From Crenothrix polyspora (lineage in GTDB: Bacteria; Pseudomonadota; Gammaproteobacteria; Methylococcales; Methylomonadaceae): a stretch of DNA of 64,000 nt. Both the position numbers and the translations under genes were made by a program. Under the pieces are notes generated by a model that saw only the letters and a list, made by a program, of their open reading frames with translations, had not been told where the DNA came from and ran no database searches. The stretch covers positions 1 to 64,000 of the forward strand of contig NZ_FUKI01000131.1 in assembly GCF_900163755.1 (NCBI RefSeq), written 5' to 3'. Shown here in pieces: positions 1 through 64,000 of the stretch (positions are counted from its first letter, which is position 1; each line of letters begins with the position of its first letter).

Positions 1-1
1 A

Positions 2-322
2 CCAGGAACCACCGTCAATACTGACGAGTGGGGGGCGTACAACCATCTTGCAAAATCAGGCCGTCTGCATGTAACAGTTTGCCATACACCCGGCAAACGT
101 GAATGGGCAAGGGATGATGACGGGGACGGTATCCGTGAGGTGCACACCAACACCAGCGAGGGTTTCTGGACAGGACTTCGCAACTTCCTTCGCCCTTTTC
201 GGGGCGTTAATAAGGTGTTCTTGCAACAGTACATAGCTATACATGAATGGGCTCACAATATCAAAAGATGTACTTTGGCATTTTTGAGAATTATGTGTGG
301 CATCACACAATTCGCCCCATGA
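2..322 (+). CDS. ISXO2-like (IS1595 family) transposase, C-terminal part
   Basis: The frame is open from base 2 to the TGA at 320-322, about 106 residues, and its start lies outside the window. It reads TDEWGAY followed by HTNTSEGFWTGLRNF and then HEWAHN. This is the end of the DDE catalytic core of ISXO2/IS1595-type transposases, with the second catalytic Asp in TDEW and the last conserved block around NTSEG. The enzyme would cut and join the ends of its own insertion sequence. An in-frame ATG at 140 exists, but the motifs upstream of it belong to the same protein, so 140 is not a real start. The insertion sequence should end between 322 and about 387; I could not identify its terminal inverted repeat with only one end visible. 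It is convergent with nrdJb. Confidence 0.85.
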   Translation, partial: PGTTVNTDEWGAYNHLAKSGRLHVTVCHTPGKREWARDDDGDGIREVHTNTSEGFWTGLRNFLRPFRGVNKVFLQQYIAIHEWAHNIKRCTLAFLRIMCGITQFAP

Positions 323-386
323 GCCATAAGTGTTTGTCTGTGCGTGCAATCATATTATTTTAGTGAGTCGATCTATAATGGCCACA

Positions 387-1085
387 TTAGCCGCACTTAC
401 TGTCGCCACAATTAAGACACGTCATACAGCCATCCATTAATACCAGCGCTTTGGTTTGGCATTTGCTACATAACAGGGCTTTGGCTGGAAATGCGCCATT
501 ATCACCCAGTGCTGAGGTATCATTATGCAATGCTTCAAATTCTTGGCGTTTGGCGGCTAAAAATTGTCTTTGGTGTTCATCCATTTCTTTGTCTTTTAAC
601 ATACCGATTTGTTTCATGTGCGATTCAATCGCGCAGCCTATTTCAGCCACCAAAGACGGCATAAACACCCCGCCTTTTTTAAAATAACCTCCTTTGGGAT
701 CAAAAACCGCTTTTAGTTCTTCCACCAAAAACGTGGCATCGCCACCTTTACGCAATACAGCGGAAATAACCCGTGTAAGTGCTAAAACCCATTGAAAATG
801 TTCCATGTTTTTAGAGTTGATAAATACTTCATAGGGTCTGCGCTCTTCATACTCTGTGCCCACATTAAGCACCATATCGTTAATGGTAATGTATAAAGCA
901 TGCTCGGATTGCGGGGTTTTTATTTTATAGGTTGAACCAAATAAAATTTCTGGGCGCGTGACATTTTCGTGCATGCTTTCCAGCGCATTGATTTTGGCAT
1001 CGTTAGCCGATTGTTCGGATGCGGCCTTGTCTTCGCCGGACAATACTTTGTAAGTGGTGATTTTTTTGTCTATTTTAAAAGTCAT
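387..1085 (-). CDS. nrdJb: NrdJb, small component of B12-dependent class II ribonucleotide reductase (TSCPD-type)
   Basis: 232 residues. In some gammaproteobacteria, such as Pseudomonas, the class II reductase is encoded as NrdJa (catalytic barrel) plus NrdJb (C-terminal TSCPD-type domain). This protein matches the second. The middle of the protein carries the LNVGTEYEERRPYEVFIN and GGVFMPSLVAEIGCAIE stretches of that domain. The C terminus is cysteine rich (CSKCQ, then CMTCLNCGDSKCG), the tail that shuttles electrons to, or structures, the active-site disulfide. It would work with NrdJa at 3579-6860 to reduce ribonucleotides without needing oxygen. It lies on the same strand, 2.5 kb downstream of nrdJa, separated by unrelated small genes, so co-transcription is doubtful. 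The start ATG at 1085 has only a weak Shine-Dalgarno. Confidence 0.85.
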   Translation of the reverse strand: MTFKIDKKITTYKVLSGEDKAASEQSANDAKINALESMHENVTRPEILFGSTYKIKTPQSEHALYITINDMVLNVGTEYEERRPYEVFINSKNMEHFQWVLALTRVISAVLRKGGDATFLVEELKAVFDPKGGYFKKGGVFMPSLVAEIGCAIESHMKQIGMLKDKEMDEHQRQFLAAKRQEFEALHNDTSALGDNGAFPAKALLCSKCQTKALVLMDGCMTCLNCGDSKCG

Positions 1086-1238
1086 AATGGTAAATCCGTA
1101 AAGTAAAAATAGTTAAGAACAGTATGGTATTAGGTGCGTAGCTTAGCAAGCTACGGTAAACGATAAAATATAAATAGGGTTCTTCTGGTAGTGCGCGTAC
1201 AATTTTCGATAATTATTTAATTTTTATAGGGTGTAATA

Positions 1239-1634
1239 ATGAAAAAAATAACTTTGGCATCTGTTGTACTGGCGTTGTCTGTATTTGCACATGTCGGTTA
1301 CGCGGATGTTGAGCTGAAAACGAAAGAGCAAGTTGAAGGTAATTGGAAGTTGCAATATACCAAAAGCTCTTTAACGACCCAACAAATCATCAAGCGTGAA
1401 GATACTTGGTTAATGAAAGATGGCAACATTACTATCTCAAATATCCCGCATGATGGAAAACATTATGATCAGCCAGCGCTGATCTATTCTGTAGAAGATG
1501 GTAAATTAAAAGTACCGTATTTAGGCAGAGGCGGTGGTGACTTTTTCTCATTGGTTTCCATTGATGATAAAAATATGGTATTAAAAGGTAAGTTTGGCGA
1601 ATATTATTATTTCGATAAAGTCGCTGCCAAGTAG
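1239..1634 (+). CDS. Small secreted protein, function unknown
   Basis: 131 residues. A clear signal peptide (MKK, hydrophobic ASVVLALSVFA, then VGYA before DVEL) sends it to the periplasm or outside. The mature part of about 108 residues alternates polar and hydrophobic residues, with EGNWKLQYTKSS near its start and GKFGEYYYFDK at its end. This recalls small lipocalin-like beta-barrel domains, though no family is certain. It has no cysteine after the signal peptide. It stands between divergent nrdJb and the next small secreted protein in the same direction. Its ATG follows an AGGG at 1228-1231. Confidence 0.6.
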   Translation: MKKITLASVVLALSVFAHVGYADVELKTKEQVEGNWKLQYTKSSLTTQQIIKREDTWLMKDGNITISNIPHDGKHYDQPALIYSVEDGKLKVPYLGRGGGDFFSLVSIDDKNMVLKGKFGEYYYFDKVAAK

Positions 1635-1772
1635 CCTTGGTTTTTCGTGTTGTTTAATTGGCTAAATGACTGTTATTAGCTGATTAGGCACAACATAACG
1701 TTTTGTTTTAACGTGGCATCTTTTGCGACAAGATGTTTAATCATCATAGCTATTATTAACGCAGGTGAAAAT

Positions 1773-2162
1773 ATGAAAATGACTACTTTGTTAATCAGTG
1801 TTGCTATGGCTAGCTTGCCTGCGGTTGGTTTGGCTGCCAAGTGCCCGCGTTCTGATCTTGCTGGTACGTGGCGTGTATACACGGTATTTCAATCGGTGGT
1901 TCGTTGTACACTTGTTATGTCGAGCAGCGGCGTAATTGGTGGCCGATCCTCTTGTTATGCGCCCGATATTTTCGATTCCGTTCCCGCTACAGGTAAGTTA
2001 GTACTAACAGCAGATTGCCATGTAACGGGTAGTATTAATGCCAATGCTCAGCTGCGCTATCTTGATGGCTGGATCAGTAAAGGCAAAGACAGTGTTTCGG
2101 GTATCGGCTGGAAGCCTGGTAATGTGTTTGCCGGCAATGTGTTTTCTGGCGTGAAGCAATAG
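1773..2162 (+). CDS. Small secreted cysteine-containing protein, function unknown
   Basis: 129 residues from the ATG at 1773, chosen over an in-frame ATG at 1713 because it follows CAGGTGAAA and starts directly with a signal peptide (MKMTTLLISVAMASLPAVGLA, cut before AKC). The mature protein has a C-x4-L-x-G pattern followed by two further cysteines at spacings of 21 and 16 residues. A very similar C-x4-L-x-G-x-Y pattern occurs twice at the N terminus of the CHAT protein at 54188-58858, so both may carry the same small extracellular domain; this is inference. No catalytic motif is visible. Confidence 0.55.
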   Translation: MKMTTLLISVAMASLPAVGLAAKCPRSDLAGTWRVYTVFQSVVRCTLVMSSSGVIGGRSSCYAPDIFDSVPATGKLVLTADCHVTGSINANAQLRYLDGWISKGKDSVSGIGWKPGNVFAGNVFSGVKQ

Positions 2163-2229
2163 TGTTTGTTTTGTTGGGGTGATGTTAGGAACCCCATAGT
2201 GGATGTACGAATACGCATTGCCTATTGTG

Positions 2230-2463
2230 TCAGTCAGTCGATAAGTGTTGTTCATAGCTTTCAATAAAAATACCTAACGCGGTTACCAAACGGGCAAGCG
2301 GATGGTTTTCGTCGGCTCCGCCTAAATCCATTAGATGGTTTAGGGCATCAATGGCGATTTCGTAATCGTGTTCATTTTTAATAGGATACAGCGGTACGGC
2401 TTCGCACAGTGCCGCATAGTGGTTGATTGCTTGGATTGTTGTGTTGGCGGTTAAGGTTTCCAT
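2230..2463 (-). CDS. higA: HigA-like antitoxin without DNA-binding domain
   Basis: 77 residues. The sequence IKNEHDYEIAIDALNHLMDL followed by LGIFIESYEQHL matches the N-terminal toxin-interaction part of COG5499-type HigA antitoxins, where the usual pattern is a nested Asp-Tyr-x-x-Ala helix and an IExYE helix. The typical family member continues for another 50-60 residues with a Cro/C1 helix-turn-helix, which is absent here: the frame stops at the tail LSTD. Its start overlaps the end of the toxin gene upstream by 13 bases, the usual toxin-first higBA order. Either it is a short antitoxin that does not autoregulate by itself, or it has been truncated. Confidence 0.6.
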   Translation of the reverse strand: METLTANTTIQAINHYAALCEAVPLYPIKNEHDYEIAIDALNHLMDLGGADENHPLARLVTALGIFIESYEQHLSTD

Positions 2464-2732
2464 AGGTCGTACTCTTTGTGGGTTAACACGGCGCGAATGT
2501 AAACGGTTTGGGTATTAAAATGGATTGCAGTTATTAAGCGGTAATGATTGCCTGCAATATCAAATACATAATATTGGCCTACTTTGTCCACGGAATTAAA
2601 AGTGGTTTTCAGATCAGCATAAGACTTAACGTTTGTAGTTTCAATTTTTTTACGCCATTCTTGCAAAGCAGGTTTGGCCTGTGGGTGAATTCTCGAAAAA
2701 TCCTGCAATGCTTTATTGCTTATAATTCGCAT
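2451..2732 (-). CDS. higB: HigB-type mRNA interferase toxin
   Basis: 93 residues with the RelE/HigB fold pattern: an N-terminal helix pair (ALQDFSRIHPQAKPALQEWRKKI), the segment YADLKTTFNSVDKVGQYYVFDIAGNHYRLI, and the end VYIRAVLTHKEYDLW. This is the COG4680 HigB family, which cleaves mRNA at the ribosome when free of antitoxin. The conserved F-N-x-V, the NxYR-type strand and the C-terminal H-x-x-Y-D are all present, so the toxin looks intact. It comes first in the operon and overlaps the antitoxin gene at 2230-2463. Confidence 0.8.
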   Translation of the reverse strand: MRIISNKALQDFSRIHPQAKPALQEWRKKIETTNVKSYADLKTTFNSVDKVGQYYVFDIAGNHYRLITAIHFNTQTVYIRAVLTHKEYDLWKP

Positions 2733-3078
2733 AGAATGAGTTTAAGTTATTTTTACAAATAATTGTATCGCACAAATGCTGTAGGTTGGTGCTGACGTTA
2801 GGAACCCCAACATTAGTGTATCAATCTGTTATGTTCTGGGGGGGCATAATCTACGGTATTAACTTTAGCCTGCTCAATGTCGGCTTGACCTGATTTATGA
2901 AAATAGTTGATAAATACCTCTAAAGGATTGGGAATTTTCGATCGACAAAAAGCCTCGGTGGAATTTATCGGGGCTTTTGGTTTTCTAAAAATCACATCAA
3001 AACTTTGTAACACTCTTCTATCAACACATCAATCAAACCCACCACACTAAAAACATCCCTGTATAGTGCAGCTTGTGG
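2733..3078. other. Intergenic stretch, no supported gene
   Basis: 346 bases between higB and the gene at 3079. A minus-strand frame of 66 codons at 2813-3013 is open, but it has no recognisable motif, no good ribosome binding site, and runs into the short interspersed repeat at 2788-2814. I see nothing else here. Confidence 0.4.
2788..2814. repeat. Short interspersed repeat around GTTAGGAACCCCA
   Basis: The 13-base core GTTAGGAACCCCA occurs here and again at 2184-2196, in each case preceded by GTTGG, so the two copies bracket the HigBA module. The repeat can fold weakly (GTTGGGG-like against CCCCAAC). It is probably a member of a scattered intergenic repeat family. Two copies are too few to define its ends. 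Confidence 0.4.
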
Positions 3079-3543
3079 TCAATGAATAATTTTGCCCACA
3101 GTTTCATCCACACAAATCCTATCCAACCCAAAGCTACTGATTTCGTTAGCCCACTTTTCTTCTGATTCGGCAAGTGCAGCAAAGCGCTCTGTCTTTTTAA
3201 TATCGGTTACATCAGTTACCTTGGCTTTTTTAAGCACGTCTCTTTCTGATAATCTTGAAATTAACTCGTCCCAAAAAGTATTGTTTTCAAATTCTTGAAT
3301 AAACTCCTCAACAGCAGATTCTAATTCGACAGTTGGATAGTATTTGTTATCTTCCTCTTCAAGTTCGACCAAATCTTCACAGCCTATTTGATTGGCAAGT
3401 GCTAATAATTTGTGGAACAATTCCCCAAAAGCCTTGGTATCAGATCTAGATTCCGTATTATCGTGCGCATGCAGTACCCAATCAGCAATTTGCATGGCCT
3501 CAAGCAAGGAGCGGTATTCTTTTTTGGTAAAGTTAATTTTCAT
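3079..3543 (-). CDS. Conserved-looking acidic protein, function unknown
   Basis: 154 residues, predicted mostly helical and strongly acidic (VELEEEDNKYYP; VEEFIQEFENNTFWDELISRLSERD). It starts MKINFTKKEYRSLLEAMQIADWVL. There is no signal peptide, membrane segment or recognisable catalytic motif. It lies 35 bases downstream of nrdJa on the same strand and is probably co-transcribed with it. That position does not by itself give it a role in nucleotide reduction. Confidence 0.6.
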   Translation of the reverse strand: MKINFTKKEYRSLLEAMQIADWVLHAHDNTESRSDTKAFGELFHKLLALANQIGCEDLVELEEEDNKYYPTVELESAVEEFIQEFENNTFWDELISRLSERDVLKKAKVTDVTDIKKTERFAALAESEEKWANEISSFGLDRICVDETVGKIIH

Positions 3544-3578
3544 GATAGGTACATAAGATTATGTGAGTCATTAAAAGA

Positions 3579-6500
3579 TCAAAACTTCCCATAATAGCCT
3601 TCCTTCAAGGCATCAAACAAATTCGCGGCACTGTGAATTTCACCGTCATACTCCACATCATCATTGCCTTTAAATTCCACCACCGAACCGTCTTCCAAGG
3701 TAAATTGATAGGTAGTATTTTCCAAATCTGACTCTTTAACCAGCACGCCTTGGAACACCTCAGGATTAAATCGGAACGTCGTACAGCCTTTTAAGCCTTT
3801 GTCGTAAGCGTATTGGTAAATGTTCTTAAAATCTTCATACGGGAAATCAGTCGGCACATTGGCGGTTTTGGAGATCGACGAATCAATCCACTTTTGCGCT
3901 GCCGCCTGAATATCCACATGTTGCTTCGGGGTGACATCATCAGCGGCAATAAAATAATCCGGCAATTTTTGGCCTGCTTCCTCGCTGTACGGCATGGCAT
4001 TGGGGTTAACCAACGTGCGGTATGCCAACAGTTCAAACGAATACACATCCACCTTTTCTTTAGATTTTTTACCAGAGCGGATCACATTACGCGAATAATG
4101 GTGTGCAAAGCTGGGTTCAATGCCGTTGCTGGCATTATTGGCCAGCGATAACGAAATCGTACCGGTAGGCGCAATGGAACTGTGGTGGGTAAAACGTGCG
4201 CCCACTTCAATCAATTCCGCGACCAGTTCCGGCTCTTCCCTGGCCACTTGCTGCATATAGCGGCTGTATTTGGCCAGTAAAACCTTACCGGTGATGGCAT
4301 CACCAATCTTATAGCCATCCGTTACCATTTCTGGGCGTTTGTGCAACATTTCACTGCTTACCGTGAAGACTTGTTCCATAATCGGCGCAGGGCCTTTTTC
4401 TTTGGCCAGTGTTAACGCGGCTTTCCAGCCTTCTATCGCCATTACTTTGGTGACTTCTTCAGTAAATTGTAAGGAGTTATCGTCGCCGTATTTCATACCC
4501 AGCATGGTAACGGTAGAACCTAAACCTAAATACCCCATACCGTGGCGGCGCTTGCTGGTAATTTCTTCGCGTTGCTTTTCTAACGGCAGGCCGTTAATTT
4601 CCACTACGTTATCCAGCATACGGGTGAATATACGGATGGTTTTGCGGTAAGTGTCCCAGTCAAAGCTGGCTTCTTGGGTAAAGGGTTTTTTAACAAAGCG
4701 GGTGAGGTTGATTGAACCTAGCAGGCAGCTGCCGTAGGGTGGTAACGGTTGTTCGCCACAATTTCCTGTTACAATTCCGTTAAATATAATTGTATTATTG
4801 TCATCTTGAGTTGTATCAAAGACGGATTCTTTTCCAATATATGCAATATGGGCGATTGAACTGGTGAAGTCATTTTGTTTAGCCCAAGTGCGATCTCTTG
4901 CCCATTCAGAATATTTTTCATTTTTCTCTTTTCCTAAAAAACCAATTTCATCCATAAAAACATCACGCGATTCTGAGCCGATAATCAACTCATAATCTGC
5001 TTTACATTCGTAAGCTTTTTGGCCACCCTTACCATCGGGCAACATTCTTGAACCCGCTTTTCGGCGCTTGAGGATTCGGCAAAAAATACCAAAATTGCTT
5101 AATAACTTTTGTACATCTCTAAGCAGATCAGGATGGCTTGATGCTAATCGAATCGTGCAATAATGATTTTTGTCATCACGTTGAACAGTACCATCAGCTT
5201 GGAATAAAGCGCTCAAATAGCCTTTTACACAGTCTTCCGTACCTTGCCAGATAACTTCTGGTACACGTAGTTTGCTGTCTTTATTAAAACCGTAAAATTC
5301 CAGTACTCTCGCTAATAAAACTGAGCGAATCATAATTAGGTTACGATCTGGAATAGCAACCGCTGAAATGGTATAGCTTCTAGTCGCGTTATGTTGCAAG
5401 GTGGTTGTGGCGATTAATTGATTAATATAAGCCACTAATTTTGGTGCAAAACCACGGTCGTCATTCCATAAGTTAATAACAGCCGCTTGTTGCTGTTTGC
5501 CGCGATTGGTGAAATGGCCATCGCCGGTAATAAAACCTAATAGGTTGCCGAAGTTTTTATCACCTTGCTGGCCAAATTGGCCTTTACCGGATTGGATCAG
5601 TAATTTGTCACGGATTTTTAAATCCTTTAATTTAATCTTGCCGCGAGAAGTGTAAAAGTCATGCCAAGCGGTGGCTTTGATTTCATAACCATCGCGCGTG
5701 GTAACACGATAAATGTCTGCTGACTCGGCGGTCATAAAAGCTGGTTTAGCGGGGCGGACAGCCGTGCCTTTTTCCTTTAAGCCCAATGCGCGATGATCAA
5801 CGGTAACTTCCAATGGTGTATTACTGGCGTAAAGATCGCCAATTTTTACCATACCGAATTGCGTATGTAGGCGTGTATCAGCGGTAACACAAGGATTAGT
5901 CGCACGAATATTCTCGCAAAACCAGTTGTTATTCATTTCGTTCACTTTGTCGATCAGAATAAAACCCGGTTCGGCGTAATCATAAGTCGAACTCATGATG
6001 ATGTCCCACAAGCGCCGTGCTGGAATCGTCTTACTGATACGGCAGGCCACCAAGCCAGCACTATTGACTACATAGTTTTCTTTATTGGCCAGATCGCGCC
6101 AGATAATGCTCGCTGTATCGTTTAAATCTAATTGATCTTGCTGCACTTCTCTGTCATTAATGGGGAATGACAACGGCCAGGGCGCATCGTTTTTAACCGC
6201 ATCCATGAACTCGGTGGTAATCAACAACGACAGGTTGAACTGGCGCAAGCGGCCATTCTCGCGTTTGGCGCGGATGAACTCCACCACATCAGGATGGCCG
6301 ACATCAAACGTGGCCATTTGTGCGCCACGACGGCCACCGGCGGAGGACACCGTAAAACACATCTTGTCGTAAATATCCATAAACGACAGCGGCCCTGAGG
6401 TATACGCACCCGCACCGGACACATAGGCATCCTTAGGCCGGAGGGTAGAAAATTCATAGCCGATACCACATCCCGCTTTTAACGTAAGCCCCGCCTCATG

Positions 6501-6860
6501 CACCTTGGCGAGAATATCGTCCATAGAATCAGCAATAATGCCCGACACCGTACAGTTAATCGTAGACGTAGACGGCTTATGCTCCAGCGCACCGGCATTG
6601 GAAATAATACGTCCGGCTGGGATAACACCTTGGCGTAACGCCCACAAAAATTCTTTGTAATACTTCTCTTGATTAGCTTTGCCTTTTTCAACTTCAGACA
6701 AGGCTTTGGCGACCCGTTGGTAAGTTTCATCAATAGTAGCATCCAGTGCCGTGCCGTCTTTGGACTTTAAGCGGTATTTGGTGTCCCAGATATCCATAGA
6801 GGCATCTTGGAAAGTGATTTCGGTTACGGCATTGGGGATGATGTGCAGTTGTGCGGTCAT
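3579..6860 (-). CDS. nrdJa: NrdJa, B12-dependent class II ribonucleotide reductase, interrupted by an intein
   Basis: The precursor is 1093 residues: a host enzyme of 716 residues (1-323 and 701-1093) plus an intein at 324-700. The class II reductase uses adenosylcobalamin to generate a thiyl radical and makes deoxyribonucleotides. By comparison with the well-studied Thermotoga NrdJ, the redox cysteine pair is C103 (in INCTVSG) and C712 (YGSC). The thiyl-radical cysteine is C701 in the NPCGEQPLPP loop, with the active-site Asn two residues before and Glu two residues after. The partner tail domain NrdJb is encoded separately at 387-1085. The start ATG at 6860 follows a strong GGAGGATTCATC. 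Two NrdR-like boxes at 6944-6986 suggest repression when dATP is plentiful. The precursor must splice before it can be active. Confidence 0.95.
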   Translation of the reverse strand: MTAQLHIIPNAVTEITFQDASMDIWDTKYRLKSKDGTALDATIDETYQRVAKALSEVEKGKANQEKYYKEFLWALRQGVIPAGRIISNAGALEHKPSTSTINCTVSGIIADSMDDILAKVHEAGLTLKAGCGIGYEFSTLRPKDAYVSGAGAYTSGPLSFMDIYDKMCFTVSSAGGRRGAQMATFDVGHPDVVEFIRAKRENGRLRQFNLSLLITTEFMDAVKNDAPWPLSFPINDREVQQDQLDLNDTASIIWRDLANKENYVVNSAGLVACRISKTIPARRLWDIIMSSTYDYAEPGFILIDKVNEMNNNWFCENIRATNPCVTADTRLHTQFGMVKIGDLYASNTPLEVTVDHRALGLKEKGTAVRPAKPAFMTAESADIYRVTTRDGYEIKATAWHDFYTSRGKIKLKDLKIRDKLLIQSGKGQFGQQGDKNFGNLLGFITGDGHFTNRGKQQQAAVINLWNDDRGFAPKLVAYINQLIATTTLQHNATRSYTISAVAIPDRNLIMIRSVLLARVLEFYGFNKDSKLRVPEVIWQGTEDCVKGYLSALFQADGTVQRDDKNHYCTIRLASSHPDLLRDVQKLLSNFGIFCRILKRRKAGSRMLPDGKGGQKAYECKADYELIIGSESRDVFMDEIGFLGKEKNEKYSEWARDRTWAKQNDFTSSIAHIAYIGKESVFDTTQDDNNTIIFNGIVTGNCGEQPLPPYGSCLLGSINLTRFVKKPFTQEASFDWDTYRKTIRIFTRMLDNVVEINGLPLEKQREEITSKRRHGMGYLGLGSTVTMLGMKYGDDNSLQFTEEVTKVMAIEGWKAALTLAKEKGPAPIMEQVFTVSSEMLHKRPEMVTDGYKIGDAITGKVLLAKYSRYMQQVAREEPELVAELIEVGARFTHHSSIAPTGTISLSLANNASNGIEPSFAHHYSRNVIRSGKKSKEKVDVYSFELLAYRTLVNPNAMPYSEEAGQKLPDYFIAADDVTPKQHVDIQAAAQKWIDSSISKTANVPTDFPYEDFKNIYQYAYDKGLKGCTTFRFNPEVFQGVLVKESDLENTTYQFTLEDGSVVEFKGNDDVEYDGEIHSAANLFDALKEGYYGKF
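4761..5891 (-). mobile_element. Intein with LAGLIDADG homing endonuclease in nrdJa
   Basis: 377 residues, precursor positions 324-700. Block A begins with Cys324 (CVTADTRLHT). Block B has T397 and H400 in the order TxxH. The two LAGLIDADG helices are LLGFITGDGHF (440-450, with D447) and YLSALFQADG (548-557, with D556). The end reads GIVTGN followed by the +1 extein residue Cys701. Inteins self-splice from the precursor, and the endonuclease copies the element into intein-free alleles. The residue before the terminal Asn is Gly699, where most inteins have His, so splicing may be slower or use a different assist. Boundaries follow from removing the intein, which restores the family motif NPCGEQ. 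Confidence 0.93.
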
Positions 6861-6943
6861 GATGAATCCTCCAGGCAGGATGTGGTGAGTGGACTGCGGT
6901 TACAAAGTGATTAGGCAAGTCTAGGGGGCTAAGGTTTTTTTGT

Positions 6944-6986
6944 CAATATATAGTGGGTTAAATACTTTATTTGCACAATATATAGT
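6944..6986. promoter_or_regulatory. Tandem NrdR-like boxes upstream of nrdJa
   Basis: The core CAATATATAGT occurs twice, at 6944-6954 and 6976-6986. The known NrdR box is a palindrome of the form ACACWATATWTTGTGT. The second copy, CACAATATATAGTATT, keeps most of it. The centre-to-centre distance is 32 bases, about three helical turns, the spacing typical of NrdR-repressed ribonucleotide reductase promoters. The site is 84-126 bases before the nrdJa start. The nrdR gene itself is not in the window. Confidence 0.75.
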
Positions 6987-6989
6987 ATT

Positions 6990-7289
6990 TTTGTTGATTT
7001 TTTAAATTCGTCGCTCGATCAATAAGTTAAAATAATGCTTTTTTTGTAAGCAAGATAAGGTATTGATAAGCGCTATTATCAGCACATTATTAATTAGACA
7101 CGTCTTAGAAAATATTTTGGAAATTGGTTTGGTGCGGGTGTAGGCAGAGAAAAATACACGTATTGTGGCTACGACTGATTGTTTGGTGTGTTTTATACCC
7201 TGTGGAGAGTGGGTGTAAAGCGAATGATAATGAGCGCCGTTAGGCGCTCACAGTAAATTTATATGGCTTGTTTTAGTGGTCAAATGATT
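6990..7289. other. Intergenic region between nrdJa boxes and galU
   Basis: AT-rich and without a supported reading frame. A perfect hairpin, TGAGCGCC against GGCGCTCA with a four-base loop, lies at 7231-7250, 40 bases beyond the galU stop. It could end galU transcription, but no T-run follows on the minus strand, so the terminator call is weak. Confidence 0.4.
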
Positions 7290-8177
7290 TTAGAAGTTTT
7301 CATCTTTGGTCAGTTCTCTCAAATACGCCAAAAAGTCATCTTTTAGTTCTTTATGCAATAGGCCATGCTCAACCGTGGCAATCAAAAAGCCTAATTTAGT
7401 CCCGCAGTCGTAACGCTTGCCTTCAAATTCATAGGCTAACACTTGCTCATCATGCATCAACTCGGCAATAGCATCAGTTAATTGAATTTCACCACCAGCA
7501 CCGCGTTTGGTTTTTTTCAGCTTATCAAAGATGCCGGGCGTTAAAATATAACGCCCGACAACAGCCAGATTTGATGGTGCAACATCTGGTTTTGGCTTTT
7601 CAACAATCATTTCCACGGGGCCGTATTTGCCAGTAAATTCGCCGGTTCTGACAATGCCGTAACTGCCGGTATCGGCTGGATTAATTCTTTCTACACCCAG
7701 TATGGAGCTGTGTTTTTTTTCATACAAATTGACCATCTGCGCCATACAACCGCGCGTAGAGTCTTCAATTAAATCATCTGCCAAGATAACAGCAAACGGT
7801 TCGTCGCCAATAACGGGTCTGGCGCAATAAACGGCATGACCAAGCCCTAACGCTTCGGGCTGCCTAATAAATACACATGAAACGTGTGAGGGTAAAATAT
7901 TACGAATCAAATCTAGCGTTTCTGTTTTACCCTTGGCTTCCAGCTCTTTTTCCAGCTCATACGCTTTGTCAAAATGATCGGGAATAGCACGTTTGCTGCG
8001 TCCCGTAATAAATACCATTGTGTCAATGCCGGCTGCAACGGCCTCTTCTACGGCGTATTGAATCAGTGGTTTATCAACAATAGGCAGCATTTCTTTAGGA
8101 CTGGCTTTGGTGGCTGGTAAAAAACGTGTGCCTAAACCCGCCACTGGGAAGACGGCTTTGGTAATTTTTCTGGTCAT
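7290..8177 (-). CDS. galU: UTP-glucose-1-phosphate uridylyltransferase
   Basis: 295 residues. It makes UDP-glucose from UTP and glucose-1-phosphate in the cytoplasm, feeding LPS, exopolysaccharide and glycogen-type pathways. The nucleotide-binding start AVFPVAGLGTRFLPATKASPKEM is intact, followed by the family segments PLIQYAVEEA, QPEALGLGHAV, FAVILADDLI, EKPKP and YDCGTKLGFL. The length is normal for GalU. It lies 59 bases downstream of the mannose-1-phosphate guanylyltransferase gene on the same strand. The two are probably one sugar-nucleotide transcription unit. The ATG follows AAGGAAATC. Confidence 0.95.
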   Translation of the reverse strand: MTRKITKAVFPVAGLGTRFLPATKASPKEMLPIVDKPLIQYAVEEAVAAGIDTMVFITGRSKRAIPDHFDKAYELEKELEAKGKTETLDLIRNILPSHVSCVFIRQPEALGLGHAVYCARPVIGDEPFAVILADDLIEDSTRGCMAQMVNLYEKKHSSILGVERINPADTGSYGIVRTGEFTGKYGPVEMIVEKPKPDVAPSNLAVVGRYILTPGIFDKLKKTKRGAGGEIQLTDAIAELMHDEQVLAYEFEGKRYDCGTKLGFLIATVEHGLLHKELKDDFLAYLRELTKDENF

Positions 8178-8236
8178 TATAATGATTTCCTTATTATGGA
8201 TATAAAATTGAAAATTAAAGTATTTTAAGTATTTAA

Positions 8237-9637
8237 TTACACACGACCGTATTGATCGTTAAACCGGACAATATCATCTTCGCCCAGATAGCTGCCGGAT
8301 TGCACCTCGACAATCTCCAGCGGAATAACGCCAGGATTTTCCAACGAATGCACTACGCCCAACGGAATATACGTTGATTCATTTTCGGTAATCAGTATTT
8401 GCTCATCGCCTTTACTGACCAAGGCGGTGCCTTTAACGACTACCCAGTGTTCAGCGCGGTGATGATGTTTTTGCAGCGATAATTTTGCGCCCGGTTTAAC
8501 CACAATGCGCTTGGTTTGGTGGCGATCGCCACTGTCTACCGAATCATAATGCCCCCACGGGCGGTACACTTTACGGTGGGTTTGCGCTTCGCTACGGCCA
8601 AGTTTTTTTAATTGATCAACAATTAGCTTCACATCTTGCACGCGGTCTTTGCTGGCTACCATGACTGCATCGCTGGTTTCTACGATGACTAAATCATGAA
8701 CACCAATCACAGTTACCAGCTTGTTCTCCGAGTAGATGAAAGAATTAGTGCTGTCAACAGTAAAGACATCACCGCAGATGGCATTGCCAGCGGTATCTTT
8801 AGCAGTGACATCCCATAATGCCGACCACGATCCCACATCATTCCAGCCTGCATCCAGTGGAATCACCACGGCTTTATCGGTTTTTTCCATCACCGCATAA
8901 TCGATAGAATCGGCAGGGCAGGCAGAGAACAAGGCTTTATCCAGGCGGACAAAATCCATATCGGCTTTGGCGGCCGCGAGGGCTTTTTTACAAGCCGCTA
9001 GCATGGTGGGGTGAAATTTTTCCAGTTCCTGCAAAAAACTACCGGCGGTAAAGGCAAACATACCGCTGTTCCAGAAATAATTGCCGCTTTGCAAATACTG
9101 AACAGCGGTGGCTTTATCAGGTTTTTCTACAAATGCGGCGACTTTCATGGCGCTATGGGCGATTAACTCGCCGCTTTTAATATAGCCATAACCGGTTTGT
9201 GGTTCGGTAGGTACAACACCAAAAGTGACCAAAAAGCCTTGTTTGGCCATTAGCTTGGCTTGCATAACCGCTTTATGGAACGCCACTGTATCAAGAATGA
9301 CATGATCGGCGGGCAGTATTAACAGCACATCCTCGGCAGAGGCGGCGGTTAAGGCGGCGACTGCAACCGCTGGTGCGGTATTTTTGCCGACTGGCTCAAG
9401 AATAATGGCGGCGGGGTGGGCATCAATCTCGCGCAGTTGTTCGGCCATAATAAAACGGTGATCTTCGTTACACACGGCAATGGGGGCTTGCAATCCAGCA
9501 AGGCCATCTAGGCGTTGTAAGGTGTCTTGCACCATCGTATGTTTGGCGATCAGCGGCAAAAATTGTTTGGGGTATTGGCCGCGCGACAGTGGCCAAAGCC
9601 GTGTGCCTGAGCCACCAGATAGAATGACGGGTATCAT
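8237..9637 (-). CDS. manC: Mannose-1-phosphate guanylyltransferase / mannose-6-phosphate isomerase
   Basis: 466 residues, the bifunctional type II enzyme (AlgA/ManC/CpsB/XanB group) that isomerises fructose-6-phosphate to mannose-6-phosphate and makes GDP-mannose. The N-terminal guanylyltransferase motif LSGGSGTRLWPLSR and the lysine signature PKQFLPL are present. ILPADHVI, FVEKPD and NYFWNSGMF follow. The C-terminal cupin isomerase domain is complete (YRPWGHYDSV; KPGAKLSLQKHHHRAEHW). GDP-mannose would supply exopolysaccharide or O-antigen synthesis, consistent with the neighbouring galU. The start ATG follows TAAGGAAAA. Confidence 0.92.
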   Translation of the reverse strand: MIPVILSGGSGTRLWPLSRGQYPKQFLPLIAKHTMVQDTLQRLDGLAGLQAPIAVCNEDHRFIMAEQLREIDAHPAAIILEPVGKNTAPAVAVAALTAASAEDVLLILPADHVILDTVAFHKAVMQAKLMAKQGFLVTFGVVPTEPQTGYGYIKSGELIAHSAMKVAAFVEKPDKATAVQYLQSGNYFWNSGMFAFTAGSFLQELEKFHPTMLAACKKALAAAKADMDFVRLDKALFSACPADSIDYAVMEKTDKAVVIPLDAGWNDVGSWSALWDVTAKDTAGNAICGDVFTVDSTNSFIYSENKLVTVIGVHDLVIVETSDAVMVASKDRVQDVKLIVDQLKKLGRSEAQTHRKVYRPWGHYDSVDSGDRHQTKRIVVKPGAKLSLQKHHHRAEHWVVVKGTALVSKGDEQILITENESTYIPLGVVHSLENPGVIPLEIVEVQSGSYLGEDDIVRFNDQYGRV

Positions 9638-9712
9638 TGCTTTTTTTCCTTAATGTAAGCGTTGTTATGCGCCGGATGTACCGGCAGGGCTATGTTACGT
9701 GAGAAATCTTAA

Positions 9713-10243
9713 CTATTGCTGAATTAGCTTAAGTGTATTTTCAGGTAATTGGTGTGCTGTTGCGTCTTGCAGATGCAGTTTGGCATCTTCATGCACGGTC
9801 GCCATGAAGGTAATCAACTGCATTTCATGCTTCATTTTCTGCTCTATGTCGGAGGCTTCCCACATGGCATTAAGCAGAACTTTAGCGTGATGATGGATGG
9901 TAAAAGCCACAGCTTCCGGTAGGTGCGTGTAGCTGTTTTGGATGGATTTTTTCAGCCGATCCAGAGAATTTAAGTATTGCTCATAATCTTTTACATCTTG
10001 GTTGCATTTGGTTTTATACATGGACAGTTCGCTGTCGTGGCGGACTTTAAGCAAACTGATGTCGTGTTCCAATTGCACACTGTGTTTTTTTAATTTGGCT
10101 GCCAAGGTTTCTTCGGCAAAGATTTGCATGTGCTTAAGCTTGGTCTGCTGCATCAGATTAGCGGTTTGCCATTGCAGGTTTTCATCTTTAACCGCATGGA
10201 ACAGATCAATAATCTGCGATAGCCAGTTTTTGAGTGACATCAT
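9713..10243 (-). CDS. Coiled-coil cytoplasmic protein of a coupled three-gene operon, function unknown
   Basis: 176 residues, almost entirely helical, with long charged heptad-like stretches (LKHMQIFAEETLAAKLKKHSV; SLLKVRHDSELSMYKTK). There is no signal peptide or membrane segment. Its ATG overlaps the TGA of the upstream membrane protein gene as ATGA at 10240-10243, so translation is probably coupled and the two proteins made in fixed ratio. No family is recognised. It ends 75 bases before manC on the same strand, so read-through into the GDP-mannose genes is possible. Confidence 0.65.
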   Translation of the reverse strand: MMSLKNWLSQIIDLFHAVKDENLQWQTANLMQQTKLKHMQIFAEETLAAKLKKHSVQLEHDISLLKVRHDSELSMYKTKCNQDVKDYEQYLNSLDRLKKSIQNSYTHLPEAVAFTIHHHAKVLLNAMWEASDIEQKMKHEMQLITFMATVHEDAKLHLQDATAHQLPENTLKLIQQ

Positions 10244-10770
10244 ACCTTGGTGAGTGACGCTATGTGTTGCTGTAATTTTAACAGAGCGGCGCTATTTTGG
10301 TCATTTTTAAAACGCATACAGTCCGCTTGTAATTGGTTAAACTGGCTATCAGAAAGGTGTTTTTTTAAGGCTAATAAGTCATGATTGATGGCTTTGCTTA
10401 AGCTGCGTAAATGATTTTTGTTATTTTTGTACAGCAGACGTTTACGTTTTAATTCGGCAAGATAGCGTATTTTGTCGGTTTTAAGATGGAATAAACGGGT
10501 AATTTCTTGTTGTTTTTGCGATATATAGAGCAGTCTGCGCTGCATGCGCTGATGGTTGGAAAAATAATCTAAAATAGCTTGGGTGGTTAATTTGGCGATC
10601 AGTAGCAAGCCAGTGACCAGTATCAGGCTAAATGCACAAAAAAGCAGAGCGATGCCCAGTGTGTTAATGGTAGTGGGCAGCAGGGGAATCGACAGCCGCA
10701 GTAGTATATCCGCCAATAAAAATACGGCCAGTGCGGACACAAACAGTAATAAGGCAATGCGGATGATCAA
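10240..10770 (-). CDS. Two-TM membrane protein with coiled-coil domain, function unknown
   Basis: 176 residues starting at a TTG codon at 10770. Two hydrophobic segments cover about residues 4-30 and 38-64. A long basic helical cytoplasmic region follows, rich in Arg, Lys and Gln (MQRRLLYISQKQQEITRL; YLAELKRKRLLYKNNKN). The TTG start overlaps the TGA of the upstream 38-codon lipoprotein gene as TTGA, and the gene's own stop overlaps the next start as ATGA. This double coupling supports the unusual start codon. The layout suggests a membrane anchor for the coiled-coil partner encoded downstream. The family is unknown. Confidence 0.65.
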   Translation of the reverse strand: MIIRIALLLFVSALAVFLLADILLRLSIPLLPTTINTLGIALLFCAFSLILVTGLLLIAKLTTQAILDYFSNHQRMQRRLLYISQKQQEITRLFHLKTDKIRYLAELKRKRLLYKNNKNHLRSLSKAINHDLLALKKHLSDSQFNQLQADCMRFKNDQNSAALLKLQQHIASLTKV

Positions 10771-10883
10771 GGGGCGTTAGTATGATGTTCAGGTTTGTGT
10801 CGGTTCATACCCGTGGTATTGCCTTCGCAGCCCACGGTAAGCATAATTAAAACTGTCCAAAATAAGACTGTGTGTTTTTTCAT
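10767..10883 (-). CDS. Tiny putative lipoprotein (38 residues)
   Basis: It reads MKKHTVLFWTVLIMLTVGC and then a short hydrophilic tail ending in HHTNAP: a signal peptide with a probable lipobox (TVGC) and only 20 residues after the cysteine. Thr at -3 of the lipobox is less usual than Leu. The stop TGA overlaps the TTG start of the membrane protein gene, so it is the first member of a coupled three-gene set. The nearest Shine-Dalgarno (AGGA) is about 10 bases before the ATG, a little far. An overlapping frame starting 7 bases earlier is also open, but it encodes nothing lipoprotein-like and ends without coupling. Confidence 0.5.
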   Translation of the reverse strand: MKKHTVLFWTVLIMLTVGCEGNTTGMNRHKPEHHTNAP

Positions 10884-11032
10884 GGCGCATTTTTCCTATC
10901 ACGATGATTGCCCATCAAGCGCAATGGATCACGTTGATCTGTAAGGGCGAAAAACAGCTATGACAATACTTTCATAGTATTTGGATTTTCACATGTTTTA
11001 ATATGGCTTTCAATCGTTTTTAACGCGTTATT

Positions 11033-11102
11033 GTCCACGGAATACACAAAACAGGGGCATTTTCATTGCCTGTATTTTTTGTTTTTTGTGTACCCCGTGG
11101 AC
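11033..11102. repeat. Long imperfect inverted repeat with GTCCACGG ends
   Basis: The left arm runs GTCCACGGAATACACAAAA and the right arm ends TTTTGTGTACCCCGTGGAC, with ACAGG and CCTGT pairing inside. It begins 16 bases beyond the cysN stop, so it may act as a transcript 3' end, but no T-run follows. A related palindrome with TCCACAGAAAC and GTTTCCGTGGA ends lies at 33938-34003, just beyond fabB. Both look like members of a small mobile or REP-like family placed at operon ends. Confidence 0.5.
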
Positions 11103-11117
11103 TAAAGTTTTTAGTCG

Positions 11118-12743
11118 TTAAAAAATAATTTTCTGCTTTTTTAGGGTATTGTAAATATCATCAAGCGTGTTTTGCTGGCAATCAAATACTACATCAGCCA
11201 ATTCCGCCGAGCTATTAATACAAAGTCCAATCAAACCAGCGTTTTTAATGGCTTGCATCAGCGCGAAATCCTGGCTTTCCAGCACAGTAGCCGCATGGCC
11301 GTTATCAAACAGTTTTCTTTCCAATTGGTAGGCGAGTGCTTTACCTGCATCGCCTGTTAAAGACACAATGCTGGCCATCTGGCCAAAACGCGCGGCACGC
11401 TCTTCGCTGCTGACGGGGCGTTGCAGGCTTTCATCGATAGTGCCGGTAATCATGCCCGCACCCACCGTGCCGTTGGTCAAGCGGTCGATGATGATGAATG
11501 CGCCAGTGCCTTTGTTGGTTTTGTAGGTGTCGTATACCACGGGCGCGGTTACCGAAATCGCACACGAGCCGATTTCGTTTAGCTGCAAGGTAGTGGCATC
11601 GTGGTGTTCCAGGGTATTGACATCAATGCGGTGGTGGATCATGGCTACCGAGCCTGGCACGCTGCGGGTGGCCAGTTTGATGGTGTATTGCCGTCCCGGT
11701 GTTAAAGCGGCATCGGCCATCCATACAATGGTGGCGTTAAATTTATCGGCTACTGTGATGGTGGATGTGGTTGTACCCACCAATATATCGCCGCGACTGA
11801 CATCGATTTCATCATCCAGCGTCAAGGTGACTGCCATTGAGGTAAACGCTGATGCCAGCTCGCCGTCATAAGTCACGATAGATTTGATGGTGCTTTTTTT
11901 ACCGGACGGTAGGGCGGTTACTGTGTCGCCTTTACGGAAAATACCGGATGCAATTGTGCCACAAAAGCCGCGAAAATCCAGGTTAGGGCGGTTGACGTAC
12001 TGCACCGGCAAGCGGGCATCGGTAAAGTTTCTATCGCTCATGATTTCTATGGAATTGAGCAGTTCCATCATCGGTTGGCCGGTAAACCACGGCATGTTTT
12101 CGCTGGGGTTGACGACGTTATCACCATCCAGTGCCGACATCGGGATAAAGTGAATATCCTGCAAGTCCAGCGATTGGGTGAAATTCATATAATCTTGTTT
12201 GATATTATTGAACACGGTTTCGCTGTAACCGGCCAAATCCATTTTGTTGATGGCCACGATAATGTGTTTAATACCTAATAGCGAGGCAATAAAACTATGG
12301 CGTTTGGTTTGGGTTTGCACTCCGTAACGGGCATCAATCAGAATGATGGCCAAATCGCACGTAGATGCGCCAGTGGCCATGTTGCGGGTGTATTGCTCGT
12401 GGCCTGGTGTATCGGCAATGATGAATTTGCGCGTTGATGTGGAAAAATACCGATAGGCAACGTCAATGGTAATACCTTGTTCGCGTTCGGCTTGCAGGCC
12501 ATCGACCAGCAAGGCCAAATCTATTTTGCCAGCGCCAGTGGTGCCAGATTTTACGCTGTCGGCTTGCACGGCGGCCAATTGATCTTCGTAGATCATCTTG
12601 GAATCGTGCAGCAAGCGACCAATTAAGGTGGATTTACCGTCATCGACATTGCCACAGGTTAAAAAACGCAGCAGTTCTTTATTTTCGTGCTGTGTCAGGT
12701 AGGCGTTGATGTCGGTGCTGATGAGGTCGGATTGATGAGACAT
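11118..12743 (-). CDS. cysN: Sulfate adenylyltransferase subunit 1 with degenerate APS-kinase-like tail
   Basis: 541 residues. CysN is the GTPase subunit that drives CysD to make adenosine 5'-phosphosulfate from ATP and sulfate in sulfur assimilation. The GTPase motifs are complete: GNVDDGKST (P-loop), [16 protein letters not shown], then EF-Tu-like beta-barrel domains. Residues 453-541 look like an APS kinase (CysC) domain of CysNC fusions that has decayed: [21 protein letters not shown] aligns with the kinase start, but its P-loop has lost the GxxxGKS/T form and the domain is only about 89 residues. The ATG at 12743 lies 4 bases from a TTGAACC tandem array and has no Shine-Dalgarno, unlike most genes here. 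Confidence 0.92.
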
Positions 12744-12747
12744 GGGT

Positions 12748-12782
12748 AAGGTTCAAGGTTCAAGGTTCAAGGTTCAAGGTTT
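12748..12782. repeat. Heptamer tandem repeat AAGGTTC
   Basis: Four perfect copies of AAGGTTC at 12748-12775 and a fifth with one change (AAGGTTT) fill the space just upstream of cysN. A degenerate relative of the same phrase (CCTTGTTCC, then CCCTGAACC) lies on the other side of the four-helix-bundle gene at about 13181-13204. The repeats therefore flank that gene and may mark its insertion. Confidence 0.8.
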
Positions 12783-12824
12783 TGTATTAAGCGGTTGCAG
12801 ATGGCTTAATGATATAACCGAGGT

Positions 12825-13166
12825 TCATGGTTGGCGGGCTTTTATTAAAGCTGCGATCATTTTTGATATTTGTTCGACTTCTTGTATCCACGTTAATCCG
12901 GTGTGCTTGTGAATATAGCCAATCTCAATACCGATATAAATCTGAGTTCGCAGCTCACCTGCCGAGCCTTTGGCGTAAAAGAAAAACTTTATAGCATCTT
13001 TGTTAGTACCTCGTTCATAGCTTTCGGCAATATTACTGGATATGGATAATGCGCTACGGGTGATTTGGTCTTTAAAACCAAAGTCTTTGCAGTCTTTAAG
13101 GGCTTTATATATTTCCACGCATAATCGACAGCCACGTTTCCATACCTCCAAATCCTCAAAGCGCAT
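12825..13166 (-). CDS. Four-helix bundle protein (S23/TIGR02436 type) inserted between cysD and cysN
   Basis: 113 residues. It opens with FEDLEVWKRG and continues with FKDQITRSALSISSNIAESYERGTNKD and FFYAKGSAGELRTQI, the signature of the four-helix bundle family first seen in intervening sequences of 23S rRNA genes. The cellular function of this family is not known. It interrupts the usual cysDN operon, 42 bases from the cysD stop and 81 bases from the cysN start, flanked by AAGGTTC-type repeats. No obvious Shine-Dalgarno is near its ATG. Insertion as a small mobile unit is an inference from position and repeats. Confidence 0.85.
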   Translation of the reverse strand: MRFEDLEVWKRGCRLCVEIYKALKDCKDFGFKDQITRSALSISSNIAESYERGTNKDAIKFFFYAKGSAGELRTQIYIGIEIGYIHKHTGLTWIQEVEQISKMIAALIKARQP

Positions 13167-13208
13167 AATGCTGTTTTTAACCTTGTTCCTTTTACCCTGA
13201 ACCTGCTT

Positions 13209-14117
13209 TTAAAAATAACCTTCACGCTTCTTTTGTTCCATAGAGCCAGCTTGATCATGGTCAATCAACCGCCCTTGGCGTTCCGACGTCGTAGTCAACA
13301 ACATTTCCTGAATAATCTCCGGCAATGTGGTGGCTGTTGATTCCACTGCACCGGTTAATGGATAACAACCCAGGGTACGAAAACGCACCATTTTTATTTC
13401 GACTTTTTCGTTGTCGGCTATCGGCATACGCTTATCATCGACCATAATTAACATGCCGTCGCGATTAACCACGGGGCGTTCTTTGGCAAAATACAGCGGT
13501 ACGATAGGAATATTTTCCAGATGAATATACTGCCAAATATCCAGCTCAGTCCAGTTTGACAGCGGGAAAACGCGGATGCTTTCGCCCTTGTCAATCTTGC
13601 CGTTGTAGATATTCCATAACTCAGGGCGTTGGTTTTTGGGGTCCCAGCGGTGGTTTTTATCGCGGAACGAATATACCCGCTCTTTGGCACGGGATTTTTC
13701 TTCATCACGTCTAGCGCCACCAAACGCTGCATCAAACTGATATTTATTTAAAGCTTGCTTTAAGCCATCGGTTTTCATGACATCGGTGTGTTTTTTACTG
13801 CCGTGGGTAAACGGGCCGATACCTTGATCTACGCCATCTTGATTGATATGCACCAGCAGTTCCAGACCCAATTTTTTAACCAGATCATCACGAAAGCTAA
13901 TCATTTCCTGAAATTTCCAGGTGGTATCAACGTGCATGAGTGGGAAGGGCGGTTTACCCGGATAAAATGCCTTCATGGTTAAATGCAGCATGACGGCAGA
14001 GTCTTTGCCTATGGAGTACAGCATCACTGGGCGTTCAAATTCCGCCGCGACTTCGCGGATAATGTGTATGCTTTCGGCTTCCAGTTGTTTAAGATGGGTA
14101 AGTTTAAAATCAGTCAT
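13209..14117 (-). CDS. cysD: Sulfate adenylyltransferase subunit 2
   Basis: 302 residues, normal length. CysD is the catalytic subunit of ATP sulfurylase in assimilatory sulfate activation and works as a heterodimer with CysN. The PP-loop [12 protein letters not shown] is near residue 36, followed by [11 protein letters not shown], the redox-independent [16 protein letters not shown] loop and [15 protein letters not shown], all as in CysD. It ends with [10 protein letters not shown], typical of the family. The ATG follows AAAGGTTATC. It is the first gene of the cysDN unit; the four-helix-bundle gene sits between it and cysN. Confidence 0.95.
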
Positions 14118-14418
14118 TGATAACCTTTGTAGGTCTTAAAAATCCGCCCGCTTGGTAATGGCGCGGTGTACGGGTTGAATAATGTGGAATAGTCGGCTAT
14201 TTTAGAGTGTACACGCCGTTAATGCCAGACTTGTATTTGCTTTGAAAGGTGTTTAAGTATTTTAAACTTATTTTTATATAGTCTTTGCTAGTTGTGCCAA
14301 TGGTCTGTAATTGTTAAATACATTGCTTATAAATTTAGACTAAATCGTAGATAAGCTGGAGCGTTAGAAAATATAAGTTGCTAATTATTATAAACTGTCT
14401 ATAATGTCTTAAATCAAT
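14118..14418. other. Intergenic region upstream of cysD and tRNA-fMet
   Basis: 301 AT-rich bases between the divergent cysD and tRNA gene. It should hold both promoters. I cannot single out a convincing regulator site, and no reading frame is supported. Confidence 0.4.
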
Positions 14419-14495
<77 letters not shown>

Positions 14496-14544
14496 GTATA
14501 TAGTATACGGATATGTGTATAGGCATAATGGATTTTGCCTGGAA

Positions 14545-14570
14545 AGCCCCTTATTAGGGGTTTTTTGTTT
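14545..14570 (+). terminator. Terminator-like hairpin after tRNA-fMet
   Basis: AAGCCCC, a loop TTATTA, GGGG and then TTTTTTGTTT. This is a short GC stem with a T-run, 50 bases after the tRNA. It would end the tRNA transcript or make part of the rimP leader conditional. Confidence 0.75.
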
Positions 14571-14612
14571 TCTGGCCTTTGGAAATTAAGGCTGGCATTA
14601 GGTTGTCAACGG

Positions 14613-14634
14613 AAGAGCTTCAGGCTCTTTTTTT
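14613..14634 (+). terminator. Second terminator-like hairpin in the rimP leader
   Basis: AAGAGC, a loop TTCAG, GCTCTT and a T-run reaching 14634, placed 26 bases before the rimP ATG. With the hairpin at 14545 it makes two tandem terminator-like structures before the nusA operon. This is suggestive of the read-through control known for nusA operons in enterics. Confidence 0.65.
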
Positions 14635-14659
14635 ATGTGCGTAGATAAGTGAGGGAAAA

Positions 14660-15121
14660 ATGAGACAAGCTCCCGAACATTTGATTGTGTTATTAGAGCC
14701 AATTATTGCAGGTTTAGGATACGAATGCGTAGGGATTGATTATAATCCCCATCCAAAACACGGCATGTTGAGAATCTATATTGACAGTGAAAATGGAATT
14801 TTGGTTGAGGATTGTACAAAAGTCAGTCACCAGATCAGTGGTGTGTTGGATGTTGAAGATCCCATACAAGGTGAATATCAGTTAGAAGTGTCCTCGCCAG
14901 GTGCGGATCGACCTTTTTTTAAAATAAGTCAATTCGAACGTTTTGTTGGTAGCAATATATCGGTACACTTATATAAAGCGATAGCAGGTCGGCGTAAAAT
15001 AACGGCTACGATTGTCGGTGTTCAAGATGATGTGGTACTGCTGAAAGAAGCAGATCAGATTTTAGAGATACCGTTTGATGCAATGAGCAAAGCGCGTTTA
15101 GTGCCTGAGTATTTAATTTAG
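14660..15121 (+). CDS. rimP: Ribosome maturation factor RimP
   Basis: 153 residues; assists 30S subunit maturation in the cytoplasm. It begins with LIVLLEPIIAGLGYECVGIDY and continues with LRIYIDSENGILVEDCTKVSHQISGVLDVEDPI and YQLEVSSPGADRP, the conserved core of RimP. The C-terminal SH3-like domain follows. The ATG follows GAGGGAAAA. It is the first protein gene of the rimP-nusA-infB-rbfA-truB-rpsO-pnp unit, with nusA beginning 13 bases downstream. Confidence 0.95.
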   Translation: MRQAPEHLIVLLEPIIAGLGYECVGIDYNPHPKHGMLRIYIDSENGILVEDCTKVSHQISGVLDVEDPIQGEYQLEVSSPGADRPFFKISQFERFVGSNISVHLYKAIAGRRKITATIVGVQDDVVLLKEADQILEIPFDAMSKARLVPEYLI

Positions 15122-15134
15122 AAGGGAGGATACA

Positions 15135-16649
15135 ATGGCAAATAAAGAAATTTTGTTGGTAGCTGAAGTCTTTTCGAATGAGAAAGAGATTGACAAGGAA
15201 GTTGTTTTTCAGGCTATAGAGTCAGCATTGGAAACTGCGACTATTAAACGTCACGTTAATCAAATTAGAGCACGGGTTTCTATTGATAGAAAAACCGGTG
15301 ATTACTCAACTTATAGACAGTGGGAAGTGGTTGCGGCCAATGACGAGGTGGATGGCGACGTAGAGTTTCCTACCACACAAATTTTATTAGATGTGGCGCA
15401 ATTCGATGACCCGAATGCACAGGTTGGCGATATTATTGAAGAAGAAATTGACTCAGTTGATTTTGGCCGTATTGCGGCGCAAACTGCTAAGCAAGTTATT
15501 ATTCATAAAGTGCGCGAAGCTGAGCGTAAAAAAATTGTTGAGGCCTACCAAGCGCGAGTGGGTGAATTAATTACCGGTATTGTTAAACGTATTGAGAAAG
15601 GCAGTGTGTATCTGGATTTGGGCGGCCATATTGAAGCTTTTATCGCCAAAGAAGACATGATTCCCCGTGAGCCTGTGCGTATTGGCGATCGTATTAGAGG
15701 CTATTTAAAAGATGTACGCTTAGAGCCGCGTGGCCCGCAATTATTTGTCAGTCGTACTGCACCAGAGTTATTGATTGCTTTGTTCCGTTTGGAAGTGCCA
15801 GAAGTAGGCGAGGGCATGATTTCTGTTATGGGCGCGGCGCGTGACCCAGGTTCCAGAGCTAAAATTGCGGTAAAAAGTAACGATCCGCGTCTTGACCCTG
15901 TCGGTGCCTGTGTTGGTATGCGCGGCTCTAGGGTACAATCGGTTACTAATGAATTATCGGGTGAGCGCGTCGATATTATTTTGTGGAACCCTAGCGAAGC
16001 GCAGTTTGTTATTAACGCTATGTCGCCGGCTGAAATTCAATCGATTGTTGTTGATGAAGATAAACACAGTATGGATTTGGCAGTTAACACCGAAAATTTA
16101 TCGCAAGCGATAGGTCGTGGTGGCCAAAATGTACGTTTGGCTACGCAGTTAACCGGTTGGGAACTTAACGTTATTGACGCGTCTAAAGCTGAGAAAAACA
16201 GCGAAGCGGAAGCTGAAAAAATCACCCAAATGTTTATTGACCAGCTAGATGTGGATGCTGATATAGCAGCGATTTTGGCGGAAGTGGGCTTTAATTCCGT
16301 TGAAGAAATTGCCTATGTGCCGGTCAGCGAAATGTTGGAAATCGAGGGTTTTGATGAAGATTTGGTTAATGAATTAAAAAGTAGGGCAAAGGACGCGCTG
16401 TTGATTATTGCTATTGCGGCTGAAGAAAAAAGAGAAACAGCTACACCGGCACAAGATTTGCTGGAAATGGAAGGCATGGATAATGATCTGGCGTATGATT
16501 TAGCCAGTGACGGGGTTATTACAATGGAAGATTTAGCAGAACAGTCAATCGATGACGTGCTTAAATTTTCTGGTATGACCGAAGAGCGGGCGGCACGGTT
16601 GATTATGAAAGCGCGTGAGCCTTGGTTTGCTGAGGCTAAAACGAAGTAG
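15135..16649 (+). CDS. nusA: Transcription termination/antitermination protein NusA
   Basis: 504 residues, full length for a gammaproteobacterial NusA. The order is an N-terminal RNA polymerase binding domain, S1 domain (about 135-200, [17 protein letters not shown]), two KH domains ([13 protein letters not shown] and [16 protein letters not shown]) and two acidic C-terminal repeats ([18 protein letters not shown] and the [15 protein letters not shown] block). It binds RNA polymerase and nascent RNA to control pausing, termination and antitermination. A strong AGGGAGGATACA precedes the ATG. The infB start follows 13 bases after its stop. Confidence 0.97.
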
Positions 16650-16662
16650 GGTAGGGGTGAAC

Positions 16663-19287
16663 ATGAGTGATAAAACAGTACGGCAATTGGCTGAGGTAGT
16701 GCGTATACCTCTGGAACGGTTATTGGAACAGCTGAAAGAAGCGGGGTTATCTGCAAGTTCGCCTGATGATGTTATTTCCGAAGACGAAAAAATGCGTTTG
16801 CTCAGTCATTTGCGCAAACGTCATGGCAAGGTTGAAGACGGTGTTGAAAGCGCACCTAAGCGAGTCACATTAGAGCGTAGACAGGTGAGTGAAATTAAAC
16901 AAACCAATGCGCCAGGCAGTGCTCCCAAAACAATCACTGTTGAAGTGCGTAAAAAGAAAACCTATATAAAACGCGAAGCGGATGATGTTAAAGAAGTTGT
17001 CAGTGTTGTTGAGTCAGTTACGTCTCCAGCGCCAGAGGTACCGCATAACGAGTTGCCGATTGCTGATGAGGTATTAGTGCCTGTGGTGTCCGAAGTTAAA
17101 CCTGTCGTTACTGAAGCTGTTGTTGCTGAAATAGCAGTCATTGAAACCGAGACTGATGTTATTGAACCAGTGCTTACTGATATAGAACTCAAGCCTGAGC
17201 TTGATATAGAAGATAAATTTATAGTGTTGCCTATTAAAGGCGAAACCAAATCCAAGGTAGTGGCTAAGCCTAAAGAGCTGGATGAAGCCAAAAAGAAATT
17301 AGATGAGAAAGAGCGCCGTCTGCAAGAGTCTATCAATAAAAATGCCGATAGAGTGAGGCAGCAAGCTGAAGAAAAGCAAGCGGCTGCCCATAAAAAGAAA
17401 CAAGATGAAAGCAATCGTGGCGGCGGTGGTAGAGATGCTAAAAAAGTAAAGAAAAAAGGCAAGCAACCACAGCGTGCAGCGCCGGTCTCGGATAGCAAAC
17501 ATCAGTTTGAAATGCCCAGTGCGCCGATTGTTTATGAAGTAACCATTCCTGAAATGATCATCGTTTCTGACCTTGCGCAGAAAATGAACATTAAAGCTGC
17601 ATTAGTGATTAAACACCTGATGAAGCTGGGTTTTATGGCGACTATCAATCAAAGTATCGATCAAGACACCGCAGCCATTTTGGTAGAAGAAATGGGGCAT
17701 AAAGTTATCATGCAAAGTGATGACGATCTTGAAAAAGAAATGCTGGCCGAAGCTCAAATTGAAGATGTACGTATTGCGTTACCGCGTGCGCCGATTGTGA
17801 CTATCATGGGTCACGTTGACCACGGTAAAACGTCGTTACTGGATTATATCCGCAAAACCCGTGTTGCAGCCGGTGAAGCCGGTGGTATTACTCAACATAT
17901 CGGCGCTTATCAAGTTAAAACCGATCACGGTGCAGTCACCTTTTTAGATACCCCAGGTCATGCGGCATTTACTGCTATGCGTGCCCGTGGTGCTGATGTT
18001 ACTGACGTGGTCATTGTCGTAGTTGCCGCTGATGATGGCGTGATGCCGCAAACCAAAGAAGCCGTTGAGCATGCGAAAGCGGCTAACGTGCCTATCATTA
18101 TTGCCATGAACAAAATGGACAAGCCCGATGCCAATCCTGATAAGGTGATGCAAGAGTTGTCGGTGATTGGTGTTCTGGCCGAAGAATGGGGCGGCGACGT
18201 GCAGTTCCTGAAAATATCCGCCAAAACGGGTGTCGGTATTGATGAGTTAATCGAAGCGTTAATTGTTCAAACTGAAATTCTGGAATTAACCGCGCCTGCT
18301 GAAGGGGTGGCTTCTGGTATTGTGATTGAGTCACGTTTGGATAAAGGCCGTGGTGCAGTAGCCACGGTATTGATTCAAAAAGGTACGCTGGAAAATGGCC
18401 AAATGGTGTTGTGTGGTCATGAATACGGCCGTGTCCGCGCTATGTTTAATGAAAATGGCAAGCCGATTAAAGAAGCAGGGCCTTGTGTGCCAGTGGAGAT
18501 TTTAGGACTTTCAGGTACGCCTAATGCCGGTGATGAATTTCTGGTCGTGCAAAACGAGCGCATCGCTAAAGATTTGGCTAAGCACCGTGAAGACCGTAAA
18601 AAATTCACCCGCCATGCCGCCCAGCAAGCTTCAAAGCTTGATGAAGTGTTCTCCCGTATGACCACCGGCGAATTAGCCAGTGTTAATCTGGTGATTAAAA
18701 CTGATGTACAAGGCAGTTTGGAAGCGTTACGTGGCTCGTTGGTGAGCTTGTCTAATGAAGAAGTCGAAGTAAAAGTCGTTTTTGGTGGTGTCGGTGGTAT
18801 TAACGAAGGTGATGTCAATTTAGCCTTGGCTTCCAATTCTATTTTAATCGGCTTTAACGTGCGTGCTGATGCTACCGCCAGACGCTTGATTGAAGAAAAA
18901 GGTGTTGACCTGCATTATTACAGTGTCATTTACGATGCGATTGATGAAGTCAAGAAAGCCATTAGTGGTATGTTGGCTCCTGAGATCAGAGAACAAATTG
19001 TTGGCCTTGCGGCAGTACGCGACGTGTTTAAGTCCCCCAAATTTGGCGCGGTTGCCGGTTGTATGGTCATCGATGGTTTTGTCAAACGCAATTTGCCAAT
19101 CCGCGTGCTGCGTGAAAACGTGGTCATCTATGAAGGTCAGCTGGAATCACTGCGCCGCTTTAAAGACGATGCCGCTGAAGTCAAGATGGGCATGGAATGT
19201 GGTATTGGCGTGAAAAACTACAACGATGTCAGGGTGGGCGATCAGATCGAAGTCTTTGAACGCACTGAAATCAAGCGGGTTCTGTAG
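16663..19287 (+). CDS. infB: Translation initiation factor IF-2
   Basis: 874 residues from the ATG at 16663, chosen over an in-frame upstream codon at 16615 inside nusA because [13 protein letters not shown] is the conserved IF2 N terminus. A long charged linker follows ([17 protein letters not shown]). Then come a second IF2_N domain and the GTPase with [27 protein letters not shown] and NKMDK. The C-terminal IF2 domains bind initiator tRNA. It delivers fMet-tRNA to the 30S subunit, the product of the tRNA gene at the head of this operon. Confidence 0.97.
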
Positions 19288-19292
19288 GGTTT

Positions 19293-19634
19293 ATGGCAAG
19301 AGAATTTGGCCGCAATGCGCGGGTGTCATCACAGATGCAAAAAGAGTTGGCAAGCATTTTTCAACGCGATGTGCGTGATGCACGACTGGGTTTTATTACC
19401 ATCAATGAAGTCGTGGTGACCAAAGATTTAGCATCGGCAAAAATTTATGTCACGGTGTTAAACGTTGATGAACAAGGCAAGCGTGACAATGTGAAGCGCT
19501 TGAATGAATTGTCGCCGATTATTCGCCATGAATTGGCCAAGCGTATGCGCTTACGGCATATTTCGGAATTGCGGTTTTTTTATGACGATTCGTTTGATAC
19601 CGGTATGCGCGTTGCTGAGCTGTTGCGCGATTAG
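19293..19634 (+). CDS. rbfA: Ribosome-binding factor A
   Basis: 113 residues; a KH-fold cold-shock protein needed for late 16S rRNA processing in the 30S subunit. It begins with MAREFGRNARVSSQMQKELA and has LGFITINEVVVTKDLASAKIYV and LRFFYDDSFDTGMRV, all typical of the family. It starts 5 bases after the infB stop, consistent with translational coupling. Length and order are as expected. Confidence 0.95.
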   Translation: MAREFGRNARVSSQMQKELASIFQRDVRDARLGFITINEVVVTKDLASAKIYVTVLNVDEQGKRDNVKRLNELSPIIRHELAKRMRLRHISELRFFYDDSFDTGMRVAELLRD

Positions 19635-19647
19635 CTAGCGTCACTTT

Positions 19648-20553
19648 ATGAGCAAGCGCACTTCGGGACTCAATGTTCACGGCATTATCTTGCTGGATAA
19701 ACGATTGGGCGTGTCGTCCAACAAGGCCTTGCAGGAAGTGCGGCGCTTATTTAATGCCAATAAAGCGGGGCACACGGGCAGTCTTGATCCCCTAGCCACC
19801 GGTTTATTGCCGCTGTGTTTTGGTGAAGCTACCAAGGTGTCGGGTATGATGCTCGATGATGACAAGCGTTATCAGGTGTTGGTTCAGTTGGGCGTAATGA
19901 CCGATACCGGCGATTTGGAAGGTGAGGTGATAGCGACTAAGCTGGTACCTGAATTGTCATTGAGCGATATTAATCGTTGTTTAGCTAAGTTTTCCGGTGC
20001 GATTGATCAAGTGCCGCCGATGTATTCGGCCTTGAAACAAAATGGTAAAAAGCTGTACGAACTGGCCAGAGCCGGTATCACCGTTGAACGCAAAGCCCGT
20101 CGCATCACAATTTATGACATCACCTTATTGTCGTTTACCCACGATGAATTAAGCTTAGAAGTGGCGTGTTCTAAAGGCACGTATATTCGCTCATTAGCAG
20201 AAGACATCGGCCATGATTTGGGGTGTGGCGGCACAGTAAAAGCCTTGCGGCGTTTGCAGGCCGGGGAGTTTAAACTGGACGATGCCTACACGATAGAACA
20301 ATTGGCCGCGATGCCTGCAACGGAACTGTCCGCGTGTTTAATTGCTGCCGATAAGCCTTTAGCGGGATTGCCAGCGGTGCAGTTGTCGGAAGATCAAGCT
20401 ATACGTATTAATTACGGCCAGAGCGTAGACTGGCAAGATAGCTTTTTAGGCACGGTGCGTTTGTACCGTGGCCATGATTTTTTGGGGTTGGGAGAAATCC
20501 TTTTGGATGGTAAACTAGCGCCCACACGGTTGTTTAATTTAAACAAACCGTAG
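19648..20553 (+). CDS. truB: tRNA pseudouridine(55) synthase
   Basis: 301 residues; makes pseudouridine 55 in the T-loop of tRNAs. The catalytic motif GHTGSLDPLATGLLPL carries the essential Asp. KRYQVLVQLGVMTDTGDLEG and GTYIRSLAEDIG are also present, and a C-terminal PUA-like part ends the protein. It begins 13 bases after rbfA with only a weak Shine-Dalgarno, so it probably depends on coupling. The order rbfA-truB-rpsO is the normal one. Confidence 0.96.
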   Translation: MSKRTSGLNVHGIILLDKRLGVSSNKALQEVRRLFNANKAGHTGSLDPLATGLLPLCFGEATKVSGMMLDDDKRYQVLVQLGVMTDTGDLEGEVIATKLVPELSLSDINRCLAKFSGAIDQVPPMYSALKQNGKKLYELARAGITVERKARRITIYDITLLSFTHDELSLEVACSKGTYIRSLAEDIGHDLGCGGTVKALRRLQAGEFKLDDAYTIEQLAAMPATELSACLIAADKPLAGLPAVQLSEDQAIRINYGQSVDWQDSFLGTVRLYRGHDFLGLGEILLDGKLAPTRLFNLNKP

Positions 20554-20651
20554 TACTCTGGCTTCTGCACCCTATTGTGGAAGTCAGGCTTTATCGGCCG
20601 TGTTTGCACGGCTTTCAATTTAATCTTAACTAAAAAATACTAGGGATTACC

Positions 20652-20921
20652 ATGCCATTTACAGCAGAACAAAAAAAAGCAGTTGTTGAAGCCTATCGTT
20701 TAACCGAAACTGATACTGGATCACCTGAAGTGCAAGTTGCGTTATTGACTGCGCATATCCTGCATTTGACTCCGCATTTTGCGGCGCACAAAAAAGACAA
20801 CCATTCGCGTCGTGGCTTGTTGCGTATGGTTAACAGCCGTCGTAAATTACTCGACTATCTTAAAAACAAAGACAGCGCCCGTTACCGTTCATTGATTGAA
20901 CGTCTTGGTTTGCGTAAGTAA
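20652..20921 (+). CDS. rpsO: 30S ribosomal protein S15
   Basis: 89 residues; binds the central domain of 16S rRNA and bridges to 23S r[40 protein letters not shown] and [12 protein letters not shown] are the S15 signatures. The 98-base gap from truB contains a hairpin (GCCGTG against CACGGC at about 20597-20612), which may be part of the leader through which S15 represses its own translation in related bacteria. Confidence 0.97.
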
Positions 20922-20988
20922 AAATTCAACTCAACAGTCGGCCCTTGCAGCACACAGCTGCGCATAATCTCAGCAAAGGAACCTTATA

Positions 20989-23067
20989 GTGACTCCTATT
21001 AGGAAAGAATTTCAGTACGGCGATCAAAAAGTTACGCTAGAAACGGGTGAAATAGCGCGTCAAGCAGACGGCGCTGTTATGATTGATGTCAACGGTACGT
21101 CGATTTTAGTGACGGTAGTGGCTAAAAAGAAACCCAGTGACGGTGATTTTTTTCCATTAACCGTTAACTATCAAGAAAAAGCCTATGCAGCGGGTAAAAT
21201 ACCCGGTGGTTTTTTCAAGCGCGAAGGTCGTCCTAGCGAGCAAGAAACCTTGACCTCGCGGTTGATTGATCGACCGATTCGTCCGTTGTTTCCTGATGGA
21301 TATACTCACGAAGTTCAGATTATTGCGACAGTTGTGTCGTTAAATCCGGCGGTTAATCCAGAGATTCCGGCTTTATTGGGCGCATCGGCGGCGTTGGCGA
21401 TTTCAGGCTTACCGTTTAATGGTCCATTAGGTGCGGCAACTGTCGGTTATAAAGACGGCGCGTATCTGTTAAATCCATCACCGGCTGAACTAAAAGAATC
21501 GCAACTGGAATTAGTGGTTGCAGGCACAGCGCATGCGGTACTGATGGTTGAATCTGAAGCACGCGGCTTATCTGAAGAGATTATGCTGGGCGCGGTGTTG
21601 TTCGGCCACGAGCAAATGCAGTTGGCGATTACTGCTATTAATGAATTCGCCGCTGCTGCGGGCGCTGGTAGCGTTGAATGGACAGCACCGGCGGTTGATG
21701 CCACCCTTAAGCAACTGGTGGTTGCAGAACTTGAAGCGGACATTAAAACCTCGTATCAGATTGTTGAAAAACTGGTCAGACAAGAGCGCTTAAATGATCT
21801 CAGGTCAGCAGCGGTTGAAAAAATCATGGCACTGGGTGAGTACTCTGAAAAAAATATCCGAGGCATTATTGAGCATTTAGAATCGGATATCGTACGCAAT
21901 GCCATTTTGGACGACGGCAAACGTATTGATGGCCGCGATGTGTTTACTATTCGTCCCATTAGTATTAAAACCGGTGTGTTGCCAAGAACCCACGGTTCGG
22001 CATTGTTTACCCGTGGTGAGACTCAGGCTTTAGTCGTGGCTACCTTGGGTACGCAACGCGACGCACAAATTATTGATGCACTGGCGGGTGAATACAAAGA
22101 ACCTTTCATGCTGCATTACAATTTCCCTCCGTACAGCGTGGGTGAAACGGGTTTTGTCGGCTCACCTAAGCGCCGTGAAATTGGTCATGGCCGTTTGGCA
22201 AAACGTGGCGTGGCGGCAGTATTGCCCAATATGGAAGATTTTCCGTATACCATTCGCGTGGTGTCTGAAATTACTGAATCCAACGGCTCAAGCTCTATGG
22301 CTTCCGTGTGTGGCAGCAGTTTGGCACTGATGGATGCAGGTGTACCGCTGAGCGCACCGGTTGCGGGTATTGCAATGGGCTTGATTAAAGAAGGCGAGCG
22401 TTTTGCGGTGTTATCCGACATTTTAGGTGATGAAGATCACTTGGGCGATATGGATTTTAAAGTCGCAGGTTCAGAACACGGTATTACCGCACTGCAAATG
22501 GACATCAAAATTGATGGCATTACCGCAGAAATCATGAAAGTGGCCTTAGCGCAAGCCAAGCAAGGTCGTTTGCATATTTTAGGTGAAATGAACAAAGCCT
22601 TGGCAACGACCCGCGATGAAATGTCTGATTTTGCCCCACGTATTATCACTTTCAAGATTGATCCGAGTAAAATTCGTGAAGTGATTGGTAAAGGCGGCGC
22701 AACTATTCGTAGCATCACTGAGCAAACCGGCGCTAGCGTTGATTTGACTGATGATGGTATTGTTAAAGTAGCTTCTGTTGATAAAGCAGCCGGTGAAGAA
22801 GCGCGTCGCTTGATTGAAGAAATTACCGCTGAGGTTGAAGTGGGTAAGGTTTATGAAGGCAAAGTGGTTAGATTAATGGATTTTGGTGCGTTTGTGACCA
22901 TTCTTCCAGGCAAGGATGGTCTGGTACATATCTCGCAAATCTCTGATGAACACGTTGATAAAGTCAGCGATAGACTGAATGAAGGTGATGTGGTTAAAGT
23001 GAAGGTGCTGGAAATTGACCGTCAAGGTCGTGTTAGGCTGAGCATTAAAGAAGTTGATAAAGACTAA
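20989..23067 (+). CDS. pnp: Polyribonucleotide nucleotidyltransferase
   Basis: 692 residues with a GTG start preceded by AAAGGAACC. It is the phosphate-dependent 3'-5' exoribonuclease of the degradosome. Two RNase PH domains are seen ([24 protein letters not shown] near residue 70; [16 protein letters not shown] near 335), separated by the helical domain. They are followed by a KH domain ([15 protein letters not shown]) and an S1 domain ([16 protein letters not shown]). It is the last gene of the operon; a strong terminator follows at 23098. Confidence 0.97.
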
Positions 23068-23097
23068 CTTAAGCTTTATTGATGATATCGTAGTATA

Positions 23098-23124
23098 AAA
23101 AAGAGCCGTAAGGCTCTTTTTTTT
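23098..23124 (+). terminator. Rho-independent terminator of the rimP-pnp operon
   Basis: AAAAAGAGCC, a GTAA loop and GGCTCTTTTTTTT form a stem with A-run and T-run, 30 bases after the pnp stop. Confidence 0.9.
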
Positions 23125-23765
23125 GTAAGACTGGGCAGAATAATAGAGCGCTGTCTTACGTATTTTTAATTAGGATGAGTTGTGATGTAGCGGTGTAGGT
23201 AGGTTGCGATAGCGTAAGCCAACATTTTCTCAAATCATTATGTTGGGTTGCGACTAATACCTGCCCAATGCACACCTTAGCTTTTATCAATCGAAAATAA
23301 AAGCGTTGTATACGTACAGCGTTTTCAACTTAGGACAGTTACAGCCACCGTTCGTGCTGAGCTTGTCGAAGCATGAACGGCACACTTCGACAAGCTCAGT
23401 GCGAACGGTTACGCTGTAACTATTGAACTGTGAAAACGCTGTAACATTTGATAAATACATAGCTTTTGCTGTGCTATATAAAAAGTTTGTTTTTCAAAAA
23501 GTATTTCTAAGCAACTTAATAACTGTAGCTATACTTGTTAATATTATTAATAAATAACCCCTCTGTTTTTAAAAACACCCATTATGTATAGGTGGTTTTT
23601 TAATAAAGACAGATGATATTTTGCTTTAGCTTATACATTGATTTTATTAAGCCGTATATTTATTTTACATGGCGGTAAGTGTTTTTGGTAAATAATTTTT
23701 TATACTGCTGTGGTTGTTAAAGAGCGATGCGCTTAACGTATCAACGTATGTAATCAGGATACGAT
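23125..23765. other. Long intergenic region between pnp and prsK
   Basis: 641 bases without a supported gene. It holds a loose palindrome around GCCAACAT and ATGTTGGG at 23219-23246, a long nested palindrome with a REP core at 23314-23443, and then about 300 AT-rich bases leading to prsK, where its promoter should lie. Confidence 0.6.
23314..23443. repeat. Nested palindrome with REP-type core (CCGTTCGTGCTGAGC)
   Basis: The inner part is a head-to-head pair: CCGTTCGTGCTGAGCTTGTC from 23348 and CTTCGACAAGCTCAGTGCG to 23408, the common REP motif built on TTCGACAAGCTCAG. It is wrapped in a second pair of arms, GTACAGCGTTTTC on the left and GAAAACGCTGTAAC on the right. The same core occurs once at 41932-41959, there too inside longer arms. 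Confidence 0.8.
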
Positions 23766-25838
23766 ATGAATTTCACAGAAAAATTTGGTTTTTTCAGTTA
23801 TTTAATAGCTGCGATTACCTATGCTTTACTGCTGTTTTTGTCATTAAAAAAAATCAAAAACAATCATTATGCCATCCCTTTTACATGCGCTATTGCGATT
23901 TCTCTACTGTGGTCGCTTTATACTGCATTTGCTATACAAAGTGAACGGTATTTTATTTCAGGCACGTTATCAATTGAAACATTACGCGATACTGCGTGGT
24001 TATTTTTACTGACCACATTAATTTCAAGACAATATTCCGAGAGTAGGTATTTTTTACTGGGTAAATATAAATCGAGTATTTTGCTCGTTGTGTGGATTAT
24101 ATTTATTTTTTGTCTGGAATTTTTTAATGATTTTCGCTATCAATTTCAGGAGTTTTTGGGTCGTGATATTCGGCTTTTAGCGCATGTTATTTTTGCGATT
24201 CTGGGATTGATATTGGTTGAGCAGCTTTACCGGAATGCCTCTGTTGACTTGCGCTGGGCCATTAAATTTTTGTGTATGGGGCTGGGTGGGTTATTTTTTG
24301 TTGATTTTATTGTCTACACCAAATCGCTATTATTTTTTCGATTAGATTCTCAGTTGTGGTATTCCAGAGGATTAATTAATGCCTTGGTAGCGCCTTTGCT
24401 GGCATTATCTATTTTGCGCTTACAATCTGAAAAACCACGTATTTCGTTTTCAAGAAAATTAGTATTTCATACTACCGTGTTGTTTGGTTCCGGCATTTAT
24501 TTAGTAATAATGTCTTTAGCCGGCTTTTATATCAGGGATTATGGTGGTAACTGGGGCGAGATAGGGCAAATTGTTTTTATTTTTCTGGGTGTTTTAGCTT
24601 TTTTGATTTTTTCGTTGTCTGGAAAAATTCGTGCTATTACTAAGGTATTTTTAAATAAACATTTTTTTCATTACCGTTATGATTACCGTGACGAGTGGAT
24701 TAAACTCAGTAAAACCATTTCTCAATTATGCTCTATTGATGAATTGTCTGGCTTTATTATAAGAACAATGGCGGATTTGGTAGACAGTTCTGGGGGCGGT
24801 TTATGGTTAAAGAATGATCAAGGTGACTTTTATCTCGCTGAAGAGCATCATTTAGGCTTTAATGCGCCGCCACTGATCAGTGCAGATTCATCGTTAATAA
24901 AATTTATTAAAGCCAAGCGCTGGGTTATTGATTTTTTTGAATTATTGCATAAACCCGAAGTTTACAAAGAAGTGGATTTACTGGAATGGAACGCTGAAAA
25001 AAATAATGTTTGGTTACTGATTCCTCTGTTTAGGCAAAATGAAATAGCTGCTTTTGTGGTATTAACCAAACCCAGAGTGGCGCGAAAACTCAATTGGGAA
25101 GACCATGACTTATTAAAAACAGTCGGCATGCAATTAACCAATGCGTTAGCGCTTAATCGTACCAGTGACGAGTTGGCGCGTTCACGACAGTTTGAAGCCT
25201 ATAATCGCCTGTCGGCCTATTTGGTTCACGATCTGAAAAATTTAGTCGCTCAAATCGCTTTAATTGTAAAAAACTCCGAAAAACACAAGCACAATCCAGA
25301 GTTTATAGATGACTCTATTGAAACCTTACAAAACGTAGTTAATAAGATAGATTTTTTATTGAGTCAGCTCAGGCAAGGTGAGATTAAAGAAACCAGTAAA
25401 AGTCTGATTAATCTGGTTGAAATTATCAGTGATGTCGCTATACAGCAAGCAGGTAATAAACCGACGTTGCAATTAGTAGCACATAAAAATCGGGTGCATG
25501 TCGTCGGTGAAAAAGAAAAAATGACGGCAATCTTAGGGCATTTAGTGCAAAATGCACAAGATGCAACTCAGGACGATGGCTTTGTTAAAATGGAACTCAG
25601 TACAGATAATGAGCATGCTATCATTAAAGTAATTGATAATGGTACGGGTATGAACAGTAAATTCATTGCTGAACGTTTGTTTAAACCGTTTGATACGACA
25701 AAAGGCAATGCGGGTATGGGTATTGGTGTTTACGAGGCACGCGATTATATTCTTAAACACGCGGGGCAGATTACTGTTGACAGCGAAGTAGGTAAAGGGA
25801 CTTCATTTACTATTAAATTGCCATTATCCGCTTCCTGA
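23766..25838 (+). CDS. prsK: PEP-CTERM/exosortase-associated sensor histidine kinase PrsK
   Basis: 690 residues. The first half is a membrane domain of about eight or more hydrophobic segments. A GAF-like region (WLLIPLFRQNEIAAFVVLTKP) follows, then the phosphoacceptor box LVHDLKNLVAQIALI and a C-terminal HATPase with NAQDAT, DNGTGM and GMGIGVYEARD. This arrangement, including the unusual HDLKN H-box, is that of PrsK, the sensor paired with the sigma-54 regulator PrsR in EPS/exosortase gene clusters. No prsR, exosortase or PEP-CTERM substrate is in the window. The next gene is mtgA, so it is an orphan here. The ATG follows ATCAGGATACGAT. Confidence 0.85.
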   Translation: MNFTEKFGFFSYLIAAITYALLLFLSLKKIKNNHYAIPFTCAIAISLLWSLYTAFAIQSERYFISGTLSIETLRDTAWLFLLTTLISRQYSESRYFLLGKYKSSILLVVWIIFIFCLEFFNDFRYQFQEFLGRDIRLLAHVIFAILGLILVEQLYRNASVDLRWAIKFLCMGLGGLFFVDFIVYTKSLLFFRLDSQLWYSRGLINALVAPLLALSILRLQSEKPRISFSRKLVFHTTVLFGSGIYLVIMSLAGFYIRDYGGNWGEIGQIVFIFLGVLAFLIFSLSGKIRAITKVFLNKHFFHYRYDYRDEWIKLSKTISQLCSIDELSGFIIRTMADLVDSSGGGLWLKNDQGDFYLAEEHHLGFNAPPLISADSSLIKFIKAKRWVIDFFELLHKPEVYKEVDLLEWNAEKNNVWLLIPLFRQNEIAAFVVLTKPRVARKLNWEDHDLLKTVGMQLTNALALNRTSDELARSRQFEAYNRLSAYLVHDLKNLVAQIALIVKNSEKHKHNPEFIDDSIETLQNVVNKIDFLLSQLRQGEIKETSKSLINLVEIISDVAIQQAGNKPTLQLVAHKNRVHVVGEKEKMTAILGHLVQNAQDATQDDGFVKMELSTDNEHAIIKVIDNGTGMNSKFIAERLFKPFDTTKGNAGMGIGVYEARDYILKHAGQITVDSEVGKGTSFTIKLPLSAS

Positions 25839-26008
25839 TTATAGATTAACGCGCATTAATAAATATGAAATACAATAAGTCATGTGTTGTGCCGACGATA
25901 AGTCGCATATCAATTGTAATCGATGTGCTTTATAGTGTTTAACAACACTGTTGAACATGCGTTGTTATAAGCATTCACTTTCCTCTTTTTTTCAAAGAGG
26001 GGAACTGA

Positions 26009-26821
26009 ATGATTACGAATTGTTTAGGCACAAAACATTGCTGGATTATCTATAACCTGTTAGCAGTATTTACCTTGTCAAAAAAAAATAAAGTTAACCA
26101 TCATATCCTCGCTAAGCCAGTCTCATTCCGAAGAATATTGAAAACCACACTGCTTAACATATTGTTATTTTTTATGGTGTCATCGGTGGGATCGTGTTTG
26201 TTATTACGCTGGTTGCCCGTGCCAACATCAACATTTATGTTGTATCGACATTATCAAGATGTGATTAATGGCGCTACTTTTAAAGCCATAGATTACCGAT
26301 GGGTGGCAGCTCAGAAAATGTCGTCGAGTGCTTTTGTTGCGGTAATGTCATCTGAAGATCAGCAGTTTTTTCGACATTCAGGATTTGATATGCCCTCCAT
26401 ACAGGCATCGATCAATGTCTATTTAAATGGTGGACGACTGCGTGGCGCAAGTACTATTTCTCAACAAGTGGCAAAAAATCTATTTTTAACTCCCTCCAAA
26501 AATTTTGTGCGTAAAGGACTCGAAGTGTGGTTTACCGTGCTAATCGAATTTCTGTGGAGCAAAGAACGTATTTTGGAAGTTTATTTAAATATTGCCGAAT
26601 TTGGTGATCATATTTTTGGCGTAGAAGCGGCTAGTCAACGCTATTTTGGTATTTCTGCACAACACTTGAGTCAGTCGCAAGCAGCGTTATTAGCGGCTAC
26701 GCTGCCTAACCCCATTCGTTATCAGGCACAGCACCCTTCTGGTTATGTATTAAAAAGGCGAGATTGGATACTCAGACAAATTCGTAATATGGGCTACAAT
26801 ATACACAGTACCCTTAAGTAA
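26009..26821 (+). CDS. mtgA: Monofunctional biosynthetic peptidoglycan transglycosylase
   Basis: 270 residues. It polymerises lipid II into glycan strands at the inner membrane. One TM segment (about 45-68) precedes the GT51 domain with SSEDQQFFRHSGFD (catalytic Glu), GASTISQQVAKNLFL, and RKGLEVWFTVLIEFLWSKERILEVYLN, which are the five-motif pattern of the family. The start at 26009 follows GAGGGGAACTGA and gives a cytoplasmic N-terminal extension about 30 residues longer than usual. No alternative Met occurs before the TM segment. Confidence 0.93.
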   Translation: MITNCLGTKHCWIIYNLLAVFTLSKKNKVNHHILAKPVSFRRILKTTLLNILLFFMVSSVGSCLLLRWLPVPTSTFMLYRHYQDVINGATFKAIDYRWVAAQKMSSSAFVAVMSSEDQQFFRHSGFDMPSIQASINVYLNGGRLRGASTISQQVAKNLFLTPSKNFVRKGLEVWFTVLIEFLWSKERILEVYLNIAEFGDHIFGVEAASQRYFGISAQHLSQSQAALLAATLPNPIRYQAQHPSGYVLKRRDWILRQIRNMGYNIHSTLK

Positions 26822-27049
26822 AGCTTACGTGGTAGAATTTGTGGTGAGTGGCTTTTTATCTGGCCGCTGATTTGGGCTGTTTTATGATGTGACTGACATT
26901 TTTCTAGCAATATGTTATCTCGCAGTAAGCTATAAAGTACGCCATTAAGCCAGTAATCGTTTTATACGCTATATGAATTCCTGTTATCCCTGCTAATAAG
27001 CACTAATTAATTTATCTTTGTTTTATAGATCCTTGAGAAATTGACTGTA

Positions 27050-28138
27050 ATGAAAATTCGCAAATTATTTGTACTTACTGCCTTGCTACCCTTTATGGGG
27101 GGCAATGCTTATGCTACAACGTATCAACTGCCCGAAAATCCTAATGATAATATCGTTACACAATATCAAAATAGGCTTGCCTTAGAGCGCTCTGATCAAG
27201 AAGAAACTCTATTAGATGTGGCCTTGCGGCATTTGCTGGGACAAAATGAAATTGTTCGACTTAACCAAAAATTAGATCGCTGGGAAGTTAAAAAAGGTGA
27301 CATGGTGCGCTTGGCGAATAGACGTATTTTGCCTGACACGCCGCATAACGGTATTACGTTGAATATTTCTGAATTTCGTATGTACCACTACCCTGCCAAT
27401 CAACCGGGTACAGTGATGTCTTATGCACACGGTGTTGGACGGCAAGATTGGAAAACACCTTTAGGTGAAACCAAGATCATTAAAAAAATAAAAGATCCCT
27501 CATGGCATCCTCCTGAATCCATTCGTAAAGAACATGCGGCCAATGGTGATCCATTGCCTGAAGTTGTGCCGCCAGGACCGCATAACCCATTAGGGGCGCA
27601 TGCGTTGTATTTAAATTTACCCGGTGAATACAGAATACATGGCACTGATATTGATAAAATATTTGGTATCGGTATGCAAATTACCCACGGTTGTGTGCGT
27701 ATGTACCCTGACGATATTAAAGAACTGTTTGGTAATGTAGACGTGGGTACGCCGGTATACTTAGTAAAACAACCGATTAAAGTTGGTTGGTTGGACAACA
27801 CCTTGTACATTGAGGTGCATCCTGATTTGCAAGGCGAAGAGATCAGTGACGGCCAGCGTCGTGAAGATGCGTTTAAACTGATTCAAAAAGCCACCAAACA
27901 AGAAATGCCAGAAGTTGACCAAAAAGCCTTAAGTTTGGCGCTGAAAGAATTAACCGGTGACCCTGTCGCTATCTATGAAGGCGTACCGCCTAATTTAGAA
28001 GTGACACCACCCGCTGCGACGCTACCGGTAGAAACTATGCCAGTAATTGAAGAAATATCACCTCCTAAAGACATGCCGTCACCCGCACCAGCGCTCATTA
28101 AGAAAGGTTCGGGCGATGGGTATTATCACGGTGATTAA
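27050..28138 (+). CDS. Periplasmic L,D-transpeptidase (YkuD/ErfK family)
   Basis: 362 residues from the ATG at 27050; an in-frame TTG lies 9 bases earlier, with GAGA nearby. The signal peptide MKIRKLFVLTALLPFMGGNAYA is followed by a LysM-like segment and the YkuD catalytic domain. The latter carries HGVGRQDWKTPLGET and the nucleophile motif ITHGCVRMYPDDI. Such enzymes make 3-3 cross-links in murein or attach the Braun lipoprotein. The C-terminal 90 residues are proline-rich (EVTPPAATLPVETMP) and of unknown use. The stop overlaps that of chrA tail to tail. Confidence 0.9.
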   Translation: MKIRKLFVLTALLPFMGGNAYATTYQLPENPNDNIVTQYQNRLALERSDQEETLLDVALRHLLGQNEIVRLNQKLDRWEVKKGDMVRLANRRILPDTPHNGITLNISEFRMYHYPANQPGTVMSYAHGVGRQDWKTPLGETKIIKKIKDPSWHPPESIRKEHAANGDPLPEVVPPGPHNPLGAHALYLNLPGEYRIHGTDIDKIFGIGMQITHGCVRMYPDDIKELFGNVDVGTPVYLVKQPIKVGWLDNTLYIEVHPDLQGEEISDGQRREDAFKLIQKATKQEMPEVDQKALSLALKELTGDPVAIYEGVPPNLEVTPPAATLPVETMPVIEEISPPKDMPSPAPALIKKGSGDGYYHGD

Positions 28139-29517
28139 GATATTAAACCGTGCTGGATTAGCCACGGTTTAACAAAAGCCAATAACAACCCTACAGATGC
28201 ACTTGCCAGGATAACCGCTATAACGCCTATTTTATAGCGCGATAGGGCTAAGAAGGCGGCGGCAAAAATCAATACAGCACAGTAATCGACAGCAGCGTTA
28301 AAACCTGCTGGCCAAAATACTTGTACAGCAAAAAACACGGCCAGATTTAAAATAACGCCGACCACGGCAGCAGTAATTGCTGTCAGTGGTGCGGTAAATT
28401 TTAATTTACCTTGGCTAGATTCTATCAGTGGCCCACCCGCTAAAATAAAGATAAAACTCGGTAAAAAAGTAAAATAGGTGGCCAAACAGGCGGCGATTGT
28501 GGCTCCCAGTAATGCACTATCAGCACCTAAAGGCAGGTGATTCCAGCCTGATAAAAAACCTACAAAGGTAACAATCATAATTAATGGTCCAGGTGTTGTC
28601 TCACCCAAGGCTAAACCATCCATCATTTGGGTGGCACTTAGCCACTGATAATGTTCAACAGCACCTTGGTACACATACGGCAATACCGCATATGCTCCGC
28701 CGAAAGTCAGCAACGCGGCCTTGGTAAAAAACCAGCTAATTTGTGTAAATGTGTGTGTCCAGCCGTACTGCCAGCATAAAAAACCCACCACACTGCTCCA
28801 TAATAATAAGCCTATCAACACTAATAAAATGAATCGTGACCACCGAAATTTTGCGTGTTCAGGAATAGGCGTGTGATCATCAATAATAGCCACACCATAA
28901 CTTTTTTGAGCGCTACTGTGGCCACCGGTAGCAAATTTTTCCGGTGCGACGTGGCCACCAATAGCACCGAATATTGCCGCCAATAATACGATGAGCGGGA
29001 AAGGCAGGTGCAGAACAAAAATACCTAAAAATGCAGCACCAGCAATAATCCACATAACGCTATTTTTTAATGCACGAGAACTGATGCGGTGTGCAGCAAA
29101 CAGCACAATCGCTGTCACTGCCGGTTTAATGCCATACAACACAGCGGATACTTCGGGTATATGACCAAAACGCACGTACAGCCAGCTCAACAAAATAAGC
29201 AAAAATAACGATGGTAAAACAAAAAATACACCGGCAATAATCCCTCCCCAAGTACGGTGCATCAGCCAGCCAAGATAGGTGGCTAGTTGTTGGGCTTCAG
29301 GGCCTGGCAATAACATGCAGTAATTGAGGGCATGTAAAAAACGTTGTTCAGAAATCCAGCGTTTACGCTCTACCAGTTCTTGGTGCATAACCGCAATTTG
29401 GCCAGCTGGACCACCAAAGCTGATAAACCCCAATTTAAACCAAAACAGGCAAGCGCTTAAAAAAGTGATTGACGGCGGTAAGCTGGCGTTAACGGTGTCA
29501 TAAGTTTTGTTGGTCAT
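28135..29517 (-). CDS. chrA: Chromate efflux transporter ChrA (two-domain type)
   Basis: 460 residues with about ten to twelve membrane segments in two homologous halves. The halves are marked by [23 protein letters not shown] and, in the second half, [20 protein letters not shown]. This is the long-chain chromate ion transporter family, which pumps chromate out of the cytoplasm. The motif [16 protein letters not shown] follows the first half, as expected. Its start overlaps the mutS stop as ATGA, so it is translated from the mutS message. Confidence 0.92.
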
Positions 29518-32105
29518 AAGTATTTAATAGATGCACCTGTGAGGGCTTTTAGTTTATAAAGCAGCTCTAACGCTTGTTTAGGGCTCAAGTCATCCGGTTT
29601 AATATCGTCAAGTAAGCTGAGCGCTGGATGTTCAGCGTGTGATAAAAACAAATCCAATTGATTATAACCGTTGGCATCGGCTTGTTTTTCCAAGGTGACC
29701 GTGTCTTCTAAATGCCGTAGTTTTGTCTTGGCATTATCAATCACGCAATGCGGCACACCGGCTAAGGCGGCCACTTGTAGGCCGTAACTTTGGCTGGCTG
29801 GGCCATCTTTAACCGCATGTAAAAAGATGATTTTATCACCGTGTTCCATTGCATCCAAATGCAGGTTATGGATGGTTTTTTGTTCGCTGGCGAGGGTGGT
29901 CAGTTCAAAATAATGGGTAGCAAACAAGGTAAAGGCCTTGGTTTCTTTGGCCAGATGGTCGGCACACGCCCATGCTAATGATAAACCATCGAATGTGCTG
30001 GTGCCTCGGCCAATCTCATCCATTAAAATTAGGCTTTTTGAGGTGGCATTGTGCAAAATATTAGCAGTTTCCGACATTTCCACCATAAAGGTCGAGCGGC
30101 CACTGGCCAAATCATCCGATGCGCCAATGCGGGTAAATATTTTGTCTATCGGCCCGCAAGTAAATGATTTGGCCGGTACAAAACAACCGATATGCGCTAA
30201 TAACACAATGAGCGCAGTTTGGCGCATATACGTTGATTTACCGCCCATGTTGGGGCCTGTAATAATCAACATACGGCGTTGATTGGAAAAACATACATCA
30301 TTGGCGACAAACGGAATATCCGATACTTGCTCCACCACGATATGCCGACCGCGTTCGATGTGCAATCCGGTTTTAGTTGTTAAACTGGGCTGAGACAAGT
30401 TGAGGGTTTCGGCACGTTCTGCAAAGGTAGTTAGCACATCCAGTTCTGCTAACGCTGCCGCGCAGCGTTGCAGTGTGTCTACTGAGCAAGCCAAGTGATT
30501 GAGTAGGGCTTCATACAGGGCTTTTTCAAAGCTTAAGCACTTGTCTTTGGCGCTGAGTACCTTGTCTTCAAAGTCTTTCAGCTCTTCGGTGATATAACGC
30601 TCTGCACCTTTTAGGGTTTGTTTACGGTGGTAATGTGCGGGAATTTTATCCGAATGCAAATGCGAAGCTTCAATATAATAACCGTGGACGCGGTTGTAAT
30701 TAACTTTCAGGGTGGCAATACCGGTTGCCGCACGTTCACGGATTTCCATATCAATCAGGTATTGGTCGGCATTTTGGCTTAAGTTGCGTAACTCATCCAG
30801 TTCAAGATTGTAGCCTGGCGCAATGACACCGCCATCACGTATTAATACGGGTGGATTATCAATGATGGCGCTTTGTAGTAATCTTAACCGCTCAGGATGT
30901 TCGCCAATTGCGGCACTTAAATGCAGGAGTTGCGGGTTTTCGGTAGTGGATAAGCTGTGATGCAAGGTTGGCAGTACTGCCAGCGTTTGCCGTAATACCA
31001 GTAAGTCGCGTGGCCGTGCTGATTTTAAAGCAATACGCGAACTGATGCGCTCTATATCACCGACGGATCGTAAGGTTGTTTGAATATCGCGATAGACTTT
31101 AGATTCAAGTAAGCTATCAATGCAGCTGTAACGTTTATTGAGCAGGTCGTGACTGCGCAGTGGCCGGTTGAGCCAACGCCGTAAACAGCGACTGCCCATT
31201 GCGGTGATCGATTTGTCCAGCACACCAAGCACCGTGTATTGCAGGTGGCCGGACGGGTGAAAGTCCAGTTCCAGGTTACGGCGGCTGGCGGCATCTAATA
31301 AGATAGTATCGTCGCTGCTTTCGGTACGGATGCCTTGAATATGGGGCAGGGCACTTTGGTGGGTGTCTTTAATATAATGCAATAAAGCCCCAGCGGCGGC
31401 GATGGCGGAGTGCAAATTATCGCAACCAAAGCCTTTTAAATCCACGGTTTTAAACTGTTTTAGCACTTGCTGTCTAGCGCTTTCCGGCTCAAAATGCCAC
31501 GGCGCTCTTCGGCATAATCCGGCTCTGCGCTTTAAGTCAGCCGGTAAAAGCCAGTCTTCGCTGAATAATAATTCGGCGGGATTAAGCCGCTCAATTTCGC
31601 TGCATAATTGATTTTCAGAGCTGACTTGTTGTAGCACAAAACGCCCGCTGCTGACATCCAGATGGGCAAGACCGTAGTGGTTACCAATTAAACATACGGC
31701 AGCCAATAAATTATCTTGGCGCTCTTCCAGTAAGGCTTCGTCGGTAACTGTGCCTGGGGTGACCACGCGTACTACTTTACGTTCAACAGGGCCTTTGGAC
31801 GTTGCAGGGTCGCCGATTTGTTCACAAATAGCCACCGATTGGCCTTGCCGGAGTAGTTTGGCCAGATAGCTTTCGGCGACGTGGTAGGGGATACCCGCCA
31901 TAGCAATCGGTACACCTTGCGAGTTGCCGCGACTGGTGAGGGTAATGTTCAGTAATTGCGTGGCTTTTTTGGCATCATCGAAAAACAATTCGTAAAAATC
32001 GCCCATTCGGTAAAATAAAAGTGTGTCAGGGTAGTCGGCCTTGATGCGAAAATACTGTTGCATCATTGGGGTGTGTGGAGTGGCAGGTAGGGTGTCTTTA
32101 ATCAT
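29514..32105 (-). CDS. mutS: DNA mismatch repair protein MutS
   Basis: 863 residues, normal length. It recognises mismatches and starts repair with MutL. The N-terminal mismatch domain starts [35 protein letters not shown], including the Phe-x-Glu mismatch-stacking motif. The ATPase has [13 protein letters not shown] (Walker A) and [14 protein letters not shown] (Walker B). It is divergent from pncC and overlaps chrA downstream by four bases. Confidence 0.97.
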
Positions 32106-32141
32106 GCCGCTATTTTATCTGAAGTCTTAGGGGTCACCATC

Positions 32142-32627
32142 ATGGATAAAGAATTATTTTTTTTAGCGCAAAGAGCTGGGCAATTTTTAACTGCGTGTGG
32201 TAAGACGCTTGCGCTGGCCGAGTCGTGTACTGGTGGTTTGATTTCTGCGACATTGACCGATGTAGCGGGAAGTTCGGCGTGGTTTGACCGAGGCTTTGTC
32301 ACCTACAGCAATCAGGCTAAGATGGATATGCTGGGCGTTAAACCAGAAACTTTGCAGCATTACGGGGCAGTGAGTGCAGAGACGGTTACGGAGATGGTTG
32401 CTGGGGTGTTGGCGCACAGCAGCGCGGATTGTGCGATTGCGGTAACCGGTATAGCAGGGCCTGGTGGCGGTACGGCGGAAAAGCCAGTGGGTACGGTTTT
32501 TGTTGCCTGGCAGTGGCGTGGTGAAAAGGTATTGGTTATGCGTAAGCAGTTTGTGGGTAATCGGCAGTCTGTTAGGCGACAAACGCAAAGGGTTGCTTTG
32601 ATGACGTTTTTGAGTCCCGTTTTTTAA
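32142..32627 (+). CDS. pncC: Nicotinamide-nucleotide amidohydrolase (CinA C-terminal domain protein)
   Basis: 161 residues. It deamidates NMN to nicotinate mononucleotide in pyridine nucleotide recycling. The family motifs LALAESCTGGLISATLTDVAGSSAWFDRGFVTYSN and AVTGIAGPGGGTAEKPVGTVF are complete. This is the stand-alone C-terminal domain found beside mutS in many gammaproteobacteria. The 36-base gap from the divergent mutS start must hold the ribosome binding sites of both; the usual downstream recA is absent here, replaced by tRNA-Ser on the other strand. Confidence 0.93.
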   Translation: MDKELFFLAQRAGQFLTACGKTLALAESCTGGLISATLTDVAGSSAWFDRGFVTYSNQAKMDMLGVKPETLQHYGAVSAETVTEMVAGVLAHSSADCAIAVTGIAGPGGGTAEKPVGTVFVAWQWRGEKVLVMRKQFVGNRQSVRRQTQRVALMTFLSPVF

Positions 32628-32796
32628 ACGTCGCAGTAATGTACTCGATCAAAATTTAGGGGTTTAGCCGACACAAGTGACGTTGAAGTTTTATTTGGGA
32701 TATTCTTTCGTAGAAAGAATTTAATGATGACGAAGCAGTAATTTACTGCGCTTTGTTTAAAAGATGAAAAATTATTAATAATTTTGTAGTGAGTAG

Positions 32797-32884
32797 TGGC
32801 GGAGAGGCAGGGATTCGAACCCTGGGAGGGTTACCCCTCAACGGTTTTCAAGACCGCCGCATTCGGCCGCTCTGCCACCTCTCC
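32797..32884 (-). tRNA. tRNA-Ser (anticodon UGA)
   Basis: 88 bases with an encoded CCA end. The acceptor stem GGAGAGG/CCTCTCC, the anticodon loop CTTGAAA giving UGA, the long variable arm of a class II tRNA and TTCGAATC in the T-arm are all present. Confidence 0.96.
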
Positions 32885-32941
32885 TAACTCTGAGTATTAT
32901 AACAAACTGACCAATAAAATCAATTTATAATGGCAGGTGGA

Positions 32942-33823
32942 CTAAAATTGCGTCAGTACGTTTAATCCATTGACATCAATAGTTTTGCTACCACACAATT
33001 GTACGGTTTCATTTACATCATCACCGATGCCGCGTGTTAATCCTACAAAATCAAACAATTGCCTATCCGCCAATTGCGACGGCGCGGCGTTTTGCAAACT
33101 GGTAAAAATAGTTTCCAAACGACCAGGAAACTGTTTGTCCCAGCCTTTTAACATGGCCTTCATGGCGTTGCGTTGCAGATTTTCTTGCGAACCGCACAAG
33201 TTGCATGGAATAATCGGGAAGTTTTTAAAGGCCGAAAAGCGTTCAATGTCTTTTTCGCGGCAATAAGCCAGCGGACGGATAATGATGTTTTTCTTGTCGT
33301 CACTGAGCAGTTTAGGTGGCATGGCTTTGAGTTTGCCGCCGTAAAAAATGTTCAGAAAAAATGTCTCCAAAATATCATCACGGTGATGCCCTAAGGCAAT
33401 TTTGGTAATGCCATTGGCTTCGGCATAACCGTATAACGTGCCGCGCCGCAATCTGGAACACAACCCGCAGGTGGTTTTACCTTCTGGGATCACGCGTTTA
33501 ACTACGCTGTAGGTGTCTTTCTCAATAATATGATACGGCACGCCCAGCGCTTGCAGATATTCCGGTAACACATGCTCAGGAAAGCCCGGTTGTTTTTGGT
33601 CGAGATTAACGGCGATGATGTCAAAATCAATCGGCGCAGTTTTCTGCAAACCAACCAGCACATCCAACATGGTGTAGCTGTCTTTGCCACCGGATAAGCA
33701 CACCATGACCTTATCGCCTGCTTCGATCATGTTGTAATCGGCGATGGCATCACCGACGTAATGGCGCAGCCGCTTTTGCAGTTTATTAAACTGAATCCTG
33801 GCTTTTTGATTAGGATCTGACAT
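32942..33823 (-). CDS. ttcA: tRNA 2-thiocytidine(32) synthetase
   Basis: 293 residues from the ATG at 33823. A longer frame from a GTG at 33883 adds a hydrophobic leader foreign to the family, so it was not used. TtcA inserts sulfur at cytidine 32 of some tRNAs using an iron-sulfur cluster. The PP-loop [10 protein letters not shown] is present, as are the two cysteine pairs CGLC (in [12 protein letters not shown]) and the PCNLCGSQ motif. The start lacks a clear Shine-Dalgarno. Confidence 0.93.
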
Positions 33824-33937
33824 GACAGGATTTAAAGTATATGAAAAAAAAGATAACGAGGATAACCGAAAACAGCAGTCCACTAGAAACCTAAAATCTT
33901 GCGTTCCTACGGGTATGGGCTAATTCAGTCGATGGTT

Positions 33938-34003
33938 AATAAAATCCACAGAAACGTCGAAACTACAAAAATCTCAACAGGTTTCCGTGGACAGTTTTAT
34001 TTA
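33938..34003. repeat. Palindrome with TCCACAGAAAC / GTTTCCGTGGA arms
   Basis: The left arm is AATAAAATCCACAGAAAC and the right arm is GTTTCCGTGGACAGTTTTAT, folding over about 28 bases. It lies 33 bases beyond the fabB stop. It shares the CCGTGGAC end with the palindrome at 11033-11102. Confidence 0.5.
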
Positions 34004-34035
34004 ATCAACGGGCATAGACAGGTACTGAATAGTAA

Positions 34036-35259
34036 TTAGCCGTTATAACGTTGGAAAATTAACGTTGCATTGGTGCCGCCAAAGCCAAAGCTGTTGGACA
34101 TAATCGTATTTAAAGTGACGTTATCTTCACGCTCGCGCACTATCGGAATGCCTTCAGCACCAGGGTCTAATTCGGTGATATTGGCGGAGGCGCTCAAAAA
34201 GTTTTCTTCCATCATCAGCAAGGAATAAATCGCTTCATTTACTCCCGCAGCACCCAGCGCATGGCCGGTGAGCGATTTAGTGGAGCTGACTTTAGGCACG
34301 TTGTCTGCACCAAACACGGTGCGCAGCGCTTCCAGTTCTTTGGTATCGCCTACCGAAGTGCTGGTGCCGTGCGCGTTAATGTAATCAATCTTGCTGCCGT
34401 CGGTCATCACAATGGCTTGCTGCATGCAGCGTACTGCGCCTTCGCCGGATGGTTGCACCATGTCGTAACCATCTGAGGTTGCCCCGTAACCCACCAATTC
34501 CGCATAGATTTTTGCGCCACGGGCTTTGGCATGTTCCAGCTCTTCCACCACCAACACACCGCCGCCGCCGGAGATAACAAAGCCGTCACGGGTCGCATCA
34601 TAGGGTCTTGAAGCGGTTGCTGGCGTAGCGTTGTATTTGGAAGACAGCGCCCCCATTGCATCAAACAACACCGACAACGTCCAATGCACTTCTTCGCCGC
34701 CACCGGCGAACACCACATCTTGCTTGCCTAGCTGGATCAATTCCATCGCATGGCCAATACAGTGGGCACTGGTTGCGCACGCTGAGCTGATGGTGTAATT
34801 GACCCCTTTAATTTTAAACGGTGTCGCCAGGCACGCGGTATTGGTGCTGGACATGCAACGGGTCACCATATATGGCCCTACGCGCTTAACGCCTTTTTCG
34901 CGCAAAATGTCGGCAGCGTCCACTTGGTTAGACGTAGACGGCCCACCCGATCCCATCACCAAGCCGGTTCTGAAATTGGACACGTCGGATTCGGTCAGGC
35001 CAGCATCATCGATGGCTTGCTGCATGGCGATGTAATTGAAGGCCGCACCATCGCCCATAAAGCGCTTAATTTTGCGGTCGATAAAGGCATCAAAATCAAT
35101 GTTGATAGGCCCGTGAACATGGCTGCGAAAGCCCATGTCGTGGTAGACATCGGAAAATACAATACCGGAGCGGCCTTGTTTTAACGATTCAACCACGTCT
35201 GACCGATTATTGCCGATGCTGGACACAATGCCCAAACCGGTGATGACCACTCTTTTCAT
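34036..35259 (-). CDS. fabB: 3-oxoacyl-ACP synthase I (FabB)
   Basis: 407 residues. It elongates acyl chains in type II fatty acid synthesis and is required for unsaturated fatty acids together with FabA. The catalytic Cys161 is in SSACATSAH, and the two histidines are in NAHGTSTS and [11 protein letters not shown]. The C terminus [14 protein letters not shown] is intact. It starts 11 bases after fabA, forming the fabAB operon typical of gammaproteobacteria with anaerobic unsaturated fatty acid synthesis. Confidence 0.96.
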
Positions 35260-35269
35260 AATGCCAATC

Positions 35270-35785
35270 CTAAAAATCTGCGGTAGAGGTAAATAGACCC
35301 ACCCGTAAGTCGGTCGCCGTATAAATCACTTTGCCGTCCACTTCCATCGTCGCATCGGCAATGCCCATGTAAAGTTTGCGCATGATGAGCCGTTTCATAT
35401 CCAGTCGATAGGTGACTTTTTTGGCTGTGGGTAATACCTGGCCGGTGAACTTTACTTCACCGACACCCAAGGCGCGTCCCTTTCCAGGTCCGCCCATCCA
35501 GCACAAGAAAAATCCCACCAATTGCCACATGGCATCTAAGCCTAAGCAGCCGGGCATCACCGGATCGCCCTGAAAATGACAGGCAAAAAACCATAAATCT
35601 GGCGTAATATCTAATTCAGCTACAATCTGGCCTTTACCATACGCGCCACCTTCATCGGTAATCAGCGTGATCCTGTCCATCATGAGCATGTTCGGTAGGG
35701 GCAGTTGTGCATTTTGCGGCCCGTACAGTTCCCCTCTACCGGACATCAGCAATTCTTCGCGCGTAAAACTAGGCTGCTTATCCAT
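35270..35785 (-). CDS. fabA: 3-hydroxydecanoyl-ACP dehydratase/isomerase (FabA)
   Basis: 171 residues, standard length. FabA dehydrates 3-hydroxydecanoyl-ACP and isomerises the product to the cis-3 form, the branch point for unsaturated fatty acids. The active-site His is in [14 protein letters not shown] and the Asp in CLGLDAMWQ. The start [22 protein letters not shown] is characteristic. The ATG follows TAAAGGTATATCGTT. It is the first gene of fabAB. Confidence 0.97.
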
Positions 35786-35854
35786 AACGATATACCTTTA
35801 GAATTATAATTATGTGAACTGCCTATTATCTTACAGCCATCGAAAAAAATCAGC

Positions 35855-37795
35855 TCAATTTTTGGCTGCCGGTACATCTGGCAATATATTTTTCAATTTC
35901 AACGAGTTTCTTTGCAATCTGTGTTGGTAGATAATGGCATAAGACAGCACGGTGCTAACATATTTTCGGGTTTCTTTATACGGAATAGTTTCCACCCACA
36001 AATCGACCGGCAGTGCTTTGCCTTGCGGCAACCATTTCTTAACCCGTGCAGGGCCTGCATTATACGAGGCGGTGGCCAGCGCCGCGTGGCCATTAAACTG
36101 CTTGAGTAATTCTTTAAAATAGTAACTGCCGTATTTAATGTTAAGTTCAGGATTAAATAAATCCTGGTCTGAATGCCAGCTGTCACCCAAAGTTTTGGCG
36201 ATTTGTTCGCCCGTGCCCGGCATCAACTGCATTAAACCTTTTGCACCCACAGGCGATGCCGCCATTTTATCCATCATACTTTCTTGGCGCATCAAGCCAA
36301 AAATAAGCGCGGGGTCAAGGTTTTGTAACGCCGCGTTACTTTCAATCTGGGCTTTATAATCGGTGGGGAAACGTAAATCCAAATCATCCCAGTAATCGGC
36401 TTTGGTTAAGGTGATGATAGCGGTTTGCTGCCAATGCCAGCCTTGTGCGAGTTTAGCGGCCAATAACAATTGCTCTTTGCTGAGCTTTTTAATCAGTATT
36501 GGCCATAAACGACGGGCATCTGTTTCCCGCTTAAGGGCAATAAATTCTTCAACCACCTTAAGTTCGGTACCTTGCCGCAGTGCTGCCAGTGCCTCGTCGT
36601 TGATGACAATCGGCTTGTCATTGAGTTGGTAGGGCAGGTCAAGTCGGTCGGCGGCCAAAAAGCCATGAAAACTCCTGTCGTTGGCAACCATAGCATAAGT
36701 CGCTTGTGCTTTGGCGGTATCACCGGTTTCACCTAAGGCTCTGGCGTACCAGTATTGCCAATGTGGGTCTTGCTGTTGTTTGGCAGAAAAACTGCCGAAG
36801 GCCTTAATGACTTGTGGCCAGTTTTGCGTAAACAAGGCGGAGCGGATACTCCACATTTTTAGCTCTTCATTCGGCTGTGTTACCCGTGCCAAACGCTCAA
36901 ATACTCGGTGATCGCGGCGTACCGCTAAAATTAATGCCAGCCGGTGTTCAATGCGTTGGCGGGTGGTCTCATCCAAGTTAAACGACTTGTTTTGGCTGTC
37001 CCACAGGTTTAGCGCCAGCTCAATATTGGGCTTGGCCAACTTGTCGATGCCATAGCTAAATAACCGACCACTAAGGCTGTCTTTATTTTTCAAAAAAGCC
37101 GTGTTTTTAATACTATCAGGTGTTTGATGAATGTGTAACCATTGCTTGGCAATTAATTGCTCATCTTGGCTGAGCAAGCCCAGTGTCGCATTGGCGGTGG
37201 CGAGATTGTTTTGCGTTAAAGCTGCCTCAAAACGTTGCCAGATTACTTCAGGCTTTAATTGTCCTGAGCGGGTTAATGCCGTAAACAACACGGTGCAGCT
37301 TTCAGGATAGGTGGCCAGTGATGCCCACATGGTTTGCGTGGCTTCTAAAGCCTGTGCTTGTTCACCCGATTGGTAGCGTGCCCATTGGTATTGGCAGCTG
37401 AGGTTTTTATCGTCGCTGGGCTGGTAGTATTTGATGAATTCTGGCCAACGTTTTTGTTCTACCAGTCGGTTTAGCCAGCTTGTGCGTAGTGTATCCGCAT
37501 AATGGCTATCTTTATGTGCAGCTAAAAAATCAGTAATGGCAGCGGTTTGCGACAATCGGTTAGTGAGCCATTTAGCCTGCAAATACGGGTATAAGGGATA
37601 GCCTGCCAGCTTTTTGGTTAGGCGCAGGTAGTCTTTTTCTTGGTCTTTGCCCAACAGTTTTTCGGCATCGGCAAAATACTCGCGCTGCTGGGCGAGACTA
37701 GGCAGGCTACTGGCTTGATACCAGAAAAATACACCACAGCTTATTAATAATATTACAGCTGCGATTTTTAAGCGCATTGACTTTAATTTGTCCAT
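35855..37795 (-). CDS. slt: Soluble lytic murein transglycosylase
   Basis: 646 residues. An N-terminal hydrophobic segment (about 10-27) acts as signal or anchor. The long helical ring domain of Slt70-type enzymes follows, then the C-terminal lysozyme-like domain with LIFGLMRQESMMD (catalytic Glu), GAKGLMQLMPGTGEQIA and ATASYNAGPARVKKWL. It cleaves murein glycan strands in the periplasm with formation of 1,6-anhydro ends. It is on the same strand as fabA, 69 bases upstream, and may be independent. Confidence 0.93.
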   Translation of the reverse strand: MDKLKSMRLKIAAVILLISCGVFFWYQASSLPSLAQQREYFADAEKLLGKDQEKDYLRLTKKLAGYPLYPYLQAKWLTNRLSQTAAITDFLAAHKDSHYADTLRTSWLNRLVEQKRWPEFIKYYQPSDDKNLSCQYQWARYQSGEQAQALEATQTMWASLATYPESCTVLFTALTRSGQLKPEVIWQRFEAALTQNNLATANATLGLLSQDEQLIAKQWLHIHQTPDSIKNTAFLKNKDSLSGRLFSYGIDKLAKPNIELALNLWDSQNKSFNLDETTRQRIEHRLALILAVRRDHRVFERLARVTQPNEELKMWSIRSALFTQNWPQVIKAFGSFSAKQQQDPHWQYWYARALGETGDTAKAQATYAMVANDRSFHGFLAADRLDLPYQLNDKPIVINDEALAALRQGTELKVVEEFIALKRETDARRLWPILIKKLSKEQLLLAAKLAQGWHWQQTAIITLTKADYWDDLDLRFPTDYKAQIESNAALQNLDPALIFGLMRQESMMDKMAASPVGAKGLMQLMPGTGEQIAKTLGDSWHSDQDLFNPELNIKYGSYYFKELLKQFNGHAALATASYNAGPARVKKWLPQGKALPVDLWVETIPYKETRKYVSTVLSYAIIYQHRLQRNSLKLKNILPDVPAAKN

Positions 37796-37838
37796 TTTGA
37801 TTTAGAGTCGGCAGGAAAGCGTTGCCCATCTTGCCGAG

Positions 37839-38122
37839 CTAAAACAAATCTGCATGTGTGCCGGTTAATTCTATAGAGAGCAAATCTTTTGGAAAATCTT
37901 TTGCGTTCTTTTTTTGATACAGTAAAAGCCAATCAGGCTCAATATGAAGATCACGAAAACCCGTAAAATCCCCCGAAAGCGCAGGATCCCGATAGGCCGG
38001 TGGAAGTGGCGAGTCATGTGCCAGTAAAGCAATCACCTGCTTAAGCTTGATCATTTTTTTCCTCGTAGCTGCATGAGCTTGTACTGCTTTTTGAACGCTT
38101 TTTTATAAATAACTTTTCGCAT
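37839..38122 (-). pseudogene. yafQ: YafQ-type mRNA interferase toxin gene, split by a frameshift at A7
   Basis: From an ATG at 38122 the frame reads MRKVIYKKAFKKQYKLMQL, the expected N terminus of YafQ, and stops at a TGA after an A7 run (38054-38060). One base shifted, an ATG at 38054 continues with MIKLKQVIALLAHDSPLPP and then LHIEPDWLLLYQ and TGTHADLF, the rest of YafQ with its catalytic His, Asp and final His/Phe. An A8 run would give one 94-residue protein, the normal length. The first ATG overlaps the antitoxin stop as TAATG. It may be a true break, a slippage-controlled gene, a two-part translation (TGA overlaps the second ATG), or a sequencing error. Confidence 0.75.
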
Positions 38123-38379
38123 TAACGCTCAAGATCAGCAAATAAATCTTCCAAATTAGCAAAGTCCTTCGAATATTCTTGGTTTTCGAGTAGTAATTTT
38201 GCCGTCGTTGCATTCGGCGTATATTCAATAGGAAAGGGTATAGAATGCGTTCTTCGTACTTGTGCAAAGAACATTTTCACTGCCTGTGCAGGCGTAATTC
38301 CAAGATCGTGCAGGATGGCGAAGGTTTCCGTTTTATCCTGTTCATCAATTCGGATTTGATAGGTAGCAGAACGTGCCAT
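38122..38379 (-). CDS. dinJ: RelB/DinJ-family antitoxin
   Basis: 85 residues from the ATG at 38379. Upstream in-frame codons would add an unlikely hydrophobic leader. MARSATYQIRIDEQDKTETFAILHDLGITPAQAVKMFFAQV is the ribbon-helix-helix N terminus of DinJ, with FPIEYTPNATT after it. It neutralises the YafQ toxin and binds its own promoter. Its stop overlaps the toxin start as TAATG. Antitoxin first, toxin second is the usual order for this family. Confidence 0.88.
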   Translation of the reverse strand: MARSATYQIRIDEQDKTETFAILHDLGITPAQAVKMFFAQVRRTHSIPFPIEYTPNATTAKLLLENQEYSKDFANLEDLFADLER

Positions 38380-38501
38380 AGTGAGTATTCCTATAAAAAT
38401 CATATAATAACTGACATTGTAATGACAAAAAACAGAAATCCCACTATTTTTTGAAAATACTGAGAGTAAGGGCAAATGCTTATTTTGCCCTCTCCCTATA
38501 A

Positions 38502-41153
38502 CTACTTACTCGCTGGCTCAACAATCGCCCTAGATGTACCAGGGCCAATACTGTCTGCCGCATCTTTCAAATAAGTCTCTTTTAAATGTTTAAACGCCGA
38601 CCATAAAGTAGTGTCCATCACCACTTCATTACCAATGGAGACAATGACACGCGACAGTTCCGGTATTTTGGTTTTGGTAGAGGTTAAATACACCGGCTGC
38701 ACATACAAAATGCTATTGCCCATAGGCAAAATAATCATGCGTCCCATTTCCACTGTAGAACCGTATTGTCCCCACAAAGTAAATTGCGCGGATATTTCTG
38801 GATTCTGGTTAATCAGTGCTTCCACTTGGGCAGGACCATTGACCTGTACATCTTTACCGAATTTGTACACAGTAATACCAGGTTTATAATTTGCGCCACA
38901 ACTGCTGCTATCTAATACGCTGGCCGCACCGATCATACTGAGATTATTACGATTAACCGGAGTCATCGGATTAATCAGCACAAATTCTTCTTTGTCGTTA
39001 CAGTTGCCAAAATTAACCGTTTGATAATATGGCAATACCTCTTTGCTATTCACATTGGCCAATGTCCAGGTTTCCGCCTGCTCGTAAAATAATTCTGGGC
39101 TTTGCTGATGGTATTTAGCAAACATCTTCATTTGCAAATAATATAAATCACGCGGGTAACGTAAGTGCTTGCGTAACTCGTTTGGCATTTCTTGCAGGTT
39201 TTTAAATAAACCTGGATACGCATTGCTGTAGGCTTTTATCAAGCTATCCGAGGGATCGGCAATGTAATAATCGACATCGCCATCGAACGCATCCACGACT
39301 ATTTTAACGGAATTGCGGATATAGTTGAATTTTTCAAGACTCGGCGAAGCTGCCGCCTCAGTTGGCTTGGACACCGGATAATACGGCGATAAGGTATAGG
39401 CATCCAGTATCCAGTAAAAGCGGTCTTTGGTGGTGACCAAATACGGGTCTTTGTCCAGATGCAGATACGGTGTTAATTTATGGACGCGCTCCTTAATATT
39501 CCGAAAGATTTTAACCTTGCTTTCGGTAGAAATATTGGTGGAGAAAAATACATTCTTATCATGGAAATAAAATGCAAATAACGCTTTTCTAAAAAACGAC
39601 GGAACAGGGATGCCGCCCTCACCATGATACGCACCCGTTACGCTAGGATCAGTGCCCGCAATACCCATAACGGTTAAATTATTCGGCACAACCGCGTAAT
39701 CGTACTGGCCTTCGCCGTAGTAAATATCGGGGTGTTTAACATCAAAACCGACATCGGATTGCATATTTAAATCCCGTAAATACCACACCACCGGCTTATC
39801 GGCATCTTGTGCGGCGGGGGTAGCAACAGCGCCGTAGCCATGCGTATAACGTAAGTGGGTATTTTCCCAGTTTTGCGCTTCGGGTGGTAGCTTGGAGATG
39901 TTGATTTCTCTGGCCGCCAAATTAACTTGCCGCGTATGGTTAAGAATAGAGTATTGGTCTTCATCCACCGATAAAAAACTGTAGTAGGGTCTGATCTCCT
40001 GCAATTGTTTATAGCTGTCTAGCAAAAATTCCCTATCCCATACCGGAATATTTTCAAAACGCTCTTGGGTACTCCATTTTTCAATATCGGCTGCCGCATT
40101 CAGTTTAATGGGCATATCCACGGTTTTAATATTTTTTAGATCATAAGCATCTAAGGTGGCATCAATATTGTGTTGTATAAAGGGTTTTTCGGTTTTAACC
40201 GGATTGGGATCGATAATAAAATCCTGGATATTTTCAGGGATAAAGTCGATTTGCGGCAGTACCAAAACCCCGACAAAAAATGCTGCCGAGATGAATAATG
40301 GCGTTTTAATACGGTGTTTGTCGGAGAAAATGTACAAGCTGGCGGTGACCGCTGTGGCCAAGAAAGCCGCTATGCCCAACCAAATCAGCGGCAATTGGTA
40401 GCGTATTTCTATAGATCCTGGCCCATAAAAAATCGGTTCATGGCTGTCGGTGTACAGCAGGTTAAAGCGTTGCAGTAAAAATCCCCACACCACAAAAATC
40501 AGTACAAAAGCCATCAAAATGGTGAGATGGATTTTTGCGCCTAGGTGAAATTCTCGGCTTTGATCAGGCACAAAAATGTGTTCCAGCCAATACAAAGTAC
40601 CGACCATGAAAAAGATTAGCGTGGCGGTGATTAATAATTCACGCTGAATAAGTGAATAAACCGGATAAGACAGCATGTAAAAACTGACATCATTGCCATA
40701 CACCGATTCTTTAACCCCAGAGTCGCCACCAAAAAAATACAGCAAGGACTGTTCCCATTGGTTGTAAAACGGGATAGCGATGAAGATGGCCAGTAGTAAG
40801 GCAATTGGTGTATAAACTTTTGCCGAGCCGTACATAAAGGCATCGGCAAAGCGTTGAAATTTCTGGTTTTTAATGAAGTTATTTAAGACTTCTTCGCGTG
40901 GATTTAAACCCAAATAAGATGAGGCAACCCAAAAGTGAAAAAAGAAAATCACAAAAAAAGCCAGCGTAACACCACCGGATAAAAAATATTTATACAGTAA
41001 ACGCAGCCAGAAATAGCCTTCTAATTTAAGTGACTGAAACCACCATAAATCTACAAATAAATCGATAAATATAAAGTGAAAAGCGACAATCAAAACGATT
41101 ATTAACGCTAGTATTGCGCCAGCTAATGCGGGTAAAGACTTTAATGTTTGCAT
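38502..41153 (-). CDS. UPF0182 family large membrane protein
   Basis: 883 residues. About seven membrane segments lie in the first 320 residues (beginning LAGAILALIIVLIVAFHFIFIDL), followed by a large, mainly soluble part of about 550 residues. The sequence RYTHGYGAV, the EGQYDYAVVPNNLTVMGI region and FYWILDAYT are typical of the UPF0182/COG1615 family, whose function is not established. The ATG follows GGGAGGCATT. It is on the same strand as the downstream dinJ-yafQ module but separated by 122 bases. Confidence 0.9.
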   Translation of the reverse strand: MQTLKSLPALAGAILALIIVLIVAFHFIFIDLFVDLWWFQSLKLEGYFWLRLLYKYFLSGGVTLAFFVIFFFHFWVASSYLGLNPREEVLNNFIKNQKFQRFADAFMYGSAKVYTPIALLLAIFIAIPFYNQWEQSLLYFFGGDSGVKESVYGNDVSFYMLSYPVYSLIQRELLITATLIFFMVGTLYWLEHIFVPDQSREFHLGAKIHLTILMAFVLIFVVWGFLLQRFNLLYTDSHEPIFYGPGSIEIRYQLPLIWLGIAAFLATAVTASLYIFSDKHRIKTPLFISAAFFVGVLVLPQIDFIPENIQDFIIDPNPVKTEKPFIQHNIDATLDAYDLKNIKTVDMPIKLNAAADIEKWSTQERFENIPVWDREFLLDSYKQLQEIRPYYSFLSVDEDQYSILNHTRQVNLAAREINISKLPPEAQNWENTHLRYTHGYGAVATPAAQDADKPVVWYLRDLNMQSDVGFDVKHPDIYYGEGQYDYAVVPNNLTVMGIAGTDPSVTGAYHGEGGIPVPSFFRKALFAFYFHDKNVFFSTNISTESKVKIFRNIKERVHKLTPYLHLDKDPYLVTTKDRFYWILDAYTLSPYYPVSKPTEAAASPSLEKFNYIRNSVKIVVDAFDGDVDYYIADPSDSLIKAYSNAYPGLFKNLQEMPNELRKHLRYPRDLYYLQMKMFAKYHQQSPELFYEQAETWTLANVNSKEVLPYYQTVNFGNCNDKEEFVLINPMTPVNRNNLSMIGAASVLDSSSCGANYKPGITVYKFGKDVQVNGPAQVEALINQNPEISAQFTLWGQYGSTVEMGRMIILPMGNSILYVQPVYLTSTKTKIPELSRVIVSIGNEVVMDTTLWSAFKHLKETYLKDAADSIGPGTSRAIVEPASK

Positions 41154-42039
41154 AATGCCTCCCTATTATTGTGTGTAAGCCAACAATACGCAGATAAGCC
41201 AATTTGATTACTCAGATGACAGTATCTAACGCATCGACAAATTATTTTTATTCTACCACTCAATTTGTATTCATATTGATTTAGAACAACTGAGACCGCT
41301 TTAAATAGTAAGCTTCACTTGTTTAATCATAAGGTTTTTGTGCCTGTGGCAGTGGGATTGGATGAGTCAAAATTAACCACTGTATTTATTGTATTTCCAT
41401 AAAAAACATCCACTTATAATTATCAAGGCTGGGTCACTTAATTTTACAACTTATTAGGCTGGTTTACTGTAACCAATGTGTTAAAACATGAGTGAATACA
41501 CATAAGCCGTATAGATAAGCGTACAATAACAACAAAATTATTAGATAATTTTACAAAAAACGATATTTACGTTTTTATTATGCGTTTTTTTTAGCGTGAT
41601 AGCTAAAATTAATGTGTCAGTTTTATATACATAAGCTCAATAAATAAGCGGTAATTACTGGTTTATCGTCTAAGCATTAACTGGAAAAATCATACGATTT
41701 CATTATTTATATAAAAAATATCGCTATCTAATTCGAAAATTACATTTTAAATCAATTTATTATGTATTAATCTAAGGTGGCTTTGTAATGTTTTCGTGCT
41801 TTTACAATATCTTTCTTAAAAAATGGCTTGAAAAATGCTGAGCCTAATGTATTGCTGTTTTTTAGTTATTAAAGCCTTTAACCGATCGTAAATATACTTA
41901 AGGAACGCGCACGAAATAACTTGAGCAAGTTCATGCTTCGACAGGCTCAGCACGAACGGTGGTGGCGTTTAAGTTGTTCAAGTTATTTCATGCACGTTCC
42001 TAAGTTGTGTCGCTAATACCACTTGATCAAGAGTCAAAA
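41154..42039. other. Long AT-rich intergenic region
   Basis: 886 bases between divergent genes, with no supported reading frame. It is very AT rich from 41280 to 41870. The nested palindrome with a REP core at 41897-42004 lies at its right end, only 35 bases before the start of the secreted protein gene. Confidence 0.6.
41897..42004. repeat. Nested palindrome with REP core
   Basis: The outer arms are CTTAAGGAACG and CGTTCCTAAG, continuing as CACGAAATAACTTGAGCAA against TTGTTCAAGTTATTTCATG. The loop holds TTCGACAGGCTCAGCACGAACGG (split here as TTCGACAGGCTC and AGCACGAACGG), the same REP type as at 23314-23443 but as a single copy. Confidence 0.8.
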
Positions 42040-44487
42040 ATGTCCATACATCGCACTTTTTTTGCCAAAAAATACACTTATTTAATAATACCCAGTGCAT
42101 TAGCTTTATGCACAACAGCTCAGATGGCCAATGCCGCTGTACGTAATGCTATTGTGCTTGAAAATTTAAAAAGAGGAACTAATGCATGGCAACACGTTGA
42201 TCAAAGCAAATTAATCGGTTCTAAAAGACCCAACGCTGGGCCAACTATTGCGAGCGCTATGCCAAACGTAAGCGCGGAAACGGCAACTTGTACCACCCGT
42301 TCACCGGCTTTCCCTTGGGGGGGTGACGATTGTATTAGTGGTTATACCTCGACACCCAGTGTTAATAAAGGCGGTAGTATTGATTTTAAAGTTAGCGTTA
42401 ATCCGGCGCAAAATTTTACCATCAATTTTTATCGCTTGGGTTGGTACGGTGGCAATGGTGGTACATCGGTAACTAGCACAGCCGCTTTGCCCGCAACAAC
42501 CCAGCAACCCTGTGTTATGGAATATAAAACAGGGCTTGCCGAGTGTAATTGGTCTAACAGCTACACCTTAAATGTCCCGTCCACGTGGACAACCGGTGTT
42601 TATTTGGCGCAACTTACTAGTGCAACAGGCTGGAAAAGCGAAATTTTATTTGTGGTAAAAGATGACAGTCGTCCAGCGGATTTCTTATATGAAGTCCCTG
42701 TATTAACTTACTTAGCTTACAACAATTATCCTGATGGTACTGGTAAAAGTCTTTATGACAGCAACAGTGCCGGTAATGCCAAGGCGGTTAAAGTTTCATT
42801 GGATAGCCCGCAAGATCATCAATTTGGCACCTGGTTAGGTTCGGATTGGACTGAAATTCATCTTGTCGCCTGGTTAGAAAAAATGGGCTACAACATAAAC
42901 TATACCACCGATCTTGATGTGCATACGGCAGCCGCCAATTTAAAAGCTTATAAAGGCGTTATTATTGGCGGGCACAGTGAATATTGGACTAAAGCCATGT
43001 ATGACAACACTGAGCAAGCACGCGATGCAGGGGTCAACTTGGCATTTTTTGGTGCGAATGCAGCGCATTGGCAAGTTCGCATGGAAAACTCCAGTTCAGG
43101 TATTCCTAATCGCGTATTGACGTGCTACAAAGATGAGAATGGCTCATCGAATGATCCTGTCAAGGATGCAACACAAACTAAAAAATGGCGTGATTTAGGC
43201 CGTGCCGAGCAAACGCTTATTGGTGTACAGCATGACATAGATGGCTGGAATCTGGGTTTATCTAATCAGCACGCGCTAAAATTACAAGAAACTAACCATT
43301 GGGCGTACAACGGCAGTGGCTTAAGTGATGGAAATCTCATACCGTATTTAGTGGGTTATGAAATTGATAATTTTAATCCGAGTTACCCTAAGCCACCGCT
43401 GTTAACACCAACCAGCCAAACTTTCATAGCCGAATCGCCTTACTATAATCACAGTAACGCACTTTATAAATCGCAAGCATCGCTTTACCAAGCGCCGAGT
43501 GGTGCATGGGTTTTTGGCTCTGGTACTATGTCTTGGAGTTGGGCTTTAGCCAAACAAGCTTCCGATTCGTATGTTTTTCAAAACACCGCTATCCAAAAAG
43601 TCACACAAAATATTTTAGATGCTTTCAAAAGCAAACCTACATCCAGCAATCGTTCTCCTGTGGCCATAAACGACAGTGCCAACGTTAATCAAGATGCTAC
43701 GGTCAGTATATCTGTATTAAATAACGACAGTGACCCTGATGGCAATAGTTTAACAATCAGTGCGGTAGGTGTGGCTGCACACGGTGTGGTTGCAAATAAT
43801 GGGACATCAATTACGTATACACCTACCGCCAGTTACTATGGTAACGACAGTTTTAACTACACTGTAAGTGATGGCTTTAATGGCACGGCCACAGCCAATG
43901 TTGCTGTTAGCGTTAATCGTGTTAACCGTGCGCCGATAGCGAATAAAGACAGTGCGGTTGTTAATCAAAACGCTACGGTCAGTATATTGGTATTGAATAA
44001 CGACAGCGACCCTGATGGTAATAGTTTAAAAATCAGTGCGCTGAGTACTGCGGCACACGGTGCGGTTAGCCATAATGGCCGTGTAATTACTTATAAACCT
44101 GTCGCTAATTACAAGGGTAATGACAGCTTTACTTATACTATAAGTGATGGCTTTAATGGCACGGCCACAGCCAGTGTCGATGTTACCGTTAAACCTATCA
44201 CTTATGCCAATCGCCGTCCGATAGCAATACGGGATTCTGCTAAAGTGATTAGTTTACGTACCAATAAGGTAGTCAGTATTTCTCCGCTTAATAACGACTC
44301 CGACCCTGACGGTAATACATTAACATTGCTTGGCTTTACCAAACCCAAAAGAGGCACGCTAACGCAAAATGGTAATGTTTTAACTTTTACCGCAACTAGC
44401 AGCGGCCAAGATAGCTTTAACTATACAATTTCTGATGGATTGGGTGGTACAGCTACTGCGCCGGTTTATATAACTATAGGCAAATAG
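42040..44487 (+). CDS. Secreted N,N-dimethylformamidase-beta-like protein with three Ig-like (VCBS/tandem) repeats
   Basis: 815 residues from the ATG at 42040; a GTG at 42007 is in frame but would put 11 residues before the signal peptide. The signal peptide ends near QMANA. Residues about 60-530 match the family named after the dimethylformamidase beta subunit, with FYRLGWYGGNGG, PVLTYLAYNNYPDG, VIIGGHSEYWT and the LAFFGANAAHWQVR stretch. Three repeats of about 95 residues follow, each with NNDSDPDGNSL and NDSFNYTVSDGFNGTA. These are calcium-type adhesion repeats. Whether the catalytic domain still hydrolyses an amide is unknown. It lacks a PEP-CTERM or LPXTG-like end. Confidence 0.8.
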   Translation: MSIHRTFFAKKYTYLIIPSALALCTTAQMANAAVRNAIVLENLKRGTNAWQHVDQSKLIGSKRPNAGPTIASAMPNVSAETATCTTRSPAFPWGGDDCISGYTSTPSVNKGGSIDFKVSVNPAQNFTINFYRLGWYGGNGGTSVTSTAALPATTQQPCVMEYKTGLAECNWSNSYTLNVPSTWTTGVYLAQLTSATGWKSEILFVVKDDSRPADFLYEVPVLTYLAYNNYPDGTGKSLYDSNSAGNAKAVKVSLDSPQDHQFGTWLGSDWTEIHLVAWLEKMGYNINYTTDLDVHTAAANLKAYKGVIIGGHSEYWTKAMYDNTEQARDAGVNLAFFGANAAHWQVRMENSSSGIPNRVLTCYKDENGSSNDPVKDATQTKKWRDLGRAEQTLIGVQHDIDGWNLGLSNQHALKLQETNHWAYNGSGLSDGNLIPYLVGYEIDNFNPSYPKPPLLTPTSQTFIAESPYYNHSNALYKSQASLYQAPSGAWVFGSGTMSWSWALAKQASDSYVFQNTAIQKVTQNILDAFKSKPTSSNRSPVAINDSANVNQDATVSISVLNNDSDPDGNSLTISAVGVAAHGVVANNGTSITYTPTASYYGNDSFNYTVSDGFNGTATANVAVSVNRVNRAPIANKDSAVVNQNATVSILVLNNDSDPDGNSLKISALSTAAHGAVSHNGRVITYKPVANYKGNDSFTYTISDGFNGTATASVDVTVKPITYANRRPIAIRDSAKVISLRTNKVVSISPLNNDSDPDGNTLTLLGFTKPKRGTLTQNGNVLTFTATSSGQDSFNYTISDGLGGTATAPVYITIGK

Positions 44488-44610
44488 GGCTACCAATTTA
44501 ACGCACGACAGGTATTGCGCCTTTTGGTAGTTCCTACATAACTCTGAACTGTTTTGTGGGGACTATCCATTGTTGTGGGTTCATTGCCTATTTGAAATGT
44601 TTGGCCACAA

Positions 44611-45204
44611 TTAAGCACGATGTCGTCTTCCTGCGCTTTTTGAAAAAACGACTTTATAAGCAGTGAGTTGATTAGTTTTTTCGCATGTTGCGCCAGTGCG
44701 TCTAATTTCATTCATTACTTTTTGAGGTGTGCCAGCTGGGCATTTGACGTGAACGGTACCGTGAGATTTACGTAATTTACTATTTGAATTAGACAGAAGT
44801 CGTCGTGCTGCTGGTGATAAATGACGACCTGAAACCATTCCTACATTCGATACAGTTAGTGTTTCTTTTTTGATTTCACGGGCGGCCTTACCCTGTACCG
44901 TTACATTAGCCTCATCAATACTGTCCCGCTCCGCACCGACCTGATTTTTCCAAACAGCCTCTTGCTCCACAACAGACTCACTAAAAGAATCCGCAAACGC
45001 GTATGCAGCTGCTCCACAGACAAGTGCACCAGTACCAGCACCTATAGCCATCCCTTTTCCGCCGTCTGCAAAAGCGCCCACTATCGCACCAAGACCTCCA
45101 CACGCCAATGCGGCTAATCCAGTGTTTCTTGTTCTTGGATCATTAGTTGCACAACCGTTAAGTGTAAGCGTTGTTACTAATAGGACAAATAATAATTTTT
45201 TCAC
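44611..45204 (-). CDS. Glycine-zipper lipoprotein
   Basis: 197 residues, GTG start after GAGGAAATAAAC. The lipobox is TLNGC with the lipid-bearing Cys near residue 18. A glycine-zipper-like membrane stretch follows (GGLGAIVGAFADGGKGMAIGAGTGALVCGAAAY), as in small outer-membrane proteins that insert in membranes. The rest is hydrophilic and basic, with a final KSAGRRHRA. It is last in a minus-strand set with the proline-rich TM protein and the kinase, so it may be an outer-membrane partner. A second frame overlaps its 3' end (44490-44711); a late frameshift could extend it, but this is not supported by any motif. Confidence 0.7.
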   Translation of the reverse strand: MKKLLFVLLVTTLTLNGCATNDPRTRNTGLAALACGGLGAIVGAFADGGKGMAIGAGTGALVCGAAAYAFADSFSESVVEQEAVWKNQVGAERDSIDEANVTVQGKAAREIKKETLTVSNVGMVSGRHLSPAARRLLSNSNSKLRKSHGTVHVKCPAGTPQKVMNEIRRTGATCEKTNQLTAYKVVFSKSAGRRHRA

Positions 45205-45225
45205 GTTTATTTCCTCTATTTTTAG

Positions 45226-45771
45226 TTAATTTTTGAGTAATCTATCCACCATTGCGGCGGCTTCACGTTCTATGTCGGATGGCGGCGTTCTAGGTCTAGT
45301 AGGTCTAGTGGGTCTAGTGGGTCTAGTGGGAATGGGGTGGTGTACTATACGCGGAGCTATTACATGGCCACGTCTAGGTGGTGTCTTGGGTGGCACTCTT
45401 ATAGTTGTAGTGTTGGGTTTTAGTGGGGGCTGTGTCTCTACAGGTAACGGATTTGAAGCTCCTGGCAATTTTGGCGGAATTTTTACTGATGGCGGCTGTA
45501 CATTGACAATTTCGTCTTTTACTTTTGGGGTATTATCAAGTGGAACAATTGGCGCAATTGGTTTGGCTTCTTCAGCAGGCACTGTCGTTTTAAGTGTTGC
45601 GGCAGAGGTTACGGAGGGCTGTGAAATCGGCGGAGCAACCGTTTTATCAAGGTTAAAAATGGCTATTGCACTGCCTAACAAAACCGCTAAAAAAATAATG
45701 CCAGGGTAATCCAAGCAAAATTGTTTAATGGGTTTAAGCCGTTCTGTATTAGCTGAAGCGGGGGGGGGCAA
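45226..45771 (-). CDS. Single-TM proline-rich protein, probably the detached C-terminal part of the kinase
   Basis: 181 residues counted from a TTG inside the kinase 3' end. There is a short basic cytoplasmic part (NTERLKPIKQFCLDYPG), one TM segment (IIFLAVLLGSAIAIF) and a long Pro/Thr/Lys-rich extracytoplasmic part ending in four PTR-type repeats and DIEREAAAMVDRLLKN. The only upstream start (TTG) lies against a nine-base C run (45760-45768 as G on the plus strand) and has no Shine-Dalgarno. Deleting one C would fuse it in frame to the kinase, giving the usual kinase-TM-extracellular layout of membrane Hanks kinases. It is therefore probably part of that protein, either by frameshift or because of a sequence error. 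Confidence 0.6.
   Translation of the reverse strand: MPPPASANTERLKPIKQFCLDYPGIIFLAVLLGSAIAIFNLDKTVAPPISQPSVTSAATLKTTVPAEEAKPIAPIVPLDNTPKVKDEIVNVQPPSVKIPPKLPGASNPLPVETQPPLKPNTTTIRVPPKTPPRRGHVIAPRIVHHPIPTRPTRPTRPTRPRTPPSDIEREAAAMVDRLLKN
45293..45328. repeat. Nine-base tandem repeat GGTCTAGTG
   Basis: Four copies (three identical, one with a final A) encode Pro-Thr-Arg units in the proline-rich protein. The repeat keeps the reading frame when its number changes, so length variation would be tolerated. Confidence 0.85.
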
Positions 45772-46576
45772 AGGCGATCTGCTTACGCAATGCCTCGCTA
45801 AATTCGCGGGCGCTGGAAAAACGTTTTTCAGGGTTTTTTTCTAATGCCTTAAGTACTAGCCGTGCTATTTCCTTGGGTATTTCTTCTGAGAAAGTACACG
45901 GCGATTTCGGCTTTTCATTAATATGCGCCTGTTGCAGTTCAAATTCGGTATCTTTTACAAAAGGGATTTGCCCCGTTAACATTTCATACAATACTATGCC
46001 TACGGCATAAATATCCGAACGTGCATCCGTCTCATGCGCTTTAATTTGCTCTGGCGACATATATTCCAGCGTGCCAATGGCATGGCGGGTTTTCGTCAAT
46101 CTGGCGGTATTTAAAATTCGGGCAATGCCAAAATCCAGGATTTTTACCGTTTTTTGCTCGGTAATCATCAAATTAGAGGGCTTAATATCACGGTGTACAA
46201 TATTAAAACTATGCGCGTGATCCAAGCCATCCAAAATTCCTATGGCATATTGCACGGCAATTTGCCACGAAAGTCGGCCTTCTTTACTGATGACAGAATC
46301 AAGCGTTTCACCTTTTACATACTCCAAGACCATGTAGAACATGTCATTTATCTGATCAAATTCATAAACAGTCGCAATATTGGTATGGCTCATTCGCGCC
46401 TGTGCTATCGCTTCCGATTTAAAACGCTCAACAAGATCTTCTCGGCTACTTAATTCCGGCTGTAGAAATTTAATGGCAACATCGCGGTTAAGCCTGACAT
46501 GGGCATATCTGTAGACTTTGCCCATACCGCCTTCACCGATCTCGCCAACGAAGTTAAAATTATTAATGGGAATCAT
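45749..46576 (-). CDS. Hanks-type serine/threonine protein kinase
   Basis: 275 residues, nearly all kinase domain: GEIGEGGMGKVY (glycine loop), Lys36 in VAIKFL, HRDIKPSN with catalytic Asp130, DFG at 148-150, GTLEYMSPEQ, and SDIYAVGIVLYEMLTG. All catalytic residues are present. It phosphorylates Ser/Thr on partner proteins; the neighbouring PP2C phosphatase and FHA protein are its likely antagonist and reader. The frame ends 12 residues after the domain, just past a nine-base C run, while the shifted frame continues as a TM and proline-rich domain. The stop may therefore be premature. Confidence 0.92.
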   Translation of the reverse strand: MIPINNFNFVGEIGEGGMGKVYRYAHVRLNRDVAIKFLQPELSSREDLVERFKSEAIAQARMSHTNIATVYEFDQINDMFYMVLEYVKGETLDSVISKEGRLSWQIAVQYAIGILDGLDHAHSFNIVHRDIKPSNLMITEQKTVKILDFGIARILNTARLTKTRHAIGTLEYMSPEQIKAHETDARSDIYAVGIVLYEMLTGQIPFVKDTEFELQQAHINEKPKSPCTFSEEIPKEIARLVLKALEKNPEKRFSSAREFSEALRKQIAFAPPRFS

Positions 46577-46593
46577 AATAAAGTGTCTGTAAG

Positions 46594-47454
46594 TTAAACG
46601 CGGGTAACGGGGGCTTCTTTTAAAACAGGTGGTTTATCAACGATTTTGACGACAATCACCGAAATATTGTCGTGACCACCGCGTTCATTGGCTAAATCAA
46701 CCAGCTGTTTGCAAGCGTCTTGTGCAGGGCACTCAACAATGATTTGGCTGATTTCATTGTCAGTCACCAAATCGTATAAACCATCTGAACACAGCAAAAA
46801 GCAATCACCGATTTTAATGGCCAGCGCTTCAGTAGATGAATCTACTTTTTCATCTACTTTAGTGCCTATCGCACGGGTAATCCAATGTCTATCGGGATGG
46901 TTTTCAGCCGCTTCCGGTGTTAATAAACCGCCTCTCACCATATCGGCTACCATCGTGTGATCCTGTGATAACTGAGTACATTCACCTTTGCTACATTTAT
47001 ATAAACGGCTATCGCCCGCATTGGCATAATAGGCAAAGCCGTCTATTAACGCTAAAGCAACCAGCGTTGTTCCCATACCTTTGAGTTCGGGTGTAGTCTG
47101 GGATAATTGATAAATGCGTGTATTGGCCTCATGAAAGCTTTTTTGTAAGGCGTGTGCATAATCACCCATGCCCAGATAGTCGGAAAATTTTTGCTGAACA
47201 ACTGCCACCGCCGTGTGGCTGGCAACCTCGCCACCTTGGTGGCCACCCATGCCATCAGCCACCACGACCAAAAAATTACGCTTATCTGAAAAACGCACAC
47301 AGCCTATGTTGTCCTGATTGTTTGATCGCTCAAGGCCCACATCCGAAAACAGGCCTATATCGGAAAAATAAACTTCTGGTGCTCTGTTTAAGTTCATATA
47401 TTTTGGTCGTTTAAATTTGAAAAATAGATGGCTAAAGAATCGCTTTATTGGCAT
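46594..47454 (-). CDS. PP2C-family (Stp1/PppA type) protein phosphatase
   Basis: 286 residues. The metal-binding and catalytic motifs are complete: ERSNNQDN, VVVADGMGGHQGGEVAS, GMGTTLVALAL, NAGDSRLY, LCSDGLYDLV and GGHDNISVIVV. It removes phosphate from Ser/Thr residues and should oppose the kinase encoded 17 bases downstream. No signal or TM segment is seen, so it acts in the cytoplasm. An alternative start at Met20 (47397) lies closer to the domain. Neither start has a clear Shine-Dalgarno. Confidence 0.92.
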   Translation of the reverse strand: MPIKRFFSHLFFKFKRPKYMNLNRAPEVYFSDIGLFSDVGLERSNNQDNIGCVRFSDKRNFLVVVADGMGGHQGGEVASHTAVAVVQQKFSDYLGMGDYAHALQKSFHEANTRIYQLSQTTPELKGMGTTLVALALIDGFAYYANAGDSRLYKCSKGECTQLSQDHTMVADMVRGGLLTPEAAENHPDRHWITRAIGTKVDEKVDSSTEALAIKIGDCFLLCSDGLYDLVTDNEISQIIVECPAQDACKQLVDLANERGGHDNISVIVVKIVDKPPVLKEAPVTRV

Positions 47455-47492
47455 TTTTTATTAATCTAGCGTATGAACAGGATGGTTTTTGT

Positions 47493-49202
47493 TTACATAA
47501 ATTCTTTTGCATGTTTAATGGGAACCGCAAAAGACACCATTGTGCCGTTGGCATCTTTCTTTATGGCAGTAAAAATACCAATCACATGGCCTTTGTCGTT
47601 AAATACCGGTCCGCCGCTGTTGCCGCTGCCTGTGGCAGTGACGGTTAATTGATAAGCATCATTCAGTTCGCTATAACTGTTCGCCGCCTCTGAACTGGTG
47701 ATGACTTTACCGATAGCACCTGGGGTGACGGTAACATCTGGAATTGTTAACCATGTACCCGACTGGTTTTGTCTTGCATTGTCCGGAGAAATGCCCGGAT
47801 AGCCTATAACCGTAACGGGCGCTCCTGCTGAAACTGGATCATCAAAGCCCATTTCAACCGGTTGCAGTTTTTTTGTCGGCTCTATTTTTATGAGTGCAAC
47901 ATCGGCATTGCCAGATATAGGGCCTGCATGAGCCGGAAGCCTTAAGCTTGTGCCTTTAAAAGTGACATCCAAATAATCATAACGGCCTTCAACAAGCTTG
48001 CCGCGCAAAGGTGTTTGGCCGAGCATTTTAGCTTTGGTAGGAATCCATTTTTTTAACGACGCTAGGTATTCATTACTGCTGGCATCGTTTGCCATTGGTT
48101 TTAGCGTGGGGGCTGAGCAGGCACTGTCATTACATACCATTAAAATACCGGGCAGTTTAAAGTCTGTGCTTTGCGTCATTTCCCACGGTGCGGCAACATG
48201 GCGATTAGTCAATATATGACCGCCTTCAGTAATTACAAAACCAGAGCCAGAACCGGAAGCACCAATAGAGATACCGTTTTCAAAATCTAAAAACGGTTCA
48301 ACTACGCCATCAATGAGGACATACCAAGGCATTTTTTCGCTAACGCACTTGCCTTTAGCATCGGTAGCACAGCCAAATTTTTGAAACACTTGTTTACCGG
48401 TGGGCGTGTATATGAGTTTCCAGCTCATTTCGATTAACACGGTTGAATTGCCAAATTGAGTCTGAATATTTTCCGCGTTTAACTGGGCGTTGTTTGTTAT
48501 GTTATCAATCGCCTGTTGCTGAGCCTTATTGTTACTTGCGTTATCTAGTGCGGCTTGCGTATTGTTTTTTTGGATTTCTAATTTATCCTGATAAATTGTG
48601 TAAGCAAAAATGCTAGATGCCAAAATAACAATGCCGATAATACTCGCGCCCATATTGATCATTTTTTTCCGGTCATGGTTTACCGCTGTGCTAATTAAGC
48701 GCTCTGCCGTTTTTTCACCAATCTTCTTTGATTCTGGTGATGTCATCGTCGAATTTGTTGGCAGTGACCCGTTTGAAGCCGAGGTGTTTTGAACCACCTT
48801 TGTCTGTGGCGTGGAAGGCAGTATTGCGGTAGGTTTTGGCCCGATGAGTTTGGTTTTTGGTGTTGCTGGATCAAGATTAAACGTAAATTTAACGCTGCCC
48901 TCATCCTTGTCGCTCTTGCCCAATTGGACTTCATCATTGGCTTGCAATTGTTTAGGCGTTGTTATTTTTACGTTGTTAACAAAGGTTCCATTTGAGCTAT
49001 TAAGATCGGTTAACAAAAATTGATTTTTATTTTGAACAGTAATTTTGCAATGTCGGGTACTAACATAAGCATCTTTTTCTGCATCGAAAGCCACTTGGCA
49101 ATCACTGCTTCGACCAAAAACAATTTCTTCGATAGGCAATTCAAAAACGTCTGTTTGATTGGATTTTGATCCTGTCACATGTTTGATGATAATTTTTTGC
49201 AT
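47493..49202 (-). CDS. FHA domain - transmembrane - trypsin-like serine protease
   Basis: 569 residues from the ATG at 49202, which follows AAAGAGGCCAAG; an in-frame start at 49304 lacks this. The cytoplasmic FHA domain (about 20-108) has GRSS, STRH and SSNGTFVN, the phosphothreonine-binding pattern. A linker and a TM segment (about 183-204) follow. The periplasmic part holds an HtrA/trypsin-type protease with His335 (TNRHVAAPW), Asp434 (GNADVALIKI) and Ser529 (GSGNSGGPV). No PDZ domain is seen. It is first in the FHA-PP2C-kinase operon. A reading of cytoplasmic phosphorylation coupled to periplasmic proteolysis is inference. Confidence 0.88.
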   Translation of the reverse strand: MQKIIIKHVTGSKSNQTDVFELPIEEIVFGRSSDCQVAFDAEKDAYVSTRHCKITVQNKNQFLLTDLNSSNGTFVNNVKITTPKQLQANDEVQLGKSDKDEGSVKFTFNLDPATPKTKLIGPKPTAILPSTPQTKVVQNTSASNGSLPTNSTMTSPESKKIGEKTAERLISTAVNHDRKKMINMGASIIGIVILASSIFAYTIYQDKLEIQKNNTQAALDNASNNKAQQQAIDNITNNAQLNAENIQTQFGNSTVLIEMSWKLIYTPTGKQVFQKFGCATDAKGKCVSEKMPWYVLIDGVVEPFLDFENGISIGASGSGSGFVITEGGHILTNRHVAAPWEMTQSTDFKLPGILMVCNDSACSAPTLKPMANDASSNEYLASLKKWIPTKAKMLGQTPLRGKLVEGRYDYLDVTFKGTSLRLPAHAGPISGNADVALIKIEPTKKLQPVEMGFDDPVSAGAPVTVIGYPGISPDNARQNQSGTWLTIPDVTVTPGAIGKVITSSEAANSYSELNDAYQLTVTATGSGNSGGPVFNDKGHVIGIFTAIKKDANGTMVSFAVPIKHAKEFM

Positions 49203-49826
49203 CTTGGCCTCTTTATTTTTAGGGTTTAAAACAATTTTAAGTGGGCAATATTTTTCTAAATTATGCAATTTAGAATCTTTGTAAAATAAACTGAAATTTA
49301 ACAAAATATGTCAATTATTATTATGAATATGTACATTAATTTACCTAAAAATGTCAAGAATAATTATTAAAATCAGCTTATGAGCCAAATAATTAAGGCT
49401 CATATTGGTTAATACGCTCGTATGAAGCAAGTGGGGTTATTTTTTTAAAATTTATTTTGAGTTCAGGGCTTTCTAAAAAAATAATCTTAAAATCGTTAAC
49501 CCCATTTGCCGGAAAAAAACGTACTACTTGTTGATGCATGGAAAATATGCCCAACATTATCGGGAAAGTAAGTTGGCTCAACCCTGGCTATTTTGGGTCT
49601 GCTGCTGGCATTTTCTGTTTATGATGCACTTAACTGACTGTATACAGGACATTTTTAAAATAATTAGCCTGTTATTTAACCCCGTTTGGCCTCCAGCCAC
49701 GTATTACTTAATGAAGATATTGCAATGCTTACTAAGTGTAAGGCGCGGTATGAAAGCGAAAATCCAGAACATACGCATGATTTGCATTAATTCTTAAGAC
49801 AAAACTTTAACGTGATGAGGTTTCTT
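49203..49826. other. Intergenic region with degenerate coding scraps
   Basis: 624 bases. A hairpin with arms ATGAGCC and GGCTCAT lies at 49380-49403. Short frames on both strands at 49393-49797 have no start signal or motif. The end of one, LLNEDIAMLTKCKARYESEN (stop at about 49795), reads like real protein but is cut off by a stop just upstream, so it may be a gene remnant. No gene is supported. Confidence 0.4.
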
Positions 49827-50824
49827 ATGAACAACCCCAATTTACTGGACGGTATTCGATTATTGGTTTACCGATTTGCCACAGACAACAGGTATAAAAA
49901 TGAAGCAATAGACGCACTCTTAACGGATTTGGCACCATTGTGCGAATACCAACAGGTACATGTTGCCTTGCACAATGTAGACATTAAAAAACTGATATGG
50001 TGCTGTTTTTGGTAACCAGCCTGGCAGACCTTGAACAACTGCGTAACCTTAGGTTTCCAGATTCAGTACAAAAAGTGGTGGCTTATTTTTTTACGGGTAC
50101 TGAATTTAGCTGGATAAACGATGCCAATTACCGCCGCCCCTATAAGGCGCGCTCGTTTTTTTTGATTTGTGCCGATCAGTTTACTGAATCGCTGATTTAC
50201 ACCAGTTCCCAGAAAGTTTTTGACACGCTTTGTCACAGGACAATCAGAAATAAATTTGCTGACGAAGCATTATCTACCCAGATTGTGGAATATACCGGCA
50301 TCAACCCTCAATCTGCCATTGCCGAGATGAAAGAAGCGGGTTGGTATCTTCGTGACAGCGGCTTAAACCATTCGGATAGTTTTGCAGGCGCCATTGCCTT
50401 GCGTTTTGGCAACAGGTTTATTATCAATGCCTCCAAAACGGATAAATACCAAATTACCTACGACCGAGTTTGCTACGTTGAGGATTATATTCAATCCGAA
50501 AATAAGGTGAGGTATGTCGGCTATTTTCCACCGTCTTCAGAAAGTCTGGTGGCACTGCGGGTATTTCAAGAATTTACATATGTCAATGTGCTGCTGCACT
50601 TCCATTACAAACACATGACTTATTCACCTAAGTTTAACGCCTACCGAACAACCCATTATGTGCCTTATGGCCTCATGGAAGAAGCGGATACCTTGGTCGA
50701 TAAGTTAAAGGCCACGGGAAGTTTTGTAATTGCAAATGGCCACGGTGAATTTGTGATGGCAGAAAATTTGTCTGACGCAAAGGCGACCATTGGGTATTTA
50801 TTAGCTTTATACGACTTAACCTAA
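49827..50824 (+). pseudogene. Class II aldolase/adducin-like protein gene, split at an A6 run
   Basis: The first frame starts with MNNPNLLDGIRLLVY after GATGAGG and ends soon after an A6 run (49986-49991). The second runs from 49997 to 50824, beginning MVLFLVTSLADLEQL. One added A would join them as NVDIKKTDMVLFLVTSLADL and give about 332 residues. Its second half resembles the class II aldolase fold: LRFGNRFIINASKTDKYQIT, then PPSSESLVALRVFQEF, HFHYKHMTYS and FVIANGHGEFVM, in the family's order. Two of the usual zinc-binding histidines (HFH, GHG) are visible. The first 170 residues are of unknown type. Its gluconokinase neighbour 93 bases downstream suggests carbohydrate metabolism. Confidence 0.6.
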
Positions 50825-50917
50825 CGCTTGCCGAGACAAAAATTCTTTAACGAAATAACCAGAGACAACGCGGCGCTAATTATGCCCAGCGCCGCATTAA
50901 ACCAATCAGGAGACAAT

Positions 50918-51427
50918 ATGAAAACAATGCCAAAAACGTGGGTCATTATGGGGGTTGCCGGATGCGGCAAAAGTTTAATTGGAGCTAAGCTAGCGCAAGC
51001 TTTGAATGGCAATTTTGAGGATGCTGACGTATATCATTCACTGGCCAATAAAATTAAAATGGAAAAAAATATTCCATTGACAGATGAAGACCGCTGGCCT
51101 TGGTTGCAGGAGTTGCATTCACTTATAGCGCTGCATCAAACCTTAACGCCTTGTTATGTGCTGGCTTGTTCTGCATTAAAACAAAGTTACCGTGATATGC
51201 TTCGTGTTGAGGGTTTAGCTAATGTGCCGCAATTTGTCTTTCTTAAGGGAACTAAAGAGCTCTTTGCCCAGCGTATCGCTGAACGCGCAACTAATCCTGT
51301 CGATGTAAAGCCTGAGTTTCTCGATAGTCAGTTCGCTACGTTGGAAGAGCCGCAAGATGCCATCATTGTTGATGCTAACCTAACGCCCGATGAGATTGTG
51401 GCCTTTATCTTGGATCAGTTCAGTTGA
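50918..51427 (+). CDS. gntK: Gluconokinase (GntK type)
   Basis: 169 residues from the ATG at 50918, which follows CAGGAGACAAT; a longer frame from 50828 lacks support. WVIMGVAGCGKSLIGAKLA is the P-loop start of P-loop gluconokinases, with DADVYHSLANKIKM, LTDEDRWPWLQELH, LACSALKQSYRDMLR and FLKGTKEL after it. It phosphorylates gluconate to 6-phosphogluconate for the pentose phosphate or Entner-Doudoroff route. It lies just after the aldolase-like gene. Confidence 0.92.
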   Translation: MKTMPKTWVIMGVAGCGKSLIGAKLAQALNGNFEDADVYHSLANKIKMEKNIPLTDEDRWPWLQELHSLIALHQTLTPCYVLACSALKQSYRDMLRVEGLANVPQFVFLKGTKELFAQRIAERATNPVDVKPEFLDSQFATLEEPQDAIIVDANLTPDEIVAFILDQFS

Positions 51428-51739
51428 AATTACCCGTGATTGGTTAGGATTGGTAATCTGTGGTTTATAGCGTTTCAAACAAACTTGTTATAACTGTCAC
51501 CATTTTTATACACACGTCGCCCCGTATTTTTTTGATACCTTTTTGTATAGGGTTTCTTATAGTGCGGGGTAAAGTGATTTTTGAAATTTTTTTACATACA
51601 CCATAAGTGTCCGTGACTTTTAGGAAAAACCGTGTTGAAATAAGCTAAAGCTTACAAATTAGATATTTGGCTTACAAAAGGCTTGTTGTCTTAGTTTAAG
51701 CAGCTGCTGTTTTTACCTTTAAAGCTCATAGGAAATTTA
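51428..51739. other. Intergenic region upstream of the sigma factor gene
   Basis: 312 AT-rich bases. A loose inverted repeat (GCCCCGTA at 51520 and TGCGGGGT at 51562) is seen. The stretch GTCCGTGACTTTTAGGAAAA at 51608-51627 might be a promoter, but nothing decides this. No gene is supported. Confidence 0.35.
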
Positions 51740-52519
51740 ATGTTAAAAAAAGAATTATCGGATGAAGATTATTGGAAACTCTACAAAGCCTTTTGCAAAG
51801 GCGACCAGCGGGCAAGCAAGGATTTGGTAGATCAGTTGGGCAAGCGCTTATATAACTACGTTAAAAAAATTAACTATAACCTAAGTAAGGGACATACTTT
51901 AACTTATACTTGCGAAGAAGATTTTCAAGATTGTGTAGAGCATACATGGGAAAAGTTGATTGAAAATTGCACTAAGCCTTTTAAGCAAATTAATTTTTGG
52001 AGTATTGCAAGTACTATCGCCAAGTGCAAGTTATTTGACGATTGGCGAAAAATAATGGTTGAGAAACGCAACTTGGGTGAAAAACTGTCAATTGATGATG
52101 ACACCAAATCGGAATACGGGAATGATTTTGGTGAAAAAAGACCTAACAAAGCCGAATGGGAAAACAGTATTGATCCTAGTGTAAATAGACCCAAAAACTC
52201 TGAAGAATTGGCTATGATTGAACAATTTTTTGAGTTTCTGGAATTTTTACCAGAAAATCAGCAATGGGGAAACATTTTTGATCCTTATGCCAAAACGCCT
52301 GATGAATTAGAAAAAGTTCGGCAATTTATTGAGGCGGTAACGTTATTGCCAGAAAAACAGCGAGCAGCACTGATTTTGCAACTGGAGGGCTATTCTAAAG
52401 CCGAAATCGCTGACATCACGGAAGAGAAAGTAGAAACTGCTAAAAATCAAATCCGTTTGGCTAAGGATAAAATAAAAAAATTCTTATTCCCGGAAACAGG
52501 TTACAAGGACACCTATTAA
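51740..52519 (+). CDS. ECF-like sigma-70 family RNA polymerase sigma factor
   Basis: 259 residues. The N-terminal half has region-2-like helices (FCKGDQRASKDLVDQLGKRLYNYV; CEEDFQDCVEHTWEKLI). The C terminus has a clear region 4 helix-turn-helix, LPEKQRAALILQLEGYSKAEIADITEEKVETAKNQIRLAKDKI (read as consecutive parts). Between them is an unusual acidic insertion of about 80 residues. It would direct RNA polymerase to a special promoter set. The ATG follows AGGAAATTTA. The next gene, 19 bases on, encodes a single-TM protein that could be its anti-sigma. Location near the CHAT genes suggests, but does not prove, that it controls them. Confidence 0.8.
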   Translation: MLKKELSDEDYWKLYKAFCKGDQRASKDLVDQLGKRLYNYVKKINYNLSKGHTLTYTCEEDFQDCVEHTWEKLIENCTKPFKQINFWSIASTIAKCKLFDDWRKIMVEKRNLGEKLSIDDDTKSEYGNDFGEKRPNKAEWENSIDPSVNRPKNSEELAMIEQFFEFLEFLPENQQWGNIFDPYAKTPDELEKVRQFIEAVTLLPEKQRAALILQLEGYSKAEIADITEEKVETAKNQIRLAKDKIKKFLFPETGYKDTY

Positions 52520-52538
52520 GCATGAGAGGTTCTAAATT

Positions 52539-53120
52539 ATGAATTCCAATACGCCCCCGTCTACTGAAGATGATGAAGCTTTCGATCTGACATTGCAGAA
52601 ACTTTACCGTTCGGCATTGTTTGATGAGAAATTTCAACAACAAGTTGCTGCTGACTTACGCGCATTACCACCACAAGCGCGGGCTAAGTTAAATGCTGCC
52701 GACCGTGCGTTTATGGAAGATGCCGATTTACCTGATGCACTGGCCAAAAAACTCATGGCCATGACCTGTGGCTGTAAGCCTAAGCCGTGGTGGAAAAAGC
52801 TGTTTTCATTCAATTTTGATATGGGCAATTTTCTGTCCCCCGCCTTTTCGGTACCTGTGTCTTTAATGGCGGGTGTGTTGTTAGGGGTTTTACTGCCTAA
52901 ATTCATGCAGCCTAATACGTCATTTGAATCTTTGGGTGGTGATACTCCAGAAGCGGTACAACATGCAACGTTGGGAGAAATTGCCAAAGAAACCAAGGAC
53001 GATCCGAAACAATGGTTATCCGCTATTGCTGATTTGGTGCGGCAAGGCAAAGCGTCCGAAGCCCAGAAGCAGTTACAGGAATTTGGAATGCGCTATCCGG
53101 GTTATTCTACCTCTGAGTAA
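52539..53120 (+). CDS. Single-TM protein, possible anti-sigma factor
   Basis: 193 residues. The N-terminal cytoplasmic part of about 85 residues is helical and acidic and ends in MTCGCKPKPWW. One TM segment follows (about 105-127, VPVSLMAGVLLGVLLPKF), and a 65-residue periplasmic tail ends with QLQEFGMRYPGY. The ATG follows GAGAGGTTCTAAATT, 19 bases after the sigma gene, so they are one operon. This layout is that of membrane anti-sigma factors, but I see no known anti-sigma domain. Confidence 0.65.
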   Translation: MNSNTPPSTEDDEAFDLTLQKLYRSALFDEKFQQQVAADLRALPPQARAKLNAADRAFMEDADLPDALAKKLMAMTCGCKPKPWWKKLFSFNFDMGNFLSPAFSVPVSLMAGVLLGVLLPKFMQPNTSFESLGGDTPEAVQHATLGEIAKETKDDPKQWLSAIADLVRQGKASEAQKQLQEFGMRYPGYSTSE

Positions 53121-53153
53121 GGGTTGAAAATAGCGGCTAATATTCGGGTAGAT

Positions 53154-53177
53154 GTAGCCACCGGTATCGCTCCACTT
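53154..53177 (-). pseudogene. Scrap of CHAT-gene 3' end
   Basis: GTAGCCACCGGTATCGCTCC and the next bases ACTT match the plus-strand image of the last codons of both CHAT genes (GTGGCAACCGGTATCGCTCC at 60865, GTCGCAACCGGTATCGCCCC at 54197), 16 bases being identical to the second gene without a gap. It suggests that a CHAT 3' end once lay here, or that the border was made by recombination between copies. Confidence 0.5.
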
Positions 53178-53180
53178 TAA

Positions 53181-53285
53181 CTGGAAAAGGACGTGCAACT
53201 ATTGGATATTCGGGCTTTGCTGGGGCATGAGGGCATTGCCACCGCCCAGATTTACATTCATACGAGGGCAGGAGCGGCTCTCTAG
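53181..53285 (+). pseudogene. C-terminal remnant of a tyrosine recombinase/integrase
   Basis: After a stop at 53178 the frame reads LEKDVQLLDIRALLGHEG and then TAQIYIHTRAGAAL up to the TAG at 53283. LLGH followed after about nine residues by IYIHT is the end of the catalytic domain of phage/integron-type tyrosine recombinases, with the second His and the nucleophile Tyr in place. The rest of the enzyme is missing. It lies between the CHAT scrap and the TacA-TacT module. Confidence 0.7.
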
Positions 53286-53300
53286 ATTGGTGGCGGATAT

Positions 53301-53330
53301 TTGACAATGTACGGGTTTATAACGTACATT
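53301..53330 (+). promoter_or_regulatory. Promoter and palindromic operator of tacA-tacT
   Basis: A perfect -35 TTGACA at 53301-53306 has a weak -10 (TACATT) at 53325-53330. An inverted repeat AATGTAC (53306-53312) and GTACATT (53324-53330) covers the spacer and the -10. It is the likely site where the ribbon-helix-helix antitoxin represses its own operon. Confidence 0.65.
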
Positions 53331-53349
53331 ATAAAAAGGAGGACTCATA

Positions 53350-53634
53350 ATGACACAAGAAACCCTACGTACATCTCGAATTGAAGCCCGTATTACGCCC
53401 GATGCGCTGGCCATTGTTAAACGCGCTGCTGAGCTTGAAGGCCGCAGTGTGAGCGATTTTGTGGTGTCTTCCGCCCAGGAGGCGGCACGCCGTACGATTG
53501 AAGAAACTAGCCTCATCCGTTTATCTTCGGAAGACCAGCGGCGTTTTGTTGACCTGCTGCTCAACCCGCCGCCAATTTCTCCGGCATTGGTTCGCGCCAA
53601 AGAAGCCCACGCGCAGTTGTTCGGTTCGGAGTGA
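53350..53634 (+). CDS. TacA-type antitoxin (DUF1778)
   Basis: 94 residues. TSRIEARITPDALAIVKRAAELEGRSVSDFVVSSAQEAARR is the ribbon-helix-helix domain of DUF1778 antitoxins, followed by the toxin-neutralising tail LSSEDQRRFVDLLLNPP. It binds the acetyltransferase toxin encoded next and represses the shared promoter. The ATG follows AAGGAGGACTCATA. Its TGA overlaps the toxin GTG start as GTGA. Confidence 0.9.
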   Translation: MTQETLRTSRIEARITPDALAIVKRAAELEGRSVSDFVVSSAQEAARRTIEETSLIRLSSEDQRRFVDLLLNPPPISPALVRAKEAHAQLFGSE

Positions 53635-54125
53635 CGGGACGGTTTAGCATTGAGGTCTTGGCCAATAGTCACAACCGGCAAGGGTTTTACTGTGGTGTGG
53701 AGGCTTTAGACCGTTATTTTTTGCAACAGGTGACGCAAGATGTAAGGCGACGGGCGACAGCGTGTTATGTAGCGGTGGAAACAGATACTGGCCGCATTGC
53801 CGGTTATTATACGCTGGCAGCGGGCGGCATCCCTTTAAAGGATATGCCAGAAGACATTATAAAACGCCTGCCACGCTACCCGTCAGTTCCGGTTGCTCGA
53901 TTGGGGCGGCTTGCCATTGGCAGTGGTTTTCAGGGGCAAAAGCTGGGCGCAGGGCTGTTGTGGGATGCCTTGTTACGGTCTGCACGTTCCGAGGTGGCGG
54001 TTTTTGCGCTGGTTGTGGATGCCAAGGACGACACGGCGGAAAATTTTTACCGTCATCATGGTTTTGTTGGTTTTGGTTCGCTGCACCATCAGTTGATCTT
54101 TCCTTTGACAAAATTTACAACTTGA
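53631..54125 (+). CDS. TacT-type GNAT acetyltransferase toxin
   Basis: 164 residues with a GTG start overlapping the antitoxin stop. FYCGVEALDRYFLQQVTQDVRRRATACYVAVETDTGRIAGYYTLAA (in parts) begins the GNAT fold; the acetyl-CoA loop is LAIGSGFQGQKLGAGLLWDAL; and NFYRHHGFVGFG carries the Tyr needed for catalysis. Such toxins acetylate charged aminoacyl-tRNAs and stop translation. It looks intact. With TacA it forms a complete module placed between the sigma-factor pair and the first CHAT gene. Confidence 0.9.
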   Translation: MTGRFSIEVLANSHNRQGFYCGVEALDRYFLQQVTQDVRRRATACYVAVETDTGRIAGYYTLAAGGIPLKDMPEDIIKRLPRYPSVPVARLGRLAIGSGFQGQKLGAGLLWDALLRSARSEVAVFALVVDAKDDTAENFYRHHGFVGFGSLHHQLIFPLTKFTT

Positions 54126-54187
54126 ATGAATATCGTATGGTTTATTTTTGGTGGTTCAAGGGAGCCACTTTACAAACAACTGGCCGG

Positions 54188-57100
54188 TTATTCTGTCGCA
54201 ACCGGTATCGCCCCACCTTCGCCCAAAATAACAAACGGTGCCCAGTAAGCCGGATGCGAAGGGATGTATTTGCCTTCTAAGCCTAATTTGCATTTCCAAT
54301 TGCAACGGGTCTCCCTGTTGATCAACTCCTGCATACTGTGTTGTAAGGCTTCAGCACGGCTGAGGGTTGGGTGGTCGCGCAAGTCTTTAAAGAGGTGGCG
54401 GGTTAGGTTTTGCATGGTGTTGGCATCCACTTTCCATTGCGAGGCCAACACGCTACGCGCCCCCGCCACAAAAAATCCTTTGGACAATTGCGACAGACCT
54501 TCCGGGCTATCTTGCATAGCGGCGGTTTCGCAGGCGGCCAGTAACACCCAGTCGGCATCCAAATCCAGGGTGGCGGCTTCGCTGCCAGTCAGGTAGCCGT
54601 CATCTTTGCCGCCAGTTTCCAATGCCGGTGTTAATAGGCTAGCCTCATCGATGGATTTATCGCCGCTTTTGGCTGGGAGTGTCATCACCAAGCCCGGCTC
54701 GCCAACCGGGGGCAACAGCGCATGGGTGGCAAAACCCACAATGCGGTGCTGGCGTAACCGCCCTTCATCACTGAGTTGTTTGACTTGGCTTTCGGTGGCC
54801 TCTTGCTCCAGAAAAAGTGCTTTTGGCGGCTCTGTTGTCACACCTAATTTTTCGGCAATGTCTTTTAACGCGATGGCAGTTTGCGGAAGGTTGTCCAGAT
54901 TCTCGCGCAGGGTTTCGCTGGCATCGCCGCCCAGTGCCACGTATTGCCCCAGGCTTTGGAATTGTTCTGACGGTTGGCTTGTTTGGGCAACCTGGCCTTC
55001 TTTGAGTATCGGGTTACCAAAACCGATGAATGGGGCTTTGGCGTGCGAGCCTTGTTGTAGGTTGTGGTTGCCGCGCAGGTAGGCCAAGGAGTGTACGGCA
55101 GGCAGGTAGGAGAAGGCGTAATGCTTTGCCAGCCAGTCGGCATGGGCGTAATCGCCATGTTCCTTAGCAGGATCGGGTGTGGCGGGTGGTTTGGTTTTTA
55201 CCAATAAATGCAAGGGTAATTTTTGCAGGGCATCATCTGTTACGACGATGATGTGTTTTACGTCGGTGAGTTCCTTTTCGATGGGTTCAAAAATGTTGGT
55301 ATATAAACCATATGCGGCTCTTATATCAAAAGGCTTTAATCCATTTTGTGGATTTTTCAGGGATTCATGCAAGTTATCTACATTATTACTGATGGATTGG
55401 TGTTTTGCGTTAAGACGATGCAAAACCGGCGCTTGCCCAGGCCGCACCACAAACACATAGGAAGCCTCTTCATCCACCAGGTAGGCCAACAGGGCTTCAT
55501 CGTGTTTTAACAGGGACTGCGCTTTTTCTAAGGTAATGGGTTCTGGGTGGATTAACTGGGCATAGGCTGGGAATTCCTGTTGCAATGCTTTATCTAGCTT
55601 ATCAATTTCTTGTTCGGCTGCTTGTTGTTTTATTTGTAACTCTTTGGCTATTGCAACACTTTCCTGGCCAGGTTTACTCAGCATTTCAATATACCGTTTA
55701 TCCAAATCTTGCCAAAGCGTTTGTTGGTTCCACAATGCCTGCACTTTTTTCTGGATGTCTGGATTGCGGCTACTTAAGCGCAGTGCGGTTTGTTGTAGAG
55801 ATTGGGTTCGTTGGTCGCCGTGGGCAAGTTGCAGGGTTTGAAAGGCTTCGGGCAGATTTGTTAACTGGCTTGTTTTAGGGTTTGCCATCAACTTTTGTTG
55901 CAGACGGAACAGTAGACGGGCAATATTTCTCCGTTTATTGAAGATGTCAACACTTTGGCGTGGTTTAGAATCTGAAACATTTGTATTTTCAGACAATGCT
56001 TGCATTTTGGTGTAAATAATAGCTATGGATTGTCGGGCAAAATTGAAGGCGTTAACAGTATCCCCCTTTTTTTCCTGTAATACAGCCAGATCGCTTAGGG
56101 TATCAGCGGTATCCTGACTGTTTGGATAATGAGCTTGCTCTTTAGTAAGTACTTCTTGATACAAGGTTTCGGCTTTGGTGTAATCACCTTGATCACGGTA
56201 AATATTAGCTAATTGACGTTGAATTCTATTAATTACGTGGTGATAGGGTTTTGTTTTTAATTGAATAGCTAAAGATAAACTTTTCTCGTATAGGGGTATG
56301 GCATCTTCATGTTTTTTTTGTAGTCTATAACAATTTGCCAATCTACTTAACGCCTGTGAGTGTATCCATTTTTTATTGTTATTTAATGAGTCATTCTCTA
56401 ATTCTTTAATAATTTGTTTGCGTAATTTTTCTGCATTGCTGAGTAACGATTTTTTTATACTCATGTCACTACTATTTTCAGCTTGTAACTCATACAAAGA
56501 AGCTAAATGGGAAATATTCTTCAATATATCAAGATGTTGATCCATGTATATCTTTGGTACGGCTGTTTCCCTTATGGATATACTACGTTGCAGCAATTGT
56601 TCTGCTTTTTCATACCAGCCAATGTCGACATATAAATTCCCTAAATCCTGTATGACTCTTGCTTTATCATCTTGATATTGTGTGCTCATTGCTTTTTTTA
56701 AAAAACTCTCTGCCCGGCCATATTGCTCGTGCTCAAGGTAAAAATATCCTAAATCATTATAAATTTTTGAATGAAGCTCACTATCATCATATTTATTTTT
56801 TATTATTAATGATAAACGTTGCAAATAGAGTGCCTCTGCATCATGGTATAATCCTTGTGCAGAAAGAGTATCTGCTAAGAATTTTTGAAGACCAAGAAAA
56901 CGCCGAAAGCTTCTACGTTTCAACTTGCTTTCAACGTTAAGTGCTTGTCGAATAACCTTTTCTGCCTGTGGATACTTCCCCTGTTTCCAGAATAGTTCCC
57001 CAATATCTCCCATTATTGACACGGTACTATGGCTATAATCATTTAATTTAAGTTGAGTAATGAGTGCTTGTTGCAGCAATTTTTCTGCCTCCGCACAACG

Positions 57101-58858
57101 TTCCTGCTCACAGTAAATTTCAGGCAATTTGAACAAGACAGAAGGGAGAATTTCCCCATTTTTTTGCCAAATAGATACTGCATTTTTGAAATTTTTTTCA
57201 GCTTTAGCATATAGCCCTTGCTTGTAATTAATATCTCCAATTTTTTCAAATGATATTGCAATATCACCATGGTTTTCCGGCAAAGTCTTTTGCCTATTCA
57301 CAAGAAGTTCACGTTGTAGGGATTCAGCTTTGTTGTAGTTATGTCGGCGAAGTTCAGAGTCAACATACGACTCAAGTATTTCTCCTGGTGTAATATGTGA
57401 ATGAGAATAATCATTATGGCTAATAGATAAAGCCAATGCCTTTTTATATAAAATTTCAGTAGACGAATCATAACGATTTTTTATACTACGAACCTCAGCT
57501 AGATTTTTCAAACAATCCACCAAACGATCTTTGTATTCGACTTCTATATTTTTATATTCGGCAATCAAATCTTCATCGGTAATATTGACGAGGCTTAGTG
57601 CTTCTGAATTATTTGTCTTCAAGGTATCTAAGCATTGCTGATAAAAGTTTTCAGCTTGTTGAAAATGGTTTTGTTCAATATGAAAGTTTCCAATATAAGA
57701 TAAGTATTCCGAAACCGAAATAAGTGCGTTGGCTGCTTCTAATTGTTTTTCTGCTTTGGAGTAATCGCCTGCTTCCCCTGCTTTTATACCAGCGGTTATA
57801 AGATCATCCCAAGATGCACCTGCAACCGTATTAGCTTTAGCTTCTGTCAAGGCTAAATGAAGTTTTACTTCTTGTTCTTGGGAGTTTTCACTATCTTGGG
57901 ATTCATCTTCTATATCCAATATTCGATGCCATTTATCCTCATCATCTGGAGAACCCTCGTCTGTTAAATTTTGCTGAATAGCGCTGTTTTCACTTTCCGT
58001 AAGGGTGTGATTAAACGTACCAGTGGCTTGGGCTTGGGTGGTGTAAGTGAGCTTTGATAATTTATCATCGTTTATGAATTCCAACATAGTGCCATCCTTT
58101 GAACCGTCAGGCACTTGTAACCAAGCTTGGCACAAATCATCAAATACATAACGCAAAGGTTGATTTACAGTTATTTCCTTCTGGTCTGGACATTGGGTTT
58201 TACCTTTTATCCTGCCTGCACCATTGTCATCAAGTAGCCAGTAACCCTTACCTTGACATAGCTTGTCACCAACAGTAAATTTTCCCTGATATTCATAATT
58301 ACCTTGCAGCTTTTTTGAAGGGCACTTATCGAGCGCCTTAAACGTTAAAGCATGCCACTCTGCTTGCAATTGCTGCCATGTTTTTTGGTAGATCGGTAAA
58401 TCTTTATATGGCTTGCCATTGTTAGCCCAATTTACTTGTCCTTGTTGAATGGTTTTGATTTCATCTGATGATAGTGAATGGCTAAACCTAGCGAAGGCTT
58501 GATCTTGTGCATATTGAAATAATTTTATTGTGCCGTCTGGCATTACTTGGAAATCATTTGAATTACTGGTAAGGCTGGAATCCCCCCAACAACTAGAACT
58601 CAATTTATACCGAAAAACGTTGTTATAAAATCTTCTTTCCAATTCAGGGCAGTTACTGCTTTTCATTTCGTCCAAACCTAAGCCCTTACCATCCACTAGC
58701 CACGTGCCTGAATACTGGCATTGTTGACCTTGAAACTTCAGTACCCCCTGATACGAATAACTCCCCTTCAGCGTAGCATTTGAACACCCCGCATAAACGT
58801 GGCTTGTAAAAAATATCAAGCTAACGGTGTAAAGCCAAAACTGCTTGCTGCTTGCCAT
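54188..58858 (-). CDS. Exported TPR-CHAT domain protein (caspase-fold protease)
   Basis: 1556 residues from the ATG at 58858, which follows GAGAGGGGATTTAC; the ATG at 58882 lacks this. The signal peptide is MASSKQFWLYTVSLIFFTSHVYA. Two small cysteine domains follow (Cys25, 47 and 70, and a second copy with similar spacing near 190-235, each C-x4-L-x-G-x-Y). TPR repeats occupy about residues 350-970. The C-terminal 350 residues are a CHAT domain with the caspase-like dyad His1379 (FATHALL) and Cys1443 (LLAACETA). CHAT proteins are proteases or scaffolds that cut partner proteins; most are cytoplasmic, so export is unusual. The 3' 1.7 kb is highly similar to the second copy at 60850. Confidence 0.88.
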   Translation of the reverse strand: MASSKQFWLYTVSLIFFTSHVYAGCSNATLKGSYSYQGVLKFQGQQCQYSGTWLVDGKGLGLDEMKSSNCPELERRFYNNVFRYKLSSSCWGDSSLTSNSNDFQVMPDGTIKLFQYAQDQAFARFSHSLSSDEIKTIQQGQVNWANNGKPYKDLPIYQKTWQQLQAEWHALTFKALDKCPSKKLQGNYEYQGKFTVGDKLCQGKGYWLLDDNGAGRIKGKTQCPDQKEITVNQPLRYVFDDLCQAWLQVPDGSKDGTMLEFINDDKLSKLTYTTQAQATGTFNHTLTESENSAIQQNLTDEGSPDDEDKWHRILDIEDESQDSENSQEQEVKLHLALTEAKANTVAGASWDDLITAGIKAGEAGDYSKAEKQLEAANALISVSEYLSYIGNFHIEQNHFQQAENFYQQCLDTLKTNNSEALSLVNITDEDLIAEYKNIEVEYKDRLVDCLKNLAEVRSIKNRYDSSTEILYKKALALSISHNDYSHSHITPGEILESYVDSELRRHNYNKAESLQRELLVNRQKTLPENHGDIAISFEKIGDINYKQGLYAKAEKNFKNAVSIWQKNGEILPSVLFKLPEIYCEQERCAEAEKLLQQALITQLKLNDYSHSTVSIMGDIGELFWKQGKYPQAEKVIRQALNVESKLKRRSFRRFLGLQKFLADTLSAQGLYHDAEALYLQRLSLIIKNKYDDSELHSKIYNDLGYFYLEHEQYGRAESFLKKAMSTQYQDDKARVIQDLGNLYVDIGWYEKAEQLLQRSISIRETAVPKIYMDQHLDILKNISHLASLYELQAENSSDMSIKKSLLSNAEKLRKQIIKELENDSLNNNKKWIHSQALSRLANCYRLQKKHEDAIPLYEKSLSLAIQLKTKPYHHVINRIQRQLANIYRDQGDYTKAETLYQEVLTKEQAHYPNSQDTADTLSDLAVLQEKKGDTVNAFNFARQSIAIIYTKMQALSENTNVSDSKPRQSVDIFNKRRNIARLLFRLQQKLMANPKTSQLTNLPEAFQTLQLAHGDQRTQSLQQTALRLSSRNPDIQKKVQALWNQQTLWQDLDKRYIEMLSKPGQESVAIAKELQIKQQAAEQEIDKLDKALQQEFPAYAQLIHPEPITLEKAQSLLKHDEALLAYLVDEEASYVFVVRPGQAPVLHRLNAKHQSISNNVDNLHESLKNPQNGLKPFDIRAAYGLYTNIFEPIEKELTDVKHIIVVTDDALQKLPLHLLVKTKPPATPDPAKEHGDYAHADWLAKHYAFSYLPAVHSLAYLRGNHNLQQGSHAKAPFIGFGNPILKEGQVAQTSQPSEQFQSLGQYVALGGDASETLRENLDNLPQTAIALKDIAEKLGVTTEPPKALFLEQEATESQVKQLSDEGRLRQHRIVGFATHALLPPVGEPGLVMTLPAKSGDKSIDEASLLTPALETGGKDDGYLTGSEAATLDLDADWVLLAACETAAMQDSPEGLSQLSKGFFVAGARSVLASQWKVDANTMQNLTRHLFKDLRDHPTLSRAEALQHSMQELINRETRCNWKCKLGLEGKYIPSHPAYWAPFVILGEGGAIPVATE
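54197..55935. repeat. Long direct repeat: 3' part of CHAT gene, second copy at about 60863-62602
   Basis: The two minus-strand CHAT genes share about 1.74 kb from the region encoding ARLLxRLQQKLMA to the end. Long identical peptides such as QTALRLSSRNPDIQKKVQ and HPEPITLEK occur in both. The copies are in the same orientation, 6.67 kb apart, so recombination between them would delete the first CHAT upstream part, the TPR gene and the small membrane protein gene. Confidence 0.85.
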
Positions 58859-59193
58859 GTAAATCCCCTCTCGTTTCAACACAACGCCTTAGTACAGCAC
58901 ATGTGTATCAGATTTTACGTAAGCTATTTCTTACATATACACAATGCCGACCGATTTTAACACTGTTTATAAACGGCTATGCAAGTCTATGTTTAAAAAG
59001 CGGTGTAGGCTGGTTGGTTCCATGCTTGTGCGCTTTACAACAAACTACTCAAAAAAAAATTTTTGTCAGATTTAACCCCATTTGTTAATGAGCAACGTAT
59101 TAGTTAATGACAGCACAGCAATAGGCTTTGACGGAAACCAAAAAATCAAAGCCGTGCAGTCTTAGTTAACAACATTAACCTGTGGAGACGCCC
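58859..59193. other. Divergent promoter region between CHAT and TPR genes
   Basis: 335 bases. No reading frame is supported. AT-rich stretches near 58910-58990 and 59048-59075 could hold promoters for the two divergent genes. I found no clear shared sigma-factor motif. Confidence 0.4.
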
Positions 59194-60423
59194 ATGAAAA
59201 AATTAAACGTGTTAACAATTGTTATGGCTATTTCGGCTGTTGGTTTCGTGCATATCACAATGGCTGAAAGTGATGAGGGTAGGGTGAGTTTATTGGCCAG
59301 CAAAAAAACCACCGAGGCCATAAAAGACATAGACAACAGCAAGTTAGATGTTAAAAAAACCTCGGTCGAGGCTCTAAAAAATGCCGCCAGCAATTCCTTT
59401 TCTTTGGCGCAAATTAAAGCCCAGCAATTAAACTACCCAGAAGCCAAAGCGTATTACCAGCAAGCGGTACAACTCGATCCGGACAATACGCTGTATTTGA
59501 ATAGCTTGGGCCTCCATCTTTACACCATGGGCGAATACACCCAGGCCGAACCCTTGTACCGGCGCAGTTTAGCGATAAGGGAAACAGCCTTAGGCAAAAA
59601 CCATCCAGATGTCGCCATCAGCCTGAACAATTTGGCGGCGTTGTATCACGCCCAAGGCCAGTATGCCCAGGCCACCCCCTTGTACCAGCGCAGTTTGGCG
59701 ATAATGGAAAAAACCATGGGCAAAGACCATCCGGATGTCGCCATCAGCCTGAACAATTTAGCAGGGCTGTATCAAACCCAAGGCCAGTACGCCCAGGCCG
59801 AACCGGTGTACCAGCGCAGTTTGGCGATACTGGAAACAACCTTAGGCAAAGACCATCCGGATGTCGCCCAAAGCCTGAACGGTTTGGCAGCGTTGTATCA
59901 TGCCCAAGGCCAGTACGCTCGGGCCGAACCCTTGCTCCAGCGCAGTTTGGCGATAAGGGAAAAAACCGTGGGCAAAGACCATCCGGATGTCGCCCAAAGC
60001 CTAAACAATTTGGCAGCGTTGTATCAAACCCAAGGCCAGTATGTCCGGGCCGAACCCTTGCTCCAGCGCAGTTTGACGATAAGGGAAACAACCTTGGGCA
60101 AAGACCATCCGGATGTCGCCACCAGTCTGTACAATTTGGCAGTGTTGTATGGTGCCCAAGGCCAGTACGCCCAGGCCGAACCTTTGTACCAGCGCAGCTT
60201 GGCGATACTGGAAACAGCCTTGGGCAAAGACCATCCGGATGTGGCCCAAAGCCTGAACAATTTAGCAACGGTGTATCAAACCCAAGGCCGATACGCCCAG
60301 GCCGAACCCTTGTACCAACGCAGTTTGGTGATAATGGAAAAAATCATGGGTAAAGACCACCCAAATGCTCAAACCGTCAGGGAAAACTTAAAGGCGTTGC
60401 AGGTACTTATTAAGCAACGTTAA
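59194..60423 (+). CDS. Secreted TPR protein of kinesin-light-chain type
   Basis: 409 residues from the ATG at 59194, which follows CTGTGGAGACGCCC; a GTG at 59182 is in frame. The signal peptide is MKKLNVLTIVMAISAVGFVHITMA. After a short region (to about residue 112) the protein is built of seven 42-residue TPRs with the pattern YAQAEPLYQRSLAI and DHPDVAxSLNNLAALY. TPRs bind peptides of partner proteins. Its strand is opposite to both flanking CHAT genes. The repeat surface resembles the TPR arrays inside those CHAT proteins, so it may be an adaptor or substrate for them; this is inference. The repeats are nearly identical, so their number may vary. Confidence 0.88.
   Translation: MKKLNVLTIVMAISAVGFVHITMAESDEGRVSLLASKKTTEAIKDIDNSKLDVKKTSVEALKNAASNSFSLAQIKAQQLNYPEAKAYYQQAVQLDPDNTLYLNSLGLHLYTMGEYTQAEPLYRRSLAIRETALGKNHPDVAISLNNLAALYHAQGQYAQATPLYQRSLAIMEKTMGKDHPDVAISLNNLAGLYQTQGQYAQAEPVYQRSLAILETTLGKDHPDVAQSLNGLAALYHAQGQYARAEPLLQRSLAIREKTVGKDHPDVAQSLNNLAALYQTQGQYVRAEPLLQRSLTIRETTLGKDHPDVATSLYNLAVLYGAQGQYAQAEPLYQRSLAILETALGKDHPDVAQSLNNLATVYQTQGRYAQAEPLYQRSLVIMEKIMGKDHPNAQTVRENLKALQVLIKQR
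59530..60411. repeat. Seven 126-bp coding tandem repeats
   Basis: The phrase CAGGCCGAACCCTTGTACC or a close variant begins units at 59542, 59668, 59794, 59920, 60046, 60172 and 60298, exactly 126 bases apart. Each unit encodes one 42-residue TPR. Several units differ by only a few bases, a sign of recent copying or homogenisation. Confidence 0.95.
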
Positions 60424-60493
60424 TTCGAATTCCAGGTACGCAAAATTCAACAGGGCTTACCCCATTAAAAATCCACCCTATTCAATCGCTCAT

Positions 60494-60757
60494 ATGAACA
60501 CACAAAAAATTAAAAATCGTTTGGTTTCATTTGGCTGGTCTTTTTTATGTGGTTCTTTCGTCTTATCGCTCTTCATTATTTTCCTTGTTCCCTTCCTTTT
60601 TAACACTAAAGAACTGGTCGATGCCACCGTTTCGGCAATCGGTTTGATTCGATGGCGAAACTATAAGGGGTTACTGGCAACTTATCTTGGGGCGTTTTTG
60701 TTTGGCTGTATTTTAGCGGCGCTCGGTATTGTGTTCGGTAATAGCCACTCAGGCTAG
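60494..60757 (+). CDS. Small two-TM membrane protein, function unknown
   Basis: 87 residues with two hydrophobic segments (about 14-36 and 60-80). The N terminus MNTQKIKNRLVSFGW is basic, so it probably sits in the cytoplasm. It follows the TPR gene by 70 bases in the same direction. There is no clear Shine-Dalgarno and no known family, so the call rests on length and the paired TM segments. Confidence 0.5.
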   Translation: MNTQKIKNRLVSFGWSFLCGSFVLSLFIIFLVPFLFNTKELVDATVSAIGLIRWRNYKGLLATYLGAFLFGCILAALGIVFGNSHSG

Positions 60758-60849
60758 CCTAACAGAAATGCCTAAACATTAGATGCATTACGCTCACGCT
60801 AATGCGCCCTATGACTACCTCAACATTTTTAATCACACCTGCACCAACC

Positions 60850-63800
60850 TTAAGGTAATTGTGCTGTGGCAACCGGTATCGCTCCACCTTCACCCAAAAT
60901 AACAAACGGTGCCCAGTAAGCCGGATGCGAAGGGATGTATTTGCCTTCTAAGCCTAATTTGCATTTCCAATTGCAACGGGTCTCTCTGTTGATCACCTGC
61001 TGCATACTGTGTTGTAACGCTTCTGCGCGGCTCAAGGTTGGGTGGTCGTGCAAGTCATTAAACAAGTGGCGGGTTAGGTGTTGCATGGCGTTAGCTTCCA
61101 CTGGCCATTGCGAGGCCAATACGCTACGCGCACCGGCCACAAAAAAACCTTTGGACAGTTGCGACAGCCCTTCGGATGTGCCTTGCAGGGTGGCGGTATT
61201 GCAGGCCGCCAGCAATACCCAGTCGGCATCCAAATCTAAGGCGGCGGCTTCGCCAGCGGTCAGGTAGCCGTCATCTTTGCCGCTACTTTCCAGCGCCGGT
61301 GTTAAATTCAGGTCAGCTTCATCTACGGATTTATCGCTTTTAGGTGGCGGTGTCAATACTAGGCCAGATTCACCGATTTCAGGCAACAGCGCATGGGTGG
61401 CAAAGCCAACAATACGGTGTTGGCGCAAGCGCCCTGAATCGCTGAGTTGTTTTACTTGGCTTTCGGTAGCGGATTGGTCCAGATAAAGTGCTTTGGGGTC
61501 TGTTAAGCTTGTTACACCGAATAAGGCGGCAATGTCAGTTAACGCGATGGCCGTTTGCGGTACGCTGACCAGATTCTCCCGCAGGGTTTCGCTGGGGTCG
61601 CCGCCCAGTGCCACGTATTGTCCCAAGCTTTGAAACTGTTCTGATGGTTGGCTTGCTTTGGCAACCAGGTTTTCTTTGAGTAACGGGTCGCCAAAACCGA
61701 TGAACGGGGCTTTGGCGTGCGAGCCTTGCCGCAGGTTGCGGTTGCCACGCAGATAGGCCAAGGAATGCACGGCAGGCAGGTAAGAGAATGCGTAGTGCCG
61801 TGCCAGCCAGTCGGCATGGGCGTAATCGCCGTGTTGCGTATCAGGAGTGGCGGGTGGCATGGTTTTTACCAACAAATGCAGCGGCAATTGTTGCAAAGCA
61901 CCGTCTGTTACAGCAAGGATGTGTTTTACGCCGTTTAGCTCCGTTTCGATGGGTTTAAATATCTTTTCATATAAACCGTAGGCGTATTTTAACTCGAAGG
62001 GTTTTAATTCTTGCTGTGGGTTTTTCAGGGCTTCACTCAAGTGGGTCACGCTATTACTTATGGCTTGATGACCTCTGTCAAGACGATGCAACACCGGTGC
62101 TTGCCCAGGACGCACCACAAACACATAGGAAGCTTCTTCATCCACCAGGTAGGTCAGCAGCGCTTCATCAGGTTTTAACAAGGCTTGCACTTTCTCTAAA
62201 GTAATGGGTTCTGGGTGAATTAACTGGGCATAAGCTGGAAAATCCTGCTGCAATGCCTTGTCTAGCTTCTCAATTTCCTGTTCCGCCACTTGTTGTTTTA
62301 TTTGTAACTCTTTGGCTATTGCGGCGCTTTCTTGGCCGGGTTTGCTCAGCATTTCAACATAACGTTTATCCAAATTTTGCCAAAGCGTTTGTTGGTTCCA
62401 CAACATTTGCACTTTTTTCTGGATGTCTGGATTGCGGCTACTTAAGCGCAGCGCAGTTTGTTGTAGGGATTGGGTTCGTTGGTCGCCGTGGGCAAGTTGC
62501 AGGGCTTGAAAGGCTTCGGGCAGATTTGTTAGCTGGCCTGTTCTAGAAGCCGCCATTAACTTTTGTTGTAGACGAACCAATAATCGGGCGGTATTTTTCC
62601 GGTTGTCGATAAGCTCGGCACTTTGAGACGAGCCATTACTGGAAGCGCTTTTATGTCCAGTCAGTGTTTGTATTTTGGCATGAATGGCTAGAGATTGCCG
62701 GGTAAAGTCCAGGGCTTTAACGGTGTCCCCTTTTTTATCGTGTAATATAGCCATAGCACTTAAGGTGATGGCGATAGGCGGATTATTGGGGTAATTGGCC
62801 TGCTCTTTATCAAGCACTGCCTGGTACAAAGTTTCAGCTTTGGCCTGACCATCACGATCACCAATATCCCGATAAATGCCAGCTAAGTTTCGCTGGGTTT
62901 TATTAATTGTGGGGTGATACGCAGGCAGTATTTTTTGTTGGATGGCTAAGCTTTGCTCATACAAAGGCTTGGCTTCTTTATATTTTTCCTGATCCTGTTT
63001 CTGGTCTTGATAGCAGGTTGCCAAATAATACAAGGTATCTGATAGTACTTGAGCATTGTCGTCTGACGGCATTGCCTTCGCCACGGCGAGCGCCTGTTTG
63101 TAAAGTGTTTCGGCTTTTTCAAAAAGCGCCTGGCTTTTGCTCCCATCTAGTTTTCCTGCTTGCTGCTGGTAAAACCGAGCCAAGTTATTCATACTATGCG
63201 CAAGATCGGGGTGGTTTTTCCGTAAGGTTTTTTGGCGGATAGCCAGGCCATTTTGCAGCAGTGGTTCAGCTTTTTCGTATTGTTCTAGAGCAACATACAT
63301 ATAAGCTAAGTTCGACATCACCAGTGCAATATTGGGATGTGATGGCGGCAATTCTCTTGATGCAGTGGCCAACGCTTTTTTTAAGTAGGGTTCTGCCTTA
63401 CCGTATTGCCCCAAGGTCATATATAAATTGCCTAGGTTGTTATAAGACTGACTAAGACTGGGAGAGCCATCTGGATTTAAAGTCTCTTGCGTTTTCGTAC
63501 TTTCCAGAAAGAGTTCTTTTGCTTCCTGATAGCGGCCTTGTTGCATGAGCGTGGTTGCCAAATTGTTTTGACATATAGCGATTGCCCCAAAATTCTTAAT
63601 TGGGTAATTTTGCCGTCTCTCCAAAACTTGCCGGTATATCTTTTCCGCATTACCCGTCATCCCTTGATCCGAATAACTGAGTGCAAGGTTGTTCAGTGCA
63701 TTAAAAGTGAAAGGATGATTTTCGCCATGTAATTTACGCAGGATATCGAGACTTTGTTGCAAGAGCTTTATTGCTTCGCCGTAGCGTCCTTGCTCTTGCT

Positions 63801-64000
63801 CAAGTCTTGACAAACTGTACAAGGCATCGGCGAACTTGTCTTGATTTTCTGGCGGGGCTTTTTGCAGGATAGTTAGGCTGTTTTGCAAATTTTCTTCGGC
63901 TTCAGCATAGCGTCCTTGTGCGCGGTTAATGTCGCCAATCTCTGAAAATGATGCCCCTATATCAGGATCATCTGCCGATAAGGTTTTTTGCCGTATCGTT
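60850..64000 (-). CDS. Second TPR-CHAT domain protein, 5' end outside window
   Basis: The frame stays open to base 64000, so the start is not seen; a TTG at 63888 lies inside a TPR and is not a start. At least 1049 residues are present. TPR repeats run to about the middle, many of the tetratricopeptide form YGKAEPYLKKALATASR. The C-terminal CHAT domain has the dyad His in FATHALL (codon at 61393-61395) and Cys in LLAACNTA (codon at 61201-61203), 64 residues apart as in the first copy. It ends with GEGGAIPVATAQLP. The paralogue at 54188 suggests a signal peptide, but this cannot be checked here. Confidence 0.9.
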   Translation of the reverse strand, partial: TIRQKTLSADDPDIGASFSEIGDINRAQGRYAEAEENLQNSLTILQKAPPENQDKFADALYSLSRLEQEQGRYGEAIKLLQQSLDILRKLHGENHPFTFNALNNLALSYSDQGMTGNAEKIYRQVLERRQNYPIKNFGAIAICQNNLATTLMQQGRYQEAKELFLESTKTQETLNPDGSPSLSQSYNNLGNLYMTLGQYGKAEPYLKKALATASRELPPSHPNIALVMSNLAYMYVALEQYEKAEPLLQNGLAIRQKTLRKNHPDLAHSMNNLARFYQQQAGKLDGSKSQALFEKAETLYKQALAVAKAMPSDDNAQVLSDTLYYLATCYQDQKQDQEKYKEAKPLYEQSLAIQQKILPAYHPTINKTQRNLAGIYRDIGDRDGQAKAETLYQAVLDKEQANYPNNPPIAITLSAMAILHDKKGDTVKALDFTRQSLAIHAKIQTLTGHKSASSNGSSQSAELIDNRKNTARLLVRLQQKLMAASRTGQLTNLPEAFQALQLAHGDQRTQSLQQTALRLSSRNPDIQKKVQMLWNQQTLWQNLDKRYVEMLSKPGQESAAIAKELQIKQQVAEQEIEKLDKALQQDFPAYAQLIHPEPITLEKVQALLKPDEALLTYLVDEEASYVFVVRPGQAPVLHRLDRGHQAISNSVTHLSEALKNPQQELKPFELKYAYGLYEKIFKPIETELNGVKHILAVTDGALQQLPLHLLVKTMPPATPDTQHGDYAHADWLARHYAFSYLPAVHSLAYLRGNRNLRQGSHAKAPFIGFGDPLLKENLVAKASQPSEQFQSLGQYVALGGDPSETLRENLVSVPQTAIALTDIAALFGVTSLTDPKALYLDQSATESQVKQLSDSGRLRQHRIVGFATHALLPEIGESGLVLTPPPKSDKSVDEADLNLTPALESSGKDDGYLTAGEAAALDLDADWVLLAACNTATLQGTSEGLSQLSKGFFVAGARSVLASQWPVEANAMQHLTRHLFNDLHDHPTLSRAEALQHSMQQVINRETRCNWKCKLGLEGKYIPSHPAYWAPFVILGEGGAIPVATAQLP

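Follow-up and report, generated by a model that had tools for sequence, protein, structure and literature searches.

A conserved operon of methane-oxidising bacteria encoding an FHA-transmembrane-protease, a PP2C phosphatase, a kinase and a lipoprotein: a possible envelope phosphosignalling module

A unit of four genes, which encode an FHA-transmembrane (TM)-protease, a PP2C-type phosphatase, a membrane-spanning Ser/Thr kinase and a lipoprotein, is conserved in methane-oxidising bacteria and is independent of type VI secretion loci. The unit was analysed in a stretch of 64,000 nucleotides from Crenothrix polyspora (contig NZ_FUKI01000131.1, positions 1 to 64,000), referred to here as the window. 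We give even odds to its being a self-contained envelope phosphosignalling module, in which an envelope-sensing kinase and a phosphatase would use an FHA domain to gate a periplasmic, HtrA-like protease that lacks a PDZ domain. The targets of bacterial Ser/Thr kinases usually lie in the cytoplasm, and envelope proteases, DegS among them, are under control from outside; if the proposal is true, the module would exert inside-out phospho-control of envelope proteolysis, the reverse of the usual outside control.

The module spans positions 44611-49202 and consists of five minus-strand open reading frames (ORFs), with neighbours 17-38 bp apart or overlapping, as follows:

47493-49202, minus strand: FHA-TM-trypsin-like serine protease P0001, 569 aa (Pfam FHA 7.8e-20, Trypsin_2 1.4e-19)
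46594-47454, minus strand: PP2C-type Ser/Thr phosphatase P0002, 286 aa (NCBIfam Stp1, 251 bits with a cut-off of 230; metal-binding motifs)
45749-46576, minus strand: catalytic part of a Hanks-type Ser/Thr kinase, P0003, 275 aa as assembled (Pfam Pkinase 8.3e-61; catalytic motifs)
45760-45768, minus strand: C9 tract, where the frame of the kinase diverges from that of the TM segment and tail
45226-45771, minus strand: C-terminal half of the kinase gene, with a TM helix and a proline-rich periplasmic tail (homology to the one-ORF kinases of relatives)
44611-45204, minus strand: outer-membrane-type lipoprotein with a lipobox (LNGC), a glycine zipper and an OmpA-like topology in its C-terminal domain (homologues in 5 other loci; weak match to NCBIfam YiaD)

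A preliminary description of this DNA had counted five genes in one direction; the five ORFs are present, but the genes number four, the fifth ORF being the tail of the kinase. The kinase and phosphatase proposed there were borne out by the family matches given above and by complete motifs (Lys, HRD and DFG in P0003, all metal motifs in P0002), and the lipoprotein by its lipobox, glycine zipper and homologues. P0002 passed the Stp1/IreP model (NF033484). With the model for PASTA-type kinases of the PknB/Stk1 kind (NF033483), the kinase scored 341 bits against a cut-off of 450, in a match confined to the kinase domain, and its tail matched no Pfam or NCBIfam family, PASTA domains included. PADLOC matches to kinase models (PD-T4-6) were set aside as matches to the kinase domain only, with no supporting defence context.

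The four parts of P0001 are arranged along the chain as follows:

48918-49124, minus strand: cytoplasmic FHA domain, residues 27-95 (AF2 pLDDT ~90; matches the solved FHA domains 3po8, 4qcj and 6hc1)
48693-48857, minus strand: linker, modelled as disordered, in which three threonine boxes are conserved: T117 (PKTKL), T134 (PQTKV) and T165 (IGEKTAERLI)
48603-48659, minus strand: single TM helix, residues ~182-200, predicted N-in/C-out with the positive side facing the FHA domain (hydropathy and flanking charge)
47496-48467, minus strand: predicted periplasmic HtrA-like protease domain (H335, D434, S529; C278/C286, C357/C362), trypsin-like at residues 319-543 (Pfam) and running on to the C-terminus; no PDZ domain found

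The FHA residues G30-R31, S48, H51 and N71-G72 are present, and the FHA model was superimposed on solved FHA domains, that of DgcB included, with TM-scores of 0.8-0.9 on target. P0001 was aligned with 10 further near-full-length homologues of 38-55% identity. The H335/D434/S529 triad is invariant across these 11 sequences; both cysteine pairs, as read from the alignment, are found in 9 of the 11 and are jointly missing from the other two, a pattern that fits periplasmic disulfides and so supports a periplasmic location for the protease. Each FHA-protease homologue has one TM segment with positive charge on the FHA side, judged by hydropathy and flanking charge. A phospho-reader inside and a protease outside are consistent with the predicted topology, with the cysteine pairs and with catalytic residues that are all intact, in agreement with the preliminary description, which had proposed an FHA reader joined across the membrane to a catalytically complete protease. 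In the AF2 model, a long helix (residues 188-237) leads from the TM segment toward the protease, whose domain matches HtrA proteases in structure comparison; no PDZ domain was matched in P0001, and the chain ends at the protease domain.

The linker between the FHA domain and the TM helix is otherwise unconserved and was modelled as disordered (AF2), yet its threonine boxes are kept, with the consensus [KA]xTR[LI], xTRE and, near the membrane, IGRxTVERLI among homologues. A count by eye found box 1 in 11 of the 12 sequences that could be read, and box 2 in ~10. From this conservation, T117, T134 and T165 are candidate phosphorylation sites. Two homologues (L023 8390-10534 and L024 1936-4653) carry an extra N-terminal domain, which by eye is Lon/ChlI S16-like (EGSSAELGLALAL) and for which no Pfam match was obtained; the L024 protein has two FHA domains.

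The ORF at 45226-45771 had been described as a gene of its own, a proline-rich membrane arm. This reading was rejected: the ORF matches the C-terminal halves of the kinases of relatives, every comparable one of which encodes the kinase and TM as one ORF (416-736 aa, most 416-508), uninterrupted. The tail in the window shares with the C-termini of these kinases a DYP-TM junction and a tail-end motif (it ends SDIEREAAAMVDRLLKN), and one TM segment was found in every kinase from loci in the order FHA-protease, PP2C, kinase. The only start codon available to the ORF is a TTG bordering the C9 tract, and dropping one C from the tract in silico restored a single kinase-TM-tail protein. Because the tail frame and a plus-strand ORF that overlaps it could not be told apart by codon usage (LLR/codon -0.039 and -0.047), the coding status of the tail rests on homology and not on codon bias.

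The C9 tract, seen in one assembly only, possibly reflects an assembly error or gene decay, or is a site of slippage or a phase switch. Phase variation, in which slippage at the tract would switch the product from a membrane-anchored sensor kinase to a soluble, sensor-less kinase and back, is suggested by the position of the break, exactly between the kinase domain and the TM segment, by the restored frame when the tract is one C shorter, and by the rarity of such tracts: C9 or longer occurs at ~9 places in the 3.9 Mb genome, and, of the others inspected, the five that are clearly genic are located in intact reading frames (L049, L051, L054, L055 and L056), the remaining ones being intergenic or unclear. 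We nevertheless think this very unlikely, since a homopolymer sequencing or assembly error, or plain decay, explains the break in this single assembly equally well, and since the kinases of relatives have no such interruption. A G17 homopolymer in the same genome (L052 2043-2059, contig C62), in a stretch that holds two N, lies just upstream of a gene and possibly reflects promoter-length variation or an assembly artefact.

With profile searches, the FHA-TM-protease was found in 11 of 251 Methylococcales genomes, in 9 of 48 genera; in one of these carriers (L045) the gene is cut off at the contig end. Outside Methylococcales, one further carrier (G573) was found among ~550 other Gammaproteobacteria sampled, and the samples of the class, the phylum and the order of G573 yielded no others; more permissive searches of the class returned matches to the FHA region only. 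A contig scan gave a single match (L021, Methylocucumis oryzae), which ends at the contig end, and no plasmid or phage homologues of the module were found. The order FHA-protease, PP2C, kinase-TM is kept in nine loci (the window, L022, L023, L024, L039, L040, L041, L042 and L046), and in all nine a lipoprotein-like gene comes next. Two loci (L043 and L044) have the variant order FHA-protease, kinase, PP2C, kinase, followed by the contig end. Isolated pairwise matches aside, the loci share no flanking genes; the module has therefore moved, or was kept, as a block. The genes thus co-occur in unrelated genomic contexts, as the preliminary description expected, as a set of four rather than five. 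In L022, a second PP2C gene lies directly behind the lipoprotein gene (3198-3974).

The C-terminal domain of the lipoprotein was modelled with high confidence (AF2 pLDDT >90) in an OmpA-like topology, and Foldseek gave weak matches to the peptidoglycan-binding domains of MotB, SiiA and FopA (best OmpA-type E ~0.006); the YiaD family model (NF053611) scored 27.8 bits, below its cut-off of 175. The types of kinase tail and lipoprotein covary. A proline-rich or extended kinase tail, in most cases with a DIGGWAKDFF-like motif at its end, is found in 7/7 loci with a glycine-zipper-type lipoprotein (in L041 the C-terminal part of this lipoprotein differs, and in L042 most of the zipper is missing), and a Sel1-repeat tail is found with a Sel1 or other lipoprotein in 2/2 (L023 and L024, with Sel1 repeats in the L024 lipoprotein). 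No locus breaks this pairing, but the sample is small (Fisher p 0.028, uncorrected for shared ancestry). The lipobox of the fourth gene of L023 (LEGC) is approximate.

The mechanism that we favour, tentatively and at rather less than even odds, is that cytoplasmic threonine phosphorylation, read in cis by the FHA domain, directly gates the periplasmic HtrA-like protease through one TM helix, tuned by an envelope-sensing kinase tail that is paired with a dedicated outer-membrane lipoprotein. The lipoprotein and the periplasmic tail of the kinase would jointly monitor the condition of the outer membrane or cell wall; the active kinase would phosphorylate linker threonines on the cytoplasmic side of the FHA-TM-protease; the FHA domain would bind such a phosphothreonine, either in cis or on an adjacent subunit; binding would rearrange the single-TM protein so that the periplasmic domain is switched, most likely on; and the PP2C would strip the phosphate and reset the protein. 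This reading is favoured by the gene order of the nine loci, the invariant triad, the TM topology, the cysteine pairs, the threonine boxes, the covariation of tail and lipoprotein, the precedent of an FHA domain that reads its own chain in DgcB (PMC6733907), and the 8 of 12 carrier genomes that lack the type VI sheath gene VipB. Several points count against it: the partner of the FHA domain could instead be the kinase or some other protein; the kinase in the window, as assembled, is severed from its membrane tail; the AF2 model of P0001 is poor in the second half of the protease; and the OmpA-like assignment consists of topology and weak fold matches.

The same parts, and the covariation of tail and lipoprotein, would also fit a flow of information in the opposite direction. 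Sensing would then fall to the periplasmic protease domain or to its substrate; the protease, tethered by the FHA domain to the phosphorylated kinase, would cut the kinase tail or the lipoprotein, and proteolysis would in this way control kinase output. DegS-type proteases signal from outside to inside and provide a precedent. We regard this as rather unlikely: the conserved threonine boxes sit in the linker of the protease itself and therefore point to the FHA protein as the phosphotarget, and the loci share no other cytoplasmic output gene. Resemblance of the protease domain to HtrA proteases would also suit an unregulated envelope quality-control protease that the FHA domain merely positions at the kinase, with no phospho-gating; given the lack of a PDZ domain and the strong co-inheritance with kinase and phosphatase, this seems improbable to us. 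Phospho-gating of the protease would be simple to test in this module, in which a phosphothreonine reader and a periplasmic protease lie at opposite ends of one membrane helix with their own kinase and phosphatase, and the conserved threonines reduce the test to point mutations.

It would also be conceivable that the module serves type VI secretion as an accessory and, as a threonine phosphorylation pathway (TagQ/PpkA/PppA/Fha-like), steers a secretion machine encoded elsewhere. The module has the combination that marks such a pathway, a kinase, a PP2C and an FHA protein encoded together, and its three enzyme types and outer-membrane lipoprotein are as in the Pseudomonas pathway (PMC10482370). 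The preliminary description had reported that secretion genes are absent, which holds for the surroundings of the module, where no type VI genes were found, but not for the genome, in which a separate type VI cluster lies on contig C36. This cluster already has an FHA protein and a kinase of its own. The FHA-protease fusion is not concentrated at type VI loci, as it should not be if the preliminary proposal is right: VipB is missing from the 8 carrier genomes mentioned above, and in the four others (G126, G153, G573 and G000, the genome of the window) it lies on a different contig or no closer than 440 kb to the module. With the TagH/Fha family model (TIGR03354), P0001 scored 40 bits against a cut-off of 120 and is not a member. 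A link is hinted at by an FHA-TM-SLT lytic transglycosylase, which is encoded in all four VipB-positive genomes, near the sheath gene in G000, G153 and G573 and directly behind the module in G126; on balance, we consider an accessory role highly improbable. The transglycosylase genes were placed as follows:

L025 686-2356 (G000, contig C36): FHA-TM-SLT lytic transglycosylase
L039 13815-15494: FHA-TM-SLT lytic transglycosylase
G573, contig C1, 2774337-2775980: FHA-TM-SLT lytic transglycosylase

These proteins repeat the plan of a reader inside and an enzyme outside. A weaker partial match was obtained in G065, which is VipB-negative.

In OdhI and GarA of Actinobacteria, the FHA domain binds a phosphothreonine of its own chain in cis. 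OdhI is phosphorylated at Thr14 (PMC2784874), and in Bdellovibrio DgcB the FHA domain reads a phosphosite of its own chain and thereby activates the fused enzyme (PMC6733907). Unlike P0001, these are soluble cytoplasmic proteins without a cross-membrane output. The H1 type VI threonine phosphorylation pathway of Pseudomonas aeruginosa (TagQRST-PpkA-PppA-Fha1; PMC10482370) shares with the module a membrane kinase, a PP2C, an FHA protein and an outer-membrane lipoprotein upstream; the module differs in the fusion of its FHA domain through the membrane to a protease, in having no type VI linkage and in having no above-cut-off match to TagH. With the HtrA/DegS envelope proteases, P0001 shares the trypsin fold, the His-Asp-Ser triad and, as in DegS, a single N-terminal TM segment, whereas a cytoplasmic FHA domain replaces the periplasmic PDZ domain, and H335 and D434 are separated by 99 residues that include a conserved cysteine pair. 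P0001 falls below the curated cut-offs for the HtrA family (TIGR02037, 65 against 416 bits) and for DegS (24 against 423). The FHA-trypsin architecture is already known: Bacteroides thetaiotaomicron NP_811686.1, recorded in 2008 as a domain architecture only and with no operon or function reported, has FHA N-terminal to trypsin as in P0001, with two FHA domains (PMC2605481; compared by description only). No description of this operon was found in the literature searched, the coverage of which leaves out most subscription journals.

Other features were noted in the window. The module is adjoined on the opposite strand by a gene for an exported protein (42007-44487) with a DMFA2_C (dimethylformamidase beta subunit-like) domain and Big_9/cadherin-like repeats. 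An ECF-type sigma factor is followed by a small membrane protein that is possibly an anti-sigma factor (51740-53120), a TacA-like antitoxin and GNAT acetyltransferase pair is likely a TacAT toxin-antitoxin system (53350-54125), and two large TPR-CHAT (caspase-like) proteins are encoded near one another (54188-58882 and 60850-63888). A ribonucleotide reductase (3579-6860) contains an intein that carries a LAGLIDADG endonuclease domain.
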